DNA from: a virus
Strand: one strand, 5' to 3'
Length of the DNA: 64,000 bases
Virus record (IMG/VR): IMGVR_UViG_3300024264_001700
Location: 1 to 64,000 of that record
The notes under the pieces are model-generated. The model ran no database searches and had not been told where the DNA came from. It saw nothing but the letters and a program-made list of their open reading frames with translations. A program made the position numbers and the translations under genes. Positions 1 through 64,000 of the stretch are shown here, one piece after another; position 1 is the stretch's first letter; each line of letters opens with the position of its first letter.

Positions 1-1
1 A

Positions 2-304
2 AAGAAACTATTAAATATCAAACCTAAATGGGGTATTGACTTTAGTTTAGACTTTGTAACACACGAGATTGTTATGGAAGTAATACATATCGAACAAGAC
101 TTTGATAGTGTAGAAGAAGCATACGATGCAAAAGAACGTCTGGAAAATATTATTGATAATACAGACTGGTACGAAGGCGCTATTAAATTATGGAAGCGCA
201 AAGACGAATGGGAAAATCTAAGTTCTGATGACCATTCAGATTATAAAGCACAATTCTTTGGATGGGCTCGTGCTTTTGATAATAAAAAAGTATTTTCTAC
301 TTGA
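2..304 (+). CDS. Hypothetical protein, 5'-truncated by the window edge
   Basis: The reading frame is open from base 2 to the TGA at 302-304, so the gene begins upstream of the window. An internal ATG at 74 would give 76 residues, but no good ribosome binding site precedes it and the frame continues upstream without a stop. The protein is acidic and rich in aromatic residues, with Trp-Tyr and Trp-Lys pairs and a C-terminal Phe-Gly-Trp-Ala-Arg-Ala-Phe segment. I do not recognise the family. Its stop codon lies inside the -35 box of the next promoter. Confidence 0.6.
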   Translation, partial: KKLLNIKPKWGIDFSLDFVTHEIVMEVIHIEQDFDSVEEAYDAKERLENIIDNTDWYEGAIKLWKRKDEWENLSSDDHSDYKAQFFGWARAFDNKKVFST

Positions 305-329
305 CATTAACCTAAATATATTATATACT
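301..329 (+). promoter_or_regulatory. Sigma70-type promoter for dsbA-like gene
   Basis: A perfect TTGACA (301-306) is followed by a 17-base spacer and TATACT (324-329). Transcription would start near 336, giving a short leader with a GGAGAT ribosome binding site before the ATG at 354. The -35 box overlaps the stop codon of the upstream gene. The first 18 bases are identical to the promoter at 15385. Confidence 0.75.
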
Positions 330-353
330 ATAAGAAACAATGGAGATAATCTT

Positions 354-617
354 ATGAGTGATCGTACCTACGGTAATGAAGAAAAAGCCAAACTAGAACG
401 ACTAGTAAAAGAAGGCGTAACAGTACTACAAGAAATTGAAGACTTAAATGAAGGTTTAAAGGAAACTGTAAAGGCTGTTGCAGAAGAACTTAATGTAAAA
501 CCAAGTTTAATTAATAAAGCTATAAAAGTTGCAAAAAATCGTGACTGGGGCAAACATCAAGACGAGTTTGAAGATCTTGAAACTATCGTTGCTACTACAG
601 GATACGATAAAGATTAA
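354..617 (+). CDS. dsbA: DsbA-like dsDNA-binding/late transcription accessory protein
   Basis: This 87-residue acidic helical protein matches T4 DsbA in size (T4 89 residues) and general pattern. It has an N-terminal helix, then a segment around residues 43-60 with a Glu-Leu-x-Val-Lys-Pro-x-x-Ile-Asn-Lys-Ala core that resembles the T4 'ELGVDGKMFNRLL' region. T4 DsbA binds double-stranded DNA near late promoters and modulates late transcription; the same role is inferred here. The ATG at 354 is preferred over an in-frame start at 228 because it follows a GGAGAT site and a consensus promoter. The stop overlaps the start of the next gene (TAATG). Confidence 0.7.
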   Translation: MSDRTYGNEEKAKLERLVKEGVTVLQEIEDLNEGLKETVKAVAEELNVKPSLINKAIKVAKNRDWGKHQDEFEDLETIVATTGYDKD

Positions 618-2113
618 TGAAACTTTTAGGTTTAAGGCTTTGTGAACACGATAGTAATTTAACTTACTATGACGGTAATAGTCTTTACTATCACAAAACT
701 GAAAGATTTTATCAAAAAAAACATCATGCAGTAAATGATATCTTTAAATGGAAAGAAGAGATTCATAGAGCTTGGAAAATCACAGAATCAGATATTGATG
801 AAATTGCAATTATAGTCGACGCATGGAAATACGAAGATCGTGGATTTGATAGATTTTTCCCTGCAATTAACTGGAATTTTTTAAATACAAATATTCCTAC
901 AACAAGATTAAATCATCATTATGCACATGTTCTAAGTAATTATGAAGCTAGAAATATCACAGATGTATCTATTGTAATTGATGGCTATGGAGATTATGGT
1001 GTAGGACATACTGTTTTCAAAGATAATCTAGTAAAGGATATAGGAAATATACATACACACGGGTCTTTAGGTATAGAAATGTGTATGCTTGCAGAAAGTC
1101 TAGGAATTAAGGCTGGGCATTTTGTTGACCTAAGTGGTAAATTAATGGGACTACAATCTTTTGGAAAATTAGATAAAGAATTCTATAGTAATACTATTCG
1201 CAATTATGGAATGTTTAATCTAAGAGAATTATTTTCTTTCCAACGATGGGTTGAATATAAAAACAATGAAGTTCTTGCTACACATACTAAATTAGATTGG
1301 GTCAAGACTTTGCATGATGCCATTGGAGAAATTCTATTAAATTATTTTAAAAATTTTGCAAATAAAACAGATACAATTAACTATACAGGTGGAGTAGCAC
1401 AAAATGTAATATGGAATAGTAAAATTAGAGATTATTTTCCAAATTTAATCATTCCTCCACATTGTGCTGATGACGGTCTAAGTCTAGGTGCTGTAGAATA
1501 TTTAAGAATAAAAAATGGGATGTCTGAATTTAATTTAAATAATTTTCCATATTCACAAAATGACACATCAACTGATTGTGTATCAGACGAAATTATTGAA
1601 AAAGCTTCACAAGCATTAAGTGAAAATAAAGTTGTTGCATGGTATCAAAATAACGGTGAAATAGGTCCAAGAGCACTAGGAAATAGATCAATCTTAATTA
1701 ATGCTGCTGATAAATTTGCAAAAGAAAAAATTAATAGAATAAAAAATAGAGAACATTATAGACCTTTTGGTGCTACTGTGTTAGAAGATTGCAAGGATGA
1801 AATATTTTATGACTTAGGAAAAAATCCTTATATGTTATATGTAGGTAAAACAATTGACAAAGAAAAATACACTTCGATAACACACGTAGATGGTACTAGC
1901 AGAGCACAAACTATTACTGAAGATTTTAATAAATCTCTTTACAAATTAATGAAAAGATTTTATAATAAAACTAATATTCCTGTAGTTTTAAATACTAGTT
2001 TAAATATTGCAGGTAACCCGATTGCAAGTACAACACAAGAAGCTATTACTTTATTCGAAAATTCAGATATAGACGTATTAGTTATAGGAAATGAATATTA
2101 TGAAAAAAATTAA
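617..2113 (+). CDS. Carbamoyltransferase (NodU/CmcH family)
   Basis: The 498-residue protein has the two-domain layout of O-carbamoyltransferases. An N-terminal ASKHA/Kae1-like domain carries an Asn-His-His-x-x-His metal-binding segment near residue 95. The C-terminal YrdC-like part carries the diagnostic Gly-Pro-Arg-Ala-Leu-Gly-Asn-Arg-Ser segment near residue 350. The family uses carbamoyl phosphate and ATP to carbamoylate a hydroxyl group on a sugar or antibiotic scaffold. The length fits a slightly short family member (usually about 550-600). It is co-transcribed with the dsbA-like gene (TAATG overlap). Marine T4-like phages often carry this family. The substrate here is unknown, perhaps a sugar made by the 4870-7966 genes. 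Confidence 0.85.
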   Translation: MKLLGLRLCEHDSNLTYYDGNSLYYHKTERFYQKKHHAVNDIFKWKEEIHRAWKITESDIDEIAIIVDAWKYEDRGFDRFFPAINWNFLNTNIPTTRLNHHYAHVLSNYEARNITDVSIVIDGYGDYGVGHTVFKDNLVKDIGNIHTHGSLGIEMCMLAESLGIKAGHFVDLSGKLMGLQSFGKLDKEFYSNTIRNYGMFNLRELFSFQRWVEYKNNEVLATHTKLDWVKTLHDAIGEILLNYFKNFANKTDTINYTGGVAQNVIWNSKIRDYFPNLIIPPHCADDGLSLGAVEYLRIKNGMSEFNLNNFPYSQNDTSTDCVSDEIIEKASQALSENKVVAWYQNNGEIGPRALGNRSILINAADKFAKEKINRIKNREHYRPFGATVLEDCKDEIFYDLGKNPYMLYVGKTIDKEKYTSITHVDGTSRAQTITEDFNKSLYKLMKRFYNKTNIPVVLNTSLNIAGNPIASTTQEAITLFENSDIDVLVIGNEYYEKN

Positions 2114-2141
2114 AGACTTTTTGTAATATATACATATAGAG

Positions 2142-2193
2142 TCGTTCACTTACGAGCAGGTAGAAGGTTAGTTGGCCATAAGCAACAAAGGAG
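2142..2193 (+). promoter_or_regulatory. DNA polymerase leader with two small hairpins, possible translational operator
   Basis: The 85-base leader holds two short stems: TCGT/ACGA with a 6-base loop (2142-2155), and GTTG/CAAC with an 8-base loop (2171-2186). The second ends one base before the ribosome binding site AAGGAG (2188-2193). T4 and RB69 gp43 repress their own translation by binding a leader hairpin with an 8-base loop next to the ribosome binding site. The geometry is similar, but the stems here are only 4 base pairs, so the assignment is tentative. Confidence 0.35.
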
Positions 2194-2198
2194 AATAA

Positions 2199-4868
2199 AT
2201 GAGTTATGTAGACGCTTTTTTCGATCGAGGTCAAGATATTATTCGAGTTGTCGAAAGAAAAGATGGTAAAAGAGAATATCAAGAGTATAATGCAAAATAT
2301 ACTTTTTATTATAAAGACGAACGAGGCAAGTACAAAAGTGTGTACGGCGATCCTCTAAGTCGTATTGTATGTAAGAACACAAAAGACTTCCGCAAAGAAG
2401 TTGCTATTAACAGAGATAAGACGCTTTTTGAAAGTGATATTAATCCTATCTTTCAATGTTTGTCGGCAAATTATCTTAATCAAGATGCTCCTAAACTAAA
2501 CATTGCTTTTTTCGATATTGAGACAGACTTTGACCCAGAGCGTGGATTCGCTGATCCTGCTGATCCGTTTATGCCTATTACAAGTATAAGTGTATACTTG
2601 CAGTGGATGGAAACAATGATATGTTTAGCAGTGCCTCCCAAAACACTTACTATGGAGCAAGCTGAAAAAGAACTAGAAGGCATTGAAAATGTAATGCTGT
2701 TTGAAAAAGAAGGTGACATGATTGACACGTTCTTAACACTAATTGAAGATGCTGATATTTTATCAGGTTGGAACAGTGAAGGTTATGATATTCCATATAC
2801 TGTTAACAGAACAAGTCGTGTACTAAGCAAAGACGACACACGTAGATTTTGTCTGTGGGGGCAATTGCCTAAGAAACGTGAATATGAAAAGTATGGGAAG
2901 CAAGCGGTTACGTTTGACCTAATAGGTCGTGTACATTTAGACAGTTTAGAACTATATCGTAAGTACACATATGAAGAACGTCATACATATCGATTAGATG
3001 CTATTGGTGAAATTGAAGTAGGCGAAAACAAGGTGCCATATGAAGGTACACTTGATCAATTATACAACAACGACTTCCGTAAGTTTATTGAATATAACAT
3101 TCAGGATACTGCACTACTTGACAAGTTAGACAAAAAACTACGTTTTATTGACTTGAGTAACACTGTTGCACACGAAAACACTGTGCTATTACAGACTACA
3201 ATGGGTGCTGTTGCTGTTACAGAACAAGGTATTGTTAACGAAGCACATAACAGAGGTTTACAAGTTCCTAATAGACGTCCACGTGACGATACAGAAAATA
3301 CACAAGCTGCTGGTGCTTATGTTGCGTTTCCAAAGAAAGGTGTGCATAAATGGGTTGCTAGTATGGACTTAAACAGTCTATATCCGAGTGTAATTCGTGC
3401 ATTAAATATGGCTCCAGAGACTATTGTAGGACAAATACGTCCTGAGATATCCGAGGCCCGAGTACACGAAGACATGAATCTTAAGAAGAAAAGCTTTGCA
3501 GGTAGCTGGGAAGGACGCTTTAGTACTGAAGAATACGAAGCAGTTATGGAGAAACGCAGAGATATTTCGTTAACTGTTGACTGGGAAGACGGGCGTACAG
3601 ATGTACTAAGTGGCGCCGAGTTGTATCAAGTTATTTTTGATAGTCACATGCCGTGGATGATCAGTGCTAATGGCACTATCTTTACAATGGAAAATGAAGG
3701 TGTTATTCCAGGACTACTAAAGCGTTGGTATGCTGAACGTAAAGACATGCAGAAGATGCTAAAGAAAGCAAAAGACGCAGGTAACAAGGCAGAAATTGAA
3801 TACTGGGACAAACGACAGCTGGTTAAGAAGATTAACTTGAACAGTTTGTATGGCGCTATTCTTAATCCAGGCTGTAGATTCTTCGATAAACGCATCGGAC
3901 AATCAACTACACTGACTGGACGTACTATTGTTAAACACATGAGTGCCGAAGTTAATAAAACTATTACAGGCGAGTATAATCATGTAGGCGAGGCAATGAT
4001 ATACGGCGATACTGACTCTTGTTACTTTAGTGCATGGCCAATACTTAAAGATGATGTTAACAATGGTAAACTTGAATGGTCTAAAGAAAAATGTATTATA
4101 CTCATGGATCAAGTATGCGAACAGGCAAACACAACATTTCCAAAGTTTATGGCAGAAGCATTTCACTGTCCAAAAACCCGTAGTGATGTTATTGCAGCAG
4201 GTAGAGAAATTGTAGCACAGTCTGGATTGTATATTACTAAGAAACGTTATGCAGCATTAGTAATTGATAATGAAGGCTTTAGGACTGACGATGATGGTGT
4301 AGGCAAAGTAAAAGCAATGGGCCTAGACTTGCGTAGATCAGATACACCTGTGTTCATGCAGGACTTCTTGAAAGAACTACTGCTAATGGTACTAACAGAT
4401 GTTCCGCAACAACAAGTACTAGATCGTATTACAGAATTCCGCAAGGAGTTTAGTGCAAGACCTGGTTGGGAGAAAGGATCTCCTAAACGTGCAAACAAAG
4501 TTGGACATTATCAGAGACTAGAAGAAAAACAAGGCAAGGCAAATATGCCCGGGCATGTTCGTGCAAGTCTCAATTGGAATACACTAAAGCGTATGAATGG
4601 TGACAAGTACTCGCAAGAGATTGTAGATGGTATGAAAGTTATTGTTTGTAAACTTAAACAGAATCCACTAGGATATACAAGTGTTGCATATCCTACAGAC
4701 GAACTGCGTATTCCGGAATGGTTTAAAGAACTGCCGTTTGACGATTCAGCAATGGCAGAAACTATTATTGATAACAAACTAGATAACTTGATTGGCGTGC
4801 TTAACTATCCATTAGAGGATACTAAATCACACACTACATTTGGTAGTCTATTTGAATTCGGAGATTAA
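2199..4868 (+). CDS. 43: Replicative DNA polymerase, family B, T4 gp43-like
   Basis: The 889-residue protein matches T4 gp43 in length (898) and motif order. The 3'-5' exonuclease motifs are intact: Asp106-Ile-Glu108 (Exo I), Asp197 in Gly-Trp-Asn...Tyr-Asp (Exo II), and Tyr299-x3-Asp303 (Exo III). The polymerase motifs are Asp390-x2-Ser-Leu-Tyr-Pro-Ser (A), Lys544...Asn548-Ser-Leu-Tyr-Gly (B) and Tyr-Gly-Asp604-Thr-Asp606 (C). It therefore encodes an active polymerase with proofreading that copies the phage genome, presumably with the sliding clamp at 7963. The start is fixed by an AAGGAG site. Leader hairpins may mediate autoregulation. Confidence 0.97.
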   Translation: MSYVDAFFDRGQDIIRVVERKDGKREYQEYNAKYTFYYKDERGKYKSVYGDPLSRIVCKNTKDFRKEVAINRDKTLFESDINPIFQCLSANYLNQDAPKLNIAFFDIETDFDPERGFADPADPFMPITSISVYLQWMETMICLAVPPKTLTMEQAEKELEGIENVMLFEKEGDMIDTFLTLIEDADILSGWNSEGYDIPYTVNRTSRVLSKDDTRRFCLWGQLPKKREYEKYGKQAVTFDLIGRVHLDSLELYRKYTYEERHTYRLDAIGEIEVGENKVPYEGTLDQLYNNDFRKFIEYNIQDTALLDKLDKKLRFIDLSNTVAHENTVLLQTTMGAVAVTEQGIVNEAHNRGLQVPNRRPRDDTENTQAAGAYVAFPKKGVHKWVASMDLNSLYPSVIRALNMAPETIVGQIRPEISEARVHEDMNLKKKSFAGSWEGRFSTEEYEAVMEKRRDISLTVDWEDGRTDVLSGAELYQVIFDSHMPWMISANGTIFTMENEGVIPGLLKRWYAERKDMQKMLKKAKDAGNKAEIEYWDKRQLVKKINLNSLYGAILNPGCRFFDKRIGQSTTLTGRTIVKHMSAEVNKTITGEYNHVGEAMIYGDTDSCYFSAWPILKDDVNNGKLEWSKEKCIILMDQVCEQANTTFPKFMAEAFHCPKTRSDVIAAGREIVAQSGLYITKKRYAALVIDNEGFRTDDDGVGKVKAMGLDLRRSDTPVFMQDFLKELLLMVLTDVPQQQVLDRITEFRKEFSARPGWEKGSPKRANKVGHYQRLEEKQGKANMPGHVRASLNWNTLKRMNGDKYSQEIVDGMKVIVCKLKQNPLGYTSVAYPTDELRIPEWFKELPFDDSAMAETIIDNKLDNLIGVLNYPLEDTKSHTTFGSLFEFGD

Positions 4869-4869
4869 A

Positions 4870-5289
4870 ATGAAAATCGGTTTTACATGTTCAACCTTTG
4901 ATTTATTACATGCTGGACATATACAAATGTTACGTGAAGCAAAAGGACAATGTGATTATCTTATATGCGGATTACAAACAGATCCTAGTGTAGATAGGCC
5001 AGAAAAAAATCCACCAGTGCAGACTATTGTAGAAAGATACACACAGTTAAAAGGTGTAAGCTATGTAGATGAGATTATTCCTTATGGTACCGAACAAGAC
5101 CTAAATGATATCTTGACAATGTACAATATTGATGTTAGAATATTAGGTGAAGAGTATCGTGAAAAGGATTTTACGGGCAAGGATATTTGCAAGAAGCGGG
5201 GTATCCAGCTACACTTTAACAAAAGAGATCACCGCTTCTCATCCAGTGATTTGCGTAAAAGAGTCACAGAAAGAGAAACAAATGGATAG
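4870..5289 (+). CDS. Cytidylyltransferase-like nucleotidyltransferase (TagD/RfaE-C type)
   Basis: The 139-residue protein has an N-terminal nucleotidyltransferase fold with the His14-Ala-Gly-His17 ATP/CTP-binding motif. A C-terminal Arg-Phe-Ser-Ser-Ser-Asp-Leu-Arg segment corresponds to the ISSTxxR motif. Family members join CTP to glycerol-3-phosphate, or a nucleotide to a sugar phosphate. The ATG at 4870 follows a GGAG site within the end of the polymerase gene; an in-frame ATG at 4840 would only add residues overlapping gp43. With the mutase, dehydrogenase and epimerase just downstream, a role in activating a sugar or polyol phosphate is likely. The exact substrate is not visible. Confidence 0.8.
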   Translation: MKIGFTCSTFDLLHAGHIQMLREAKGQCDYLICGLQTDPSVDRPEKNPPVQTIVERYTQLKGVSYVDEIIPYGTEQDLNDILTMYNIDVRILGEEYREKDFTGKDICKKRGIQLHFNKRDHRFSSSDLRKRVTERETNG

Positions 5290-5422
5290 ACAAACTGACC
5301 CTACTGCCCAAGAGCTAAGAAAAATTTTTGTAGAAAATCAACTAGAGTTTTTTATTAAAGAAGAAACTAAAGGTATTATCAAAGTACACTTTATAATAAA
5401 CACTGACGAAAAGGATATTTAA
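5282..5422 (+). CDS. Small conserved-type phage protein
   Basis: A 46-residue ORF overlaps the previous gene by 8 bases and ends directly before the ATG at 5423. It is acidic at the start and ends in a beta-type segment (Gly-Ile-Ile-Lys-Val-His-Phe-Ile-Ile-Asn). The only upstream purine stretch is a weak AGAGA. Tight packing on both sides supports it as a real gene. No function is recognised. Confidence 0.5.
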   Translation: MDRQTDPTAQELRKIFVENQLEFFIKEETKGIIKVHFIINTDEKDI

Positions 5423-5602
5423 ATGACTGACGGACCTTTTAAGAACGCATTTGATGCAGATACTAACGGCGTAGTGCGTCGTGAGATTGTAACATATCGT
5501 ATGAAGAACGGTATTATGGTCAAAGAAGAAGCATGTCGTGATTATTATAAAAGTGGTGATTATCATGATAGTCAAAGTACACAGCCACTAGTGGAGAGAT
5601 AA
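5423..5602 (+). CDS. Small conserved phage protein (59 aa)
   Basis: The 59-residue ORF begins directly after the preceding stop and ends one base before the next ATG. It starts Met-Thr-Asp-Gly-Pro-Phe and contains Arg-Arg-Glu...Tyr-Arg-Met-Lys-Asn-Gly, a charged soluble protein. Similar short proteins are familiar from marine T4-like phages, though I could not search. The contiguous spacing supports translation. The function is unknown. Confidence 0.6.
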   Translation: MTDGPFKNAFDADTNGVVRREIVTYRMKNGIMVKEEACRDYYKSGDYHDSQSTQPLVER

Positions 5603-5603
5603 T

Positions 5604-5762
5604 ATGTGGACACTTTGGATCGTAAGTAGCGTTATTGGTAGCACAGAACCTAAATACACTCGTTACGAAGAGTTTGAAACTAGTACGAGCTGTCATATTG
5701 AACAGGCTGTACTAGAAACAGAATTTATACAACACGAAAAGGCATTTTGCATAAATGAATAA
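5604..5762 (+). CDS. Small hypothetical protein with hydrophobic N-terminus
   Basis: The 52-residue ORF follows a GGAGAGA site (5592-5598) and overlaps the start of the phosphomannomutase gene by 8 bases. The N-terminal Trp-Thr-Leu-Trp-Ile-Val segment is hydrophobic but short for a full membrane anchor. Two cysteines lie in the second half. No family is recognised. Confidence 0.5.
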   Translation: MWTLWIVSSVIGSTEPKYTRYEEFETSTSCHIEQAVLETEFIQHEKAFCINE

Positions 5763-6453
5763 ATTTATTTTTGATGTAGACGGTACACTTACTCCTAGTA
5801 GAAGATTAATGGATGCAGAATTTAAGTCTTACTTTTTAAAAGTTATAGAACAGTTTGATGTGTTTCTTGTAACAGGAAGCGATTATGCTAAAACAGTAGA
5901 ACAATGTGGTCAAGATATTTGCGAGTCAGTAAATGCAGTATATAATTGTAGCGGAAGTGAAAAGTGGATATCAGGAGAATGTGTAGTAACTACTGAATGG
6001 ATGATGGAACGGCAGCCTTTTCAATGGTTAGAAAAAAGACTACAATATAGTAAATTTCCGTTGCGTACTGGAAATCATTACGAACACAGAACTGGCATGA
6101 TGAACTTTAGTATTGTAGGAAGAAATGCAAATAAAAAACAAAGACAACAATATGTAGAATGGGATACTAAAGTAGGTGAACGAAATCTAATTGCAGATAA
6201 GTTTAACGAATTTTGGTTAGACCTTGAAGCAAGGCCAGGTGGTGAAACAGGAATTGATATAGGTCCAAAAGGTTCTAATAAATCTCAAATATTAAAAGAT
6301 TTTAATCAAACTGATAATTTAATCTTTTTTGGAGATCGCATGGACGAACAAGGTAACGATTTTCCGTTATCTAATGCTATTGTACATGGAGTAAATCATC
6401 ATGTAAGTGATTGGCAAGATACAATGAAGATACTACAGGAGAATTATTTATGA
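5755..6453 (+). CDS. Eukaryotic-type phosphomannomutase (HAD superfamily)
   Basis: The 232-residue protein starts with the HAD motif Asp7-Val-Asp9-Gly-Thr-Leu-Thr. It carries signatures typical of PMM1/PMM2-type enzymes: Arg-Thr-Gly-Met-Met-Asn...Gly-Arg-Asn near residue 120, Gly-Gly-Glu...Asp-Ile-Gly-Pro-Lys-Gly near 165-180, and Phe-Phe-Gly-Asp...Gly-Asn-Asp near 200. These enzymes interconvert mannose-6-phosphate and mannose-1-phosphate (and the glucose equivalents). The length is close to the usual about 245. It stands in a row with nucleotidyltransferase, dehydrogenase and epimerase genes, pointing to nucleotide-sugar synthesis. Bacteria normally use the unrelated ManB type, so a eukaryotic-type enzyme in a phage is unusual. 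Confidence 0.8.
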   Translation: MNKFIFDVDGTLTPSRRLMDAEFKSYFLKVIEQFDVFLVTGSDYAKTVEQCGQDICESVNAVYNCSGSEKWISGECVVTTEWMMERQPFQWLEKRLQYSKFPLRTGNHYEHRTGMMNFSIVGRNANKKQRQQYVEWDTKVGERNLIADKFNEFWLDLEARPGGETGIDIGPKGSNKSQILKDFNQTDNLIFFGDRMDEQGNDFPLSNAIVHGVNHHVSDWQDTMKILQENYL

Positions 6454-7205
6454 AACTAGGAATTGCAGGATATGGATTTGTAGGCAAAGCACATCATGAA
6501 TTTTTTAAAAATTGTAACGATGTAGTAATCACTGATCCAGCATATGATAATTTATTAGATAAATTTCCTACAGATGTATCAGCTATAATAATATGTGTTG
6601 CAACTCCGCAAGACAAAGATGGAAGTTGTTATATACAAAATATATTAGATGTAATTGAGAAATCACCAAATGTACCTTTCTTGATTAAATCAACATTAAG
6701 CTTAGAAGGTTGGAATAAAATTAAAGAACATTATCCAAATGCAAGTCTAACATTTTCCCCAGAATTTTTAAGAGCAGAAACTGCTGTAAATGACTTTTTA
6801 AAGACAAAGGTATTTTTACTAGGAGGTGACGACATAGGCTTTTGGAAAACAGTTTTTGCAAACACAAATAAAGATTTACAATTTGAAGAATACAGTGCCG
6901 AAGAACTTATACTAACAAAATATGTTAGAAATAGTTTTTTAGCATTAAAAGTAGCATTTTTTAATCAAATATACGATTTGTGTCAAGCATCTAATATTGA
7001 TTACAACAATGTTACTAAAGGCGTGACTCAAGATAATAGAATAGGTAGTAGTCATACTACAATTACTAAGCAACGAGGTTTTGGAGGACATTGTTTTCCA
7101 AAAGATACAAGTGCTATTTGTCATACAGCACATAATAAATATGGAGTAAATTTGAGTATATTAGAAAAAGCAATAGAATATAATACTCAAATAAGAAAAA
7201 AATAA
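6450..7205 (+). CDS. UDP-glucose/GDP-mannose dehydrogenase-like protein, short form
   Basis: The 251-residue protein has the N-terminal NAD-binding Gly-x-Gly-x-x-Gly segment (residues 6-12), the Ser-Pro-Glu-Phe-Leu-Arg motif (103-108) and the catalytic-cysteine segment Gly-Gly-His-Cys215-Phe-Pro-Lys-Asp. Full family members are about 390-450 residues and oxidise a nucleotide-sugar C6 hydroxyl to a carboxylate in two steps. Here the C-terminal nucleotide-sugar-binding domain is missing. The start at 6450 overlaps the stop of the mutase gene (ATGA); an earlier in-frame TTG is less likely. Activity without the third domain is uncertain. Confidence 0.8.
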   Translation: MKLGIAGYGFVGKAHHEFFKNCNDVVITDPAYDNLLDKFPTDVSAIIICVATPQDKDGSCYIQNILDVIEKSPNVPFLIKSTLSLEGWNKIKEHYPNASLTFSPEFLRAETAVNDFLKTKVFLLGGDDIGFWKTVFANTNKDLQFEEYSAEELILTKYVRNSFLALKVAFFNQIYDLCQASNIDYNNVTKGVTQDNRIGSSHTTITKQRGFGGHCFPKDTSAICHTAHNKYGVNLSILEKAIEYNTQIRKK

Positions 7206-7966
7206 TGAAAATTTTATTAACTGGACATCGAGGATTTATTGGTAGTGCATTATTAGAACGTCTTCGTAAAAATAATCAAGTAATCGGTTTTGATTTAAAA
7301 GACAGTGCAGACCAAAATTTATTACATTGCGACTTTAGAGAAGAATTTGATTTAATTATTCACCTGGCTGGTAAAAGCGGAGTGCGTGAAAGTTTTACAG
7401 ATCCTGCAGGATATTGGAACAACAACGTAGAAGCAACACGTAGACTGTTTGAACGCTATCCTGATACACGTATACTATACGCGAGCAGTTCGAGTGCTTA
7501 CGAGCCCGATTTGAACCCTTATGCTGCAAGTAAGTACATCATGGAAGAGCTTGCTGAACGTTATCCTGACACACTAGGTATGCGTTTTCATACAGTGTAC
7601 AGTGATAATTGTCCTAGAGAGAACATGTTCTTTAACAAACTGCGTAGCGGCACACTAGAATATATTACTAGACACTATAGAGATTTTATTCATCTTGAAG
7701 ACGTATTAGATGCAATTGAGATACTGATACAAAAAGATCATATCAATGGTACAATTGATATTGGTACGGGGCATCCTGTTAGGATCCAAGACTTAGCACC
7801 AGATCTACCGGTGCGTCTAAATACCCCGGGAGAGCGGAACTGGACTTGTGCTAACACAGAAAAAATGAAGGCACTTGGATTTAAACCTAAATACTCAGTA
7901 GAAAAGTTCTTGACAAACACCGATTTAGGTAATATAATAAAACTACACAATGGAGAAACAGTATGA
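7205..7966 (+). CDS. NAD-dependent epimerase/dehydratase (extended SDR)
   Basis: The 253-residue protein has the Rossmann motif Gly7-x-x-Gly10-Phe-Ile-Gly13, a Ser-rich active-site strand (94-97) and the catalytic Tyr106-x3-Lys110. Extended SDRs of this type epimerise, dehydrate or reduce nucleotide-linked sugars. It follows the dehydrogenase with a TAATG overlap, so the two are probably translated together. It is shorter than most nucleotide-sugar epimerases (about 310-340), mostly from a short central region. The substrate cannot be read from the sequence. Confidence 0.85.
   Translation: MKILLTGHRGFIGSALLERLRKNNQVIGFDLKDSADQNLLHCDFREEFDLIIHLAGKSGVRESFTDPAGYWNNNVEATRRLFERYPDTRILYASSSSAYEPDLNPYAASKYIMEELAERYPDTLGMRFHTVYSDNCPRENMFFNKLRSGTLEYITRHYRDFIHLEDVLDAIEILIQKDHINGTIDIGTGHPVRIQDLAPDLPVRLNTPGERNWTCANTEKMKALGFKPKYSVEKFLTNTDLGNIIKLHNGETV
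7910..7938 (+). promoter_or_regulatory. Consensus sigma70-type promoter for the clamp gene
   Basis: TTGACA (7910-7915), a 17-base spacer and TATAAT (7933-7938) form a perfect promoter inside the 3' end of the epimerase gene. Initiation near 7945 gives a short leader with a TGGAGA site before the ATG at 7963. Confidence 0.75.
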
Positions 7967-8697
7967 AAGACATCCTACAAGATATTGTAGCACACACGCA
8001 CTCGCTAGGCTTTTTAAGTATTGTAAAAGTTTCAGGCGAAAACGAAACAACAATTGATTCAATGGCAGAAGATCGTTCTGTTATTTTAAGTGCAACAACA
8101 AACCATAAGATTGCAGACGGTACATTTGGTATGCCTAACTTAGAAAAGTTAGCACTACATTTAAAAAATCCAGAATATCAAAAAGATGCAAAAATTGAAG
8201 TAGTACAAGCAGATCGCAATGGCGAAACTATTCCAACACACATTCATTTTGAAAACAACGCTGGTGATTTCCAAAATGATTATCGCTTTATGAATAAAGC
8301 AATTATCGAAGAGAAATTGAAGACTGTAAAGTTTAAAGGTGCAAGTTGGAATGTAAGTATTAATCCGAGCATCGGTGCTATCGGACGTATGAAGTTGCAA
8401 AGTGCAGCACATTCAGAAGAACCTACGTTTAACGTAACAACTGCTGAAACAGGCGGAGTAACTGATCTTGTGTTTAGTTTTGGCGATGCAAGTACACACG
8501 CAGGTAAATTTGTATTCGAGGCTGCTGTAGAAGGCAATCTAGCTCACACATGGAGTTGGCCAGTATCGCAAGTACAAGCAATTCTTGGATTAAGTGGTGA
8601 TAAAACTATGAGTATTTCAGATCAAGGCGCAATGCAAATTAGTGTTGATAGCGGTATGGCAACTTATGACTATATTCTGCCTGCGCAGAGTAAGTAA
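7963..8697 (+). CDS. 45: Probable DNA polymerase sliding clamp (gp45-like)
   Basis: The 244-residue protein is close in size to T4 gp45 (228). It has alternating beta segments and a C-terminal Gly-Met-Ala-Thr-Tyr-Asp-Tyr-Ile-Leu-Pro end that resembles clamp C-termini. An early segment with Leu-x-x-Leu-Ala-Leu-His-Leu-Lys also fits a clamp helix. Clamps encircle DNA and hold the polymerase; in T4-like phages gp45 also activates late transcription. Sequence identity within this family is very low, so the call rests on size, pattern and linkage to the polymerase region. A strong dedicated promoter suits an abundant replication factor. A different beta-rich phage protein is possible. Confidence 0.6.
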   Translation: MKDILQDIVAHTHSLGFLSIVKVSGENETTIDSMAEDRSVILSATTNHKIADGTFGMPNLEKLALHLKNPEYQKDAKIEVVQADRNGETIPTHIHFENNAGDFQNDYRFMNKAIIEEKLKTVKFKGASWNVSINPSIGAIGRMKLQSAAHSEEPTFNVTTAETGGVTDLVFSFGDASTHAGKFVFEAAVEGNLAHTWSWPVSQVQAILGLSGDKTMSISDQGAMQISVDSGMATYDYILPAQSK

Positions 8698-8700
8698 TTT

Positions 8701-9057
8701 ATGACATCGGATCAAATAACATTTGCAATATTAAGTTGGCTAGCGTTAACTAGTTTCATTTACACTGTTACTGGTTGGCGCAATATTATAGACTGTTACA
8801 AACTTTGGTTTACTAGAGCATATTGGACAAATTATAATATTATTGAAGCAGCTAGCTGGATTGCTAAAGCTATTATTATCATTCCGGCACTTATATTTGG
8901 CATTAATATTTGGCAACTATATTTTATTGCACTTTTTACTAGTCTATCCCTTATATGGGCAAGTAATAAAAAACTTTTACCTACACTCGTTGGCTTTAAC
9001 ACTTTGTGGATTTGGTTAAGTATGATGGTAATTTCACAGAATTTAATAGGAAATTAA
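8701..9057 (+). CDS. Small integral membrane protein
   Basis: The 118-residue protein has three to four hydrophobic stretches (about residues 7-24, 50-85 and 95-113), rich in Ile, Leu and Trp, with few charges except a short middle loop. It would sit in the host inner membrane. It ends immediately before the transglycosylase start. No family is recognised; holin-like and accessory transport roles are both possible, with no direct evidence for either. Confidence 0.6.
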   Translation: MTSDQITFAILSWLALTSFIYTVTGWRNIIDCYKLWFTRAYWTNYNIIEAASWIAKAIIIIPALIFGINIWQLYFIALFTSLSLIWASNKKLLPTLVGFNTLWIWLSMMVISQNLIGN

Positions 9058-10587
9058 ATGAATAGAGATTTAACTACTACACAAAAAGATTATGCTGTTT
9101 TTCTACCTGCGCTAAGTGGTTTTTATGCTACTTACGTAGGTAAACAGCGTTACGACGAATATGTCCTTAAAGATAGAATGCCTTCAAACTTTCCAAACAA
9201 TTGTGAAAGTTTAAATTATCTTAATCCTGATCAAGGACTATTTAATTATCACTGGACTTTGTACTCTGCAGGACACGCTGAACTAGATGTTAATAAACAC
9301 GCTCCTAAAGAAGATATGGTGCGTAATAGAGATAGGAACAACAGTTGGATACTCGGCGACTCAGGCGGCTTCCAAATTGGTAAAGGCGTTTGGGAAGGTA
9401 ACTGGAAAGATCCTAGTTGTCCTAAAGCACAGAAAAAACGTGAGCAAGTTCTTACGTGGATGGATGCTTACATGGACTACGGAATGATCCTTGATATTCC
9501 AGCCTGGGTAGCACGTTCGCCCGAAGGACAGAAAGCAACTGGTATTAGTAGTTATATGGAAGCAGTTGAAGGTACTTACATTAACAACGACTGGTTTATT
9601 CGTAACCGCAATGGTAACTGTAAATTCCTAAATGTTTTACAAGGTGAAAATCATGCTGATGCAGAAGATTGGTATCAGCGTATGAAACAGTATAGTGATC
9701 CTAAGAAATATCCAAACGAACACTTTAACGGCTGGTCAATGGGTGGACAGAACATGTGTGATGTACACCTAGTTTTAAAAAGAATTATTGCTCTTCGCTA
9801 TGACGGATTATTAGAAAAAGGTGTGCAAGACTTTATGCACTTCTTAGGTACCTCTAAATTAGAATGGGCTACGTTGCTAACTGACATACAACGAGCTGTT
9901 AGGAAACATCATAATGAAAACTTTACTGCCACATTTGACTGTGCTAGTCCTTTCCTCGCAACCGCTAATGGACAGATATACATACAAAATGAAACAGAGG
10001 ATCGTTCGAAATGGACATATCGAATGGTGCCGAGTGTTGACAATAAAAAATATGCTGCAGACAACCGTGGATTTAGAGACGCTGTTATATCAGATGGGGT
10101 ATTTAAAAACTTTGAAGACTCACCGATTACAGATGGACTCAAAGTATCAGACGTTTGCACATATGCTCCCGGAGACCTAAATAAGATAGGCAAAGAAGGA
10201 AAGACATCATGGGATAGTTTTAGTTATGCTATTCAAATGGGTCACAATGTATGGAGTCATATTAATGCTGTACAAGAAGCTAATAGACAATACGATAACG
10301 GTATTGTGCCTAGAATGCTTGTACAAGAAAAACATGACCGACTTTATTTTAGAGATGTTGTAGATGAAATTTTTGCTACTGACGACAAAGAAAAGGCATT
10401 AAAGTTAGTCGACGATCATAGTCGATTTTGGATGGCTATACCCGGTACAAGAGGTGCGATAGGTAAAAAGACTGTAAATGCAAGTACATACTTTGGAGCA
10501 CTATTTGATGTAAAAGAAACTAAAAATACTGACGAAAAAGAACTAGACGAAACTAAATTAGAGGAACTTGAGGATGAGCAACTTTGA
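9058..10587 (+). CDS. dpdA: tRNA-guanine transglycosylase-superfamily protein, DpdA-like DNA 7-deazaguanine transglycosylase
   Basis: The 509-residue protein shows the Tgt barrel signatures in order. Asp101-Ser-Gly-Gly-Phe-Gln is the substrate-binding motif. Then come Val-Leu-Gln-Gly-Glu (193-197), Met-Gly-Gly (228-230), His-Phe-Leu-Gly-Thr (261-265) and Phe-Asp294-Cys-Ala-Ser-Pro, where Asp294 sits at the nucleophile position. The C-terminal Cys-x-Cys-x2-Cys...His zinc site of tRNA-acting Tgt is not visible. Together with linked queD-like, folE and queE genes this favours the DpdA class, which swaps guanine in DNA for preQ0 or a derivative and protects phage DNA from restriction. The C-terminus is acidic and repetitive. 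It starts after an AGGAAA site. A tRNA-acting enzyme is less likely. Confidence 0.75.
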   Translation: MNRDLTTTQKDYAVFLPALSGFYATYVGKQRYDEYVLKDRMPSNFPNNCESLNYLNPDQGLFNYHWTLYSAGHAELDVNKHAPKEDMVRNRDRNNSWILGDSGGFQIGKGVWEGNWKDPSCPKAQKKREQVLTWMDAYMDYGMILDIPAWVARSPEGQKATGISSYMEAVEGTYINNDWFIRNRNGNCKFLNVLQGENHADAEDWYQRMKQYSDPKKYPNEHFNGWSMGGQNMCDVHLVLKRIIALRYDGLLEKGVQDFMHFLGTSKLEWATLLTDIQRAVRKHHNENFTATFDCASPFLATANGQIYIQNETEDRSKWTYRMVPSVDNKKYAADNRGFRDAVISDGVFKNFEDSPITDGLKVSDVCTYAPGDLNKIGKEGKTSWDSFSYAIQMGHNVWSHINAVQEANRQYDNGIVPRMLVQEKHDRLYFRDVVDEIFATDDKEKALKLVDDHSRFWMAIPGTRGAIGKKTVNASTYFGALFDVKETKNTDEKELDETKLEELEDEQL

Positions 10588-10777
10588 AGACGAAGTAGAC
10601 AAACTACAGGCGCATTTAGAAGAACTTACACGCAAACACAGAGAGCTTGACGTTGAGCTTGAAGTAGAGTATAATAATATAAACATTACTCCAGAAGTTC
10701 GACGTTTAAAAACTATGAAACTATATCTAAAAGATGAAATACATCGTATTCACACAAAACTAGGACAGCTACAATGA
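10574..10777 (+). CDS. Small coiled-coil protein, YdcH/DUF465-like
   Basis: This 67-residue helical protein has heptad-like Leu/charged spacing and a C-terminal Leu-Lys-x-Met-Lys-Leu-x-Leu-Lys-Asp-Glu-Ile segment that resembles the YdcH/DUF465 signature. The ATG at 10574 lies in the tail of the transglycosylase gene (14-base overlap) after a GAGGAAC stretch; an in-frame TTG at 10568 is less likely. No enzymatic role is expected; a small structural or regulatory coiled coil is likely. Confidence 0.6.
   Translation: MSNFEDEVDKLQAHLEELTRKHRELDVELEVEYNNINITPEVRRLKTMKLYLKDEIHRIHTKLGQLQ
10647..10675 (+). promoter_or_regulatory. Possible intragenic sigma70-type promoter
   Basis: TTGACG (10647-10652), a 17-base spacer and a perfect TATAAT (10670-10675) lie inside the coiled-coil gene and would serve the gene at 10774. 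One mismatch and the coding context lower confidence. Confidence 0.4.
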
Positions 10778-11295
10778 AGCGTGATTACGACACAGGCGAA
10801 GCAGATAGTATTACGTTCTTTACAGGTGTAGAAGTTGAAAAGACTCCTGCGTTCGGAATGAAGACACTGTTTGTTACTGGTATTCAAGACTACAACGAGA
10901 TTATGAAGTACTACGAACAAGAAGGTTGCGAACATATTTTCTTTGGTGCTAATCATAGTTATAATCCTATAACATCGGATGAGTTTGAAAACTGGGATCT
11001 AATGATTCGTGCGTTTACTGATCAAGGTATCCTTTGTAGTTTAGACATTCCAAGCACTATTAACCTTGAATGGTTTTTAGACGGCGGGCTTGTTGAAAGC
11101 AATAGTTTTATTCCACAACTTCGTGTTGTAGTCCCATATGTTGCACAGTGGGGATACAATGCAATGATTAAAGTCGACGACAAAGACTTTAAAGCAAGTA
11201 ATCCAGGCGTTTGGTGCCATAGCCTGCATGATTTGATGGACCGTAATAAATTTACGGATTGGAGCAAATATGGCCTTGACAAAGTTCTAAAGTGA
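10774..11295 (+). CDS. Conserved phage protein of unknown function, in the deazaguanine region
   Basis: The 173-residue soluble protein begins Met-Lys-Arg-Asp-Tyr-Asp-Thr-Gly-Glu-Ala and alternates strands and helices. It has a Val-Lys-Val-Asp-Asp-Lys segment near 137 and a Trp-Cys-His segment near 150. It follows the coiled-coil gene with an ATGA overlap. Its position between the DpdA-like gene and the QueD-like gene suggests, but does not prove, a link to deazaguanine metabolism. The end of the gene contains the -35 box for the next one. Confidence 0.6.
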   Translation: MKRDYDTGEADSITFFTGVEVEKTPAFGMKTLFVTGIQDYNEIMKYYEQEGCEHIFFGANHSYNPITSDEFENWDLMIRAFTDQGILCSLDIPSTINLEWFLDGGLVESNSFIPQLRVVVPYVAQWGYNAMIKVDDKDFKASNPGVWCHSLHDLMDRNKFTDWSKYGLDKVLK

Positions 11296-11304
11296 AAGTA
11301 TACT
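11276..11304 (+). promoter_or_regulatory. Sigma70-type promoter abutting the queD-like start
   Basis: TTGACA (11276-11281), a 17-base spacer and TATACT (11299-11304) end only 7 bases before the ATG at 11312. If that ATG is used the mRNA would be leaderless; a second in-frame ATG at 11366 would give a normal leader. Confidence 0.7.
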
Positions 11305-11311
11305 TAATATA

Positions 11312-11749
11312 ATGCAAGAACGCTATTACGATTACATGAAACGCAGAATGAGAGAAGAAGACAGAATGGATAAAGCAGAACGCAGTATCTGGGTAACCTT
11401 TACAAAAGAAGGTGTACATATGTACCCAGGCGCAGATACTGATCCTAAACTAGCAACCGGCGATTGGGATGACGTATCATTCCTTGGTATTCCACATCGT
11501 CATATCTTTCACTTTCGTGTTCGTATTGAAGTATTTCATAACGATCGCGACATTGAGTTCATTCAGTTCAAACGCTGGATGCAACGACTCTATGACGTCG
11601 AAGGCGTATTAGAGCTTAACCACAAGAGCTGTGAGATGATCGCAGACGACTTGTACAAAGAAATCGCTGCAAAGTACCCCGGCCGCTTTGTAGAGATCAG
11701 CGTAGCTGAAGATAACGAAAATGGCTGTCAAATTATTTACCCAGCATAA
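11312..11749 (+). CDS. queD: QueD-like 6-carboxytetrahydropterin synthase/PTPS-family protein
   Basis: The 145-residue protein has a T-fold-like pattern. Beta segment Trp-Val-Thr-Phe-Thr-Lys-Glu-Gly is followed by His-Arg-His-x-Phe-His, which could supply zinc ligands. Next comes Arg-Val-Arg-Ile-Glu-Val...Ile-Glu-Phe-x-Gln-Phe-Lys-Arg-Trp, where QueD has its DF-x-x-lysine segment. A C-terminal Ser-Cys-Glu-Met-Ile-Ala...Val-Ala-Glu-Asp-x-Glu-Asn-Gly resembles the PTPS 'PT-E-N-I-A ... E' end. QueD makes 6-carboxy-5,6,7,8-tetrahydropterin from the FolE product, the substrate of QueE, which is encoded 5 kb downstream. The start is uncertain: ATG 11312 has no ribosome binding site, while ATG 11366 follows a GAGAAGAAG stretch. 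Confidence 0.6.
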   Translation: MQERYYDYMKRRMREEDRMDKAERSIWVTFTKEGVHMYPGADTDPKLATGDWDDVSFLGIPHRHIFHFRVRIEVFHNDRDIEFIQFKRWMQRLYDVEGVLELNHKSCEMIADDLYKEIAAKYPGRFVEISVAEDNENGCQIIYPA

Positions 11750-11762
11750 AGGAATTAGGTAA

Positions 11763-11960
11763 ATGACTATCAAAAATCCGGTAGTAAATAAAGTGTTTAA
11801 CGATCTTGACGCTTTTCTCGACTTTTGTCGCTTTGAAGGTCCAGGCTATGTTTATAATGAAAAAGATTTATATAAACGTGATGCCCCTGTATGGATTGCA
11901 TATCAAAAGTGGCAAAACTGGAAACGAGCAAAAGCTCGGGCAGAAAGTAGGAAAAGATAA
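11763..11960 (+). CDS. Small basic protein of unknown function
   Basis: The 65-residue protein starts after an AGGAATTAGG region and overlaps the next gene at TAATG. It has an aromatic middle (Tyr-Val-Tyr-Asn) and a strongly basic C-terminus rich in Lys, Arg and Trp. It may bind nucleic acid, but no family is recognised. Confidence 0.5.
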   Translation: MTIKNPVVNKVFNDLDAFLDFCRFEGPGYVYNEKDLYKRDAPVWIAYQKWQNWKRAKARAESRKR

Positions 11961-13018
11961 TGACAATTCATATTGTAGACATCGAAGCAGTAGACACACG
12001 TTATACTAAGCAATGGAAAGAACATCTTCCACGGCAACTGCAACGAGCTACAAATGAGAAAGTAAATGTTATTAGTGGTGGAGAAACTCCTCAGGCAACT
12101 ACGCCTGGGGCGTTTTTAAACTTTGGCGGTACAAACGTTTACAAAAGTAAACAACTAGAAACCATCGGTGAAATGTTCTGCAAAGGACAAGTAGCTGATG
12201 GTGACTATTTTTTATACACAGATGCGTGGAACCCTACTGTTATACAACTACGCTATATGGCAGAACTATTAGGCGTTGACATTAATGTCGGCGGTTTATG
12301 GCATGCGGGTAGTTATGATCCTCAAGACTTCTTAGGTAGACTTATAGGTGATAAGCCTTGGGTTAGACATGCTGAGATGGCAATGTTTGAATGTTATGAT
12401 GATAACTTTTTTGCAAGTGACTTCCATATTGATATGTTTACAGATGTATTTGACGAAGATTATGCATTAGACTGGGACAAGATAAATCGTGTAGGATGGC
12501 CTATGGAATATCTAAAGAATAGTTTAAACAGTTACAAAGGTATGGAGAAACGTAATCTTATACTCTTTCCACATCGTGTTGCTCCTGAGAAGCAAGTCGA
12601 TATCTTTAGAGACTTATCAGATCAACTTCCTGAGTACGAGTTTGTAGTATGTCAAGAACGTGAACTTACAAAGAACGAATATCATAACTTGTTAGGTGAG
12701 GCTAAACTAGTGTTCTCAGCTAACCTGCAAGAAACACTTGGCATTAGTTGGTACGAAGGTGCATTAGTAGATGCTATTCCTATGGTGCCTGATAGACTGA
12801 GCTATAGTGAAATGGCGTTACCAGAGTTTAAGTATCCCAGCAAGTGGACTGAAGACTATAGCACTTATAGAATACATAGATCAGAAGTAGTTTCACAAAT
12901 ACGCAACTATATGGAAAACTTCAACGACTATCTTGTAAGTTTAGAAAAGCAACGTACGAAACTTAACAAAGAATTTTTTAGCGGAGCAGCACTATATGAC
13001 ACAATCAGAGACGAATGA
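11960..13018 (+). CDS. GT-B glycosyltransferase (family 4-like)
   Basis: The 352-residue protein has a Rossmann-like N-terminal half and a C-terminal half with Leu-Phe-Pro-His-Arg-Val-Ala-Pro-Glu-Lys-Gln (about 195-205) and Ala-Asn-Leu-Gln-Glu-Thr-Leu-Gly...Tyr-Glu-Gly-Ala (about 250-265). These correspond to the nucleotide-binding and E-x7-E segments of GT4 enzymes. Such enzymes transfer sugars from nucleotide-sugar donors; the acceptor could be DNA, a virion protein or surface glycan. The nearby mutase, dehydrogenase and epimerase genes could supply the donor. A strong hairpin followed by a T-run lies early in the gene. Confidence 0.75.
   Translation: MTIHIVDIEAVDTRYTKQWKEHLPRQLQRATNEKVNVISGGETPQATTPGAFLNFGGTNVYKSKQLETIGEMFCKGQVADGDYFLYTDAWNPTVIQLRYMAELLGVDINVGGLWHAGSYDPQDFLGRLIGDKPWVRHAEMAMFECYDDNFFASDFHIDMFTDVFDEDYALDWDKINRVGWPMEYLKNSLNSYKGMEKRNLILFPHRVAPEKQVDIFRDLSDQLPEYEFVVCQERELTKNEYHNLLGEAKLVFSANLQETLGISWYEGALVDAIPMVPDRLSYSEMALPEFKYPSKWTEDYSTYRIHRSEVVSQIRNYMENFNDYLVSLEKQRTKLNKEFFSGAALYDTIRDE
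12089..12117 (+). terminator. Possible intragenic Rho-independent terminator or attenuator
   Basis: An 8-base-pair stem, CCTCAGGC/GCCTGGGG (one G-T pair), closes a 6-base loop and is followed by CG and five T residues. It has the form of an intrinsic terminator but lies about 130 bases inside the glycosyltransferase gene, where translation would normally suppress it. In such an AT-rich genome the GC-rich stem stands out. Confidence 0.35.
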
Positions 13019-13337
13019 AACTATCACTATCTCTACTACATCCGATAGTGATTATACATTTGATATCGCCGATTTAACAGTTGATACTATTGATATTAGT
13101 AGTATTACATCAGGTACTGTTAGTACTATTACACTCGAAGACACACATTGGGCTGACAGTATTACTTGGGAACAAGTTGAGTTTGAAGATAGTATGCCTA
13201 GTGTTGCTAAAGTAGAAGATATGTGCAAAGACTATCCGGCACTAGACAAAGCATACGAAAATTTTAAAACAATTTATAAGATGGTTCATCAAGACTGGAA
13301 AGGCAAGAACGACAAGGACAAGGAGTTACCTTTTTAA
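12996..13337 (+). CDS. Conserved T4-like marine phage protein of unknown function
   Basis: The 113-residue protein has a Thr/Ser/Ile-rich beta-type N-terminal half with repeated Asp-Thr-Ile and Thr-Val-Ser units. The helical C-terminal part has the pattern Ala-Lys-Val-Glu-Asp-Met-Cys-Lys-Asp-Tyr-Pro-Ala-Leu, then Ala-Tyr-Glu-Asn-Phe. That C-terminal pattern is familiar from marine T4-like phages (from memory). The gene overlaps the end of the glycosyltransferase gene by 23 bases. The function is unknown. Confidence 0.6.
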   Translation: MTQSETNETITISTTSDSDYTFDIADLTVDTIDISSITSGTVSTITLEDTHWADSITWEQVEFEDSMPSVAKVEDMCKDYPALDKAYENFKTIYKMVHQDWKGKNDKDKELPF

Positions 13338-13561
13338 TGTTACATACTATTGAAGACTTAATTCGCCGCATTAATACTATGCATGACTTAGCAGTACAAG
13401 CACATCGTGTTCGTAACGAGTTTGCTGAAATCTCTTACAAAGAATATGATCATGCAACTTGTAAAGATTTGTTAGAGCAAGTACAAAGTCTTGCATATGG
13501 TATTGCACATGATAAAGAAGGCGATGAAATTAAAACTGAAATGGATGAATGGAAAAAATGA
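13337..13561 (+). CDS. Small helical protein of unknown function
   Basis: The 74-residue protein is mainly helical and acidic, and starts at a TAATG overlap. It contains several His residues and ends Asp-Glu-Trp-Lys-Lys. Translational coupling on both sides supports it as a gene; no family is recognised. Confidence 0.55.
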   Translation: MLHTIEDLIRRINTMHDLAVQAHRVRNEFAEISYKEYDHATCKDLLEQVQSLAYGIAHDKEGDEIKTEMDEWKK

Positions 13562-14136
13562 AGAAGAAATTTTACAGTTGGAATGATGTTCATGATACAG
13601 CTACTAGCATAGCAATGCAAATGTATAAGGACAACTGGCGGCCCGATTATATTGTAGGTTTAAATAGAGGTGGATTACCGCTAAGTGTTATACTAAGTCA
13701 TCTAACTGACTGTAACCATTATGCATTAGATGTAAGACTGCGAGATGGTGACGGGCAAGGTCCTGAAAGCAACTGTTGGATGGCTGAGGATGCGTTTGGA
13801 TACGAACATTACAAGATACTAGAACACAATGCAGACATTAGTGCCAGTGCAGGAGAACCTATTTTAAATCTTCCTATTAGCAGAGAAAACATTCTTATTG
13901 TAGATGACATCAATGATACTGGTGCTACGTTCAACTGGATTAAACAAGATTGGCAAAGTAGTTGTTTGCCAGATGATCCTAACTGGAATACTGTATGGGG
14001 ACAGAATGTTCGCTTTGCTGTAATGACTGAAAACTTGAGCAGCGGATTTGGTGAAGTACAATATCACTGGGACGAAGTTAATAAAGTAGAAGAAGATGTA
14101 TGGTTAGTATATCCATACGAAAAACAAGGAAGATAA
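13558..14136 (+). CDS. Phosphoribosyltransferase-like protein
   Basis: The 192-residue protein has a type I phosphoribosyltransferase layout: Tyr-Ile-Val-Gly-Leu-Asn-Arg-Gly-Gly-Leu (31-40), then the PRPP-binding motif Ile-Leu-Ile-Val-Asp-Asp-Ile-Asn-Asp-Thr-Gly-Ala-Thr (112-124). These enzymes join a base to PRPP or act in salvage; a hypoxanthine/guanine or xanthine role would suit a phage rebuilding nucleotides. ATG 13558 is preferred because of the ATGA overlap; ATG 13549 is also possible. Confidence 0.8.
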   Translation: MKKKFYSWNDVHDTATSIAMQMYKDNWRPDYIVGLNRGGLPLSVILSHLTDCNHYALDVRLRDGDGQGPESNCWMAEDAFGYEHYKILEHNADISASAGEPILNLPISRENILIVDDINDTGATFNWIKQDWQSSCLPDDPNWNTVWGQNVRFAVMTENLSSGFGEVQYHWDEVNKVEEDVWLVYPYEKQGR

Positions 14137-14137
14137 G

Positions 14138-14443
14138 ATGAAAGAATATTTTAATTTTAATGGAACAGCAAAGCGCCAAGAATACTGGGCTGTATTAGTT
14201 GTTTCTATTCTAGCATATGTAGCAGGATTTATTGCGCTAGAAGGTTCAGGTGGCTTAGGTGCGCTGATTGCAATTGTTGTATTCGTTGCTGCCTTATGGG
14301 CTATGATTGCTGTTACAGTAAAGCGTCTGCGTGATGCAGGACTTAACGTATGGTGGATATTAGTTACACTAATTCCATACGTTGGCACAGTCGCAACTAT
14401 TGCTTTTGGTTGCATCGGATCTAAACAAGGAGATACAGAATGA
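14138..14443 (+). CDS. DUF805 family membrane protein
   Basis: The 101-residue protein begins with an aromatic Tyr-Phe-Asn-Phe-x-Gly...Arg-x-Glu-Tyr-Trp segment and has three transmembrane stretches (about 16-36, 40-60, 72-92). A Val-Lys-Arg-Leu-Arg-Asp-Ala-Gly segment lies between the last two. This is the standard DUF805 (YhaH) pattern. These proteins lie in the inner membrane and their role is not established. Confidence 0.85.
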   Translation: MKEYFNFNGTAKRQEYWAVLVVSILAYVAGFIALEGSGGLGALIAIVVFVAALWAMIAVTVKRLRDAGLNVWWILVTLIPYVGTVATIAFGCIGSKQGDTE

Positions 14444-14640
14444 AAGAACAATTAGTAAAAGCAGCACGAATGCATGCCGAAGGTGAGCTAGAACGTGCAA
14501 AAACAAATATTTTGGTTTATATGAATCACAGTGTGGGCATTGGTGAACACAGTGATATTGTAGAAGCTATTCAAGAAGAACTTGATAAAATGGCTTCGGC
14601 AACTGATCGTATTGAAATGTTGAAAGAACATTTTGAATGA
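14440..14640 (+). CDS. Small helical protein of unknown function
   Basis: The 66-residue protein overlaps both neighbours at ATGA junctions. It is predicted to be helical, with acidic patches (Ile-Val-Glu-Ala-Ile-Gln-Glu-Glu-Leu). No family is recognised. Confidence 0.55.
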   Translation: MKEQLVKAARMHAEGELERAKTNILVYMNHSVGIGEHSDIVEAIQEELDKMASATDRIEMLKEHFE

Positions 14641-15383
14641 TGTTTTGGAAAAAGAAAAAACCAAAATTAAAATTTTATTGTCAGCTTCCTGAAGTACAAG
14701 AAACTTATCCAATTGTTCCATCAAAGGAAGTAAGCTTTTCTTGGCAAAAGGAAGTTGTCAAAAACTATAAGGCTCAGAATGCAGTAGAAGGTACTAAAAG
14801 AGCAATTACTAGTTCTGTAAAATGTCCAGGTATTGTACCTTCTATGCGTATGGGGTATATTGTAAAATCATGGTTTGACCTTACAATAATAACTGAAAAA
14901 GATGATCCTAAAAAGTTTCAATATTTTTTCAATGATAAAATGTATCGATATCTTGAAGAACGGAACTTCCATAAAGCAAGATTAATTTCGTGGTTTAGTT
15001 CAGAAGATAAAGCTCACACTGTTCCTCTTGCTGAAAATGATCTACAAGAATTAATTAAAATATCTACACCGTGGTGGGTTGATGTACCTAAGGGTTATAA
15101 ATTATTAGTTACTCCTATTACATACGGAGACAGAACAGAGTTTTCATCAGTACACGGAGTTCTAGATCATAGTGCGCAATGGCCTATTAATGTTATTTTA
15201 AAATGGCATAAGAGACCAGGCGAAACATTCATACCGGCAGGAACTCCACTTTGTCAACTTATATTAGTTAAAGACGATGAGGTTCCTTACGAAATATCGC
15301 CATGGACAGAAAAAAATCTTGATGCAGATTTATATAATGATTTTATGAATCATCATAGTTTTACACCAAAACCAAAAAAATAA
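14637..15383 (+). CDS. Conserved phage protein of unknown function
   Basis: The 248-residue protein has a very basic N-terminus, then mixed alpha/beta sequence. Notable segments are Trp-Trp-Val-Asp-Val-Pro near 142 and His-Lys-Arg-Pro-Gly-Glu-Thr-Phe-Ile-Pro-Ala-Gly-Thr-Pro near 197. The second looks like a jelly-roll or dUTPase-like turn but is not enough for a family call. The gene closes the operon before the promoter at 15385. Confidence 0.55.
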   Translation: MMFWKKKKPKLKFYCQLPEVQETYPIVPSKEVSFSWQKEVVKNYKAQNAVEGTKRAITSSVKCPGIVPSMRMGYIVKSWFDLTIITEKDDPKKFQYFFNDKMYRYLEERNFHKARLISWFSSEDKAHTVPLAENDLQELIKISTPWWVDVPKGYKLLVTPITYGDRTEFSSVHGVLDHSAQWPINVILKWHKRPGETFIPAGTPLCQLILVKDDEVPYEISPWTEKNLDADLYNDFMNHHSFTPKPKK

Positions 15384-15384
15384 G

Positions 15385-15413
15385 TTGACATTAACCTAAA
15401 TACATTGTATAAT
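15385..15413 (+). promoter_or_regulatory. Consensus sigma70-type promoter for folE-queE operon
   Basis: TTGACA (15385-15390), a 17-base spacer and TATAAT (15408-15413) are perfect matches. The leader is about 40 bases with a CGGAGA site before ATG 15459. The first 18 bases equal those of the promoter at 301. Confidence 0.8.
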
Positions 15414-15458
15414 AAATTTAACTACAGGCAATCCACTGCCTTAACATCGGAGAAACAT

Positions 15459-16142
15459 ATGAGTAAAAGTGAAGAGATTAAAGCCCGCCTAGTACAGGCA
15501 AAGAGCCGTTACTGGGCTGGCGATAATATTAGTGCAGTGTTGCAAGAAGGTGACAAAGAAGCACTTATCGACGAAGCAACTACAGCATTTGAAAGTGTAC
15601 TAGATGCGCTTGTAATTGATAGATATCAAGATCCTAACAGCAAAGGTACAGCAAAACGTCTTGCTAAAATGTACTACAATGAAATTATGGCAGGACGTTA
15701 TGACCCTGCACCTACTGCAACAGCATTTCCAAATGATTCAGATGATCGCTATGAAGGTATGTTAGTAGTACGCAGTGAACTTAAAAGTATGTGTTCGCAT
15801 CATCACCAGCCAGTAGCAGGTATTGCGTATATTGGTATTATTGCCGCTGATAAGTTAATTGGACTTAGCAAATACACACGCATTGCACAATGGTGTGCTC
15901 GACGTGGTACACTGCAAGAAGAACTTGCAAATGATATTGCACGTGAGATTCAAGCAGCAACTGACGCAGAACACTTGGGTGTTTACATTCAAGCAACACA
16001 TGGTTGTTGTGAGAATCGTGGTATTATGGCACACAGTAGTTTAACACAAACTACAGTACTACGTGGTGCATTTAAAGATGACGCAGGTACAAAGAAAGAG
16101 TTCTTTGATAACATTAAACTACAACAAGAGTTTAGTTGCTAA
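15459..16142 (+). CDS. folE: GTP cyclohydrolase I (FolE)
   Basis: The 227-residue protein has the FolE zinc and active-site residues: Cys112-Ser-His-His115, the Ile-Gly-Leu-Ser-Lys-Tyr-Thr-Arg motif (134-141), Gln-Glu-Glu (153-155) and His181-Gly-Cys183-Cys-Glu-Asn-Arg-Gly. It converts GTP to 7,8-dihydroneopterin triphosphate, the first step toward folate or 7-deazaguanines. Its operon partner is queE, so the deazaguanine route is likely. The ATG at 15459 follows a CGGAGA site; an in-frame start further upstream lies inside the promoter and is rejected. Confidence 0.92.
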   Translation: MSKSEEIKARLVQAKSRYWAGDNISAVLQEGDKEALIDEATTAFESVLDALVIDRYQDPNSKGTAKRLAKMYYNEIMAGRYDPAPTATAFPNDSDDRYEGMLVVRSELKSMCSHHHQPVAGIAYIGIIAADKLIGLSKYTRIAQWCARRGTLQEELANDIAREIQAATDAEHLGVYIQATHGCCENRGIMAHSSLTQTTVLRGAFKDDAGTKKEFFDNIKLQQEFSC

Positions 16143-16741
16143 TGAATCGCTTAATAGCATTTGGGTGTAGTTATACATACGGACATGGACTTGAAGATTG
16201 TGTTAAACATGATTTAAGTCCAGGTTCGACCCCTAGCCAATTAGCTTGGCCGAAACTACTAGCTGATAAACTTAATTTAGAATGTCTAAATGAAGGTATC
16301 CCAGGTGCAAGCAATAAACAGATATGGCACAAAATAATGAATTATGACTTTGATCCAACAGATATGATTTTTATTCTATGGTCTTCTAATCAAAGACATT
16401 GCGTAATTAATGAAGATTTAACAATTGAAAGTATAGGACATTGGTCTAACAGTAAGATTTCTAAAGCATATTTTAAATATTTACACAATGATATTGATCA
16501 AAGCATTGATACAAATTTACGCATTAGTCACTGTAACTATTATTTAAATGATAAAGGTATTAAACATTATAATATACTTTTTAAAAAACAGCAAATAGAA
16601 AACTTTAATAATACTAAAATATTAGATGTTGATTTTAGAGATTTGAAACATAAGATGCCAAGAGCAGTTGATAAACTACATCCCGGAAAAAAAGCACATG
16701 AAACATTTGCAAATAATATATATAAGGAAATAAACTTATGA
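16142..16741 (+). CDS. SGNH-family hydrolase/esterase-like protein
   Basis: The 199-residue protein starts Phe-Gly-Cys-Ser10-Tyr-Thr-Tyr-Gly-His-Gly, a variant of the GDSL nucleophile block, and ends with Asp177-x-Leu-His180-Pro, the catalytic Asp-x-x-His. A Gly-x-x-Asn equivalent lies near residue 54. SGNH enzymes remove acyl groups from sugars or lipids. It sits between folE and queE with one-base and four-base overlaps, which is odd for a deazaguanine operon. The marine-phage members I recall occur next to glycan genes. Confidence 0.7.
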   Translation: MNRLIAFGCSYTYGHGLEDCVKHDLSPGSTPSQLAWPKLLADKLNLECLNEGIPGASNKQIWHKIMNYDFDPTDMIFILWSSNQRHCVINEDLTIESIGHWSNSKISKAYFKYLHNDIDQSIDTNLRISHCNYYLNDKGIKHYNILFKKQQIENFNNTKILDVDFRDLKHKMPRAVDKLHPGKKAHETFANNIYKEINL

Positions 16742-17631
16742 AACTAAGATATTCAGAAGCATTTTATAGTGTACAAGGCGAAGGCAAGTTTGTAGGAGTA
16801 CCCAGTGTATTCCTACGCACTTTTGGTTGTAACTTTCGTTGCATGAATTTTGGTACTAACGAAAAACGTAATCGTACAGAATTACACGCTGACGGCATTA
16901 GATACAATGCTGAAGTAAAAGATTTAATTGATGCAAAGGTACACGAAACTACAAAAGAGTTTAATGACTTGCCTATTATACACACAGGTTGTGATACATA
17001 CGCAAGTATCTATCCAGAGTTTAAACACTTTAATAAACAAGCAACTGTAGACGAAGTAGTCGAACACTTGCTATCGCTCACTCCTAACGGTAAGTGGGTA
17101 CAAGAAAATGGGCAGGACGTCCATCTTATTCTAACAGGCGGTGAGCCGTTGTTGGCGTGGCAACGACTTTATGTTGAACTATTTGAACACCCACGTATGC
17201 AGGATCTAAAAAATGTCACATTTGAAACAAACACTACACAACCTTTACATAGCGATTTCTACGACTATCTTAACACTCAAGACAGATTTGAAGTCACATG
17301 GAGTTGTTCCCCAAAACTTAGTGTTAGCGGAGAACCTTGGGAAACTGCTATACTCCCTGTTGTTGCTAATCAGTATAACAGTGTTAACGGTAGTGAACTT
17401 TATTTTAAGTTTGTTGTCGCTACTCAAGATGATTTTGACGAAGTCAAAAGAGCTGTGGACGCTTACAGAAGTGCCGGGTTACAATGTCCGGTATACCTTA
17501 TGCCGTTGGGTGGACGCAGTGAAGAATATGCCCTCAATGTTAAAGACGTTGCTGAAGCGTGTATGGCAGAAGGATGGAGATTTACCCCAAGACTCCACAT
17601 TAGCTTATTCGGAAATGCCTGGGGAACTTAA
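16738..17631 (+). CDS. queE: 7-carboxy-7-deazaguanine synthase QueE (radical SAM) with split cysteine motif
   Basis: The 297-residue protein opens with the QueE signature Tyr-Ser-Val-Gln-Gly-Glu-Gly (10-16) and Phe-Leu-Arg-Thr-Phe-Gly-Cys31. The cluster cysteines appear as Cys31-x3-Cys35, then an insertion of about 49 residues, then Gly-Cys85-Asp-Thr-Tyr-Ala-Ser, which matches the 'W-C-D-T' part of canonical QueE. The Gly-Gly-Glu-Pro SAM motif follows near 133. QueE rearranges 6-carboxytetrahydropterin to CDG, the precursor of preQ0. It works after FolE and the QueD-like protein; QueC would be the next step. Confidence 0.88.
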   Translation: MKLRYSEAFYSVQGEGKFVGVPSVFLRTFGCNFRCMNFGTNEKRNRTELHADGIRYNAEVKDLIDAKVHETTKEFNDLPIIHTGCDTYASIYPEFKHFNKQATVDEVVEHLLSLTPNGKWVQENGQDVHLILTGGEPLLAWQRLYVELFEHPRMQDLKNVTFETNTTQPLHSDFYDYLNTQDRFEVTWSCSPKLSVSGEPWETAILPVVANQYNSVNGSELYFKFVVATQDDFDEVKRAVDAYRSAGLQCPVYLMPLGGRSEEYALNVKDVAEACMAEGWRFTPRLHISLFGNAWGT

Positions 17632-17701
17632 AGAAAACGAACAATTGCGTAAAGCAATGGAAGCGCCGATTGATTATGAAAGATTAAGGAAACACTTATG
17701 A
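17615..17701 (+). CDS. Possible micro-ORF (28 aa)
   Basis: An ATG at 17615 opens a 28-codon frame inside the end of queE and finishes with an ATGA overlap with the gene at 17698. The peptide is charged and helical (Gln-Leu-Arg-Lys-Ala-Met-Glu...Tyr-Glu-Arg-Leu-Arg-Lys). It fills the otherwise unused 66 bases between genes, which supports translation, but so short a frame may be chance. Confidence 0.35.
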   Translation: MPGELKENEQLRKAMEAPIDYERLRKHL

Positions 17702-17898
17702 AAGATCCAAAAGTAACTGATCTTGTAAAACAATTTAACAAAGATATAGCGGCGCTTAATAAAACTTGGGCGGCGCTACAAAAACATGGAGTGTATGCTA
17801 GAGTAAATATTAAAGGTACTGCTACATATACAGAACCTAAATATATTGAAGTAACTGAGATTACACAGCATGTAGCATATATGAAGGAGGAATCATAA
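17698..17898 (+). CDS. Small protein of unknown function
   Basis: The 66-residue protein has a helical first half (Leu-Val-Lys-Gln-Phe...Ala-Ala-Leu-Asn-Lys-Thr-Trp) and a beta-type second half. It is coupled to both neighbours by overlaps. No family is recognised. Confidence 0.5.
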   Translation: MKDPKVTDLVKQFNKDIAALNKTWAALQKHGVYARVNIKGTATYTEPKYIEVTEITQHVAYMKEES

Positions 17899-18314
17899 TG
17901 GGTTGGTGGAATAAAAAAGTAAGAGACTTAACTGGTATCACTGCTAAAGAAGAAGCTCTTGCAGCCGAAGAAGCACGTATTAAAGAAGAAGAAATGAAAC
18001 TTCTTAAAAAGAAGGATCCTAAAGCATATCATACACGCCGCAAAGAGCCTTGGGTAAATGTACTTGACATGAAAGTCAATAAAGATAATATTCGCAATGG
18101 CTTCTTTGAACTTGATTGGAACGAATACTTTATTAAAGAACTAATTGACAACGGATACGGTGTTAAAAACGATCCTGATGAAGAAATTGTAGATCGCTGG
18201 TTCCGTGATATTGTATATGGGATGCTTGAAGAAGAAGGCATTGATGCAACAGATAGAGGTGCAGGATATATTAATGTTGTGCCAATTGACAAAGGCAAAA
18301 GTGAGATATCATGA
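17898..18314 (+). CDS. Conserved phage protein of unknown function
   Basis: The 138-residue protein starts Met-Gly-Trp-Trp-Asn-Lys-Lys and has a Glu/Lys-rich helical stretch (about 15-45) likely to form a coiled coil, followed by a mixed acidic domain. It starts after AAGGAGGAA, one of the strongest ribosome binding sites in the window, so it may be highly translated. The function is unknown. Confidence 0.6.
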   Translation: MGWWNKKVRDLTGITAKEEALAAEEARIKEEEMKLLKKKDPKAYHTRRKEPWVNVLDMKVNKDNIRNGFFELDWNEYFIKELIDNGYGVKNDPDEEIVDRWFRDIVYGMLEEEGIDATDRGAGYINVVPIDKGKSEIS

Positions 18315-18673
18315 AAGTACGCATAGGACCATATCGTAAAAATCGTGCTACAAGAGTTGAAATAGAACCGCACGACACATGGAGCATGGATTGTACACTT
18401 GCTATGATTATTCATCCTATGCTTGTACAACTCAAAGCAACAACACATGGATACCCTAGTGATCTTACTGAAGAACGTTGGAACGAAATACTAGATGAAA
18501 TGATCTGGGCATTTGGACACAAGTCAAAAGAAATGGATGCTGGAGATATGTGTCGTGATAAATGTTCAAACTTTGGTGATCCAGTATGCAAGGCTTGCAT
18601 AAACGAAACACAAGAACGTCTTACAAATGCATTTACATTGTTTGGCAAATACTACGAAAATTTATGGGATTGA
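18311..18673 (+). CDS. Protein of unknown function with a cysteine cluster
   Basis: The 120-residue protein overlaps its neighbour at ATGA. Near residues 80-98 it has four cysteines spaced as Cys-x3-Cys-x7-Cys-x2-Cys, which could bind a metal, and an N-terminal beta region with His-Asp-Thr-Trp. No family is recognised. Confidence 0.55.
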   Translation: MKVRIGPYRKNRATRVEIEPHDTWSMDCTLAMIIHPMLVQLKATTHGYPSDLTEERWNEILDEMIWAFGHKSKEMDAGDMCRDKCSNFGDPVCKACINETQERLTNAFTLFGKYYENLWD

Positions 18674-18679
18674 TAATAC

Positions 18680-18708
18680 TTGACACAAGCCAGATTCGGT
18701 GCTATAGT
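18680..18708 (+). promoter_or_regulatory. Sigma70-type promoter for the RNase H gene
   Basis: TTGACA (18680-18685), a 17-base spacer and TATAGT (18703-18708). The leader of about 24 bases contains AAAGG before ATG 18738. Confidence 0.7.
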
Positions 18709-18737
18709 ATTATTATAAATTACACAAAGGCAAACTA

Positions 18738-19721
18738 ATGGCAACTTATATCCTAGTAGATACACTTAATACCTTCTTTCGAGCTCGACATGTTGTACGT
18801 GGAGACATTGATACTAAAGTAGGTATGGCATTACATATTACACTTAATAGTGTTAAGAAAGCATGGCAAGACTTTGATGCTGATCATGTTGTGTTTTGTT
18901 TAGAAGGTCGTAGCTGGCGTAAAGACTTTTATGAGCCTTACAAACGTAATCGTAAAGAACATAGAGATGCAATGACTCCTGTACAAGCAGAAGAAGATAA
19001 AGTGTTCTTTGAAATCTTTGACGAGTTTAAGAATTTTCTATATGAAAAAACTAATTGTACTGTAATACAAAATCCTGTACTAGAAGCAGATGATCTTATT
19101 GCTGGCTGGGTACAAAATCATCCTAACGATAATCACGTTATTATTAGCACCGACGGTGACTTTGCACAACTCATTGCGCCTAACTGTAGGCAGTACAATG
19201 GGGTAAGTAATACTACTATTACAGTAGAAGGATATTTTGATGACAAAGGCAAGCCCGTGCTGGATAAGAAGACAGGAGAAGCAAAGCCTGCTCCCGATCC
19301 TGAATTCATGTTGTTTGAAAAGTGTATGCGTGGCGACACTAGTGACAATGTGTTTAGCGCCTATCCAGGTGTTAGAAAAAAAGGCACAAAAAACAAAGTC
19401 GGACTAATCGAAGCATTTGAAGATAAAAATACAAAAGGCTTCAGCTGGAACAATATGATGTTACAGCGTTGGGTAGATCATGAAGGTGCAGAGCATCGTG
19501 TGTTAGATGATTACACACGTAATGTTACACTATGTGATTTAACTGCACAACCTGAGCACATTCGTACAGAAATTGATAATGTTATTCAATCAGTTGAAGG
19601 TAAAAATATTACACAAGTTGGCATGCGATTAATGAAATTTTGTGCTAAATGGGATATGCAGCGTATTGCAGATCAAGCTGCTTTATATTCTACACCGTTA
19701 TCTGCGAGGTATATTAAATGA
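18738..19721 (+). CDS. rnh: T4 RNase H-like 5'-3' exo/flap nuclease
   Basis: The 327-residue protein has the FEN-family metal ligands: Asp8 in Leu-Val-Asp-Thr, Glu116-Ala-Asp118-Asp119, Asp139-Gly-Asp141 and Arg-Gly-Asp200-Thr-Ser-Asp203-Asn. A basic segment (Arg-Lys-Asp-Phe-Tyr-Glu-Pro-Tyr-Lys-Arg) near 61-70 matches the arch. T4 RNase H (305 residues) removes RNA primers and flaps on the lagging strand. Its own promoter precedes it. Confidence 0.9.
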   Translation: MATYILVDTLNTFFRARHVVRGDIDTKVGMALHITLNSVKKAWQDFDADHVVFCLEGRSWRKDFYEPYKRNRKEHRDAMTPVQAEEDKVFFEIFDEFKNFLYEKTNCTVIQNPVLEADDLIAGWVQNHPNDNHVIISTDGDFAQLIAPNCRQYNGVSNTTITVEGYFDDKGKPVLDKKTGEAKPAPDPEFMLFEKCMRGDTSDNVFSAYPGVRKKGTKNKVGLIEAFEDKNTKGFSWNNMMLQRWVDHEGAEHRVLDDYTRNVTLCDLTAQPEHIRTEIDNVIQSVEGKNITQVGMRLMKFCAKWDMQRIADQAALYSTPLSARYIK

Positions 19722-20173
19722 AAGCAAAAACAATCCTAAAAGATAAATTTTGGATCTTAGAAGAAGAAGGAAATAATATCGGAACATTGTCTTGGGGCGA
19801 TGATAGATATATGTTTTCTAGCAAAAATAAAACATTATTTTTTGAGAATAAAAAAGAGATTAAAAATACCTTTGGGTTAGACATTAGTATTACAGAAGAT
19901 ACTGAACATACAATAGATCCTAATAAAGAGATATATAACTTTTCAACAAGTGTTATACCTTACAATAGCATGTACGATATAAAACGCAAATTGCCTTTAT
20001 TTACAAAAAGCAATAAAAGTAAGAGTCTTTATTGTGCAGGTTATTATATTATTCGTTTTGAAAAAGGTTGGGTTAAGAGTTTTTGTCCTAAACTAATTAC
20101 TGTTGAACGATATGAGTATAGAGGGCCATTTAAAACTGAGTTAGAAATGCGGCAGGAGTTATCACGTGTCTAA
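19718..20173 (+). CDS. Conserved phage protein of unknown function
   Basis: The 151-residue beta-rich protein starts at an ATGA overlap with the RNase H gene. It begins with Leu-Lys-Asp-Lys-Phe-Trp-Ile-Leu-Glu and has a Tyr-Tyr-Ile-Ile-Arg-Phe...Lys-Gly-Trp-Val segment near 110-118. Similar proteins next to rnh are familiar in marine T4-like phages. The function is unknown. Confidence 0.55.
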   Translation: MKAKTILKDKFWILEEEGNNIGTLSWGDDRYMFSSKNKTLFFENKKEIKNTFGLDISITEDTEHTIDPNKEIYNFSTSVIPYNSMYDIKRKLPLFTKSNKSKSLYCAGYYIIRFEKGWVKSFCPKLITVERYEYRGPFKTELEMRQELSRV

Positions 20174-20408
20174 AATAGAACCATTAAATACTATACCCTT
20201 ACAACAATTTTTACAACAAGTAAAGTCAGCAGATGCAAGTAGAGCAAAAGAAGTTAAGTTAGAAATTAGTGCAGCAAAAAATCTTGCTTTTGCTTTAGGT
20301 ATTGTAATGAGCAGAATGCACGGCGACTTAGAAAAACTTGTTGCAGAATCTAAAAATTCTGATGACGAAGTTATACAAATTAATTTAGATGGTGGATCTA
20401 AGTTTTAA
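20166..20408 (+). CDS. Small helical protein of unknown function (GTG start)
   Basis: The 80-residue helical protein starts with GTG at 20166, overlapping the previous gene by 8 bases after a GGCAGGAG site. A central Ala-Lys-Asn-Leu-Ala-Phe-Ala-Leu-Gly segment suggests a helical pair. No family is recognised. Confidence 0.55.
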   Translation: MSKIEPLNTIPLQQFLQQVKSADASRAKEVKLEISAAKNLAFALGIVMSRMHGDLEKLVAESKNSDDEVIQINLDGGSKF

Positions 20409-20409
20409 G

Positions 20410-20471
20410 TGCGTAGTTAATGTTTTAAAAAGATAAATATATGCGTAGTTAATTAAAAGGATTACGCATAT
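20410..20471 (+). repeat. Direct repeats plus hairpin enclosing a ribosome binding site
   Basis: The 12-base unit TGCGTAGTTAAT occurs at 20410-20421 and 20442-20453. The second copy overlaps a perfect 9-base inverted repeat, ATATGCGTA (20439-20447) and TACGCATAT (20463-20471). The loop between the arms holds AAAAGG, and the right arm covers the first two bases of the ATG at 20470. The RNA form would hide the translation start. Confidence 0.6.
20432..20439 (+). promoter_or_regulatory. T4-type late promoter motif
   Basis: GATAAATA fits the NATAAATA late motif of marine T4-like phages and lies 31 bases before ATG 20470, inside the direct-repeat region. Confidence 0.55.
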
Positions 20472-20754
20472 GAGCAGACCAAAGCCGAATATATTATTAG
20501 AATATGTAAACAATAAAACTTATAAATGTGAACAAATTTTAGAAGCTAATGCAATTTGGGCAGTATTCTATCAAGGTAAGCCTTTTAATCTTAAAAGTTC
20601 TAATGCATTAACAAGTTATCCAGGTCCAAAATATAAGAAAGTTAGTTTTTCAAATCCGGGTCACGCACACAATCTTGCAAAAAAATTAAATGATACGTTT
20701 AAAAGTAAAGAGTTTGCAGTATACAAACTTTCTACTGGCGAACTTATAGAATAA
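20470..20754 (+). CDS. Conserved marine T4-like phage protein
   Basis: The 94-residue protein has a basic N-terminus (Arg-Pro-Lys-Pro-Asn), a central Ile-Trp-Ala-Val-Phe-Tyr-x-Gly segment, then Tyr-Pro-Gly-Pro-Lys-Tyr-Lys-Lys-Val-Ser-Phe. It starts at the hairpin described above and lies under a late-type promoter, suggesting late expression. Homologues are familiar in marine T4-like phages; no function is known to me. Confidence 0.65.
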   Translation: MSRPKPNILLEYVNNKTYKCEQILEANAIWAVFYQGKPFNLKSSNALTSYPGPKYKKVSFSNPGHAHNLAKKLNDTFKSKEFAVYKLSTGELIE

Positions 20755-21143
20755 TGAACTGGAAAGAAACATACACTAAAATATTCTTAAAACAATTAGG
20801 CATGGCATTAACTGAACCTAATATAAAACAGTATATGCCTATTTGGTGGCAAAATACTAGAGCAAAAGATGTAGGCGGGTTAAGATTAACCGAAGAAGGC
20901 TATCAAATGCTCAGTCAAATAGAAATAGCAGTATATGATGTGCCTTATCCAAAGGATATGCCTCTTACTACTCAGGTAATAATTTTTTTAGATCAATTTA
21001 TTGATTGTCCGTATTTTTTAACAAACAGAAGTATAACTGTTACAAACGAAAAGAAAGCTGTCGAACTTACTCTTTTTAGCGGAGACTTACGCAAATACGG
21101 ATTAACAAAAGCACTATCACGTCAGAAAAAAGATGCGAATTGA
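20754..21143 (+). CDS. Conserved marine T4-like phage protein
   Basis: The 129-residue protein begins at a TAATG overlap. It has a Trp-Trp pair and Leu-Thr-Glu-Glu-Gly-Tyr segment in the first half, and Phe-x-Gly-Asp-Leu-Arg-Lys-Tyr-Gly near the C-terminus. Its final bases overlap the start of the Smr-domain gene. No function is recognised. Confidence 0.6.
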   Translation: MNWKETYTKIFLKQLGMALTEPNIKQYMPIWWQNTRAKDVGGLRLTEEGYQMLSQIEIAVYDVPYPKDMPLTTQVIIFLDQFIDCPYFLTNRSITVTNEKKAVELTLFSGDLRKYGLTKALSRQKKDAN

Positions 21144-21363
21144 CTTACACGGATATTATATTCATAACGGATGGCAGCAATTTAATCAAAGAATAAATGA
21201 AGCTTATTTCTCAGGTTATAAAAAATGTCACGTAATAACCGGACAAGGTGCTATGATGCGTGAGTTACCAATATGGGCAAGCAATCATCCACGTGTACGA
21301 GAATGTGTTCAGACAAAACATAATCCTGGAAGTTTTAGTATAAAGTTAAAGAAAAAAGGTTGA
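21133..21363 (+). CDS. Smr (MutS2 C-terminal) domain protein
   Basis: The 76-residue protein is essentially one Smr domain: Asp-Leu-His-Gly at residues 4-7, Val-Ile-Thr-Gly-Gln-Gly near 35-40, Leu-Pro-x-Trp near 46, and Pro-Gly-Ser-Phe at the end. Smr domains bind or nick nucleic acids, acting on branched DNA in MutS2 or on stalled-ribosome mRNA in SmrB-type enzymes. A stand-alone domain could act on phage or host RNA/DNA. The usual Gly-Lys-Gly is here Gly-Gln-Gly. Confidence 0.75.
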   Translation: MRIDLHGYYIHNGWQQFNQRINEAYFSGYKKCHVITGQGAMMRELPIWASNHPRVRECVQTKHNPGSFSIKLKKKG

Positions 21364-21387
21364 CTTCTACAGTACTTGTGTTATATT
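21360..21387 (+). promoter_or_regulatory. Sigma70-type promoter for the MoxR-type gene
   Basis: TTGACT (21360-21365), a 16-base spacer and TATATT (21382-21387). The -35 overlaps the stop codon of the Smr gene. The leader has a TAAGGAAT site before ATG 21420. Confidence 0.6.
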
Positions 21388-21419
21388 AAGTGTATAGGGT
21401 AACATATAAGGAATAGATT

Positions 21420-22502
21420 ATGTCTGAAGCACGTACACTTAGTCCGAGTAAATCAAAAAATGCATTGCGTGTTGCAATGAAAAAGAAACGTCCAATTTTT
21501 CTTTGGGGGCCTCCAGGTATTGGTAAATCTGATATTGTAGGACAAATTACAAATAGTTTTACAAATTCACACTTAATCGACATTCGCTTGTCATTATGGG
21601 AACCTACAGACATTAAAGGTATTCCGTACTTTGACAGTAACTCAGGTACAATGGTTTGGGGTGCACCTAGCGAACTTCCAACAGAAGAATTTGCGGCGCA
21701 GTTCGATCACATTACACTATTCTTAGACGAAATGAATTCGGCAGCGCCTAGTGTACAAGCGGCAGCATACCAGTTGATTCTTAATCGTCGTGTAGGACAA
21801 TACAAATTACCAGATAATGTTACTATAATTGCCGCAGGTAACCGTGAAGCTGACAAAGGTGTTACATACCGTATGCCTGCTCCGTTAGCTAATCGTTTCA
21901 TACACATTGAAATGGGTGTTGCATTTGACGACTGGTTTAACTGGGCAGTTGATAATAAAATCAATACCGACGTTGTAGGTTACCTACAGTTTGCAAAACA
22001 AGATCTTTACGATTTTGATCCTAAAAGTTCATCACGTTCGTTTGCAACACCTCGTTCATGGTCGTTTGTTAGTGAACTACTAGACGATGAGTTAGATGCA
22101 GGTACAACAACAGACTTAGTTGCCGGTGCCGTAGGCGAAGGTCTTGCAGTAAAGTTTATGGCACATCGTAAAGTTGCGTCCAGCATGCCTAACCCAACTG
22201 ACATCCTTGCTGGTAAAGTTAAAGAACTGAAGACAGACGAAATTAGTGCAAAATATTCTCTTACAGTAAGTCTATGTTATGAATTAAAAGAATCAGCAGA
22301 TACAAACGATAAAAAGTTTGATTCAAAAGTTAATAACTTCCTACGTTTTGCTATGGATAACTTTGAAACAGAATTAGTTGTTATGGGTATTAAGTTGGCA
22401 CTTACGCAGTATGCATTGCCGATTGATCCAGACGAAGTAGATTGCTTTGACGAATTCCACGAAAAATATGGTAAGTATATTAAGGCAGCACAATCAGCTT
22501 GA
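21420..22502 (+). CDS. MoxR-type AAA+ ATPase
   Basis: The 360-residue protein has Walker A Gly30-Pro-Pro-Gly-Ile-Gly-Lys-Ser37, Walker B Leu-Phe-Leu-Asp103-Glu-Met (100-105) and an Ala-Gly-Asn-Arg sensor-1 segment near 140. MoxR ATPases typically work with a VWA-domain partner to remodel or insert metal into target proteins. The next gene encodes such a partner, so the two likely act together. Its own promoter precedes it. The target in phage infection is unknown. Confidence 0.85.
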   Translation: MSEARTLSPSKSKNALRVAMKKKRPIFLWGPPGIGKSDIVGQITNSFTNSHLIDIRLSLWEPTDIKGIPYFDSNSGTMVWGAPSELPTEEFAAQFDHITLFLDEMNSAAPSVQAAAYQLILNRRVGQYKLPDNVTIIAAGNREADKGVTYRMPAPLANRFIHIEMGVAFDDWFNWAVDNKINTDVVGYLQFAKQDLYDFDPKSSSRSFATPRSWSFVSELLDDELDAGTTTDLVAGAVGEGLAVKFMAHRKVASSMPNPTDILAGKVKELKTDEISAKYSLTVSLCYELKESADTNDKKFDSKVNNFLRFAMDNFETELVVMGIKLALTQYALPIDPDEVDCFDEFHEKYGKYIKAAQSA

Positions 22503-22526
22503 CAAATGTTATAAATGTGTTATAAT
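22499..22526 (+). promoter_or_regulatory. Sigma70-type promoter for the metallopeptidase/VWA gene
   Basis: TTGACA (22499-22504), a 16-base spacer and TATAAT (22521-22526). The -35 overlaps the stop codon of the ATPase gene. An AAAGGGC site precedes ATG 22554. Confidence 0.7.
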
Positions 22527-22553
22527 AACATTATAAGTAATAAAGGGCAAACA

Positions 22554-23879
22554 ATGTTAGACTTTTTACCATCATACGTAGCAATGCAAATGTCTGCAAA
22601 AGATACTCAAACTAAACTAAAACACTGGGCACCTGATCCTGATATCACCGACGATCAACTCGAAACGATGCAGAAAGATGTGCTCGATCGTATCATTACT
22701 GCTCGAGTAGGACTGTTATTAAGACATCCATTTTTTGGTAATATGGCAACACGTTTAAAGATTATTGCTGCCGATGACTGGTTGATGACTGCGGCTGTAG
22801 ACGGTCGTAACTTGTATTTCAACACTCAGTTCTTTAATGCAATGAATAATAAAGAAATTGAGTTTGTTATTGCACACGAAATTTTACATATGGTATTTGA
22901 TCACTTAGGCAGACGTGAAAGTCGTAATCCTATGCTGTACAATATTGCCGCAGATTACATTGTAAACAATCTACTTGTACGTGATCGAATCGGTACTAAG
23001 CCTAGCTTTATCGATTGTTATCAAGACTTCAAATACGAAGGTTGGACATCAGAAGCTGTTTACGACGAACTATTTGATGAAGCTAAAAAGAATGGTGAAG
23101 AGTTTGTAAAACAACTAGGAGAAATGTTAGACGAACATTTAGACTTAGAAGGCGAAGACGGCGACGAAGGTAACGGACAGGGCAAAAACGGTAAAGGTCG
23201 TCCTAAGTACAGCAAAGCCGAAATGGATCAAATACGTGACGAAGTAAAAGAAGCAATGATTGCTAGTTCTCAAAGTGCCGGAGCAGGTAATACACCTGCA
23301 GGTGTACAGCGTATGATTAAAGAGCTTACTGAACCTAAAATGAACTGGCGTGAATTATTACGTCAACAAATACAATCAACTATTAAAAGTGATTATACAT
23401 TTAGTCGTCCTTCACGTAAAGGCTACCAAAGCGGTGCCATTTTGCCAGGTATGAGTTTTCAAGATACTATTGATATTTGTGTAGCAATTGATATGAGCGG
23501 ATCAATCGGTAGTAAACAAGGTGAAGACTTCTTAGGCGAAGTTAAAGGCATTATGGACGAATATCAAGATTACAAAATTAAAGTATGGTGCTTTGACACT
23601 AAGGTATATAATGAGCAAGACTTTACAGCAGATGACGGTGAAGACTTGTTAGACTACGAAATTATGGGCGGTGGCGGCACCGACTTTGATGCCAACTGGA
23701 AGTATATGAAAGAACAAGATATTCAACCCAAAAAGTTCTTGATGTTTACAGACGGTTATGCGTGGGATAGCTGGGGCGACCCAGACTGGTGCGAAACAGT
23801 ATTTGTTATTCACAGCCACCACGATAAGAATCTCGAAGCACCGTTTGGTGTTACAGCTCACTATGAGGAAGCGGCTTGA
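22554..23879 (+). CDS. Zinc-metallopeptidase-like protein with C-terminal VWA domain (DUF2201-type)
   Basis: The 441-residue protein has His108-Glu-Ile-Leu-His112, followed by Val-Phe-Asp-His-Leu, the HExxH-type motif of the putative metallopeptidase domain. An acidic Gly/Asn-rich linker lies near 195-220. A C-terminal VWA domain carries the MIDAS motif Asp-Met-Ser-Gly-Ser near 311-315. DUF2201-type proteins pair with MoxR ATPases, and here the ATPase is the adjacent gene. The pair may act as a chaperone or protease complex. ATG 22554 is chosen over an upstream in-frame ATG that lies in the promoter. Confidence 0.85.
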   Translation: MLDFLPSYVAMQMSAKDTQTKLKHWAPDPDITDDQLETMQKDVLDRIITARVGLLLRHPFFGNMATRLKIIAADDWLMTAAVDGRNLYFNTQFFNAMNNKEIEFVIAHEILHMVFDHLGRRESRNPMLYNIAADYIVNNLLVRDRIGTKPSFIDCYQDFKYEGWTSEAVYDELFDEAKKNGEEFVKQLGEMLDEHLDLEGEDGDEGNGQGKNGKGRPKYSKAEMDQIRDEVKEAMIASSQSAGAGNTPAGVQRMIKELTEPKMNWRELLRQQIQSTIKSDYTFSRPSRKGYQSGAILPGMSFQDTIDICVAIDMSGSIGSKQGEDFLGEVKGIMDEYQDYKIKVWCFDTKVYNEQDFTADDGEDLLDYEIMGGGGTDFDANWKYMKEQDIQPKKFLMFTDGYAWDSWGDPDWCETVFVIHSHHDKNLEAPFGVTAHYEEAA

Positions 23880-24154
23880 AAAAGTTTAAACCTAATATCT
23901 ATAATGTATTTAATGTAAGGAGAACAGAATTTCCACCTGATACATTTGAATATGCAGAGCTTCCTCTTAATTACAATATGCAATCTGCTATATCTAAATG
24001 GATAGATAGTAATCTAAAAAGTAGATACTATGTAGGCAGACATGTAACGCTAAATGACGAAAACTCTATTTCCTATTCTCTAAAAATAGGATTTGAAGAA
24101 GCGAAAGAGCTATCATATTTTATGTTAGCTTGTCCACATTTAAAATATAATTAA
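23876..24154 (+). CDS. Protein of unknown function (TTG start)
   Basis: The 92-residue protein starts with TTG, overlapping the previous stop (TTGA) after a GAGGAAG site. It is aromatic and mixed alpha/beta, with Arg-Tyr-Tyr-Val-Gly-Arg near the middle. No family is recognised. Confidence 0.5.
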   Translation: MKKFKPNIYNVFNVRRTEFPPDTFEYAELPLNYNMQSAISKWIDSNLKSRYYVGRHVTLNDENSISYSLKIGFEEAKELSYFMLACPHLKYN

Positions 24155-24188
24155 TAAAAAACTAATATATACTATACTAAAGGAGAAA

Positions 24189-24440
24189 ATGTCTATGACA
24201 AAAGAAGATCAAGTTCAAGAACCACAAGTTCAAGAACAAGCACCGGCAGCAGATCAAGGTCCAGAATTAACAATTAATGACCTTAATGCACTAAAATCAA
24301 TTATTGATGTTGCTAGTCAACGTGGTGCTTTTAAACCAAATGAAATGATGACTGTAGGACAAACCTACAGTAAGTTAGAAGCATTTTTAGGTGCTGTTGC
24401 ACAATCGCAGCCTGCACAAGGAAGTGCTCAAGGAGCGTAA
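24189..24440 (+). CDS. Conserved small phage protein, Gln/Ala-rich
   Basis: The 83-residue protein has Gln/Pro/Ala-rich ends and a helical core (Leu-Thr-Ile-Asn-Asp-Leu...Ala-Phe-Lys-Pro-x-Glu-Met). It follows a strong AGGAGAAA site. The core pattern is familiar from marine T4-like phages; the function is unknown. Confidence 0.6.
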   Translation: MSMTKEDQVQEPQVQEQAPAADQGPELTINDLNALKSIIDVASQRGAFKPNEMMTVGQTYSKLEAFLGAVAQSQPAQGSAQGA

Positions 24441-24441
24441 T

Positions 24442-25044
24442 ATGATGTTAAAACATACTGGAAGACTAAAAGCCAATCAACGAAAAGTGGTAGTAGCGTA
24501 CAAAGTTGTGCCCGGAGAACCGGAAAACTGTGTAGTAATAACTACAGAAAATCTTGGTGCTGATCAACACGATACGTTAATGCGTACACTTGAATCTTCA
24601 TCAGGACAAGAAGCATTTGAATTTGCTACTGTTATGCAACGTACATATTTGCCAGATGGTAGAAATATGCTTGCTGCCTTTCACACACAAGGCAAGATGG
24701 TAAAAATGCCAACAAACCAAATAGAAATGACGCCTGATCGTAATAGTGTAATTTTGTTAAGTGAGCTAAATGACATTATAGCTCAACAACGAGGAGTAAC
24801 AGTTGGAGACCTCGCCATATCTGATGGTTCAGGAACAAAGAAAGCTGCAAGCAAAGAAGTAATTGCAGATCCTGTAACACCAGTAGCGAGTACAGATAAC
24901 GCTGTACTTTCTGATGACGAAATAGCTGCTAAATATCGTAGCGATGCCGATAGGCTTTTTAAAGAAGCAAAACGGTTACGTGAGCAAGCGGATGAAATAT
25001 CTCCTACCAAAAAGAAAACGAAAAAGACCGAAGAGAGTGCCTAA
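24442..25044 (+). CDS. Conserved phage protein of unknown function
   Basis: The 200-residue protein starts at ATG 24442 after AGGAGCG. The N-terminal part is beta-rich (Val-Val-Val-Ala-Tyr-Lys-Val-Val-Pro-Gly-Glu-Pro-Glu-Asn) and the C-terminal part is a Lys/Ala-rich charged tail likely to be disordered or coiled. An internal Leu-Pro-Asp-Gly-Arg-Asn segment near 72 is notable. It lies directly upstream of late-type genes. The function is unknown. Confidence 0.6.
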   Translation: MMLKHTGRLKANQRKVVVAYKVVPGEPENCVVITTENLGADQHDTLMRTLESSSGQEAFEFATVMQRTYLPDGRNMLAAFHTQGKMVKMPTNQIEMTPDRNSVILLSELNDIIAQQRGVTVGDLAISDGSGTKKAASKEVIADPVTPVASTDNAVLSDDEIAAKYRSDADRLFKEAKRLREQADEISPTKKKTKKTEESA

Positions 25045-25360
25045 AAACAAAAAGAATAATCTCCCTAAGGATGTTATAGATAGCTGGCCTGAAGTATTTA
25101 ATAATATAGAGATTAATACAGTCCCTATGAAATACCTCAGGTCAGTACTCATATATTTTAAAGACGGTAATGTATGGGATATTGATATGACGAAGCCAAA
25201 AAATAAAAATTTAACGTCAGAAGAAATAGAAGATAGTATAGAACAAATATTATACGAATACGACGATCATATAGTTAATGTAGATTTTGAACTAAATGTC
25301 GCTAAAGTAAAACATGATATTACTAAAAGAACAAAGTATTTCCTTAAGAAAAGAAAATAA
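25037..25360 (+). CDS. Conserved marine T4-like phage protein (GTG start)
   Basis: From GTG 25037 the protein has 107 residues: a Lys/Asn-rich start, then Pro-Lys-Asp-Val-Ile-Asp-Ser-Trp-Pro-Glu-Val, a beta region with Gly-Asn-Val-Trp-Asp-Ile, an acidic middle and a basic end. The end pattern (His-Asp-Ile-Thr-Lys-Arg-Thr-Lys...Lys-Lys-Arg-Lys) is familiar from marine T4-like phages. The GTG is chosen because the earlier in-frame ATG lies deep in the previous gene. No function is known. Confidence 0.55.
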   Translation: MPKNKKNNLPKDVIDSWPEVFNNIEINTVPMKYLRSVLIYFKDGNVWDIDMTKPKNKNLTSEEIEDSIEQILYEYDDHIVNVDFELNVAKVKHDITKRTKYFLKKRK

Positions 25361-25375
25361 TAAATGCGTAAAAGG

Positions 25376-25383
25376 CATAAATA
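25376..25383 (+). promoter_or_regulatory. T4-type late promoter motif
   Basis: CATAAATA, 32 bases before ATG 25415, fits the NATAAATA late motif. It precedes a virion structural gene, as expected for a late promoter. Confidence 0.7.
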
Positions 25384-25414
25384 CATGTAGCGCAGCATAC
25401 CCAGGAGTTACGAG

Positions 25415-26701
25415 ATGGCTTTACGTCTAAGACGAGGAACAGATTCAGAAAGATTATTAATTACACCAGCAGAAGGTGAATTAATATATGCAACAGATAC
25501 AAAACTACTTTTTGTAGGTGACGGTGTTACAGTAGGTGGTAACGCAGTAGATACTAACACACAAGTTAGTTTAGAAGCAGCATTAGGCGAATTAAGCATT
25601 GATAGCTTCGGAGATGTTAATTCAGATAGTACAATTCCAAATGATGGAGATGTATTAGCATATGATGCTAGTTCAGGAGACTGGAGAGCAAGTTCAACCG
25701 CGGGTGGCGCAGCAACACTAGGCGAATTAACTGATGCAGATACAACAGGTGTTTTAAACGATGATGTTCTTGTGTATAATAGCGCAACTTCAGCATTTGA
25801 AAGAGAAACCTTCCGATTAGAAACATTACGTGATGTTAATTTTACTAACTTAACTAACTCTGTATTAGTATATGATAATGTAGCAGGTACATTTAATCAA
25901 GTAGATTCATTAAACAATAATATTGTAGATGCAAACGGTATTACGATATTAGATGCAAACTTAGCCGAATTTAATGGCGCTTTGCGTGGTGATATTCTTT
26001 CTGAAGATAGTAGTGTTATACTTTCAGTAGGTATCGGTGATACAGATAGCACTTTATTTGCAAATGTAACAGGCAATGTAACTGGGGACACAAACGGTAC
26101 ACACACAGGTGTAGTAATTGGTAATGTTACTGGTAACGTTGTAGGTGATGTAACAGGAAATGTAACTGGAGACGTTAGTGGTAATGTTGTAGGCGGAGCA
26201 AGTTCATCAGTTACGACTGAATCTGTTGTAACTGATTTTATTTCTGCTCCTGATAATTCATTACAATTTACTGGCACAGGTGATATCAATAGACTAGTTT
26301 TTAACAGAACAGAGGCAGGCGCACTTGCAGATGACTCGCCGATAGGCCGTTTAACTTTTGCTAAAACAGACTCAACTGGACCAACAACTACAACTATTAG
26401 TACATTAGATGTTACAAATGATCACCTGATATATTTCCCACAGCCGGGAGGTTCAGGTAATTCTAGTAATTATTTTAAATTACATTCTAATGGTAAAATG
26501 CAAATTAGTGTTCCTGGAGCAATTGGTACAGTACCAACAGCAGGTTTAGAAGTTGGTGGATCAATTAAACCAGGGGTCTATGCAGATGCTAGTGCAAGAG
26601 ATACAGCTATTACTGCTCCGACAGCCGGAGAAATGGTTTTTGTAACTGATGTTGCAAAGTTCCAAGGGTATGACGGATCTAGTTGGGTTAATTTAAACTA
26701 A
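25415..26701 (+). CDS. Tail-fibre-like virion structural protein
   Basis: The 428-residue protein begins Leu-Arg-Arg-Gly-Thr-Asp-Ser-Glu-Arg and then Pro-Ala-Glu-Gly-Glu-Leu-Ile-Tyr-Ala-Thr-Asp-Thr-Lys. This N-terminal module is common in structural proteins of marine phages. Predicted beta repeats follow, including a Gly-Asn-Val-Thr-Gly tract (residues 217-262). The C-terminus has Pro-Thr-Ala-Gly-Glu-Met-Val-Phe-Val-Thr-Asp...Tyr-Asp-Gly-Ser-Ser-Trp, another marine-phage module. A fibrous trimeric role in host contact is inferred. The stop overlaps the stop of the convergent gene at 26698. Confidence 0.75.
   Translation: MALRLRRGTDSERLLITPAEGELIYATDTKLLFVGDGVTVGGNAVDTNTQVSLEAALGELSIDSFGDVNSDSTIPNDGDVLAYDASSGDWRASSTAGGAATLGELTDADTTGVLNDDVLVYNSATSAFERETFRLETLRDVNFTNLTNSVLVYDNVAGTFNQVDSLNNNIVDANGITILDANLAEFNGALRGDILSEDSSVILSVGIGDTDSTLFANVTGNVTGDTNGTHTGVVIGNVTGNVVGDVTGNVTGDVSGNVVGGASSSVTTESVVTDFISAPDNSLQFTGTGDINRLVFNRTEAGALADDSPIGRLTFAKTDSTGPTTTTISTLDVTNDHLIYFPQPGGSGNSSNYFKLHSNGKMQISVPGAIGTVPTAGLEVGGSIKPGVYADASARDTAITAPTAGEMVFVTDVAKFQGYDGSSWVNLN
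26063..26199 (+). repeat. Tandem coding repeats for Gly-Asn/Asp-Val units
   Basis: About nine imperfect pentamer units (Gly-Asn-Val-Thr-Gly, Gly-Asp-Val-Thr-Gly, Gly-Asn-Val-Val-Gly) are encoded in tandem with one interruption. They suggest a regular beta-helical or fibrous shaft. Such DNA can gain or lose units by slippage. Confidence 0.7.
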
Positions 26702-27408
26702 ACACCTAAAACACTTATTAATTTTATTACATTATCCCAAGTTTTTGGAATATTCATTATTAGATGAATACTTCCATTTGCCCAAGCATGTGTTCTATGC
26801 ACTTTAGTTGTGTCAATATAAATTACATTTCCAGGAGTAATCGGCAATCTTCTTCCGTTTTGTTCCCATTCAAATGCTTCGTCATCTGTATTATCAAAGA
26901 ATGCACATATTCTAAAACAATCTCTAGTTAAATATTGATGATCTCTATGTGGTGGAAAATATGCTCCTGCGTCTGCTCTAACTAAAAATGTTCTTCCTAA
27001 AGGTGAGAAATAATCGCAAAGATCATGAATGCTAGTAAGGTCCTTGTATAACTGTGTAGGATAATTAAAATCAGCTTCCATTACTTTATGTCCTACACGC
27101 TTTCTAGCTTCAGGCAAACTTAAACTATCATTACAGTCATCACCTTCTAATCCCCAAAGCATCAATCCATATCTAGGATCAGATTCACCTTCTCTAGGAA
27201 GATAATCAACCCATTTGTCGTTATATGGTTCTATCTCACTATTAAATTTGTCTATATCTAAATTAAAGTTCAACTTAGCATAATCACCTAACATTGCTAG
27301 TTGCTGTTCGCAATGCATTTGTTCGTCAGTAGGAACAAACATTTTAGAATCGTTTTCGTGCCCACCTATAAAATTGTGCCTAATATATTTTTTAAATCTA
27401 TCTTCCAT
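26698..27408 (-). CDS. Aspartyl/asparaginyl beta-hydroxylase-like 2-oxoglutarate oxygenase
   Basis: The 236-residue protein has a double-stranded beta-helix pattern: Pro-Pro-His154-Arg-Asp156 as the first iron ligands, then Gly-Asn-Val-Ile-Tyr-Ile-Asp, and the distal histidine in Val-His-Arg-Thr-His (204 or 207). This fits the AspH-type 2OG/Fe(II) family, which hydroxylates side chains or small molecules using O2 and 2-oxoglutarate. It is the last gene of the minus-strand cassette; its stop overlaps the convergent tail-fibre stop by 4 bases, with no visible terminator between. The substrate is unknown. Confidence 0.7.
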   Translation of the reverse strand: MEDRFKKYIRHNFIGGHENDSKMFVPTDEQMHCEQQLAMLGDYAKLNFNLDIDKFNSEIEPYNDKWVDYLPREGESDPRYGLMLWGLEGDDCNDSLSLPEARKRVGHKVMEADFNYPTQLYKDLTSIHDLCDYFSPLGRTFLVRADAGAYFPPHRDHQYLTRDCFRICAFFDNTDDEAFEWEQNGRRLPITPGNVIYIDTTKVHRTHAWANGSIHLIMNIPKTWDNVIKLISVLGV

Positions 27409-28299
27409 TTATTTCTCCAGTAAAGGCGGATTAAGAGTATATCTGCTAAAAGACGTAGAATATCCTTCCATAGTATTATTATAAGTTTCATCCTTTTTCA
27501 TCAAATGAAATGTTATTGCTATTTTCCAATCGCATCCTTTTTTTCTAAAATCTGTCGGTGCGTGTAATACACTTGTATCTTGTACAATACCACTACACAA
27601 TTTCCAGGGCAACACTTCTTCTATACTTAATCCTTCGTATATGCTCATAGGTATGTGTTCAGGCATTTCACGTTCCATCCATGCCCAGTCTAGTTTATCG
27701 TATTCTATACCTTCGACTCCGTACTGCTCATATGGTAATAATCTAAAGGTATTACTGTAGCCGCTAAAATTAGAAATATGTCTATTTTTCATAAAATGTG
27801 TAGCTCTTCCGCGATAACGTTGATTAAAAGTTACATAATCTATTGATACATTATTATGTATTTCTAATGGTAAAATAATGTCTTTGTAAGGACGATAGCC
27901 AGGAATATGTGTAACACTGTCTGTATGTAACCCATAAGGTCTAATACTTTTAAACATCTGATCACCGACACTCATAGGATCATTTGAAACTTCGCTGTAA
28001 AATACAGTGTCTTCTCCAAAGTGTTCATATACTTTAGACCGTAAAATATCATTTATTACGCTGTAGCGTATAGGGTGCGGAATGTTTACAATATGTCCAT
28101 TTATTTCCCAGCCAACATTGTTGTACTCTTTATACCAAAAGTCAAGCAACTGTATACGTTCTTGTTCTGTAATAAAGTTATCTATGCTGTAACTAGGCTC
28201 GTATTGATCTTTAAAGAACTTAGTGTTAGGATCATGTATAATGTCCATGTTCTTTAGTGTTTCGTCATCAAATGGTTTATTTGCTTTCATATTTTTCAT
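27409..28299 (-). CDS. 2-oxoglutarate/Fe(II) oxygenase-like protein
   Basis: The 296-residue protein has Tyr-Gly-Leu-His125-Thr-Asp127-Ser as a probable HxD iron motif and His246 followed by an Arg/Lys-rich segment (Asp-Phe-Arg-Lys-Lys...Trp-Lys-Ile) as distal ligand and 2OG binder. It is larger than the AspH-like neighbours and may belong to a phytanoyl-CoA-dioxygenase-like branch. It is packed end to end with the gene at 26698 and overlaps its upstream neighbour. The substrate is unknown. Confidence 0.55.
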   Translation of the reverse strand: MKNMKANKPFDDETLKNMDIIHDPNTKFFKDQYEPSYSIDNFITEQERIQLLDFWYKEYNNVGWEINGHIVNIPHPIRYSVINDILRSKVYEHFGEDTVFYSEVSNDPMSVGDQMFKSIRPYGLHTDSVTHIPGYRPYKDIILPLEIHNNVSIDYVTFNQRYRGRATHFMKNRHISNFSGYSNTFRLLPYEQYGVEGIEYDKLDWAWMEREMPEHIPMSIYEGLSIEEVLPWKLCSGIVQDTSVLHAPTDFRKKGCDWKIAITFHLMKKDETYNNTMEGYSTSFSRYTLNPPLLEK

Positions 28300-28759
28300 T
28301 TATAAACCTCCATTGTGTGTCTCCAAATTCATAAAAACTAATACTTATTGCAACTCGTGTATCTGTTATATTATGTACTGCATGATTCTTAAATGTATTT
28401 AACAAGTACCACTCGTTCTCCTGTTGCGTATAGTTACTCTCAAGTACTTTATCACTGCTGTAAACGCTTGTATGAGCGTCTAAACCACCTTTATTAAGTA
28501 TGTAGTTAATAGCAAACTCACGCCTATCCATATGTATAAGTCCGTTTAATTGCGGATCAATAAACTGTGCAATTATATGAGTTTTTTTAGGAAAAAAGTC
28601 TTTTGGAAATATACTCCTTATTTGCTTATCAACTTCATTGGTTACATAATAAGCAATATATCCTCCGACCTTTGCTTTCAGTTGTACATCATTTGTATGC
28701 CAGTTTTCTGGTAAGTCTAATTTAGGTAAATTTAATTTCTTATACGTAACTGTGTTCAT
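28277..28759 (-). CDS. Small 2-oxoglutarate/Fe(II) oxygenase-like protein
   Basis: The 160-residue protein carries His76-Met-Asp78 within Gly-Leu-Ile-His-Met-Asp-Arg-Arg-Glu-Phe, then Asn-Thr-Phe-Lys-Asn-His-Ala-Val-His (126/129) and Arg135. This spacing suits the compact AspH-like fold. The ATG at 28759 is listed; a TTG two codons earlier has a better-spaced AGGA site and could be used. It overlaps both neighbours. No substrate can be named. Confidence 0.6.
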   Translation of the reverse strand: MNTVTYKKLNLPKLDLPENWHTNDVQLKAKVGGYIAYYVTNEVDKQIRSIFPKDFFPKKTHIIAQFIDPQLNGLIHMDRREFAINYILNKGGLDAHTSVYSSDKVLESNYTQQENEWYLLNTFKNHAVHNITDTRVAISISFYEFGDTQWRFINEKYESK

Positions 28760-29546
28760 AATCAAATGCGATCCTATGTAATACCCTTGTCTTCATATCT
28801 GCAAATGTCCATCGTTTGTGTATGCTTAACCATTGTTCGCTAATAACAAGATCGCCATCTTCCCAATCGTGATGCATTATATATTTCTCTTGCAAAATAT
28901 GATTTTTAATATAGTTGTATAGTTCAGGCCATTCCTCATTAGTAGCGCCTTCAACTATATCGAATATTTGTAAAAAAGGAAAGTATAGTCCTGTAAGATT
29001 TTCAATATTTGTTCTGACAATTTTTTGTGGATTATTATAAACCACATTATTTTGGAATATTTCACTTGGACTAAAATTACCTACCTTATGTCCGCAAGCG
29101 ACAGTTATACCATTTACTGTTTGTTTTACATCTTCTGGTAGGTCATTATAGGCAAGAACTTGGTTAATCCAGCTAGTTCTACTACCTTTAGATCCTCTTT
29201 CGCTATATAACCAAACAAACGGCCATCTATTTTCTTCTGTAGGATGATGCGTATGCCAATCTAACTCTATTTCGTGCCCAAATAATCCTGGCTCTCCTCT
29301 ATCATTTAATTCTCCAGTTACTCTTAGCACACCTGGTACGAGACTTAGATTATCTTTTGCTGTAGTGCTTTCGCCTTTATTTGCTTTTACATTACCCATT
29401 ACACTAGCAATTCTAAGTTCATCTTCTGGTGTAAGGTTTTGGTTTCTAAATATAACCACTAAATGTTTGTTAATATCTCTTGCAACTTGCTTTAGTTCTT
29501 CGTCAGACATTGTTTTAATATCTACATCATATTCTTTATGCCACAT
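28740..29546 (-). CDS. TauD/TfdA-like dioxygenase with altered iron motif
   Basis: The 268-residue protein aligns with the TauD family by Leu-Asp-Trp-His98-Thr-His100, Asn-Asp-Leu-Pro-Glu-Asp (134-139), Trp-Glu-Asp-Gly-Asp-Leu (228-233) and the distal Ile-His243-Lys-Arg. Arg258 likely binds 2-oxoglutarate. The normal HxD iron motif reads His-x-His. TauD enzymes hydroxylate small molecules such as taurine or trimethyllysine-type amines; the second ligand change may alter chemistry. A paralogue lies at 33004. Confidence 0.75.
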   Translation of the reverse strand: MWHKEYDVDIKTMSDEELKQVARDINKHLVVIFRNQNLTPEDELRIASVMGNVKANKGESTTAKDNLSLVPGVLRVTGELNDRGEPGLFGHEIELDWHTHHPTEENRWPFVWLYSERGSKGSRTSWINQVLAYNDLPEDVKQTVNGITVACGHKVGNFSPSEIFQNNVVYNNPQKIVRTNIENLTGLYFPFLQIFDIVEGATNEEWPELYNYIKNHILQEKYIMHHDWEDGDLVISEQWLSIHKRWTFADMKTRVLHRIAFDYEHSYV

Positions 29547-30066
29547 TTATACATCCCACTAAATTTACTCTATGTTCTTTACTAGCATTTGCTGCACTGT
29601 GCATTTTTGTTGTTTCAGTAACATAACCATAGCCGTCATCTGGAATATTATATAAAACACTTTCTTCTATGTAGTAACAATATTCATTTGTAATAATTCC
29701 TAATTGACATCTATCTGTCCAGTCTTTATGAGTATTATACACAAATAGAGGTGCTATTCGTAATATTCTTGTTCTTGTTAAATTATTTTCAATTATAAAT
29801 TTTGACATTTCCCATTCTGGCGGAATTAATAACTGCTTAAAAGATTCATTTTGTTTAGTCCATTCCTCTACATCGTTATCGTCCCAGTGTCGAATATAGA
29901 ATTTGTCAATATCATAATGTAAATGGTAATCTTCAGTGCCGTCAGTCTGCAAAGTAATTGCATCAAAATGATCTGGTAAGCCTGGCGTCCAGCCTACTTT
30001 TTCTACAAGTTCGGCATATTCAGATTTAATTTTTTTTATATCGTATTGTTTATCTAACCTATACAT
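29536..30066 (-). CDS. AspH-like 2-oxoglutarate oxygenase
   Basis: The 176-residue protein has Arg-Ile-Ala-Pro-x-x-x-Tyr-Asn-Thr-His113-Lys-Asp115 and Lys-Met-His156-Ser-Ala...His-Arg166, the usual HxD...H...R set. An uncommon acidic His/Asp/Trp-rich region precedes it. It follows a GGAG site and overlaps the next gene. It is one of several compact members in a row that are divergent from each other. Confidence 0.65.
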   Translation of the reverse strand: MYRLDKQYDIKKIKSEYAELVEKVGWTPGLPDHFDAITLQTDGTEDYHLHYDIDKFYIRHWDDNDVEEWTKQNESFKQLLIPPEWEMSKFIIENNLTRTRILRIAPLFVYNTHKDWTDRCQLGIITNEYCYYIEESVLYNIPDDGYGYVTETTKMHSAANASKEHRVNLVGCINVA

Positions 30067-30568
30067 TTAATTCTCCGAATTTTATATCATGTATTCCCAT
30101 ATGAAATACTATACGTTCTTGTGAAGGTGCTTCTACTCCGTGTGGTAATTTTGTGTTAAGTACTGTAAGTGTATCATATACAATACTTTCTTTTGTGCCT
30201 TCCTCTACATATAATGCACCTGTATTTTTTGTTACAGGAATAAGAAAACTACATTCACTTTTAACATCCACATGTATAGGAAGATTGCCTCCTTCTAAAA
30301 CTCTAAAGAAGTTACATCTAAAATCTCGAGGTCGAATACCAAACTCGTTCCAAAGGCTTTTGATTAATTTTAGTAAAGGTCTATCAAAATTATGTATTTC
30401 TTGTACAAAGAACTTATTCATTTCTTTACCACCTGTTGCATCACTTACATATTCTGAATATAGTTTATTACTATCAGTCCATTCACTTGTCATATAGGTC
30501 TGCCAAAAAGTTGGATTAACTGTAAAATCAGTAGTAATAAAACTATTTTTTACTTTGTTCTTAAACAT
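30059..30568 (-). CDS. AspH-like 2-oxoglutarate oxygenase
   Basis: The 169-residue protein has Leu-Pro-Ile-His99-Val-Asp101-Val, a Phe-Leu-Ile-Pro-Val strand, and Leu-Pro-His143-Gly-Val...Glu-Arg152-Ile, which matches the compact 2OG fold. Its neighbours overlap on both sides. The function would be hydroxylation or another oxidation of an unknown substrate. Confidence 0.65.
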   Translation of the reverse strand: MFKNKVKNSFITTDFTVNPTFWQTYMTSEWTDSNKLYSEYVSDATGGKEMNKFFVQEIHNFDRPLLKLIKSLWNEFGIRPRDFRCNFFRVLEGGNLPIHVDVKSECSFLIPVTKNTGALYVEEGTKESIVYDTLTVLNTKLPHGVEAPSQERIVFHMGIHDIKFGELNV

Positions 30569-31250
30569 ATAAATCTTCTTGTGTAAGGCAGCTAATAATC
30601 AAATGCCAACGTTCAGTGTTGCCATTGTTCCAGGCACTGTGTTTAAACCCTTGATTTAGAAACCAACATTCGCCAATATCCATAAAACACTCTTCACTAT
30701 TACCTTGCTTGTCTGTATTTTTAAATCCGCAATCGCTGTTAGTTTTTAGTGGAATATGATATCTCACAGCATAATCTGTATTGTAGTCTATGTGAGGCTT
30801 GATCGAGCCGCCGGGATGCATAATAGCAATTCTGCATCTAGATTTTTCAGCTATAAAAGTGTTAAGCACTGACTCAAGATATGTTCCGCTAAGTTGTGGC
30901 TTGAGTTTGTTATAGTGTCTTTCATCTGGCCTACTTCCGATTTTCTTAGTGTAATCTATATCAACAGAATCTTTATTAAATTCAGTAACTCCGACTTGTT
31001 TATAGTGGCCTTTTGTCATACCAGATATGTACTCTGTATATTGTCCGATACTAAATGCACGTTCGAGTGTAGGTGCTTTACTACCTACTACGTCACCGTA
31101 TCCTCCTTTAATTGTCAAATCGTCAAAAAATACAGATTTACCATCTACAGTTGTATCTTCTAATAATTCAAAGTCTTGAAGTATTTTTTTTGTGTCAAAA
31201 GTATAGGTCAGTTTTTTAAATAGTGGAAGTTCTTCTCTACGCTGTCTCAT
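30561..31250 (-). CDS. AspH-like 2-oxoglutarate oxygenase
   Basis: The 229-residue protein has Pro-Gly-Gly-Ser-Ile-Lys-Pro-His153-Ile-Asp155, a His-Ile-Pro-Leu strand and Phe-Lys-His204-Ser-Ala-Trp-Asn...Glu-Arg214. The Pro-Gly-Gly-x-Ile-x-x-His-x-Asp form is characteristic of the Asp/Asn hydroxylase family. The ATG at 31250 is chosen for its ATGA overlap with the gene at 31247. Confidence 0.75.
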   Translation of the reverse strand: MRQRREELPLFKKLTYTFDTKKILQDFELLEDTTVDGKSVFFDDLTIKGGYGDVVGSKAPTLERAFSIGQYTEYISGMTKGHYKQVGVTEFNKDSVDIDYTKKIGSRPDERHYNKLKPQLSGTYLESVLNTFIAEKSRCRIAIMHPGGSIKPHIDYNTDYAVRYHIPLKTNSDCGFKNTDKQGNSEECFMDIGECWFLNQGFKHSAWNNGNTERWHLIISCLTQEDLYV

Positions 31251-31780
31251 AATTTGGTACTCGCTTTGTATTGCCAACAACTCGGCGCTTCTGGTATGCA
31301 CACACATTGTTTATCATCATGTAAATGCCATTGTGTGTTTGTTTTTTCTTGTATACTAGTAATTAGCTTGCGAAAGTATCTTGGACTCCTTTCTCGGCTT
31401 ATAAATGCACTAGCAAATCCTTGTGCTTTACACATAGCCATTTGATGTTCAATCATTAATATAGTATGCTTTAATCCTAAGTGTTTCCGAGAATCTGCAT
31501 GCCTATATTTAGGATTTTTATAATACTTAGACATTATGCGTATTTCACCAGGTTCATAATATTTAGATCTGTGCCATGCTACACTAAATTCTGCTATATC
31601 TTCTTTTACTTTGAAGATACTTATAACTTGAAAATCATTCCAATCTAAATTTTGATAATTTTTACTTAACGGATCAGTTGAACTGAAATTAATTTTAGAA
31701 AGATCGTTAATAAGATCTAACCTTTCGTTAGGAGAAAATGATATTAATGATGAATCTGGATATGGAGCAGATACTATCAT
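31247..31780 (-). CDS. Possible GNAT-like acyltransferase
   Basis: The 177-residue protein has a beta segment with Glu-Ile-Arg-Ile-Met-Ser-Lys-Tyr-Tyr, then a basic loop and a helix (Leu-Lys-His-Thr-Ile-Leu-Met-Ile-Glu), and Gly-Phe-Ala-Ser-Ala-Phe-Ile-Ser-Arg. This fits a GNAT fold loosely but lacks a clear acetyl-CoA pyrophosphate loop. It lies between an oxygenase and a sulfotransferase, so a group-transfer role would fit. Low certainty. Confidence 0.35.
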   Translation of the reverse strand: MIVSAPYPDSSLISFSPNERLDLINDLSKINFSSTDPLSKNYQNLDWNDFQVISIFKVKEDIAEFSVAWHRSKYYEPGEIRIMSKYYKNPKYRHADSRKHLGLKHTILMIEHQMAMCKAQGFASAFISRERSPRYFRKLITSIQEKTNTQWHLHDDKQCVCIPEAPSCWQYKASTKL

Positions 31781-32464
31781 TTAGAATTGATACCCGTATT
31801 TTTCTAAGTCGTCTTTGAACATATTTTGTATAATATTTCTTGTGTTAGTATTATAATATTTTTTATATGTATCCCTAGTTGAGCTATTAGAATGCGACAT
31901 GCTTATTGATGTGTTAAATAGTTCTTCTAATAATTTAATTTTATTTTTAAGTTCTTCTATTTTTATTACAATATCAATACTATCTTCAATCCAATAATTT
32001 GTTGTCCTGGGTGTGCTATACCAGTTGTTAAATATTTCTGGGTTACGTACATTAGTGTAAGAATTATAAGGACTACTCGATTCGTTACTATAATCAATTA
32101 GCCAATTTTCAAATCCTAAGTCATAGTAATTAGCCATTGCTATATCATCATTATAGATAGAATTTTGTGTTCCGTCGGGGTTAGTTGGAGTATGTCCTCT
32201 TTTCCATATGCTTACTCTGTTTTTTGCATTTTGTCCCATATAATGAAATAAACTTACCATTCTATCATATGGATTTCTTACAAATGTAAAAGTTGTGCCT
32301 AAGGTTTTCCAAAGTTGTGTTGCTTCACTAAATGTACAATGCTTATATTTCTTAGGTGCATCAAAGACCAAACCAGTTGATTCTGCCCAGTACAGTAAGC
32401 TTGTGCCGCCTGTTCTAGGAATATGGATAAAAGTTACTTTAGGATCAAGAAAGTGTATTGACAT
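31781..32464 (-). CDS. Sulfotransferase family protein
   Basis: The 227-residue protein has the 5'-phosphosulfate-binding motif His14-Ile-Pro-Arg-Thr-Gly-Gly-Thr-Ser and a 3'-phosphate motif Phe-Val-Arg-Asn-Pro-Tyr-Asp-Arg near 62. It would move sulfate from PAPS to a sugar, lipid or tyrosine hydroxyl. Phage-encoded examples suggest decoration of surface glycans or proteins. It overlaps the next upstream gene by 20 bases. Confidence 0.85.
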   Translation of the reverse strand: MSIHFLDPKVTFIHIPRTGGTSLLYWAESTGLVFDAPKKYKHCTFSEATQLWKTLGTTFTFVRNPYDRMVSLFHYMGQNAKNRVSIWKRGHTPTNPDGTQNSIYNDDIAMANYYDLGFENWLIDYSNESSSPYNSYTNVRNPEIFNNWYSTPRTTNYWIEDSIDIVIKIEELKNKIKLLEELFNTSISMSHSNSSTRDTYKKYYNTNTRNIIQNMFKDDLEKYGYQF

Positions 32465-33020
32465 CGTTCCAAAACTCTTTAGTTTTTTTACCGTGTATCA
32501 GTAAATGCAAGCGTTCCTGATCACTATTGTTTTTAACATCATGTTCATAGTGTATGTTTAAAACCAATGGAACACCAGGAGCATACGGTAGTTTCTTTCC
32601 ATTATGTGTAAATTCACTACCTTCTGGCCACGTGATACAAATATTAATCGGCTCAAGCCAATTGCGCTGTGGTACGTCAATGTGTGGAGCAATATATCCT
32701 CTCGGCTTGATTACTAAAAATCTTACATCATCAATACGTGCTAACGGCAAACTTTTAATCCACTGCATAGTTTTAGGACATTGTTTGCCTACTTCTGTTA
32801 GATCTTTTTTGGCTCTTAGACCATATTCCCAGTGACTATTTGTGCTGTTTGCATCAACTCCGTATAGTGTTACTGCATACCAATCTTTGTGACCGTCTTC
32901 TGGGCGATGTATAATTAGTTTATCTTTTACATTTAAATATTCTTGTTCAACAACATCAACTGGAACTTTCCAGTTCATATGTACATATTCTACATCACTA
33001 TCTCTACTGTATTCCGTCAT
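32445..33020 (-). CDS. AspH-like 2-oxoglutarate oxygenase
   Basis: The 191-residue protein has Pro-Arg-Gly-Tyr-Ile-Ala-Pro-His113-Ile-Asp115, an Asn-Ile-Cys-Ile-Thr-Trp-Pro strand, and His-Tyr-Glu-His160...Glu-Arg170-Leu-His. It is a clear compact member of the family. The gene begins after GAGGAG and overlaps neighbours at both ends. Confidence 0.75.
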   Translation of the reverse strand: MTEYSRDSDVEYVHMNWKVPVDVVEQEYLNVKDKLIIHRPEDGHKDWYAVTLYGVDANSTNSHWEYGLRAKKDLTEVGKQCPKTMQWIKSLPLARIDDVRFLVIKPRGYIAPHIDVPQRNWLEPINICITWPEGSEFTHNGKKLPYAPGVPLVLNIHYEHDVKNNSDQERLHLLIHGKKTKEFWNDVNTLS

Positions 33021-33981
33021 AATAAAATGCTCCTCGCCACAATAGTCTATCTTGCTGTTCGCCGTCTACTTCAGGAAAAGGCTGACGCTTGTGTAGTGCT
33101 TGTGTTTGATCAAACAACATCAAGTCTCCTGTTTTCCAATCGTGACTGTATTCATACTTTAGGTAATGTTTGACTAGATAGTCGTATAATTCTTTTTGTT
33201 CATCTTTAGGAATGTCATGTAGTCCTGCTACATTTAAGAAAGGAAAATATAATCCTTTTTGTCCTGTTACTGTATGTTCATGTACTAGTTTTTTGTAGGT
33301 ATACTTCCATCGACCTTCTACACTAAACTCTTGTTTCCTACGCATCATTTCTTGGTATATAGGACCATTACTACGTTTGCGTCCTTGTATGTTGTGCAAG
33401 TCTTTTGCTTCATCAGCAGTAACTTGATCTTCGCTTATAGTATATGCCCTATTGTCATTAAGTATTCGAGGCTGTTCTGTACGTGTGATCAAATGCTCAA
33501 AGTCGCTTCTATGAAAACTTCTTACATCACTTGTAATCATTAGCATAGTATTTTCAATTGTTTTCTTTACATGATTAGGCAAGTCGTTGTATGCTTCGAC
33601 ACCATTTAAGAATATAGTATCGCATCTATCTTTTGTAGGAACAACACAATACAATGTTACACAGTCCTCAGGATCAAGTGCAAGTGTGCCGTTACAATGC
33701 CATTCAAGTTCACCTTGTGGAAATATACCACGCTTGCCTCCTAGTTCAGGCATTGCACGATTTGTTACATATTGTATTTGGTGATAATCAGGATCTTCGT
33801 ACCAAGCATGATGCTGAGTCTTGTCTCCCCATAGAGCAAGTATTCTAGCATACTCATCTTTTGTAAGTTCTTGGTTGCGTAGTAATACATTTGAATGATA
33901 AGCGGTTAGTTTTGCTACATTCTTAATTTGTTCGTCTGTACATTTTTTTAAATCTATATCAAGTTCTTTGTGAATATTCAT
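33004..33981 (-). CDS. TauD/TfdA-like dioxygenase with altered iron motif
   Basis: The 325-residue protein shows TauD landmarks: Glu-Leu-Glu-Trp-His95-Cys-Asn97-Gly-Thr, Asn-Asp-Leu-Pro-Asn-His, Trp-Lys-Thr-Gly-Asp-Leu-Met and Ala-Leu-His-Lys-Arg near the C-terminus. It has a long insertion with charged sequence around 170-230. The HxD iron motif reads His-x-Asn. It is a diverged paralogue of the protein at 28740. It overlaps the desaturase gene. Confidence 0.75.
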   Translation of the reverse strand: MNIHKELDIDLKKCTDEQIKNVAKLTAYHSNVLLRNQELTKDEYARILALWGDKTQHHAWYEDPDYHQIQYVTNRAMPELGGKRGIFPQGELEWHCNGTLALDPEDCVTLYCVVPTKDRCDTIFLNGVEAYNDLPNHVKKTIENTMLMITSDVRSFHRSDFEHLITRTEQPRILNDNRAYTISEDQVTADEAKDLHNIQGRKRSNGPIYQEMMRRKQEFSVEGRWKYTYKKLVHEHTVTGQKGLYFPFLNVAGLHDIPKDEQKELYDYLVKHYLKYEYSHDWKTGDLMLFDQTQALHKRQPFPEVDGEQQDRLLWRGAFYYDGIQ

Positions 33982-34525
33982 GATGATCTTTATGATTACC
34001 TTCTAACGGCGCTATTAGGTTAATCCAAAAATTGTTTATAGGGCCTTTTAAATCATGTCCAAACAAATTTAATATACCAAATCCAAGATAAGATAACACT
34101 ACTAGCATTGTATTAATTATAACAGCATCTAAGCCAAAAGTCAAGAAAGAAATAATCCAATGTGCAATAAAAATATATGTTCCGTATTTGTGAAAAAACA
34201 TAACTCTAGGATTACGTATCAAGTCTATAAGAAATTTACGTGGTATACTATCTACACTCCACAGACTGAATAATATTACATACCAAGGGTGATTCTTTAC
34301 ACTATGCGGATCCTTAGGTGTGTCGGCATATGCATGGTGCATACGATGCACACCGGACCATGTAAGTGCGCTACGTCCGCCGCATAGTAAACCTATATAT
34401 AGTAACCAAATTTCAACCATCGGACTTGCATTATAAGACTTATGAGAAAAATATCTATGATAGCCAAACGTAATGCCAAAAAGTGCAAGAATCCAGTATG
34501 TAATATATCCATATAATAATATCAT
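33959..34525 (-). CDS. Compact fatty-acid (acyl-CoA/acyl-lipid) desaturase
   Basis: The 188-residue membrane protein has all three histidine boxes of the SCD/Ole1 family: His23-Arg-Tyr-Phe-Ser-His28, His60-Arg-Met-His-His64 with a following Lys-Asp-Pro-His-Ser, and a C-terminal His178-x-x-His181-His182. Usual enzymes are 250-350 residues; here the C-terminus ends just after box 3. Three or four membrane segments separate the boxes. It would introduce a double bond into fatty acyl chains at a di-iron centre. ATG 34525 is chosen after a GGAG site; an in-frame TTG upstream is rejected. Confidence 0.85.
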   Translation of the reverse strand: MILLYGYITYWILALFGITFGYHRYFSHKSYNASPMVEIWLLYIGLLCGGRSALTWSGVHRMHHAYADTPKDPHSVKNHPWYVILFSLWSVDSIPRKFLIDLIRNPRVMFFHKYGTYIFIAHWIISFLTFGLDAVIINTMLVVLSYLGFGILNLFGHDLKGPINNFWINLIAPLEGNHKDHHEYSQRT

Positions 34526-34526
34526 A

Positions 34527-35225
34527 TTATTCTCCAATTTTCGTAAATATACTTAAACCAATTTTTCTTGTAATGCCAACATCGTTAAAATTACTAGCAC
34601 TATGAAGATCTAAACTGTCAAAAGAAATAATACTACCAATCTTCCAAGGAAAATAAGCATTTACACTTAATCCTTTAAGCCAGTGACTCTTTAAGTGCGA
34701 AAGATACTTCAAATGTATTTCATCTATACCTGCATTGTTTTTATTTTCTACTTCGTTGTAATTAGTTAAGAACTTATTATAATGTACAGAATATCCTGAT
34801 ACATCTTCTTCATTTACAAATTTTGCAGGACCTCCATAATAACTTTGATCAAACACAAAAAATTTTGCTTTATCACAGATGTTGCCTTCAACGTACAATG
34901 GAATTACAAATGCTTTATAACATTGTGGATAATCAAAACTATCATCATTATGTATAATATGTGGCTTTTCTACATCAAAAAAATGTGCATCACGTAAATT
35001 AAATTCTCCATATAATTGCCTTAACTTATATAGAATATTATTAATAATTCCTTCGTCTTCATCAACCTTCAATACTTTCGGACCAGTAACTTTTTCTACA
35101 ACATCGTCGCTTGTATTATAAAATTTTAACAAACTATCAATATCATCAGAAGTAACTATATCCCAATGCTGAACAGGGTTACTTTTAGTTCTTTTAATTG
35201 CTTCAATTTGTTCTAATGTACGCAT
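34527..35225 (-). CDS. 2-oxoglutarate/Fe(II) oxygenase-like protein
   Basis: The 232-residue protein has His-Ile-Ile-His92-Asn-Asp94-Asp, strands with Phe-Val-Ile-Pro-Leu-Tyr, and a late Asp-Leu-His-Ser-Ala...Thr-Arg-Lys segment that could give the distal His and Arg. The overall order fits the 2OG fold with longer loops. It starts at a TAATG overlap with the radical SAM gene at 35225. Confidence 0.6.
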   Translation of the reverse strand: MRTLEQIEAIKRTKSNPVQHWDIVTSDDIDSLLKFYNTSDDVVEKVTGPKVLKVDEDEGIINNILYKLRQLYGEFNLRDAHFFDVEKPHIIHNDDSFDYPQCYKAFVIPLYVEGNICDKAKFFVFDQSYYGGPAKFVNEEDVSGYSVHYNKFLTNYNEVENKNNAGIDEIHLKYLSHLKSHWLKGLSVNAYFPWKIGSIISFDSLDLHSASNFNDVGITRKIGLSIFTKIGE

Positions 35226-36337
35226 TAATATTTACTTTTTGGTATCTTTGAATCAGCACTTGACACACAACTTTTAGTAATACACGTTTGTGGCTCTTTA
35301 AACAAGGTAAAGCCTGTCTCTATGTTGCCTAGTGGTGTATCGTGACAACTATAACTCCTTTTGACACTACCGTCAGGCTCCCGTATTATTATTCCGCTGT
35401 AGCCAGCATTACAACGCCATCCTTCGAAATTGTTAAAATTAAAGGCATTAAAGCGTTCTGCCTGGTCCATATAGTATTTATTGCCTTCAGAATCTTTTAA
35501 TTCAACTTGCATATGCCAAGGTATACTTGTATCCAGTTTACCGTCTACTCCTTGGGGTACCTGGAACGATGGCTTTGGACGTTTGGCCCATTTGCGTTTA
35601 CTTTCTGTATAGGCTCTTTGCGGCATTCCGTTCCAGAGTTTTTTAAGGTGTTCCTCACTATACCCATCCACAACACGGGAGGCCGTTGGATCGGACTGAG
35701 GTTTAAGAGTAACATTAATTCCTTGTTCGTGGAAGAACAAGGCGTTTTCCCAGTCCCTCTCAAACCAGTCCGGAACCATAACCATATTGATCGTAACTTG
35801 AACATCATGCTCCTGGCAGAAGATTAACTTGTCTGCAAAGTCCTGCATCTTCTCTACTGTATTTAAGTGTTCTGTGTGTAAACTTGCTGTAATACTAGCA
35901 CGATGAAAAGGTTTTACACGTTCTACATAGTCTTCAAACCATCGCATATTGCGACTACAGTTTGATGTCATATGCACAGAGGTATAATTAGTGTTAGTAA
36001 CATCATCAGCCAAATGCTGCAAAATATCCAAGTATCCTGGATGAAAAGTAGGCTCGCCGCCAGACAAAGAAAAATGGAAACTATTAAAACTGTTATCACG
36101 TGCTTGCCTCTTAATTTCATCTATAGTCGCTAGACACAACTCTGTTGGTCTATGATCTTTTCTATCACTTCTTGCGTAGGGCCAACAGTAGGAGCATTTG
36201 TAGTTACAGAATCTTCCGAGCAACCAGCTGACAGTAAACAAGTCTCTATATAAGAGTGTCCGTTGTCCGACGCTAACAATGTCGTCAAACGGGATCTTTG
36301 TAAAGTCATAATTACTCCATTTCAAATCTTCATTCAT
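35225..36337 (-). CDS. Radical SAM protein with C-terminal SPASM-like cysteines
   Basis: The 370-residue protein has Cys44-Asn-Tyr-Lys-Cys48-Ser-Tyr-Cys51 and a Leu-Ser-Gly-Gly-Glu-Pro motif near 90. Several C-terminal cysteines (Arg-Cys-Asn-Ala-Gly..., Ser-Cys-His-Asp..., Thr-Cys-Ile-Thr-Lys-Ser-Cys) could hold auxiliary clusters. It is related to the protein at 37979. The ATG lies 6 bases after a -10 box, so its mRNA is probably leaderless; no other in-frame ATG precedes the cluster motif. It lies downstream of the main promoter set of the oxygenase half of the cassette. Confidence 0.85.
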   Translation of the reverse strand: MNEDLKWSNYDFTKIPFDDIVSVGQRTLLYRDLFTVSWLLGRFCNYKCSYCWPYARSDRKDHRPTELCLATIDEIKRQARDNSFNSFHFSLSGGEPTFHPGYLDILQHLADDVTNTNYTSVHMTSNCSRNMRWFEDYVERVKPFHRASITASLHTEHLNTVEKMQDFADKLIFCQEHDVQVTINMVMVPDWFERDWENALFFHEQGINVTLKPQSDPTASRVVDGYSEEHLKKLWNGMPQRAYTESKRKWAKRPKPSFQVPQGVDGKLDTSIPWHMQVELKDSEGNKYYMDQAERFNAFNFNNFEGWRCNAGYSGIIIREPDGSVKRSYSCHDTPLGNIETGFTLFKEPQTCITKSCVSSADSKIPKSKY

Positions 36338-36343
36338 ATCTTT

Positions 36344-36372
36344 ATATTAGCACCATTTTAGCATTCTGTCAA
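36344..36372 (-). promoter_or_regulatory. Sigma70-type promoter on the minus strand
   Basis: On the minus strand TTGACA (36372-36367), a 17-base spacer and TAATAT (36349-36344) lie immediately before ATG 36337. It can drive the oxygenase-rich half of the cassette. The predicted start is at or within 1-2 bases of the ATG. Confidence 0.75.
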
Positions 36373-36374
36373 GA

Positions 36375-36382
36375 TATTTATA
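36375..36382 (-). promoter_or_regulatory. T4-type late promoter motif, minus strand
   Basis: The minus strand reads TATAAATA, the exact T4 late motif, pointing toward the radical SAM gene at 36337. It lies back to back with a plus-strand late motif. Confidence 0.5.
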
Positions 36383-36385
36383 AAA

Positions 36386-36393
36386 GATAAATA
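36386..36393 (+). promoter_or_regulatory. T4-type late promoter motif, plus strand
   Basis: GATAAATA, 21 bases before ATG 36414, followed by AGGGGAGGAC as ribosome binding region. It would drive the lone plus-strand nitroreductase gene. Confidence 0.6.
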
Positions 36394-36413
36394 CATTATA
36401 GGGGAGGACTGAG

Positions 36414-37028
36414 ATGTTTGAATCACACAAAGAACTTAAAAAAGCTGTTATTAGAAGCCAACACGTACAGCGCAACTGGGACTTAACAAAAGATATTCCA
36501 GAGGACGATCTAGAGCTTTTAATTCATGCTGCTACAAATTGTCCAAGCAAACAAAATTTTGCTTTTTATAAACTTCATTTTATTACCAATAGAGAAAAAA
36601 TAGAATCTATTCATGCTCTAACAGAGGGTCTTAGAAACATGAAAGGTGAAATGAGTACTAACAGTCAAACTCTTGCAAATTTATTAGTTGTATTTGAAGA
36701 TATAGATCCTAGTCCTGAACTTATAGAAAAGTGGAAACTACGTGATCATTCAAATATGGAAACACTAAAAAGAGATCAGCAAACGGCTATCGGTGTAGCT
36801 GCTGGTTATTTGAATGTTATTGCAAGTATGCTCGGTTACGGCACAGGCTGCTGTGCTTGCTACGATTACAACGAAGTAAAAGAAAAAATAGGATTTGAAA
36901 AAGATCCATTACTTATGATGGGTATAGGATTCAAGGACGAAACACGCAATCGTAGAGAACATCATTTAACAGGCGAAATGATGGGACGTAGAGTAAAAGA
37001 GACTATTGAAGTTGTAGTAAGTAGATAA
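36414..37028 (+). CDS. Nitroreductase-family flavoprotein
   Basis: The 204-residue protein has Ala-Ala-Thr-Asn-Cys-Pro-Ser-Lys-Gln-Asn-Phe near 40-50 for FMN binding. The second half has Ala-Ile-Gly-Val-Ala-Ala-Gly-Tyr...Gly-Tyr-Gly-Thr-Gly-Cys-Cys, a typical nitroreductase pattern. These enzymes use NAD(P)H and FMN to reduce nitro groups, quinones or other acceptors, or catalyse special reactions such as dehydrogenation. It is the only plus-strand gene inside the minus-strand cassette and ends next to a convergent radical SAM gene. Reductive support for radical SAM or oxygenase chemistry is possible but unproven. Confidence 0.8.
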   Translation: MFESHKELKKAVIRSQHVQRNWDLTKDIPEDDLELLIHAATNCPSKQNFAFYKLHFITNREKIESIHALTEGLRNMKGEMSTNSQTLANLLVVFEDIDPSPELIEKWKLRDHSNMETLKRDQQTAIGVAAGYLNVIASMLGYGTGCCACYDYNEVKEKIGFEKDPLLMMGIGFKDETRNRREHHLTGEMMGRRVKETIEVVVSR

Positions 37029-37979
37029 TTATAAAGATTCTTTTATAAATTTATCTCTTTTTAATTTTTTACAAACTTGCTCACACCTTGGCAGGGGAGA
37101 GTTAGTATTCCACGAACTTATAATCTCATTCCATATGTTGCTAGATATTGCTTCGTCAATACCTACTTCATTTAGATTTATAGTATTTTTATAATCGTGA
37201 TCATTCAATAACTGTTCAAAATTATCTTTAATTATACCACTTGTATTGTATTCTAGCATTTTACTATTTAAATGACAACAAGGTATTATATTACCTGTAT
37301 GATTAATAAAAATTCTGTTCTGATCTTTATATTTACAACTTATATAAGATTCTTCTTGAACATTGTCAATCTGTTCTTGCTTAGGCGTTACAGACTTTGT
37401 ATCTTTTCTATGACTTATAATAGTTTTAAAATCTTTAAAACCTTCAGTCTTTGCTAAATCTTTTGCAGTGTCTAATTGATGTTCGTTATGTTCAAACACA
37501 ATAAACTGCCAAACAGCCTTGCCTCCAGCAGCAATAAATGCTTTATAATTTTGTTCTACTTTTTTAAAACTTGAACCTTCTCTATATACTTCGCTTAATT
37601 CATCACTGCCGTCAATCCCCCATGTCACTCTATGACTATTCGGCAATCTTTCAGCAAGCTCTGCCCACCATTTCGCAGTCCGTAAACTACCGTTAGTAGC
37701 AATATTGATATGACAGTTCCATTCTGCAAAATGATCTATTATTTCAAAGAATTGAGGATGAGTAGTAGGTTCGTCTACACTACCACAAAAATTTATTATC
37801 TTAATATTAGGAAACTGTTCTTTTTTGAATCGAGTTTTGATAGTTTCTAAATCAATATAACTTTTGTTTAAAATTTTATCTGCTTGATTAGATATAACTC
37901 TAAAACAGCCTTTGCATTGTATATTACAAAAACTAGTAAGTTCAATATCAATCCATTCTATAGTATCCATTGACCACAT
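37029..37979 (-). CDS. Radical SAM/SPASM-type protein
   Basis: The 316-residue protein has Cys18-Asn-Ile-Gln-Cys22-Lys-Gly-Cys25 near the N-terminus and late cysteines in Cys-Lys-Tyr, Pro-Cys-Cys and Cys-Glu-Gln-Val-Cys that could bind an auxiliary cluster. The usual Gly-Gly-Glu motif is replaced by Gly-Ser-Val-Asp-Glu-Pro. It shares architecture with 42863 and 43944. The ATG overlaps the upstream stop (TGATG). The reaction is unknown. Confidence 0.8.
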   Translation of the reverse strand: MWSMDTIEWIDIELTSFCNIQCKGCFRVISNQADKILNKSYIDLETIKTRFKKEQFPNIKIINFCGSVDEPTTHPQFFEIIDHFAEWNCHINIATNGSLRTAKWWAELAERLPNSHRVTWGIDGSDELSEVYREGSSFKKVEQNYKAFIAAGGKAVWQFIVFEHNEHQLDTAKDLAKTEGFKDFKTIISHRKDTKSVTPKQEQIDNVQEESYISCKYKDQNRIFINHTGNIIPCCHLNSKMLEYNTSGIIKDNFEQLLNDHDYKNTINLNEVGIDEAISSNIWNEIISSWNTNSPLPRCEQVCKKLKRDKFIKESL

Positions 37980-39208
37980 CACAAGACCTCTGTAGGATTT
38001 ATAGGAGTACCGTTCGGTTCTTGAAATTCTGCATTATCAAAAACTTTCATATCAACATGTCTTGCTAATGTAGTTTTATAATTTTCTAAATGAACACTTT
38101 TAGGCGCACATAGGCCACATCCACATGTGTGTTTAGGACACACTACTGTAGGCATAGTGCCGCTAGAAAGTTTTTCTTTCAAATCAGCAATAATTTTTTT
38201 GCCTTCACTTATTTTTCCTATAGGTCCTCTTGTCTGATCGAATTTTGCTTGGCAAGTTTGATGATGGAATACACTATCAGTTTGTTGTTCTAGATGTAAG
38301 AAGAACCAATTGACACTACAATTCCATCCTTTGAAATTTCTAAAATCTACAAATGTACCTTTACGTTCTTCGCCTTTTGCACTTAAACACATTTCTCTAC
38401 TGCCGCAACACGGTCTTCCGATAGCCCAGCCATCTTTCTTTTCTACTTTGTGTTTTTCATTTTGTGCTTCTCCTGCTGCACTAAGAGTTGCTGCAACTTC
38501 TTTTTCGTCATTTAGTTTGGCATTTTTATATTTCCAATAATTTTTCATATAGTCAAGTTGTTCGTCTGTGTATAAGTGTGAAAAATTACTTCTACTACCT
38601 GCTTCTTCACCAATTACTCTAGGAACATATGCAACACCATTTTTATGCAAGAAATCACAAAGTTCTTTACACTCATCAAAATATGCAGCATGAAACATTA
38701 CATTTACACTTACTGAACAATCATTGTCAGGACCTTGTGTATGAAATTGCATTATGCGATCACGTACTTGTTGTTTTAATTTGTCATCACTTTCAGAATG
38801 ATAACTTATAGTTGCATGTGATACATGCTTCATTACAGCAGTTGCCATCTTTTCACTCATTGCACCATTAGTAGTAAGCGCAAATCCTGCAATCCACTTA
38901 TCAGAATATTTTTCTTCATATGTCTTTTGTAAATACTGTAGGAAAGGAATAAAATTAGGATTTACAGTAGGCTCTCCTCCTGTAAAACTTATATTAGTTT
39001 CTTTATGATTTCTATGCTCCATGTATGTATCAATATACTCAAATAAGAAATCAGTATTAGCTTTTAATTCATCTAAAGTTGCATGTTTGCTAAAATTGTC
39101 ATGCCTATGTGCAGGACAGTAAGAACAATCGTAATTGCATCTTCTTCCGACATCCCATGTAACTTGAAAAACATTACCCGTAAGTAAATCTACTGTATCA
39201 AAACTCAT
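37979..39208 (-). CDS. Radical SAM protein with C-terminal cysteine cluster
   Basis: The 409-residue protein has Cys24-Asn-Tyr-Asp-Cys28-Ser-Tyr-Cys31 and Phe-Thr-Gly-Gly-Glu-Pro near 76. A long Lys/Glu-rich middle leads to several cysteine clusters, including Cys-Pro-Lys-His-Thr-Cys-Gly-Cys-Gly-Leu-Cys near the end. It resembles 35225 in the first 60 residues. It follows an AAGGA site. The C-terminal cysteine density suggests one or two extra iron-sulfur clusters. Confidence 0.85.
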   Translation of the reverse strand: MSFDTVDLLTGNVFQVTWDVGRRCNYDCSYCPAHRHDNFSKHATLDELKANTDFLFEYIDTYMEHRNHKETNISFTGGEPTVNPNFIPFLQYLQKTYEEKYSDKWIAGFALTTNGAMSEKMATAVMKHVSHATISYHSESDDKLKQQVRDRIMQFHTQGPDNDCSVSVNVMFHAAYFDECKELCDFLHKNGVAYVPRVIGEEAGSRSNFSHLYTDEQLDYMKNYWKYKNAKLNDEKEVAATLSAAGEAQNEKHKVEKKDGWAIGRPCCGSREMCLSAKGEERKGTFVDFRNFKGWNCSVNWFFLHLEQQTDSVFHHQTCQAKFDQTRGPIGKISEGKKIIADLKEKLSSGTMPTVVCPKHTCGCGLCAPKSVHLENYKTTLARHVDMKVFDNAEFQEPNGTPINPTEVL

Positions 39209-40598
39209 TAAATATATCCTTCATTTCTGGAAATGTTTCCGCAAAAGTAATTCCACGTTGTTTGTCACATAAGCCTAAAAATTCTTGCATCTCTGGCAAG
39301 CGTCTACTCCAGTCTTCACTTTCCATAAAACTAAGTATTCCGTCTAGTCTTTTTATACCATATTCAGCTTGCATAAAATCCTCTTTAGTAACTTTACCCT
39401 TGTGCCAGCTAGGAATGCCCAACTCCCAATTTTCTTCCCACCATGGATACCAGGCTTCGTATTTTGCTCTACATTCTTCTTTGAACCATTTAGGTAATAC
39501 TTTTACGTTTAAATGAGCAGGCCAATATACAAAGTGCTGACTAATGCCGCCAGCGCCAAATGGCCACATATTAATCTTCTTAAACTTTTGTTCTAATTTC
39601 CATTGTATAAAGTCTGGCAAGTAATATACATTAAGAGCTTGTACAGCAGCAGCAATAGTAACTTCTACATTATCACTTGTTTGTGTATCCAACAAATGGA
39701 ACACTTCTTCTTGTCTTGACCACTTGCTAGGATAACGAATGTAGTCGTTCATTTCTTTAATGCTATCTATCGAATAGTGGAAACGAACAAGTTTGAATTC
39801 TTTCCATAGATCGAATAAATCCGCTCTCCATTCAACTCCGTTTGAGTTATAACGCAGTTCAAGATCTTTTGCATAGCCCATTTTAATTGCATGTTCGAGT
39901 ATTTCGTAGTGTTCTTCAATAATTAAACTTTCGCCGCCGGCAAAATATATTTGCTGCATACTAGGCATTTGCTCGTAGAACTGTTTCCAAAATGTAGGAT
40001 TTTGTTTATGCCAATTATAACTACTGCCATTAGTACTGCCTTTATCTGCCCAGCCCATAATCTCTTTAAGACTTTCGTTTTTAACAGCAGGGAACATTGC
40101 TTTCCAGTCTTTGATCCATCCACTACTATCATGTGGGCTACACATTACACACGCAAGCTGGCACTTAGTACCAAACCGCAAATCAATATATGCAAGATTA
40201 GGCGGAACACTGCCATCCTCATTTGTATCTGCAAGTATTTTATCTATATCAACACGCTTGCTCCAATAATTTGTTTCCCACATACGTTTACTACGATGTC
40301 CTGCTGCCTCTTCTTTATAGCATTTTAAACAACTAGGAGGCTTTTCGCCTGCAAGCATTTGCTTACGCACATTTTTCATGTATGTGCTATTCCATGCAGT
40401 TTCAAAATCACTTACATTTAGATTGTTGGGCTTACCATCTTCAGTTTTAAGTATTCCAACTTGACCACCATGTTCTTTATCATTAGTAGGACCAACACTA
40501 CTTGCGTTTGCTGTACAGCATACACGCATACTTCCGTCTGGTCTTGTGCTTAGATGCACCCAAGGTAATAAACAAAATGTGTCTGATATATGTTTCAT
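39198..40598 (-). CDS. Radical SAM protein with N-terminal cysteine-rich twitch-like module
   Basis: The 466-residue protein begins with Phe-Cys9-Leu-Leu-Pro-Trp-Val-His, then Asp-Gly-Ser-Met-Arg-Val-Cys27-Cys and Cys90-x-x-Cys93, a set that can ligate an auxiliary cluster ahead of the barrel. The radical SAM motif is Cys146-x3-Cys150-x2-Cys153, with Phe-Ala-Gly-Gly-Glu later. NCBI calls such proteins 'twitch domain-containing radical SAM'. ATG 40598 is preferred to an upstream TTG because it directly precedes the conserved start. It is one of seven relatives in this cassette. Confidence 0.85.
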   Translation of the reverse strand: MKHISDTFCLLPWVHLSTRPDGSMRVCCTANASSVGPTNDKEHGGQVGILKTEDGKPNNLNVSDFETAWNSTYMKNVRKQMLAGEKPPSCLKCYKEEAAGHRSKRMWETNYWSKRVDIDKILADTNEDGSVPPNLAYIDLRFGTKCQLACVMCSPHDSSGWIKDWKAMFPAVKNESLKEIMGWADKGSTNGSSYNWHKQNPTFWKQFYEQMPSMQQIYFAGGESLIIEEHYEILEHAIKMGYAKDLELRYNSNGVEWRADLFDLWKEFKLVRFHYSIDSIKEMNDYIRYPSKWSRQEEVFHLLDTQTSDNVEVTIAAAVQALNVYYLPDFIQWKLEQKFKKINMWPFGAGGISQHFVYWPAHLNVKVLPKWFKEECRAKYEAWYPWWEENWELGIPSWHKGKVTKEDFMQAEYGIKRLDGILSFMESEDWSRRLPEMQEFLGLCDKQRGITFAETFPEMKDIFNEF

Positions 40599-40605
40599 AT
40601 GAATT

Positions 40606-41904
40606 CTATTCTTTTTTTCCAATTGCGTAACTATTTACTGGGCGGAGAAGGTTTGATGTATTAGATACATAACGTTCTTTATTAGGGTACATATCGTATA
40701 ATTCATCTATCATACCTTGCATGTGTGGAAATAGTCTGTCCCAATCAGTTTCTGGTCTTTTAATTTTAAAATATGAATATGCTATATCATAATCGTATGC
40801 TGTAGAATCGTTTATCTTTGTACCAATTAAATTTTGAATTTTTTCTAGGTGCGGTATTAGATAATTTAATTTATTTTTGTTACAAAAATCTATAGCTTTA
40901 TTTTGATCTTCTTTAAAATGCTCGGGCATTCCCATAATATGCATACCAGGTTCTACTGCATAATTAAATCCTTCGCCCGGTCGAAAAAACTCTTTTGTTT
41001 TTTCTAGGCCAAAATTGTCTAGATAAAATTCTATATCATCTTTAAAATATGGAGCACTATATACACTCAAAGTGTTAGCAATTCTAACATTAATATTGCT
41101 AAAATTATTATCCAAAACAAAGTTTAAATTTTTCATAGCACGTTCCCAATTTAGGCCGTGTCTAATTGCTTCAGATCTACCTTCTACAGAATCAAGGCTA
41201 ACAGTAAATCCACATTGTACGTCTTTATTATCTCTAAATAATTTAATGTATTCGTTAAAAACTTTTTCTTTGGTATTAAAATTTGTATGAAGTACAATTT
41301 CTAAATTTTTATTAGGTACAATACTAATAATTTGTTTTATTAGTTCAAGATTGTGAGGATTGTATGTGGGCTCGCCGCCGGATATTATAAAGAAATAAGG
41401 CGTATTAGGATCATACTTTTTATTTTTTAAATAGGTAATAAAATTATTAAAAGCTGCATTAAACCATTCACTGTTAGGTCTTATAGTAGGAACTCCTACT
41501 TCTTTTGCCCAACTCGAACTGTCTTTAGGTGCGCAATATACACATTTTAAATCACACGCACTGCTAAGATTGATAGTAAATCTATTAACAATATCTTCGG
41601 TTAATAATTTTTGTTTAAAATCTTCGTTTAAAAATGTATCTGTCCAATGATTTCTATTATCAAAAAAACTATGAGGTAGAAATTTAATACATCCACTACA
41701 TCCCGATTCTGGCAGCTTATTATCAAGTACCATAGATTCTCTGCGGCTTTGTAATTCAGCATTATTAAATAAAATATTAGGATCTTTAAAATCTTCTATA
41801 CTCAATCTAACTTTGTTTGCTTTGCAACAGTTCGTTATACTATTTTGTATAAATCTTAAATCCATACTTTTAAATAATTCACTGCAAATATACTGTTTGC
41901 TCAT
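40606..41904 (-). CDS. Radical SAM protein with N-terminal twitch-like module
   Basis: The 432-residue protein has N-terminal Cys7, Cys26-Cys27 and Cys69-x2-Cys72. The radical SAM motif is Cys117-Asp-Leu-Lys-Cys121-Val-Tyr-Cys124, with Ile-Ser-Gly-Gly-Glu-Pro near 171. It is more diverged at the N-terminus than the other six relatives. It overlaps the PP-loop gene at ATGA, so the two are translationally coupled. Confidence 0.85.
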   Translation of the reverse strand: MSKQYICSELFKSMDLRFIQNSITNCCKANKVRLSIEDFKDPNILFNNAELQSRRESMVLDNKLPESGCSGCIKFLPHSFFDNRNHWTDTFLNEDFKQKLLTEDIVNRFTINLSSACDLKCVYCAPKDSSSWAKEVGVPTIRPNSEWFNAAFNNFITYLKNKKYDPNTPYFFIISGGEPTYNPHNLELIKQIISIVPNKNLEIVLHTNFNTKEKVFNEYIKLFRDNKDVQCGFTVSLDSVEGRSEAIRHGLNWERAMKNLNFVLDNNFSNINVRIANTLSVYSAPYFKDDIEFYLDNFGLEKTKEFFRPGEGFNYAVEPGMHIMGMPEHFKEDQNKAIDFCNKNKLNYLIPHLEKIQNLIGTKINDSTAYDYDIAYSYFKIKRPETDWDRLFPHMQGMIDELYDMYPNKERYVSNTSNLLRPVNSYAIGKKE

Positions 41905-42866
41905 TCTATACCGGCCTTGTCTTTAGCCCAATTTCTTTCAAGGCACCAAAAACATTCGCCACATTCAGAAATATCTTTATTATTTACATAGGAATACCAT
42001 AAATGATCCATACCCAATAATTTGTAATTTGATGACGGTCCTTCGCAACTCCTAGTAGTGTTAAGTAATTCGATAATATCAAAATTCTTATATTGCTCAA
42101 TTATCCAATCTTTTTCAACTAATGTAAATGGTTCCATAACCCAATGTGCAGAATCAGTTCTTACAAAACATAATTTTTTGATAAGATAAGGTACATTGTC
42201 TCTATTAGTCATTCCACTTGTAATATCATCAGAGGAAGGATTTTTTGTAGTAGCATTAAAACATGCATAATACTTATTTTTGTATGCTATATATCTATTA
42301 AATGAAGCCACAAGGATTTGATCTGCACTACGCCCTTCTATTATATCACCTATTGTGCCGTGTTCTAATTCAGGTGGAATATATGCAGATTCTTTTTTGC
42401 CAATAATATTAGGAAATCTATTCTTTAACCATTTATAAACATTGTCTGCAATATCTTCTTGCCATGGTTTATTGTCCCAACATCTTTTGTAATTAATTAT
42501 ATCTATTGTACTGTTATAATTGTTAGATTCTATAATTGTTGCTAATATGTATGTAAGCAAAGCACTATCTGCTCCGCCGCTTAAATTAATTCCTACCCTT
42601 GACCACTCAGGATTAAATGGAATAAGCAATCCATTTATGTTATGAGTCTTTAAACCTTTTTTGTAAGAATTATCTTGCAACTGACTAAAGACTGAGCTCC
42701 TATCTTCTGTCATTTTTTCATAATCTTCGTAATGATTATCGTCACCTAACAGATTATTTTTGTAGTAATCATTTAAACTTTTTTCAAGAAATTCAAAGCA
42801 GTCAAATTCTAAGTCATTATAAGGTAACCTATTATAAAGGTCGTTTATTTTATTAAGATCGTTCAT
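41901..42866 (-). CDS. QueC/ExsB-like PP-loop ATPase with C-terminal zinc motif
   Basis: The 321-residue protein has Leu-Ser96-Gly-Gly-Ala-Asp-Ser101, the PP-loop for ATP pyrophosphate. The C-terminus has Ser-Cys274...Cys302-Gly-Glu-Cys305-Phe-Trp-Cys308-x-Glu-Arg, like the zinc site of QueC. QueC turns CDG into preQ0 with ammonia and ATP. An extra N-terminal stretch of about 95 residues precedes the loop, unlike normal QueC (about 220-230 residues). It could complete the preQ0 route begun by FolE, QueD-like and QueE far upstream, or activate a carboxylate made by cassette enzymes. Flanked and coupled by radical SAM genes. Confidence 0.7.
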   Translation of the reverse strand: MNDLNKINDLYNRLPYNDLEFDCFEFLEKSLNDYYKNNLLGDDNHYEDYEKMTEDRSSVFSQLQDNSYKKGLKTHNINGLLIPFNPEWSRVGINLSGGADSALLTYILATIIESNNYNSTIDIINYKRCWDNKPWQEDIADNVYKWLKNRFPNIIGKKESAYIPPELEHGTIGDIIEGRSADQILVASFNRYIAYKNKYYACFNATTKNPSSDDITSGMTNRDNVPYLIKKLCFVRTDSAHWVMEPFTLVEKDWIIEQYKNFDIIELLNTTRSCEGPSSNYKLLGMDHLWYSYVNNKDISECGECFWCLERNWAKDKAGIE

Positions 42867-43924
42867 TTGTTGTACTCCACTTGAATTTCGTTATGGTAAG
42901 CTTTATTTTTTGCGCAAGTTTTTATACATCTAGGTAAGTGTAAATCATTATAAGGATGCCAGCTTTCTGCTAATAGTTTTTTATACCACGGATGTTCTAA
43001 AACTTCATCTATACTTTTGTCTTTTAAGCTATTCCATCCATCGCCTTGTGTAGATAATTTTTCTAATATTTTATCTTTGTTTTCAAACGTGTTATCCCAA
43101 AGAAAGCAACAAGGCCATAAGGTTAAATCATTTGCTATAAAAATTTCGCCTTCGTGTATATATTTACAAGTAATACTATTAGTTATAGTTGAAATTTTTT
43201 CTTCATCAACTTTTGTGCGCTTATATTCTTCAATAAAATTGTCTAATTCTTTGACTACATCTACTTTACTATGTTGTTTTTTACCTGTTGTAGTAATTGT
43301 CTTTTCTGCTTGCTTATTTTTCTTACCTAATTTAACAAGCCAATCATGATAACTATTACGCATACCGGTACGAATAGCAAAATCAAAACCTAACGAGTCT
43401 GCATGTTTTCTTGCAGTTTCAAGTTCATGTTCGTTATGATCAAATACAATATATATCCACCCTGCAGATTTTTTTGCTGCTGTGTTTGCAAAAGCTTCCA
43501 TGTTGCGTTTTACAACATTCCATTTTGTATTTACACGATATATGTGATTTGTTTCTTTATGTCCATCTACACAAAAATGAACACGCAACTTACCAGGATT
43601 TTCTGCTGAAATAGATCCTAATTCTTTCCACCATTCAACAGTATTGTATCCTCCGTTTGTACTATACTCTACATAGCCGCCACAGCTAATAAGATATCTA
43701 GTCATTTCTAAACAATCAGGATTTACAATAGGGTCACCTAATACTCCGCAAAATTTGAATTCTACCCCTGAATAGTCATCAACAGGAAATAGTCTTTGCA
43801 AATCTTGCAATGAAAAACTATTTACTACTAATGTATCTATGTTTATTGTTCTAGCACAACCCGGACAAGCTGCATTACAATCACTTGTAATTTCAAGCTC
43901 GACTTTTTTTAGATCTTTTAACAT
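42863..43924 (-). CDS. Radical SAM/SPASM-type protein
   Basis: The 353-residue protein has Cys16-Asn-Ala-Ala-Cys20-Pro-Gly-Cys23 and C-terminal cysteines in Thr-Cys-Lys-Tyr, Pro-Cys-Cys and Arg-Cys-Ile-Lys-Thr-Cys. The SAM-binding Gly-Gly-Glu motif is replaced by Leu-Gly-Asp-Pro-Ile-Val. ATG 43924 is chosen over an earlier in-frame start because it begins the conserved domain and follows a TATAAATA motif after 5 bases. The stop overlaps the PP-loop start. Confidence 0.8.
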   Translation of the reverse strand: MLKDLKKVELEITSDCNAACPGCARTINIDTLVVNSFSLQDLQRLFPVDDYSGVEFKFCGVLGDPIVNPDCLEMTRYLISCGGYVEYSTNGGYNTVEWWKELGSISAENPGKLRVHFCVDGHKETNHIYRVNTKWNVVKRNMEAFANTAAKKSAGWIYIVFDHNEHELETARKHADSLGFDFAIRTGMRNSYHDWLVKLGKKNKQAEKTITTTGKKQHSKVDVVKELDNFIEEYKRTKVDEEKISTITNSITCKYIHEGEIFIANDLTLWPCCFLWDNTFENKDKILEKLSTQGDGWNSLKDKSIDEVLEHPWYKKLLAESWHPYNDLHLPRCIKTCAKNKAYHNEIQVEYNK

Positions 43925-43929
43925 TAAAA

Positions 43930-43937
43930 TATTTATA
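43930..43937 (-). promoter_or_regulatory. T4-type late promoter motif, minus strand
   Basis: TATAAATA on the minus strand ends 5 bases before ATG 43924, in the short gap after the upstream gene. If active, the transcript would start at or near the start codon. In AT-rich DNA a chance match is possible. Confidence 0.4.
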
Positions 43938-43943
43938 ACACCA

Positions 43944-45023
43944 TTATTTAAACTGTTCGGAAAATGGATCAAACTCAACACCGCACTTCATTGAGCAAAC
44001 TTTTAATTTTCCGTTATCACAATTTTTTGTTTTCCAGCTGCGTTCTATGTTGTCAAATATACCTGTTTCAAATACAGCCTTTAATCCGTGCGTTTTAGCA
44101 TTGATTGCATCCTTGCCTCCTACAGCATCGATAAAGTCCCATACTTGTTCTTGCTTAGGATCTTTGTGCCACCATTTGTACATACGTCCAGCAGTCCAAC
44201 AACAAGGCATAGCAAGTCCTTCTGCTGTAATAAACAAACTACCTTCATCCTTTACTTTACAGTTGATAGGCACTACATCGTAATATGCATCCATACTACC
44301 ATATTTTTCAAGTAACATATCTTGTTTTGTTAATGCTTTGTTTTGATATTTTGCATCTGGTTTTTTAAGTTCTGTAGTTTCTTTACCTTTACGATCTTTA
44401 GCTTGATGTGATTCTTTCTTTTTGCTATTTGCTGTAATAAATCTACCTGTCTTCTTAGGTATAAATCTTTCACACCCCCATTTCTCAGCAAGTGCTTCAG
44501 CTTCTTCTACTTGATGTTGATTATGTTCAAATATTAAAAAGTCCCAACGTGCTCTGCCGCCGGCATCTATAAACGCCCGCATGTTACGCTCTACATTGTC
44601 CCAGTTTACGCCTTGTCGATAAAGATGATTAGTATCACGCAACCCGTCTACACTGAATATAACTGCGCCTTTGTTATTAATAACATGAGCAAGCTCTGAC
44701 CACCATTCAACACTCTTTGCTCCGGCGTTGGTATTCATACTTAACCACATTGTAGGATTATGTAGTCTAAAGTATTTGAATATATCAAGTGTGTCTCTTG
44801 CAACAATAGGATCGCCTAAGTTACCACACATATACATAGTACCTAACTGTTTTATAAATTCAGGCTCAAATATACGTTTGCAATCTTCTAGTGTAAGCTC
44901 ACTAAGATCGATATGAGGATTTAGTCCTTCGCCACTCATATTACGATCACACATAGGACAGTTGGCTTGACAATTCTGTGTGTTTTCTAAATGAATTGTT
45001 TTTATATCATAATAACTATACAT
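43944..45023 (-). CDS. Radical SAM/SPASM-type protein
   Basis: The 359-residue protein has Cys18-Gln-Ala-Asn-Cys22-Pro-Met-Cys25, and later Cys-Lys-Val-Lys, Pro-Cys-Cys-Trp and Val-Cys-Ser-Met-Lys-Cys cysteines. Gly-Asn-Leu-Gly-Asp-Pro-Ile-Val stands in place of Gly-Gly-Glu. A basic insertion (about 200-240) is rich in Lys. It is a sister of 42863. It overlaps the kinase-like gene by 8 bases. Confidence 0.8.
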   Translation of the reverse strand: MYSYYDIKTIHLENTQNCQANCPMCDRNMSGEGLNPHIDLSELTLEDCKRIFEPEFIKQLGTMYMCGNLGDPIVARDTLDIFKYFRLHNPTMWLSMNTNAGAKSVEWWSELAHVINNKGAVIFSVDGLRDTNHLYRQGVNWDNVERNMRAFIDAGGRARWDFLIFEHNQHQVEEAEALAEKWGCERFIPKKTGRFITANSKKKESHQAKDRKGKETTELKKPDAKYQNKALTKQDMLLEKYGSMDAYYDVVPINCKVKDEGSLFITAEGLAMPCCWTAGRMYKWWHKDPKQEQVWDFIDAVGGKDAINAKTHGLKAVFETGIFDNIERSWKTKNCDNGKLKVCSMKCGVEFDPFSEQFK

Positions 45024-45534
45024 GATCTAACCTTGAATAATATGTTTGTAAATTTGACATTAGATTTATTTGTGCCATGTAGTATTTTTCTGTGTATTCT
45101 AAATTATTAACAAATACATACGATTCAGGATCAATTATTCGAACTTTTCCATCTGTTGTTAAAACCATATTTGCTAATTGTAAGTCACAATTTACAAAAA
45201 ATTTATTATCTTCTAATTTCTTTGATGCTTCTATTGCTTGACTCCAACTATCATTAACTGTTGTAATAATATCGCAAATTACATTTTTGTTTATTAAATG
45301 ATAATATTCTTTTCGTTTTAATATGTTTTCAATATTATTAACAATATCTAATCTTTCCATAGTATATGTTTCGTGATCAACTAATTCAAAAACCTTTACA
45401 AGTGCAGGATTAATATCTGATAATTGTTTATAGTGTAAAATCCATTGCTCACCGATTTCTTGCCATTCGATATTTCTAACTTTTTTAATTACTATATCAT
45501 CTTTAAATGTTATAACTGATTGTTCTTCTATCAT
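45016..45534 (-). CDS. Kinase-like phosphotransferase (APH/choline-kinase type fold)
   Basis: The 172-residue protein has Asn-Cys-Asp117-Leu-Gln-Leu-Ala-Asn122-Met, then Gly-Lys-Val-Arg-Ile-Ile-Asp135-Pro-Glu, which matches the catalytic Asp, Asn and metal-binding Asp of the aminoglycoside-phosphotransferase fold. The N-lobe is very short and the protein half the usual length, with no clear ATP-binding Lys-loop. It could phosphorylate a sugar, lipid head group or peptide, or be a degenerate pseudo-kinase. Confidence 0.55.
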   Translation of the reverse strand: MIEEQSVITFKDDIVIKKVRNIEWQEIGEQWILHYKQLSDINPALVKVFELVDHETYTMERLDIVNNIENILKRKEYYHLINKNVICDIITTVNDSWSQAIEASKKLEDNKFFVNCDLQLANMVLTTDGKVRIIDPESYVFVNNLEYTEKYYMAQINLMSNLQTYYSRLDHV

Positions 45535-45755
45535 TCTGCTAATACCAATTTTATATCTTTGCCAGGCCCTACTTTACTAGGCAAATCTCCATATTGGGTT
45601 ATATACCATTCTATTACAGCACAATACCAATTTTGACTGTTATGGTGTGCTAGTTTATTAAACTGATGTATATTATTATTTGTTGCTTCCATAGTACTTA
45701 ATGCTCTTGCGCTTTCTATTTGCAATTCTCTAAGTGACAATTTTTCTAAATTCAT
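45531..45755 (-). CDS. Small protein of unknown function in the radical SAM cluster
   Basis: The 74-residue protein has ATGA overlaps on both sides. The N-terminus is helical (Leu-Arg-Glu-Leu-Gln-Ile-Glu-Ser-Ala) and the middle has Tyr-Cys-Ala-Val-Ile-Glu-Trp-Tyr-Ile. One cysteine is present. No clear leader/core layout marks it as a modified-peptide precursor, but as the only very small ORF in the cassette it deserves a check. Confidence 0.5.
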   Translation of the reverse strand: MNLEKLSLRELQIESARALSTMEATNNNIHQFNKLAHHNSQNWYCAVIEWYITQYGDLPSKVGPGKDIKLVLAE

Positions 45756-46612
45756 TTTAAATACTCTATCATTTCTTTGTCAAGATAAATCATATCTTTT
45801 AAATTTTCTAATTGATCCTCAAATATTTTTAAATCTTTTAAATTATCATTATACAACTGTCTAGCAACTTTTTTATTATTTTTTACTATTATAACATCGA
45901 TCGATGTATTAATCAATCTAATTATCTCGTTAATATACAAATCAAATCTATTATCAACATTTTCATCAAAACTTAAATCACAATCAAAGGTAAATCCGTA
46001 CTCTATTAATTTTTTGTACATACCCGGATAACCGTAATTAAGAAAAGGTTTTCCACTTAATAATGGTCTAAATGTTTTTTCTGATATAAACAAATACGGA
46101 ACACCTGATATACTACATGTTTCTATTTGGAATTCATACAAACTACGATACCATTCTTTTGGCAGTGTTTTTTTAACATGATAGTGAGAAGTAACATCTT
46201 TCTCAGAAGGCAAAGATATATTTGGCCACAAACTATATACGCCCTGATTTAGCACCTCAGCAGATTTTAACCTAGATATTAATTTAGATCTAGTTGTACT
46301 AGCTGCTCCATTCATTGTTATGAATTTATAAGAGTTATTAGGAACATAATCTACTAAAGGACGTCCGTACATCCAAAACAAAGGAAAATTAATTATATTA
46401 TCCGATGCAGCAGATATACTTGAACAGTATATTTTAGAATTATTAATTACCGAAGAATTAATATTATGTCGCACAGTTAATTCTTCTAATGGTTCTGCTG
46501 AAATATCTATATAATTGTTTATTTCAAAAAACCTATCAAATAAATCTTGCCTATCTATAAACTTTTTATGTATGCAACAACTATGTAAATTAAGCTCACG
46601 TAGTGTTTTCAT
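45752..46612 (-). CDS. Glycosyltransferase-like protein
   Basis: The 286-residue protein has Leu-Phe-Ile-Ser-Glu-Lys-Thr-Phe-Arg-Pro-Leu-Leu-Ser-Gly-Lys-Pro-Phe, a pattern seen in fucosyltransferase- and exostosin-like GT-B enzymes where it binds the nucleotide sugar. The N-terminal part has cysteines and many Asn residues. The acceptor is unknown. It overlaps the downstream gene at ATGA and the upstream oxygenase gene by 17 bases. Confidence 0.5.
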   Translation of the reverse strand: MKTLRELNLHSCCIHKKFIDRQDLFDRFFEINNYIDISAEPLEELTVRHNINSSVINNSKIYCSSISAASDNIINFPLFWMYGRPLVDYVPNNSYKFITMNGAASTTRSKLISRLKSAEVLNQGVYSLWPNISLPSEKDVTSHYHVKKTLPKEWYRSLYEFQIETCSISGVPYLFISEKTFRPLLSGKPFLNYGYPGMYKKLIEYGFTFDCDLSFDENVDNRFDLYINEIIRLINTSIDVIIVKNNKKVARQLYNDNLKDLKIFEDQLENLKDMIYLDKEMIEYLK

Positions 46613-47141
46613 TTAAAAATCCTGATACTTGTAAAGTATATTTGTTATTCATTCCAGCATTTGCACTTAAATGCAAATGATTACTATCCCAAACAAATCC
46701 CTGGTTTGCTTTCCAGTGTGTGCTACTATGCCAATCGTTGTTTATTTGATATTGTAAAAAATGTCCAACTTTCCAGTCTTCTAAATAAATGTTTGCACGT
46801 ACTTTGCGTCTAGTATCATTTGGAAACCTTTTGTTAATTTGAAAAAAAGTATCTCTATGTATAGGTATACTATTACCAGGTGGTTGTAATATAGTACTTA
46901 CCGTTACAACTTCCATCCGTAATTGATTTCCTAAATCTTTAAAATCAACTTGTTTTTCGTTCCACCAAAGTTGCCGTATCAAAGTATTACCGATATCATA
47001 GCTATCTGGAAATCCGCCATAGCTTTCATGTAAATCTTTAAGCTCATGTACTTGATGAGATATACAACTACCACTATGTACATTATAATCTGCACTGAGA
47101 AAAATATCAGTATTATAGTCAAGTGTTATTTCGTAAATCAT
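46596..47141 (-). CDS. AspH-like 2-oxoglutarate oxygenase in the radical SAM half
   Basis: The 181-residue protein has Pro-Pro-Gly-Asn-Ser-Ile-Pro-Ile-His95-Arg-Asp97, then Phe-Val-Trp-Asp-Ser-Asn-His-Leu-His with the distal histidine (155 or 157). It is the only oxygenase in the radical SAM half of the cassette; the other ten lie at 26698-35225. Its start lies 2 bases after the methyltransferase stop. Confidence 0.7.
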   Translation of the reverse strand: MIYEITLDYNTDIFLSADYNVHSGSCISHQVHELKDLHESYGGFPDSYDIGNTLIRQLWWNEKQVDFKDLGNQLRMEVVTVSTILQPPGNSIPIHRDTFFQINKRFPNDTRRKVRANIYLEDWKVGHFLQYQINNDWHSSTHWKANQGFVWDSNHLHLSANAGMNNKYTLQVSGFLNENTT

Positions 47142-47143
47142 TT

Positions 47144-47989
47144 TTACTTATATCCAATTTTCATAAACCTTGAGTATTTTTCTAATTGTAATTCTCCTAG
47201 ATAAAGACAATTATTCATAGGTATAGATAAACTAAATTCCTCAGCATCTTTTGCACAATTTACATGTTCTTCTACTTCATAATAGTTATTGCTTTGTAAC
47301 ACCACTAATTTACCATTTGGAATTTTTGCATACCAGTTGGCAAAGTGTTCTATATGCTCGCAACTGGTATTAATAACTGTATCAGGAGAATCTGTAATAG
47401 GATAACTCATTCTATTATTTTTGTTAGACCAATACTGCCATGTATGTTCATTATAATTTATATCTTGTATATCTTCTACTAATGCTTTAAATTTCCATTG
47501 ATTTGCAAACCAAGGTTTATTGAAGGTCTCGGCTATATCAACAGTTGTCTCGTCAATGTCAAAACTACGAATTTTATCTACCTTAATACCGCTTTCAAAT
47601 ATCATAGTAGCAAGAGTACCATACCATCCTGCACACAAAAATACTGTACCAAGTTCTACATCTATTTTTTTTAATTGTTCAATTAACCATAGTTTGCTTT
47701 GTAATTGCCCTCTACTAAAACAATCATTGTCAATATCAATATGATTTACAAAAAAACTTTTAAAAGCTGCAATAAATTGGGTATCAATTTGTTCATTTAA
47801 TAACAGCCATAACTTCCAAGTATTATCTTCCATTATTAATTTGCGTAAATCTTCTTTGTTTTTGTCAGTAACTAAACGTAATATACTAGACAAATCTTTA
47901 TCAATATAAGATCTACGTAAGTCTGCAAGCTTACTTTTAGTAGGATACATTAATTCAAATCTATCTAATAACTCAAATGTTTGTAGCAT
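47144..47989 (-). CDS. Class I SAM-dependent methyltransferase-like protein
   Basis: The 281-residue protein has a helical N-terminal domain and a Rossmann-type half: Val-Phe-Leu-Cys-Ala-Gly-Trp-Tyr-Gly-Thr-Leu (116-126) as a variant motif I, Ser-Phe-Asp144-Ile-Asp as motif II, and Val-Ile-Asn-Thr-Ser-Cys-Glu-His as a motif-IV equivalent. ATG 47989 follows GGAG at proper spacing and is preferred to ATG 48019. The substrate is unknown. Confidence 0.65.
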   Translation of the reverse strand: MLQTFELLDRFELMYPTKSKLADLRRSYIDKDLSSILRLVTDKNKEDLRKLIMEDNTWKLWLLLNEQIDTQFIAAFKSFFVNHIDIDNDCFSRGQLQSKLWLIEQLKKIDVELGTVFLCAGWYGTLATMIFESGIKVDKIRSFDIDETTVDIAETFNKPWFANQWKFKALVEDIQDINYNEHTWQYWSNKNNRMSYPITDSPDTVINTSCEHIEHFANWYAKIPNGKLVVLQSNNYYEVEEHVNCAKDAEEFSLSIPMNNCLYLGELQLEKYSRFMKIGYK

Positions 47990-48656
47990 CAAACTGCTCC
48001 TGCAACCAATCAAAGTCATTTATTCTACGCAAGTCATCAGGCGATTGTGAGTGTTTTTCACCGTATTTTGTGCCTTGAATAGCACCCTGGATAGCATACT
48101 CTCCAAAGTCTCTATCAGAGCCTACCGTAGTCCAAATTTTAAGTCTTTCATTTGTTTCGTCATCTTTTTGTCTATCAATTACTTTTGCACTTAATTTAGC
48201 ACACTCTCTAAAAGCACTTTTCCATGTTTCAAAAGGTGATATATTATATTGTGTAATATTAGATATCTCAGGCATTGGTTTAAACTTATCTGTAATACTA
48301 GTTGTCATATCAGGCTTACTGGTATCCATGTCAATTGTTGCCTGACGTGGAAATAATTTTATGCCACCGTACCCATACACAAGATCATTAATAGGATTTT
48401 GACTTCTCCATACATGCACATGATCTAACTGATGCTCCGGGACTTCATAATTAAAATCAAAATCATCTACAATTCTTGCATCTGCATCTACAATCCAAAA
48501 CATTTTTGTAAAGCATTTTTTAGCCGCGGCAATATGTGCTTGATGTATTCCTTTTACACCATGCACACGCTTTGCAGTTGGAAAATCTTCTTTTAATCTT
48601 TTCCAGTTCTGTTCAGCATTAATTTCTTTATAACTTATATAAACTATATCATACAT
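47973..48656 (-). CDS. GT-A-like glycosyltransferase-family protein
   Basis: The 227-residue protein starts Asp-Ile-Val-Tyr-Ile-Ser-Tyr and has Ile-Val-Asp-Ala-Asp-Ala, a DxD-type metal/nucleotide-sugar site near 55-59. It is a clear relative of the protein at 54888 (shared Tyr-x-Glu-x-Asn-Ala-Glu-x-Asn start and Lys-Arg-Val-His-Gly-Val). The start codon lies 5 bases after a -10 box and has no ribosome binding site. A sugar-transfer role is inferred from the DxD motif and neighbours. Confidence 0.6.
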   Translation of the reverse strand: MYDIVYISYKEINAEQNWKRLKEDFPTAKRVHGVKGIHQAHIAAAKKCFTKMFWIVDADARIVDDFDFNYEVPEHQLDHVHVWRSQNPINDLVYGYGGIKLFPRQATIDMDTSKPDMTTSITDKFKPMPEISNITQYNISPFETWKSAFRECAKLSAKVIDRQKDDETNERLKIWTTVGSDRDFGEYAIQGAIQGTKYGEKHSQSPDDLRRINDFDWLQEQFDATNI

Positions 48657-48661
48657 ACTTT

Positions 48662-48690
48662 ATTATACTTTATTTTTTATTGTTTGTCAA
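48662..48690 (-). promoter_or_regulatory. Consensus sigma70-type promoter on the minus strand
   Basis: TTGACA (48690-48685), a 17-base spacer and TATAAT (48667-48662) are perfect. The -35 lies in the last codons of the upstream radical SAM gene, and the -10 ends 5 bases before ATG 48656. It can re-initiate transcription within the cassette. Confidence 0.75.
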
Positions 48691-49903
48691 GATATAACCA
48701 CGGTAGGTATTTTTTTGTATCTTGTTTTCTATAATTGTCTTGTTTTTCAACATGAGCTTTAAACTGTTCTATCTCCATTTTAGGTTTTGTAGTTTCCATT
48801 AAATTAATACATGCAATGAGTTGGTTATAAAGATATGTGTTTCGATCATTTTTCATTTTATCTGCATGTTTAAGTATTTGATTCTTAAGTTTTTGTTTAT
48901 GTTTCTTTCTTAATATACTTGTACAAGAATGCGACGGACTATATGGCCAAATAAAATACGGAATAGTTCTAAAATTCTCTATATGCGAAAACTGATTAAA
49001 GTATTTTAATATATCTACAAATCCATGAATTCCGTAAGTTTGAAATACAGTGTGTATTTCAACTTCATAAGTAGGATGATTTTCAATCAATTCTATTAAC
49101 TTCCTAAAGTTCCTATCAACAACACTCCATTTGCCTGGATACCTTACATATTCGTATAAATCTCCTACAGCATCTATACTTATATGCATACGTACCATTT
49201 TAAATTTAGACAATCTGTCAAAAAATTTCTTAGGCATAATAGTTAAATTTGTATGAAACGTAAATATAATATTTTTGCTTAAATCATTATTATGTAAGTA
49301 ATCGCAAAATTCTAAAAAATCATTGTTTAGTAAAGGTTCGCCGCCTGTTACTAGTAATTCTGTAACAGTAGCCGATATTTTATCTAATGTTATTTTTAAA
49401 TTTTTGTAAGACCATTTATTATTATCAAGAGGCTCAAAAAATTTATACAAATCATTGTATTCTGTTTCAAGCTGATTTGATGCCCAAGGACCGCACATTT
49501 TACATTGTAGATTGCATTTATTGCTCCAAGACAAATCTAGACTTTCTACTGATAAATTAATAATTTCTCCAGTTTCTAAATCTGTATTATCAGTAAATTT
49601 TTCAACTTCAAAAGATTGCAAAACACCATTACGAACACTTGTTCCATTTTTATCTTCTATAGAATAACATGCACTACATATATTAGGCCTATCTCCATTT
49701 AACATTTGTTTGCGTATATTTTTATAAAAATCTTGATTAAAATAATCTTTAATATTTTTTATTTCATCGATGTATATAGGATTACCGTCTGAATCTAGTA
49801 TATCACCACTAGTACTAGTATTACAACAGATTCTCATTCTGCCGTCAGTATGTGTGCTAAAATGTGTCCAGGGATATGGACAAATAACATCTTTAGAATT
49901 CAT
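48677..49903 (-). CDS. Radical SAM protein with N-terminal twitch-like module
   Basis: The 408-residue protein has N-terminal Cys8-Pro-Tyr-Pro-Trp, Arg-Ile-Cys26-Cys27 and Cys76-x2-Cys79. The radical SAM motif is Cys130-Asn-Leu-Gln-Cys134-Lys-Met-Cys137, with Val-Thr-Gly-Gly-Glu-Pro later and a conserved Tyr-Val-Arg-Tyr-Pro segment. It overlaps the upstream relative at ATGA. It is the last of a tandem run of five such genes (54888 to 48677). Confidence 0.87.
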   Translation of the reverse strand: MNSKDVICPYPWTHFSTHTDGRMRICCNTSTSGDILDSDGNPIYIDEIKNIKDYFNQDFYKNIRKQMLNGDRPNICSACYSIEDKNGTSVRNGVLQSFEVEKFTDNTDLETGEIINLSVESLDLSWSNKCNLQCKMCGPWASNQLETEYNDLYKFFEPLDNNKWSYKNLKITLDKISATVTELLVTGGEPLLNNDFLEFCDYLHNNDLSKNIIFTFHTNLTIMPKKFFDRLSKFKMVRMHISIDAVGDLYEYVRYPGKWSVVDRNFRKLIELIENHPTYEVEIHTVFQTYGIHGFVDILKYFNQFSHIENFRTIPYFIWPYSPSHSCTSILRKKHKQKLKNQILKHADKMKNDRNTYLYNQLIACINLMETTKPKMEIEQFKAHVEKQDNYRKQDTKKYLPWLYLDKQ

Positions 49904-51240
49904 AAATCTAACTCCGGTATATATTGTTTATGATCAATTTTTCTAAAATTATCTAATACTTTTATTCTATTTTTAAAACTTTCAAAGTGCTTTTCATTAC
50001 GAGGAGTTTGTATTTCGTGTATTACTAGATCTATTTTATGAACAATTTCAGGAAACTCTTTAAGTATCAATGAGTTTTTCTTATATTCTTCTAATCTATC
50101 TATTGCAAGTATTTTATTTCTTTCAGAAAGATTATTTACTGCCTGTCCTTCTGGAAAGTAAAGTAAGTTTATGTTATAAGGCCATTCTTTGAAATACGGA
50201 TATTCTGTACTTTGTTCTTCTATCCAATATAACAAATCAGTTAAATTTAATACGTTTAATAAATTTACTGTGATATTAGTTGTTAATTTAACATTATTAG
50301 CACTTAAATATGATTTTGCTTTTTTATAATTAGTCGAAAGTGCCGACCACTTACTAGGAAATCTACAATATTCTTGAACTTTTTCCGTACCGTCAATACT
50401 AGCAATGAGTTCAAACTTTTTAAAATGTGGCATAAAATCTAGAAAACTCTGATGTATGTTTGTTAAATTAGTAGCAACATGTACGTTAATATTTTGACTT
50501 AACCCATTATCAACTGCATATTGTAGTGCTTTGCTTACCCAAGGCATTAACGGTGGTTCGCCTCCGGCAAAACTTAATGTTTCTATGCCAGGTAATATTT
50601 TACAGAAACTATTCCATATGTTTTCGTCATCACTCCAGTCTGGAACATCTATTCCTGCAAAATCTTTGTTGTTTTCTATTATGCCAGGCTTGTCTGATAT
50701 CTTTTCAAATCTTCCTGTATTAACTTCAATTCCGCCATGTGTTTTTGCAAGTGCTTTTAATTCTTTTGCTATCTGACTGCTATCATAACTGTTGCACATT
50801 ACACATTTTAAGTTACATAAGTTGTTAGGTTTTAGTTCTAATCTCTTTGGAGTCTTATCAGAGTGTCCGTTGTTATCTAATATATCGCTCACTCTGTTTA
50901 ACACTTCTCTGTTATTTTTATATTCATTAACAGACCGTTGTCTCATACTTGCAATGCCATCTCTATAACAAATGTCACATGCAGATAATTTTTCACCTTT
51001 ATGCATTTTAGTTCTAATATCTTTTAAACTATTGCTATTCCAAACTTCTTCAAATGTATTGCCGTGAGATATAACAAACTGATCATCAACGCCGCTGTCA
51101 AGTTCTGGTTTTAATGTATCAGCGTAATAGCAGCAAGGTTTTACATGTCCTGCAGGATTAGTGCTTAGTTCTAAAAAAGGATAAAAACAAAAAGTATCAC
51201 TTTCGATTATTTCTTTACGTAACTTATCTACCTTATCCAT
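49900..51240 (-). CDS. Radical SAM protein with N-terminal twitch-like module
   Basis: The 446-residue protein has Thr-Phe-Cys18-Phe-Tyr-Pro, Pro-Cys36-Cys37 and Cys88-x2-Cys91. The radical SAM motif is Cys142-Asn-Leu-Lys-Cys146-Val-Met-Cys149, with Phe-Ala-Gly-Gly-Glu-Pro later. ATG 51240 follows GGAG at good spacing and is preferred to an upstream in-frame start. It overlaps the next gene by 8 bases. Confidence 0.87.
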   Translation of the reverse strand: MDKVDKLRKEIIESDTFCFYPFLELSTNPAGHVKPCCYYADTLKPELDSGVDDQFVISHGNTFEEVWNSNSLKDIRTKMHKGEKLSACDICYRDGIASMRQRSVNEYKNNREVLNRVSDILDNNGHSDKTPKRLELKPNNLCNLKCVMCNSYDSSQIAKELKALAKTHGGIEVNTGRFEKISDKPGIIENNKDFAGIDVPDWSDDENIWNSFCKILPGIETLSFAGGEPPLMPWVSKALQYAVDNGLSQNINVHVATNLTNIHQSFLDFMPHFKKFELIASIDGTEKVQEYCRFPSKWSALSTNYKKAKSYLSANNVKLTTNITVNLLNVLNLTDLLYWIEEQSTEYPYFKEWPYNINLLYFPEGQAVNNLSERNKILAIDRLEEYKKNSLILKEFPEIVHKIDLVIHEIQTPRNEKHFESFKNRIKVLDNFRKIDHKQYIPELDL

Positions 51241-52492
51241 TATATTGCTCCAATATATTGTGAAACTCTGGAAATGTATCTTGAAAACTTGTGTTTCGAA
51301 TCTTATCAAGACCTTGAATATAATCTAGGTATTGCGGATATAACTCCGACAAGTCTTCTTGATACATAAAATCTATTTGATGAGAAATCTTTTCATTCCA
51401 TTGTTTGTTGTCGGGCAATTTTAAGCTAGCCCATTTGTCTTTTATTTTATCTTTTATTTCTTTAGGAAACATTTGCGTACAAAGATATCTCGGCCAATGT
51501 ACTGTTCCTGCATGGAATAATCCATTATGGTGTCTTATACCTATTTTTTTAAAGTTTTGTTCAAGTAACGATGTAGCAAAGTCTGGAATATAAAATATAT
51601 TCATTGCATGTACTGTGCAAAGTATTTTTACTTCAATATTATCAGGTGTATTATCTAATGTATTTAGATTTTCTTGTATAACATTCCAGTCAGCCGGATA
51701 TCTCACATAATCATGATGCTTGCCCCAGGCATCCATACTAATCATTAGTTCTACATATCCAAACTCTTTCCAAAGTTCTAATACTTCTTCTGGCAATACT
51801 GTACCGTTTGTATGATATCTTAGATTAATATGCTTACTATGTCCTGTCTCTACAAGTTTTCGTAGCATTCTATGATGTTCTTTTATAAGCAGAGGTTCGC
51901 CACCGGCAAAAATCATATGACGTATGTTTGCAAACATAGGCTCAAAGTCTTGCCATAGTTTTTCTTTTTTGTACCATTCGAACTTTGTAGTATCAATTTC
52001 TAGTTTGTGCTTCCAATCCCACTTTGCATCTGACTTTAATTCTTCTGCTAGTTTTTTAGCAGGATTTAACCACATACTGCTGTCTTGAGGCCTACACATC
52101 ACACATTGTAGATTACAAGTATTGCCTAATCTAAAGTCTAGTGTTACTAAATCTTCTTCGAGTGTGCCGTCTTCTTGTGTAGCTTCAACTAAACTGTTGA
52201 TTTTATCCTCGCCTAGTTCTCGTTTCCATAATGTATTTTCATTAATACGATGACTGCGGATGCCTGCTGATTCTTCTTTATAGCAGTGTTCGCATGCCAT
52301 GACTTTTTGTCCAGACAACATCTTTTTTCGAGCATCTTTCCAATGTTCGCTGTTCCATATTTCACTTACTGTTTGATCGTTTAAGTTATGCTTATAACTG
52401 TTCTTAGCAACACAGCATAGTAAGGCACTGCCGTCAGTCCATGTAGCCATGTGTGTCCAAGGTAAAACGCAAAATGTTTTCGATTCAGTCAT
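51233..52492 (-). CDS. Radical SAM protein with N-terminal twitch-like module
   Basis: The 419-residue protein has Thr-Phe-Cys8-Val-Leu-Pro-Trp, Leu-Cys26-Cys27 and Cys67-x2-Cys70. The radical SAM motif is Cys126-Asn-Leu-Gln-Cys130-Val-Met-Cys133, with Phe-Ala-Gly-Gly-Glu-Pro near 175. It is closest in feel to 39198 (shared Leu-Gly/Phe-Gly-x-x-Cys region and a Trp-Pro-Arg/Ala-His segment). It overlaps neighbours on both sides. Confidence 0.87.
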   Translation of the reverse strand: MTESKTFCVLPWTHMATWTDGSALLCCVAKNSYKHNLNDQTVSEIWNSEHWKDARKKMLSGQKVMACEHCYKEESAGIRSHRINENTLWKRELGEDKINSLVEATQEDGTLEEDLVTLDFRLGNTCNLQCVMCRPQDSSMWLNPAKKLAEELKSDAKWDWKHKLEIDTTKFEWYKKEKLWQDFEPMFANIRHMIFAGGEPLLIKEHHRMLRKLVETGHSKHINLRYHTNGTVLPEEVLELWKEFGYVELMISMDAWGKHHDYVRYPADWNVIQENLNTLDNTPDNIEVKILCTVHAMNIFYIPDFATSLLEQNFKKIGIRHHNGLFHAGTVHWPRYLCTQMFPKEIKDKIKDKWASLKLPDNKQWNEKISHQIDFMYQEDLSELYPQYLDYIQGLDKIRNTSFQDTFPEFHNILEQYNG

Positions 52493-53606
52493 TTAAATTC
52501 CATATCTCTTTAAAAGAAGGTACCATTTCTAAAAAGTTTAAGTTTCGTTCTTTATCTAGACTACTAATATTTTCTTTTACTAGCTGCCAGCTATCTATTT
52601 GATCCTCACTTAATCTTTCGATCGTAACTTTGTAGGGATTATCAATTATAGCATAGTTATAGTCTAAATTCAACCGATTAAATTTTTCTATAAGATTATG
52701 TTTGGTACTACTAGGCAACGAACTTAGTTGTTGCCAATGCGGCCATCTAATCCAATCCCATTCTACCTTCCACAAAGGCAAATTATTGTGTATGTAATCT
52801 ACCAATTTATCTAGTTCTAATACATTAACTAAATTTACTACAGTGTGAATAATAAAATGCACGTTACTTTTATGTTGCCACCATTCTTCAAATGTTTTAA
52901 TTATCGAAATACAATCATCAAATTTAGAAGGCCATCTATACCAATCGTTTGCAGTATATATACCGTCCATGCTTACACACAAATATACATTATTACATTG
53001 TTCGATTAAATCTTTTAGTTCTTGATCAGGTAATATAGTTCCGTTAGTACAAATTTGTAAATTTACTTTAGTTAAATCTAAACTACGTAACAGTTTCTTA
53101 AATTTAGCACCTTCCATAAAAGGCTCGCCGCCTATAATCTTTAGATCAGTTACATCTAATAAATCCCACTTTTCAAAATCAAAGTCATTTTTTAAAAATC
53201 CCTTTGTTTCTACTCTATTTGCTTTTTTATCTTCAGCTTGCCATTTACTACTAAAAAATCCACTACAATGCGCACATGCTAAGTTACATAGATTGCTAAA
53301 ACTTACTTCTAATTGTTGTACTGGCACAGTTTTATTTTCAGTAGGTGTAAATTTTGAAAGACTATGCTGTCTCATACTGCGTAGGCCGTTGCGCTCATCT
53401 TGATAGCACCCGTGACAACCTTCTACAGATTCTCCAGATAGCATTTTATCTCTAATGTCTTTCCAATGCGCTGTATTACGCACACGATCATTCCAAACAT
53501 AGCTATCTTCTTCGTCAATGTGAGGATATCTACAGCAAGGTATTGTTAAGCCGTTTGGCCTAATAGCCGCTGCAAAAAAAGGATATGAACAAATAGTCTT
53601 ATTCAA
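52485..53606 (-). CDS. Radical SAM protein with N-terminal twitch-like module (shortest relative)
   Basis: The 373-residue protein has Ile-Cys6-Ser-Tyr-Pro, Pro-Cys24-Cys25 and Cys64-x2-Cys67. The radical SAM motif is Cys107-Asn-Leu-Ala-Cys111-Ala-His-Cys114, with Ile-Ile-Gly-Gly-Glu-Pro near 158. It is the shortest of the seven. It overlaps the upstream gene by 8 bases. Confidence 0.87.
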   Translation of the reverse strand: MNKTICSYPFFAAAIRPNGLTIPCCRYPHIDEEDSYVWNDRVRNTAHWKDIRDKMLSGESVEGCHGCYQDERNGLRSMRQHSLSKFTPTENKTVPVQQLEVSFSNLCNLACAHCSGFFSSKWQAEDKKANRVETKGFLKNDFDFEKWDLLDVTDLKIIGGEPFMEGAKFKKLLRSLDLTKVNLQICTNGTILPDQELKDLIEQCNNVYLCVSMDGIYTANDWYRWPSKFDDCISIIKTFEEWWQHKSNVHFIIHTVVNLVNVLELDKLVDYIHNNLPLWKVEWDWIRWPHWQQLSSLPSSTKHNLIEKFNRLNLDYNYAIIDNPYKVTIERLSEDQIDSWQLVKENISSLDKERNLNFLEMVPSFKEIWNLND

Positions 53607-54888
53607 CGCCTAGTTCCTTTGCAAGTTCAGGAATAGCATCTTTAAAACTTTCGTTTCTAGTCTTGTCTAGCATACGAGTATAATTTAAAAAGTTTTTCAT
53701 TAGTGTTTCATGATCTTGATGCTGTTCTTTGCGCATTAGATTAATGATGCCCTGAATTGTAGTTTTAATTCTCGGTTCATTTAATAGCTTACCTTGATAC
53801 GACTCTAAATTAAGTGCAGCCTTTTCTCTAATATGCTGCGGTAGTATTGTTACATCTAAGTAAAACGGATGATCGTTTATCAAATAGTCAATGCCAATTG
53901 GCCTGTCGTATTTTTCACTAATAGAATCTACATAATATAGCATATTATGACAATCTAAAACATTATAAGTTTGTACAACTGGTGAAACGTCTAAATTAAC
54001 ATTTTTTAGTTGTGCAATCTTTTGAAAGTTTTCATCAATTTTTTTCCACTTGCTAGGCGAGCGTATATAATCATTTACTTTTTCGTATCCATCTAGGCTA
54101 CAATTAATTTTTATGTTAGAAAACTTACTAATTAGACTTAAAAATTTATCAGTTACGTTTGTGCAGTTAATGTTAAAGAATATTTCAATCTTATCTTGAT
54201 ATCCTGCTGCAACTATTTCTTCCATAAATCTATAATTGTTGTTTATAAGAGTAGGCTCGCCGCCGGTCATATAAACTTTACTTAAATTTGGAATAAGACC
54301 TATAATCTCATTCCATAAAAAGTTACTATCAAAATTTAAGTCGCTGTCTTTTAAGAAAGTAGGATTTGGTCCCCAGTTATTATTCCAAAATTCTTTGTAT
54401 TCTTCACTTTTTTCGTATGAGCTAAAGTGTTCTTTAGCAATTTGACTGCTATTAAACGGATTACACATACGACATTTAAGATTACACAAGTTTCCTAGTC
54501 TAAGATCTAAATATACAGGTGGTAATTTTACTTCGTAGTTATTTTCTTTTGCACTATTAATAAAGTTGTGCAGTTCGGGTCCTAGTCTATTACGCCACTC
54601 AGCAGTCATTCTAGTTCTAAAGCTATCTAAGCCTATACTTTCTTGTTTGTAACAATGCTTACACGCTTCTACTTGAACACCGTTGAGCATATCTTTTCTA
54701 GCATTTTTAAAAACTTCACTGTTCCATGCATCTTCTACACTGTTTTTGCCAACCATCATAGGAGATCCATCTGCATTACGTGCAAAGGCTGTTGGGCCGC
54801 TTGCAATACAGCAATAACGCATTTTACCATCAGTGTTTAACATAGTACTAATAAATGGCATAGCACAAAAGGTTTTTGATTTTCTCAT
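53599..54888 (-). CDS. Radical SAM protein with N-terminal twitch-like module
   Basis: The 429-residue protein has Thr-Phe-Cys8-Ala-Met-Pro, Arg-Tyr-Cys26-Cys27 and Cys76-x2-Cys79. The radical SAM motif is Cys135-Asn-Leu-Lys-Cys139-Arg-Met-Cys142, with Met-Thr-Gly-Gly-Glu-Pro near 213. It begins at a TAATG overlap with the glycosyltransferase-like gene at 54888 and leads the tandem run of five. Confidence 0.87.
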   Translation of the reverse strand: MRKSKTFCAMPFISTMLNTDGKMRYCCIASGPTAFARNADGSPMMVGKNSVEDAWNSEVFKNARKDMLNGVQVEACKHCYKQESIGLDSFRTRMTAEWRNRLGPELHNFINSAKENNYEVKLPPVYLDLRLGNLCNLKCRMCNPFNSSQIAKEHFSSYEKSEEYKEFWNNNWGPNPTFLKDSDLNFDSNFLWNEIIGLIPNLSKVYMTGGEPTLINNNYRFMEEIVAAGYQDKIEIFFNINCTNVTDKFLSLISKFSNIKINCSLDGYEKVNDYIRSPSKWKKIDENFQKIAQLKNVNLDVSPVVQTYNVLDCHNMLYYVDSISEKYDRPIGIDYLINDHPFYLDVTILPQHIREKAALNLESYQGKLLNEPRIKTTIQGIINLMRKEQHQDHETLMKNFLNYTRMLDKTRNESFKDAIPELAKELGVE

Positions 54889-55805
54889 TACTTTTCGATA
54901 TCTATAAGTTTTCTAGAATTTCTAGATGGATTTTGGTAAACTGATTTAAAGAATTTACTTTGTTGTGCATTCAACGGCTGTTCTGCAATAGGAATGTTTA
55001 GTTCATTAATTAATTTAATTCCATATTCTTCTATTTCATAATCAACATCTTCAATTGATTCGAAAGACACTTTCCATAAATCATTTAAGTATTCAAAATC
55101 TCTCACATTTATAAAATCCCAATCTGTACACATTGTCATATGCAATCCTGCACGGGCGCCGAGAATTGCCCATTCACCATGTTCTGCATCAGCACCTATC
55201 ATTAACCAAATATATAAACGTTGTAAATTTTTCCAATGTCCTTTTACTAAATCATATTTGCTAGTACGCACACCTTCGTCCAGCGTCATCTTAACACCTT
55301 CACGGAAACCTGCACGCCATGCTTGCTGCGGTGTTGCATTATTATGCACAGTTGAAAAACAACTATTTTGTTGAATATAATTTAAATCCCAACAAAAGTC
55401 TACTTGTGCATGTGGATTATCGTCTGGCGCATTTTCATGCGTTTTCATATTAAGAACATAATCTTTAGGCCAACATTTTATGCCGCCGTTGCCGTACATT
55501 AACCCGTTAATTATATTTTTGCCGCACCAACTTATTACACTATTTTCTAAATTAGATAATTGATCAAACGGTATTTCTTGATTTATAAACGAACCATCTA
55601 TTTTATTATCGGCGTCTACTGTAATAAAACGTTCTGTTTCACTTAGTTTTGCACATGCTTTATGCGCTGCATCTGATCCTTCTACCCCGTGTACACGTTT
55701 AGCCCAAGGAACTTTACTACACAAATCTGCATAGTTTTTTTCTGCATTTGGTTCATCATATGACAAATAAATAATATCACAGTCTGCTACTCTAAAGTTA
55801 TTCAT
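54888..55805 (-). CDS. GT-A-like glycosyltransferase-family protein
   Basis: The 305-residue protein starts Asn-Phe-Arg-Val-Ala-Asp-Cys-Asp-Ile-Ile-Tyr-Leu-Ser-Tyr and has Thr-Val-Asp-Ala-Asp-Asn as DxD-type motif. It shares the Lys-Arg-Val-His-Gly-Val and Tyr-Gly-x-Gly-Gly-Ile-Lys segments with 47973. ATG 55805 follows AAAGG and is preferred to an earlier in-frame start. The two relatives bracket the tandem radical SAM run, hinting at work on a shared substrate. Confidence 0.6.
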   Translation of the reverse strand: MNNFRVADCDIIYLSYDEPNAEKNYADLCSKVPWAKRVHGVEGSDAAHKACAKLSETERFITVDADNKIDGSFINQEIPFDQLSNLENSVISWCGKNIINGLMYGNGGIKCWPKDYVLNMKTHENAPDDNPHAQVDFCWDLNYIQQNSCFSTVHNNATPQQAWRAGFREGVKMTLDEGVRTSKYDLVKGHWKNLQRLYIWLMIGADAEHGEWAILGARAGLHMTMCTDWDFINVRDFEYLNDLWKVSFESIEDVDYEIEEYGIKLINELNIPIAEQPLNAQQSKFFKSVYQNPSRNSRKLIDIEK

Positions 55806-56634
55806 TTTGTGCCTTTCTATTACAATCATATGCAACTGTTGTATATATACTTAATTGTTCTAGGTCAGATTCTTGATCAAATATGAAAGGAATTTTTGCA
55901 GTAATTTCTTCTCTTTTCTCTAAAATTAACCATATCAAATTGTCCTTTATGTATAAACCGCCTGTAGGTGTATCTTTCCTATTAGTAAATACACTATCAA
56001 TTACAACCTTATCTAAATCAATATCTAAATAATCATTAGTTAAACAATAAATTTTGTTATTGTGAAATACATGATCTCCAGGGTAGTATACTGAATCTTT
56101 TTTATTATCCTTTACTTTAATACCTTTGTATACATGTTCGTCTTTATAATCTTTAGAGGTTTGATAAAGGTCAAACTCTAAAAGTCTTATTAATTTACGA
56201 GGATCATGTCTTTTTGTTATACTACATTTGAAAAGTCTATGATTGCCTATATTCTTCGATATAACAGTATTATAAAACTCTGTGCCTATCGTAATTTTCC
56301 ATACTTTTGAGTCAACTATTTGTTCAATTGTAATATCACCGTGTTTTTTAAACAAAATTTCTTTAAAATTATTCCAGTTTAATAAATCTTCTGAAGCAGT
56401 TTTACTTATTAGTTGATACAATTTATCTTTTTTATTATACTGTACACAAAAATCATTTAGAGATTTTTCTTTTGATTTAATTTGTTTTTCTTCTAACTCA
56501 TTAATTTCTACTTTGGAAGTATTTTTATCATTATCGTCAGGTCCAACTTTCCATACATCGCCTGATTTAGTATCATAGTATGCAAAAGTTTTATTTGGAA
56601 CTTGTGTATTTTTTATAAGGTCAAGTAGATCCAT
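55798..56634 (-). CDS. Protein of unknown function
   Basis: The 278-residue protein is beta-rich and Lys/Asp-rich, with a Lys/Glu helical stretch near 45-60 and a Tyr-Tyr-Pro-Gly-Asp-His-Val-Phe segment near 180. It overlaps its neighbours at TAATG and by 8 bases. No domain is recognised; it could be a partner or carrier protein of the enzyme set. Confidence 0.5.
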   Translation of the reverse strand: MDLLDLIKNTQVPNKTFAYYDTKSGDVWKVGPDDNDKNTSKVEINELEEKQIKSKEKSLNDFCVQYNKKDKLYQLISKTASEDLLNWNNFKEILFKKHGDITIEQIVDSKVWKITIGTEFYNTVISKNIGNHRLFKCSITKRHDPRKLIRLLEFDLYQTSKDYKDEHVYKGIKVKDNKKDSVYYPGDHVFHNNKIYCLTNDYLDIDLDKVVIDSVFTNRKDTPTGGLYIKDNLIWLILEKREEITAKIPFIFDQESDLEQLSIYTTVAYDCNRKAQNE

Positions 56635-57473
56635 TAATTTTCTCGCTTTGATTCATAAAGAGATATAAGTTTATCGTTACAAAAATCTTTTTCAGTATAA
56701 TGAAATATTCCAGTTTGTATATAATTTCCGACAATAAGTTCTACTTCATCATTTACAAAATAGTCAATTCTGTCTTGCCAGGTATCTGCTATCTTTTTCC
56801 AACCCTGTACATTATTTTTCATATGTGTAAATGTAGGTATACTTATTCTATCATTTGTTACTTGATCTTCGATATTAAGAATTTTAATAACCAACGATGC
56901 TGCTACATCTATACTTAAAAATTTAGGAGTATTCTTTGATATAAATTTAAAATAAAACGCTTCATAGTTATTACAAACTATTTCTAACATCTTATAAAAA
57001 TTCATTGCAGTATCACATTTTTTAAAATAATGAAATCCTACATATGTATTAGGTAAGTCATTTAATTGAAATGCCTTTCTATAATAACTATTTTGTATAC
57101 GATCACCTCTATATGTTTTTACATTTTTTACAAAATACAATTCATAATTATTTAAAATTTTCCACCACGAAGAAATGTCTTGTAATACAATCATATCAGT
57201 ATCCATTACAATAGTTTCGTCATATGGTGATGCATGATAAATCTTCCAACGATTTGAAACTTTCCATGTATCATTAACAGCTGAATCATTCCAGGGAATA
57301 TCAATTATTTTATCAAATATATTTTTATAGTTTTTATCTACAGGATCATTTGTAATTAAGCTTACTTTTGTATTAGGATTAGTATGTATTATACTTAACG
57401 CATTTAAATATGCTTGTTTGACATAGTCGGTTTCATCTGTATTCTGTGCCAACATTACTATGCCCTTAGTCAT
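56634..57473 (-). CDS. GT-A-like (family 8-like) glycosyltransferase
   Basis: The 279-residue protein starts Thr-Lys-Gly-Ile-Val-Met-Leu-Ala, has Asp-Glu-Thr-Ile-Val-Met-Asp-Thr-Asp-Met as a DxD site near 91-96 and a Val-Gly-Phe-His-Tyr-Phe-Lys-Lys segment near 142. It is a diverged paralogue of the adjacent gene at 57466. ATG 57473 follows AAGGAG; an in-frame TTG just upstream is rejected. Confidence 0.6.
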   Translation of the reverse strand: MTKGIVMLAQNTDETDYVKQAYLNALSIIHTNPNTKVSLITNDPVDKNYKNIFDKIIDIPWNDSAVNDTWKVSNRWKIYHASPYDETIVMDTDMIVLQDISSWWKILNNYELYFVKNVKTYRGDRIQNSYYRKAFQLNDLPNTYVGFHYFKKCDTAMNFYKMLEIVCNNYEAFYFKFISKNTPKFLSIDVAASLVIKILNIEDQVTNDRISIPTFTHMKNNVQGWKKIADTWQDRIDYFVNDEVELIVGNYIQTGIFHYTEKDFCNDKLISLYESKREN

Positions 57474-58308
57474 TTTCAAACTCCTTATTAATAGCCCTAC
57501 CTAAACTAAATTTATTCATAGCATGAATAGTTAAATCTTTTGTTTTAATAAGTGTATATTCTCCAGTATAATTTTCTTTTTGTATTAAAAATATAATCTC
57601 ATTATTATCTAATTTTATTACAACATCTCTATCTAAAATATGATATAGTCTACCAGATAACGGTGCTGCAAACGTTCCTTTTTGAAATCCATTCATTATG
57701 TGAATAGCAATACTAAAAACAAAATCGTTTCTAAACAGAGCTGGTACTTGATATGAAGATTTATAGTGCCACCAGTTATGTTCGATATGTTTAGCTAAAT
57801 TAAAAAATATGTCATTATTTTTAGTTTTCCTAAAGAAAAATATAGTTGCCCAGTAAAACTCAACACTAGCATCACTTATATGCTTAAACTCAGATTGATC
57901 TCTCCAGTCAGCTAAATCAAAAGAGTCTTTATATATCTGAAAATCTTGTAGGCTAGAAAAGGCTTCCTTTAATTTATCATTACATATTATTATGTCAGTA
58001 TCCATTACAATTGTTTCGTCATACGGACTTAACTCATATGACAAAGTTCGAGAATTATTGCGCCATGGAAGTCGATACTGAGATAAAGAACCGTCAAAAT
58101 AAGTTTTAATATTTGATTTTAAATTTTCTTCATTTAATTTAATAACATTATCAAAAACTTCAAAAGATTCTGCATAACCTACAGAATCTGTCACAACGGA
58201 TACTGGAAGATCTAAATAAGTTTTACACCTTTTGGCAACAAACGCTGCTTGCTTTACATAATCTACTTTTTCGTTATTATTTGCAAATAATAATATACCT
58301 TTAGTCAT
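57466..58308 (-). CDS. GT-A-like (family 8-like) glycosyltransferase
   Basis: The 280-residue protein has the same start (Thr-Lys-Gly-Ile-Leu-Leu-Phe-Ala), Tyr-Val-Lys-Gln-Ala block and Asp-Glu-Thr-Ile-Val-Met-Asp-Thr-Asp-Ile motif as its neighbour. The pair looks like an old tandem duplication. A nucleotide-sugar-dependent transferase is inferred from the DxD motif; acceptor and sugar unknown. Confidence 0.6.
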   Translation of the reverse strand: MTKGILLFANNNEKVDYVKQAAFVAKRCKTYLDLPVSVVTDSVGYAESFEVFDNVIKLNEENLKSNIKTYFDGSLSQYRLPWRNNSRTLSYELSPYDETIVMDTDIIICNDKLKEAFSSLQDFQIYKDSFDLADWRDQSEFKHISDASVEFYWATIFFFRKTKNNDIFFNLAKHIEHNWWHYKSSYQVPALFRNDFVFSIAIHIMNGFQKGTFAAPLSGRLYHILDRDVVIKLDNNEIIFLIQKENYTGEYTLIKTKDLTIHAMNKFSLGRAINKEFEND

Positions 58309-58651
58309 AATCTACTAATTTTTCTACTGATCTTTGAGATTTTAATTTGTTATACTCGGTTAGGTAAGTATTAGATGCAGAAAAGTATACATCGAGTATA
58401 TCAACTAAGAAAGAATTTATATTATCTACATTTACAGGTATATTATTATCATCTATTAAAACTGTATTGTCATTGTCGTTTTCATTTAATAAATTTACAA
58501 AATTTATTAATTCTTTAGTTACAGTAAACTGACATCCATTATAATAATACAACGTATTTTCTATAAATTGTTCATTTAAAATACGCTTTTGATTTGATAA
58601 TGTTACCATGTAATTAGAAAAGTTTAGTGCTTTTTCTAAACGCTCGTCCAT
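58301..58651 (-). CDS. Conserved marine T4-like phage protein, first gene of the cassette
   Basis: The 116-residue protein begins Asp-Glu-Arg-Leu-Glu-Lys-Ala-Leu-Asn-Phe-Ser-Asn-Tyr and ends in a helical segment with Arg-Ser-Val-Glu-Lys-Leu. This pattern is familiar from marine T4-like phages, function unknown. The ATG at 58651 follows GGAG at 6-base spacing; the earlier ATG at 58663 contains that site and is rejected. It is the promoter-proximal gene of the cassette. Confidence 0.65.
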   Translation of the reverse strand: MDERLEKALNFSNYMVTLSNQKRILNEQFIENTLYYYNGCQFTVTKELINFVNLLNENDNDNTVLIDDNNIPVNVDNINSFLVDILDVYFSASNTYLTEYNKLKSQRSVEKLVDYD

Positions 58652-58677
58652 ATATTTCTCCATATAACTGTAGTTAC

Positions 58678-58706
58678 AGTATATAACAGAAATATATATT
58701 TGTCAA
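58678..58706 (-). promoter_or_regulatory. Sigma70-type promoter at the head of the cassette
   Basis: TTGACA (58706-58701), a 17-base spacer and TATACT (58683-58678) on the minus strand precede a short leader with GGAG. It is well placed to transcribe the long co-directional gene series toward 48,700 and beyond. Confidence 0.8.
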
Positions 58707-58717
58707 ACAATAAATGA

Positions 58718-59914
58718 CTACAAAGATTGTACTGTAAGCCCAGTTACATTAAATGTTACTGTATTATATGTTACACCGTTAATAATCATTGTACCTAGTG
58801 GTCTATAAAGCTCTACTAGACTCGTTAATGTACCATTAACATTTTCATCAACACCAAAGCCACCTGGACTATCTAGGTCAGCAAACTCTACTTTAAATCC
58901 TAACTGATTATTAGAATTTCTTTTAGCGTATATTCTAAATCTGTTATTTGCATAACTTGCTCCGAATCTTTCAGCTAATAACTGATAGCTAGTTGTTAAA
59001 TTATAAGGAGTAATAGTTGAATCAACAAAGTTTGCTACACCTGATACGTTTACGCCTGTTCTATCAAAAGTTATAGAACCTATACCCGATAACATTGTAG
59101 ACCAATCACCTGATTTAGATCCGCTATACCCTGTTAGCGATGGGGTGAAAATTATCTCGCCAGCGGCATTCCAATATCCAGTTTGTTGTCCTTGTGTAGG
59201 AAATGTAAGATTTATTTCATGTGACCGTGTGCCGTTCCATGCTGATGTTCTAACACTAGTTACTGGAGTATTAGTCCCGTCTCTTAATATTTCTTCTGAA
59301 ACCTGGGACGGGTCTGCAATTAATGCCCTATCAGTTTCAACACTAGACATAAGTGTTTCTAAATCTTGTAAATATGGTTCTGCAATTACATCACCGATTG
59401 CAAGTGCTGCACTATTACCTATTGTAAATGCAGGTCCTACTTGATGTATACGTGCGCTTACTATATCTTTATATAAATTAAAGTAATCTTCAGCTTCTAC
59501 AGATTCTGCATCTAGTTCTGTTAAAATATGTGTATTAGAAGCACCTGAAATAAAATTTAATTGTCTAGTAAAAGATTCATCTAAGTATAATTGTATATTA
59601 TTTCCATCTATTACTTTTACATAATAATGAGAATGCTCATTCATTTCTTCTACAATAGGAGTATTTCCATTTGCATTATATCTTACAAATTGTTTGTCAA
59701 TTAAATTATGACCGCTAATAGTAATTGTATCAGTAGAATAGTTTACATCTGTACTCGGATCAAAAGTTTTATCTACAAATGTAAGAGGAACAACTTGAGA
59801 CGAGCGAACTGTTTGTCCATATCCGGTGCCAGAAGATAAGCTAATTGCATTGCCGTATACAGCTTGTATTCGACTTTGTAAATTATTATATCTTGTTGCT
59901 AAAATCGATACCAA
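58718..59914 (-). CDS. Virion structural protein, paralogue of the next gene
   Basis: The 398-residue protein starts with TTG at 59914 after a well-spaced GGAGAAG site. The N-terminus (Ala-Thr-Arg-Tyr-Asn-Asn-Leu-Gln-Ser-Arg) matches the neighbour's Ala-Ala-Arg-Tyr-Asn-Asn-Leu-Gln-Ala-Arg, and both contain Thr-Ser-Ala/Trp-Asn-Gly-Thr...His and Gly-Ser/Asp-Trp...Met-Leu-Ser segments. Compared with the sister it has an inserted beta domain (about 40-140). Beta-rich and Ser/Thr/Asn-rich, it is probably a fibre or baseplate-associated protein. Confidence 0.65.
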   Translation of the reverse strand: MVSILATRYNNLQSRIQAVYGNAISLSSGTGYGQTVRSSQVVPLTFVDKTFDPSTDVNYSTDTITISGHNLIDKQFVRYNANGNTPIVEEMNEHSHYYVKVIDGNNIQLYLDESFTRQLNFISGASNTHILTELDAESVEAEDYFNLYKDIVSARIHQVGPAFTIGNSAALAIGDVIAEPYLQDLETLMSSVETDRALIADPSQVSEEILRDGTNTPVTSVRTSAWNGTRSHEINLTFPTQGQQTGYWNAAGEIIFTPSLTGYSGSKSGDWSTMLSGIGSITFDRTGVNVSGVANFVDSTITPYNLTTSYQLLAERFGASYANNRFRIYAKRNSNNQLGFKVEFADLDSPGGFGVDENVNGTLTSLVELYRPLGTMIINGVTYNTVTFNVTGLTVQSL

Positions 59915-59939
59915 AAAACTTCTCCAATTCCTACTATAT

Positions 59940-59968
59940 TATATAGCACATTTTATAGCATATGTCAA
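59940..59968 (-). promoter_or_regulatory. Possible sigma70-type promoter on the minus strand
   Basis: TTGACA (59968-59963), a 17-base spacer and TATATA (59945-59940) lie in the 65-base gap before the TTG-start structural gene. The -10 has one mismatch. Confidence 0.55.
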
Positions 59969-59979
59969 CTGATTAGAAT

Positions 59980-60903
59980 TTAAATATACGAAATGGTAGT
60001 AAACAGCGGAGTAGGCACATCAACGTGTACACCTGAAGCTCTTTGTACTTGTATTATATTTGAAAGAGATCCTTGTACATTTTCGTCATAGTTTGGATCA
60101 CCTGTATCAAAATCATTATATTCAACTCTAAAATTAATTGTTGCCGAGCCTTCAACGGCCCCTGCAGATACTTTATATATGTTTTCGCTATATACAGAAG
60201 AACCAGATTTTTGAAAAATTGTTGTAAATCCTGGTGTCAAATCAAAATAACCAATTAGTGAACCTGTACCTGAACCTGCTGGTGTTGTTGATGTATGATC
60301 AAAACTAATTATACCAGTATTACTTAACATACTTGCCCAATCAGAACCTTTGGCTCCGACAGTATTACTCAAATTACTAGAAATTCTTATTTCGCCGCCG
60401 CTGTTAAAGAAGTGTCTAATATGATCTTGAGGAGTTACCGAACTGCCATCTGATAAGTTATATCCGCCAAAAACTACATTAAAATCATGTTGTATTGTAC
60501 CATTCCAAGAAGTTGTTCTTGTTACACTTAATCCTGACTGTACCGTCGACTGTTGCGGGCTTAATAAAAATTTATCAGATTCAATATCGATCATTAATTC
60601 TTCAAATGCTCTAAACGAAGTTATATTATACGGAGCATCATCGTCATCTGTAATGACATCTAAGTTTGCAACAAGTTGTCCTATACTATTAGGAATAGTA
60701 CCTGTTTGATGTACTCTAGCATTAATCATATCGGTATATAAACTATTCATATCACTTGCTTGTACTAATGTGTTAGTTAAAACAGAAGAACTTTGTAAAA
60801 GTTGTCCATAACCTTCATTATTTGCGCCTGAACCTAAAATTGTTTCAGCTCTTGCTTGTAAATTATTATATCGTGCTGCTGTAACTAAATTATTAACGGC
60901 CAT
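59980..60903 (-). CDS. Virion structural protein
   Basis: The 307-residue beta-rich protein begins Val-Asn-Asn-Leu-Val-Thr-Ala-Ala-Arg-Tyr-Asn-Asn-Leu-Gln. It has a Gly-Ser-Asp-Trp-Ala-Ser-Met-Leu-Ser segment and a Gly-Asp-Pro-Asn-Tyr-Asp-Glu-Asn-Val end region shared with the sister gene. It follows an AAGGAAA site. No enzymatic motif is seen; a tail or fibre role is inferred from context. Confidence 0.65.
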   Translation of the reverse strand: MAVNNLVTAARYNNLQARAETILGSGANNEGYGQLLQSSSVLTNTLVQASDMNSLYTDMINARVHQTGTIPNSIGQLVANLDVITDDDDAPYNITSFRAFEELMIDIESDKFLLSPQQSTVQSGLSVTRTTSWNGTIQHDFNVVFGGYNLSDGSSVTPQDHIRHFFNSGGEIRISSNLSNTVGAKGSDWASMLSNTGIISFDHTSTTPAGSGTGSLIGYFDLTPGFTTIFQKSGSSVYSENIYKVSAGAVEGSATINFRVEYNDFDTGDPNYDENVQGSLSNIIQVQRASGVHVDVPTPLFTTISYI

Positions 60904-60913
60904 AAACGTTTCC

Positions 60914-62428
60914 TTATACTTTTAATACACACTCTACTAGTTTTTCGCCCTCATCATTATTGCTTTCAAGTGCAATGCCCACTAATGCCGACGAAGCAAT
61001 AGTTGTACTTACGCCATCTTCCCATGCATATACTGCTTGACCTTTTGAAACTGGACCTTTTACTCTTACTGGCAAACGTCCTTTAAGACCAATGTACTGG
61101 CCTTCTGCTTCGCTGTTCATCATATATGCTGGATCAGTTGAAACAACTCCGATACACATATTGCTTGCACTTGCTGGTTTAACTTCTGCTTCACCGCCGA
61201 CTGCAACTGCTGTACCTGCTGGTAATTCTTCTGCTGTTGTATATTTTTCTGCTAAGTCAGCATATCTAGCCGATGTTGCAGTACCCTGAAACAGATTTGC
61301 ATATATGTCGCCTTGTGCGTCTCTTACTGCTACAGTATTCGGTGTAGAGGCTGTGGAGCCTGCAGCTAAATTTGCATCTGAATTATCATATTTTAGATTT
61401 TGAGCATTTAATGCCATTCCATTAAATTGTGTTGCATATACTGTTTGCCATTTTCTAGTGCTAGATCCTAAAATGTAAGCATTATCAACACCCGGTGTTA
61501 TACCTAATTGTGTTCCGCTTACTGTTCCGATACTAACTACATCTGTTAATGCTCCTAGATTGTCATTTGTTTTTATAGAAATTTTTGTTGAAGCTCCAGT
61601 ATCATGTTGTAATATTCCATGATTTAAAGTAGGACCAGCTAATCTGTCAACATAGATTTTGAAGTCTTCACTGTATACTCCTGATGAACCGCCTATCGAA
61701 AGCCCAGCATCAACAAACTTACTTCTTACATTAAACTCTGGAGTAATTTTAGATACAAAATTATCTGCTGAAATTCCGCCTAAATTTTCAGCATTAGATG
61801 CTGTACCGTAAAATCTATGGTTTGAGCTTGTTATGCCGTTGGATCCGAGCATAGTATTAACTAATGTAATACCTTGTTTTAGTCTATCAAATCCTGTTAT
61901 AGGGTTTGCTGGGCCAATATCAAATTCGTCAGCACTTACAACTTGAATTACTTCATCATTTACATACGCTAATATAACAGAGTGTGGATTACTTGCTGTG
62001 TCAAGTAGGGTAGCACTTAACATAGTTGTAACACCTTCGCCTGCATTTTGCGGACCTATTAATATAAATCGTGTACCGTTATATACATACAATTGTTCAT
62101 TTAAAGTATCCCACCAAAAATCACCAGTTGCTAATCCTGTAGGTTCAGTATCTGATGTTTCAGAACCTCCTGTTGTACGCCATTTATTTCCATCATAAAA
62201 CTTTAATTTAGTTGCATTACTATCATACCATCCTTGACCGCTTACTGCTCTCGGTGGTGGATTAGCGCCGCTAAAGTTTTCTAGCAAATACAAAAAGTTT
62301 TCATTTTGAATTTCGCCGTATCCTGCATAGTTTTTACCTATAAATTTTAGATCAGTTGTTGTATCAATTGTACCATCTTCTACAACAGCTAAAATAGTAT
62401 TGTTGTATCTATCAATTTGATATGCCAT
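60914..62428 (-). CDS. Large virion structural/tail-fibre-like protein
   Basis: The 504-residue protein has Trp-Tyr-Asp-Ser-Asn-Ala-Thr-Lys-Leu-Lys-Phe-Tyr-Asp-Gly and Trp-Trp-Asp-Thr-Leu-Asn-Glu-Gln-Leu-Tyr-Val-Tyr-Asn-Gly units, common in marine phage structural proteins. The C-terminal domain starts with Ala-Arg-Tyr-Ala-Asp-Leu-Ala-Glu-Lys-Tyr and resembles C-terminal modules of phage fibre proteins that may assist trimer folding. The family is recognised from memory only. A host-contact role is likely. Confidence 0.7.
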   Translation of the reverse strand: MAYQIDRYNNTILAVVEDGTIDTTTDLKFIGKNYAGYGEIQNENFLYLLENFSGANPPPRAVSGQGWYDSNATKLKFYDGNKWRTTGGSETSDTEPTGLATGDFWWDTLNEQLYVYNGTRFILIGPQNAGEGVTTMLSATLLDTASNPHSVILAYVNDEVIQVVSADEFDIGPANPITGFDRLKQGITLVNTMLGSNGITSSNHRFYGTASNAENLGGISADNFVSKITPEFNVRSKFVDAGLSIGGSSGVYSEDFKIYVDRLAGPTLNHGILQHDTGASTKISIKTNDNLGALTDVVSIGTVSGTQLGITPGVDNAYILGSSTRKWQTVYATQFNGMALNAQNLKYDNSDANLAAGSTASTPNTVAVRDAQGDIYANLFQGTATSARYADLAEKYTTAEELPAGTAVAVGGEAEVKPASASNMCIGVVSTDPAYMMNSEAEGQYIGLKGRLPVRVKGPVSKGQAVYAWEDGVSTTIASSALVGIALESNNDEGEKLVECVLKV

Positions 62429-62476
62429 TTAGTTCTACCCTTCGACTGTATTATATTATTTATCGTATTTTTGTTA

Positions 62477-64000
62477 TTAAGGCCAACCAGGCGCTAATGT
62501 GTAATCTGTATACACATCACTGCTAAATTGCCACGTATTTCCTACTACTGTAAACTTTTTCAATCCTCTAGATATGCTAACTGCAACGTTTCCTGTAGCA
62601 GGGAAGAAGTTAATATCTTGTACAACTGATTCGTTTTGTGTGCCATTTGAGTCAACAGCAACAAACGACACATTTTTTACAGAATCAATGTCAATATTTG
62701 TTGCAGTAGAACCTGCAAGGTTTTGTGTAACTACAAAGGCTTCTGTGCCTTCTTCTCTTAATCTGTATTCTGCTATTTGTGGTTGACCAGGAACGTATAC
62801 CGGATATACACTCGACATAATATATCCGATTTGATTATCTGTTAATCCTGTAGTATCTAGTGTTAGAGATAAACGTTCGCTTCTATTTTGTATATCAACA
62901 TAATTTTTTGTAGCAACATCTTGAAGTTTTGTTGGATCAGCTAATCCTGTCATTCTTTGATTGTTAACAGTAATTGCGCCAGTTGATGTAATGTTTAGCG
63001 GTGAACTTGTAGTAATAGTTGCTGCGTTTAAATTAATATTGTCGACATTTAAATATTGAAGTGTACCTATTCTCACAAGACCTTCAGCATATAGAACACT
63101 GTTATCTATACTATCTGCAGAAATCTTATTAACTCCGTTAATTTTATAAGATCGGCCTTGAACTACGTCAAAATTAACATTACTTGTCCATGCATTGTTT
63201 ACTCTATTCCATAAAATAGACTTTTCAACTCCGCTTGCTCTTAATATTACGCCACCGCCGTCAACGAATTGATCATCTAAAAGTGTACTATCTTCAGTAA
63301 TACCTAATTCTATATTAATATCTTGTACTTTTAGCACGTTTACATCTACTGAAGTAGATTCTCCTCTTACAGTAAGGTTTCCTTCTATAATAACATCTGT
63401 AGAAACTCCTACTGGAGTATTCGGTGCACCGATATGTAACATTGCTTCAGGAGCACCATTGAAAATACCTACTCTAGCTTCGCTAGAATCAATATATAAA
63501 GCATCAGTAGATACAGTGTCATATGCTGTACCTTTAACTCTAATAGAATAATCGTGATCTGTAAGTTGGTTTTCAGTAATATATGTAGTACCTACAATTT
63601 TTTGCACATTGTTAAGATCGGCACCGATAATAATACCACCATTATTTCTGATAGTTAGTGTGCCTGATGTTTCACCAGCAGCATCATTTGGAAGAAACTG
63701 GTTTGCTGTTAGCACATCACCAGCTTCGTTAATAAGTGCTTCGGACGAAGTTGCTGTTCCTCTAAACTTAAAGTTAGTAGTATCTAATACATTTACACCT
63801 TTTCGAATTGTTCCTGTAGGATTAGATGCTGTTACAAGGTCAGCAATTCTTTCCTCAGGCGTTGGAGTGAAGTCTATATTACTTGTTACAGAAACTAAGT
63901 TACCTGCAACAAATGTTTTTGCAACAGGTCTTGCTCTACTTTGAACGTCTTTAATAGAATCAATTTGAAATCCACTAATACCTTGTAAGGAACTGTACGC
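62477..64000 (-). CDS. Large virion structural protein, 5'-truncated by the window edge
   Basis: The minus-strand frame is open from the window end at 64000 to the stop at 62477, giving more than 500 residues; the GTG at 63715 is not a convincing start because the frame continues. The upstream part includes Ser-Ile-Lys-Asp-Val-Gln-Ser-Arg-Ala-Arg-Pro-Val-Ala and Phe-Lys-Phe-Arg-Gly-Thr-Ala, the latter part a repeat-rich beta protein with Gly-Asn-Leu-Thr-Val-Arg-Gly and Met-Thr-Gly-Leu-Ala-Asp-Pro. Likely a tail-fibre or baseplate protein. Confidence 0.65.
   Translation of the reverse strand, partial: AYSSLQGISGFQIDSIKDVQSRARPVAKTFVAGNLVSVTSNIDFTPTPEERIADLVTASNPTGTIRKGVNVLDTTNFKFRGTATSSEALINEAGDVLTANQFLPNDAAGETSGTLTIRNNGGIIIGADLNNVQKIVGTTYITENQLTDHDYSIRVKGTAYDTVSTDALYIDSSEARVGIFNGAPEAMLHIGAPNTPVGVSTDVIIEGNLTVRGESTSVDVNVLKVQDINIELGITEDSTLLDDQFVDGGGVILRASGVEKSILWNRVNNAWTSNVNFDVVQGRSYKINGVNKISADSIDNSVLYAEGLVRIGTLQYLNVDNINLNAATITTSSPLNITSTGAITVNNQRMTGLADPTKLQDVATKNYVDIQNRSERLSLTLDTTGLTDNQIGYIMSSVYPVYVPGQPQIAEYRLREEGTEAFVVTQNLAGSTATNIDIDSVKNVSFVAVDSNGTQNESVVQDINFFPATGNVAVSISRGLKKFTVVGNTWQFSSDVYTDYTLAPGWP

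Follow-up and report, generated by a model that had tools for sequence, protein, structure and literature searches.

Does the QueC-like protein encoded within a radical SAM (rSAM) operon of this virus supply the missing preQ0 step for 7-deazaguanine genes carried elsewhere in the same DNA, or does it adenylate a carboxylate made inside the rSAM cassette itself? The original prediction put forward both ideas. The stretch that was analysed, here called the window, is the first 64,000 nucleotides (1-64000) of a virus record of 85,585 bp; its DNA polymerase most resembles those of jumbo phages, among them Phosso, Atu_ph07, and 121Q. The protein, P0001, and its relevant parts are encoded as follows (window coordinates):

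41901..42866, minus strand: P0001, QueC-like PP-loop protein of 321 aa, an ORF with an ATG start
42627..42866, minus strand: N-terminal extension, residues 1-80, with a low-confidence helical model and lineage-specific
42564..42581, minus strand: PP-loop SGGADS, residues 96-101, kept in 65/66 relatives
42459..42485, minus strand: family motif RxWxxRPWQ (RCWDNKPWQ in the window, residues 128-136), which replaces YxQxHxxE of QueC
42201..42242, minus strand: NP...R segment, residues 209-222, which replaces the YPDCR substrate loop of QueC
42042..42047, minus strand: C274-E275, the first Zn ligand followed by a Glu that, as in Cap9, occupies the QueC Y189 position
41943..41963, minus strand: CxxCxxC, the other Zn ligands, present in 66/66 relatives

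P0001 is under purifying selection, with a dN/dS of 0.13 overall, 0.09 in the core, and 0.24 in residues 1-80 relative to the 87%-identical orthologue in L002. The PP-loop and the four cysteines near the C-terminus (C274, C302, C305, and C308), both recognised from the window alone, proved to be family traits: the loop is kept in 65 and the cysteines in all of the 66 non-redundant relatives, conservation that, in these alignments, is far above chance. The predicted 95-residue extension ahead of SGGADS fared less uniformly, as it is genuine coding sequence but its length is lineage-specific, many relatives having only ~14-25 residues before the loop. In the AF2 model of P0001, the core is confident, while residues 1-80 have pLDDT values mostly <55 and residues 1-67 are modelled mostly with low confidence.

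The gene lies in a minus-strand cassette of ~20 kb (35225-54888) that contains twelve rSAM genes. Class A accounts for two of them, class B for three, and class C, which is the N-Twitch type (NF033640), for seven. The members of the cassette referred to below are:

42863..43981, minus strand: class B rSAM (B2), ATGA-coupled upstream of P0001; weak Radical_SAM match (1.6e-4) and phrog_21308 match (3e-15)
43944..45023, minus strand: class B rSAM (B3), of which the class B counterpart is fused to a PP domain in L005
40606..41904, minus strand: class C rSAM (C2, N-terminal Twitch type), ATGA-coupled downstream of P0001; N_Twi_rSAM match (2e-42, sub-cutoff)
39198..40622, minus strand: class C rSAM (C1); N_Twi_rSAM match (1.4e-126)
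37979..39208, minus strand: class A rSAM (A2); weak viperin/MoaA-like matches
37029..37982, minus strand: rSAM/SPASM of class B (B1)
35225..36337, minus strand: class A rSAM (A1)
48677-49903, 49900-51309, 51233-52492, 52485-53606, and 53599-54888, minus strand: five further class C rSAM genes
47144..48019, minus strand: methyltransferase-like (MT) gene with N-terminal tandem repeats; no family match
47973..48656, minus strand: GT-A-like gene (GT1); model pLDDT 91, weak GT-A matches

Overlaps of 4 bp (ATGA) were confirmed at both ends of P0001, with the upstream rSAM gene at 42863-43981 and with the downstream one at 40606-41904. Among the five further class C genes, the one at 48677 matches N_Twi_rSAM (1e-90), and the other four were assigned by homology to it. 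The fold search with GT1 gave only a weak GT-A signal and is therefore not used as strong evidence; GT1 relatives in L177, L194, L215, and L230 have tandem GT-like domains and are 440-850 aa long. The MT gene has 22-25-aa tandem repeats of variable copy number ahead of a methyltransferase-like domain, with ~2 degenerate units in the window versus ~11 in L209 (L209:2352-3863; DEELRKAVVEQNLHSIFRLLP). Judging from their sequence, the repeats could be a solenoid or a multi-core peptide substrate. TauD, Asp/Asn-hydroxylase, desaturase-like, and nitroreductase genes adjoin the rSAM cassette at 26698-36337 (minus strand) and 36414-37028 (plus strand), and these gene types also flank rSAM genes in the cultured Pelagibacter phage Mosig (L353).

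Relatives of P0001 (the PP family) were collected by scanning viral contigs with P0001, which gave 53 loci, 51 of them with a recognised PP protein, and with the neighbouring rSAMs A2 and B3, which gave many more (406 stretches for B3 alone). A family profile identified 108 distinct PP proteins in cassettes, 66 of which are non-redundant at 85% identity. In the 51-locus PP-found set, which is free of bias from the rSAM queries, a class C rSAM is the next same-strand gene downstream of PP in 50 loci, and a class A rSAM is the second gene after PP in 39 of 49. An rSAM gene also directly follows 89 of the 108 distinct PP proteins, a set into which the rSAM queries bring some bias. Of the 23 loci with full flanks, every one has all three rSAM classes within 9 kb, and 22 have the MT gene. 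Fusions also occur, L005 joining PP to a class B rSAM and L115 and L118 joining it to a class C rSAM, and some loci have two to four PP paralogues. In some cassettes with the same rSAMs, a PP gene is absent within 8 kb; PP is therefore a frequent module rather than a universal or obligatory one. Two paralogues, at L030:1314-2054 and L126:5732-6619, have altered PP-loops (SCGADS and SSGADS) and are possibly changed or inactive, and a 95-aa ORF that resembles a PP gene with its middle deleted adjoins an intact PP gene in L132 (4346-4630) and L216 (14102-14386).

The family is essentially virus-only and is carried by a group of uncultivated aquatic phages. None of 50,697 phage records in INPHARED matched P0001, one paralogue, or the L066 relative, and a single remote relative (24% identity) was found among GTDB contigs, on the marine MAG contig L066 (NHBR02000105.1). 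This contig, binned as Muricauda sp. TMED12, has tail genes of phage type along with a divergent cassette of PP and rSAM genes in the order MT-C-B-PP, and from its gene content it is probably a phage contig within a Muricauda MAG.

Used alone, P0001 gave only sub-threshold family matches, and a direct sequence search of the PDB returned nothing convincing. Of 23 aligned members, 20 gave weak PF06508 matches (best E 1.2e-4), P0001 not among them, and the C-terminal half aligns with QueC in a profile-to-profile comparison (E 1.2e-4). The best whole-chain PDB matches found with Foldseek were Cap9 (9nto, TMt 0.66) and Bacillus subtilis QueC (3bl5, TMt 0.62), with E ~2e-6. On the strength of the predicted structure, P0001 is a QueC/Cap9-fold protein and a member of the QueC (PF06508) superfamily; these matches, the PP-loop, and the Zn ligands uphold the predicted QueC likeness at the superfamily level.

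The substrate-site residues were compared in the 66 non-redundant PP members, using Escherichia coli QueC numbering. SGGxDS, P159, K165, and the four cysteines are kept, the K165-equivalent (the lysine of PF...K) in 65-66 of 66, and R135 is retained in 51. In contrast, Y35, R99, Y131, and C134 of QueC occur in none of the members, and the QueC motifs YxQxHxxE, VPxRN, and YPDC are not found in the family. Y35 is replaced by Arg in 52/66, Q37 by Trp in 49/66, and E42 by Gln in 44/66; Y189 is Glu in 61/66 and Tyr in none. An Asp equivalent to D133 is present in four members, and the column equivalent to Y131 has no Tyr. The spacing between the first and second cysteines exceeds the C(x)8C of canonical QueC, most members having C(x)20CxxCxxC. 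In E. coli QueC, the Y35A, R99A, Y131A, and Y189A variants are inactive, and Y189 is essential for preQ0 (PMC13329287). Seven phage and archaeal-virus QueCs examined as controls keep most of the QueC signature, some at ~26% identity to E. coli QueC, and simple divergence of a viral QueC therefore does not explain its loss from the PP family.

In a maximum-likelihood tree, from which a WbpG-like row was left out because of its extreme branch, all 47 PP representatives group in a single clade (100/99) separate from QueC, and a topology with P0001 inside QueC was rejected (AU p ~1e-22). The PP family is thus not a QueC orthologue, and its substrate site is remodelled, probably away from CDG; the Arg/Trp/Arg motif would suit an acceptor that is charged and not a nucleobase. 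The original prediction was to be refuted by clear placement in a non-QueC PP-loop family with no CDG pocket: no such pocket is seen, judged on sequence, and the family is non-QueC, but this does not extend to the superfamily level.

The reading favoured, tentatively and with a little less than even confidence, is that P0001 is a re-specified viral QueC relative that adenylates a cassette-made carboxylate to give an amide, with a sugar or peptide product. Of the two original ideas, it is thus carboxylate activation inside the cassette that is preferred, and the integration of P0001 into the rSAM operon is supported. P0001 keeps the ATP pyrophosphatase engine (SGGADS and the PF...K lysine) and the Zn knuckle of QueC and Cap9, and would adenylate a carboxylate on an intermediate made within the cassette. 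The activated carboxylate would then be joined to an amine, either ammonia or the amine of another cassette substrate, so that the reaction would equal the QueC/Cap9 half-reaction without the nitrile-forming second step. The adjacent class C (N-Twitch), class B (SPASM-type), and class A rSAMs may make the substrate or tailor it further, different PP paralogues may serve different substrates, and the product, probably a modified sugar or peptide, would serve to alter the host surface or the virion.

The fold, the sequence motifs, the separate clade, the rSAM coupling with its fusions, and the purifying selection are shown by the data above; we infer the adenylation, the amide product, the substrate class, and the biological role as follows. 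An acyl-adenylate and an amide are suggested by the half-reaction common to QueC and Cap9 and by the replacement of the preQ0 Tyr with a Cap9-type Glu, while neighbouring glycosyltransferase-like, methyltransferase-like, and (in relatives) nucleotide-sugar genes make a modified sugar or peptide the probable product. Related cassettes have UGD-, epimerase-, and GT-like genes, which, with the weak GT-A fold of GT1 and the gene content of cultured phages, suggest a sugar context in particular. For instance, Pelagibacter phage Mosig has rSAM genes together with nitroreductase, Asp hydroxylase, desaturase, carbamoyltransferase, and amino-sugar aminotransferase genes, and Vibrio phage K566, as read from its sequences, has N-Twitch-type rSAMs together with glycosyltransferase-like genes; the searches made found no PP gene in these two cultured rSAM-island phages. 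No glutaminase partner for P0001 was noticed, which counts against this reading, although QueC also uses free ammonia.

A rather unlikely alternative is that P0001 is a protein modifier of the Cap9/QatC kind, which would activate a carboxylate, either CDG or one made in the cassette, and attach it to proteins or peptides at the N-terminus or an amine. Cap9 is the best whole-chain structural match, and the PP family shares its CE motif. SPASM-type rSAMs often act on peptides, and the variable tandem repeats of the neighbouring MT gene could be a peptide substrate. Additionally, the C(x)20CxxCxxC of most members resembles the C(x)19CxxCxxC of QatC (PMC13279940, PMC13329287). However, the Tyr/Asp pair assigned to base recognition in Cap9 (PMC13279940) is missing from the family, and no member matches a QatC or Cap9 model. 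An MGGS or MGTS N-terminus was found on no PP, rSAM (A, B, or C), MT, or GT1 cassette protein, with one match among 2337 other frames, and a search for a conserved small precursor ORF beside the PP gene found none.

The remaining original idea, that P0001 carries out the missing QueC step (CDG to ADG or preQ0) with a remodelled pocket, concerns a separate block of the window:

9058-17631, plus strand: DpdA-like/QueD-like/FolE/QueE-like block, without QueC

FolE is recognised here by PF01227 (1.7e-38) and the QueE-like gene by sub-cutoff NCBIfam matches, while the DpdA/TGT-like and QueD-like genes were assigned from motifs only, as no family model matched. Among 22 long cassette contigs, 15 have a DpdA-like gene, 16 FolE, and 19 the PP family, which is present in all 16 FolE-positive contigs; these records are related fragments, and the PP/FolE/DpdA-like association is therefore only co-occurrence at the level of a lineage. 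No canonical QueC exceeded the cut-off in any of the 22 records, four of which are 236-275 kb long. Two over-cut-off QueC matches in the first 14 records are divergent PP paralogues (SGGADS and SCGADS). The presence of PP in all FolE-positive records and the absence of QueC keep a link with CDG alive without demonstrating it. Sampling from the DpdA-like side gave PP in four of five records >115 kb, but one 180-kb DpdA-like contig is without the family, and no PP or QueC gene was found up to 10 kb from the DpdA-like gene at any of 80 loci (L261-L340), 71 of which have a QueD-like gene.

Together with the QueC signature absent from all 66 members, the placement outside the QueC clade, up to four PP paralogues per locus, and fusions of PP to other rSAMs, this separation from the DpdA-like block argues against canonical preQ0 synthesis by P0001. 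A preQ0 synthase would not be expected in several paralogous copies within one phage. Supply of preQ0 by P0001 is therefore unlikely, and the QueC-step explanation as a whole is improbable. DpdA-like blocks without QueC are widespread in aquatic phages (at least 600 DpdA-like stretches, with DpdA and QueD identified by motif only), and DNA containing 7-carboxy-7-deazaguanine in such phages is a plausible prediction. For Mycobacterium phage Bipper, a published DpdA phage without QueC, it was suggested that the phage may carry the substrate of QueC itself (PMC6884629). The DpdA-like alignments of G005, G165, G168, G170, G174, and G175 span in-frame TGA (some TAA) codons, probably because the genes are truncated or extended to different degrees at their 3' ends.

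Least probable is that P0001 acts like the PP-loop enzymes NcsA, TtuA, TilS, and LarE, as a sulfur transferase or a nucleotide-modifying enzyme, and modifies (e.g., thiolates) a cassette product or tRNA. Such a reaction is possible because these folds also match the model: NcsA is top in Foldseek by E-value (1.6e-6), followed by TtuA, TilS, and LarE, and TilS_N is matched weakly by 23/23 members. However, the cysteines form a QueC-type C...CxxCxxC Zn knuckle at the QueC position and not a three-Cys cluster site, and Cap9 and QueC cover the whole chain better (TMt 0.62-0.66) than NcsA does (0.38-0.40).

Returning to carboxylate activation within the cassette, a wider and distinctly doubtful proposal is that aquatic jumbo-type phages have an undescribed system in which QueC-like ligases, paired or fused with rSAM enzymes, make amide-linked decorations. 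In one version, offered on the basis that FolE, QueD, and QueE are present and QueC is absent, phage-made CDG would serve as acyl donor to a peptide, sugar, or virion component and not as a source of preQ0.

Phage rSAM cassettes themselves have already been noted: rSAM gene cassettes occur in the host-recognition cluster of pelagimyophages, next to tail-fibre and glycosyltransferase genes (PMC7029224), and 12 rSAM genes are present in an environmental T4-like genome (PMC5332604). The passages describing these regions mention no QueC-like partner and propose no cassette chemistry, and a description of such a partner was not found in the open-access literature, a search that largely left subscription journals and preprints uncovered. 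The PP family is a new family in a new context for QueC-superfamily chemistry, and offers a testable route to the products of the large rSAM clusters in aquatic phages. It shares with canonical QueC the SGGxDS PP-loop, the Rossmann-like fold, K165, R135, and the four-Cys Zn knuckle, but differs in lacking YxQxHxxE, VPxRN, YPDC, and Y189, in its separate clade, and in its rSAM-operon context and multiple paralogues; 'queC' calls in viromes therefore need a check of YPDC and Y189. WbpG-type N-acetyl-sugar amidotransferases (PF06508 cluster 5) place a PP-loop ATPase in a glycan pathway, but only the PP-loop aligns and the Cys motif differs. QatC of qatABCD also has a QueC core, a remodelled substrate site, and a long spacing from the first to the second Cys, but no PP member matches NF041925 (E up to 0.1) and no candidate partner with an MGTS N-terminus is seen. 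Cap9, which acts in N-terminal deazaguanylation in type IV CBASS, is the closest in whole-chain structure, and its Glu after the first Zn Cys is shared by 61/66 members; in Cap9 itself, this Glu lies within a CE(x)6C motif and an amide is formed. However, Cap9 keeps its 7-deazaguanine-binding Tyr/Asp and has a CD-NTase partner with an MGGS N-terminus, neither of which is found here. QueC relatives have recently been tied to the modification of proteins in two anti-phage systems, a role demonstrated for Cap9 and proposed for QatC, whereas here the QueC scaffold belongs to phages, in which it has multiplied and is physically coupled to rSAMs in a widespread but unstudied viral cassette.
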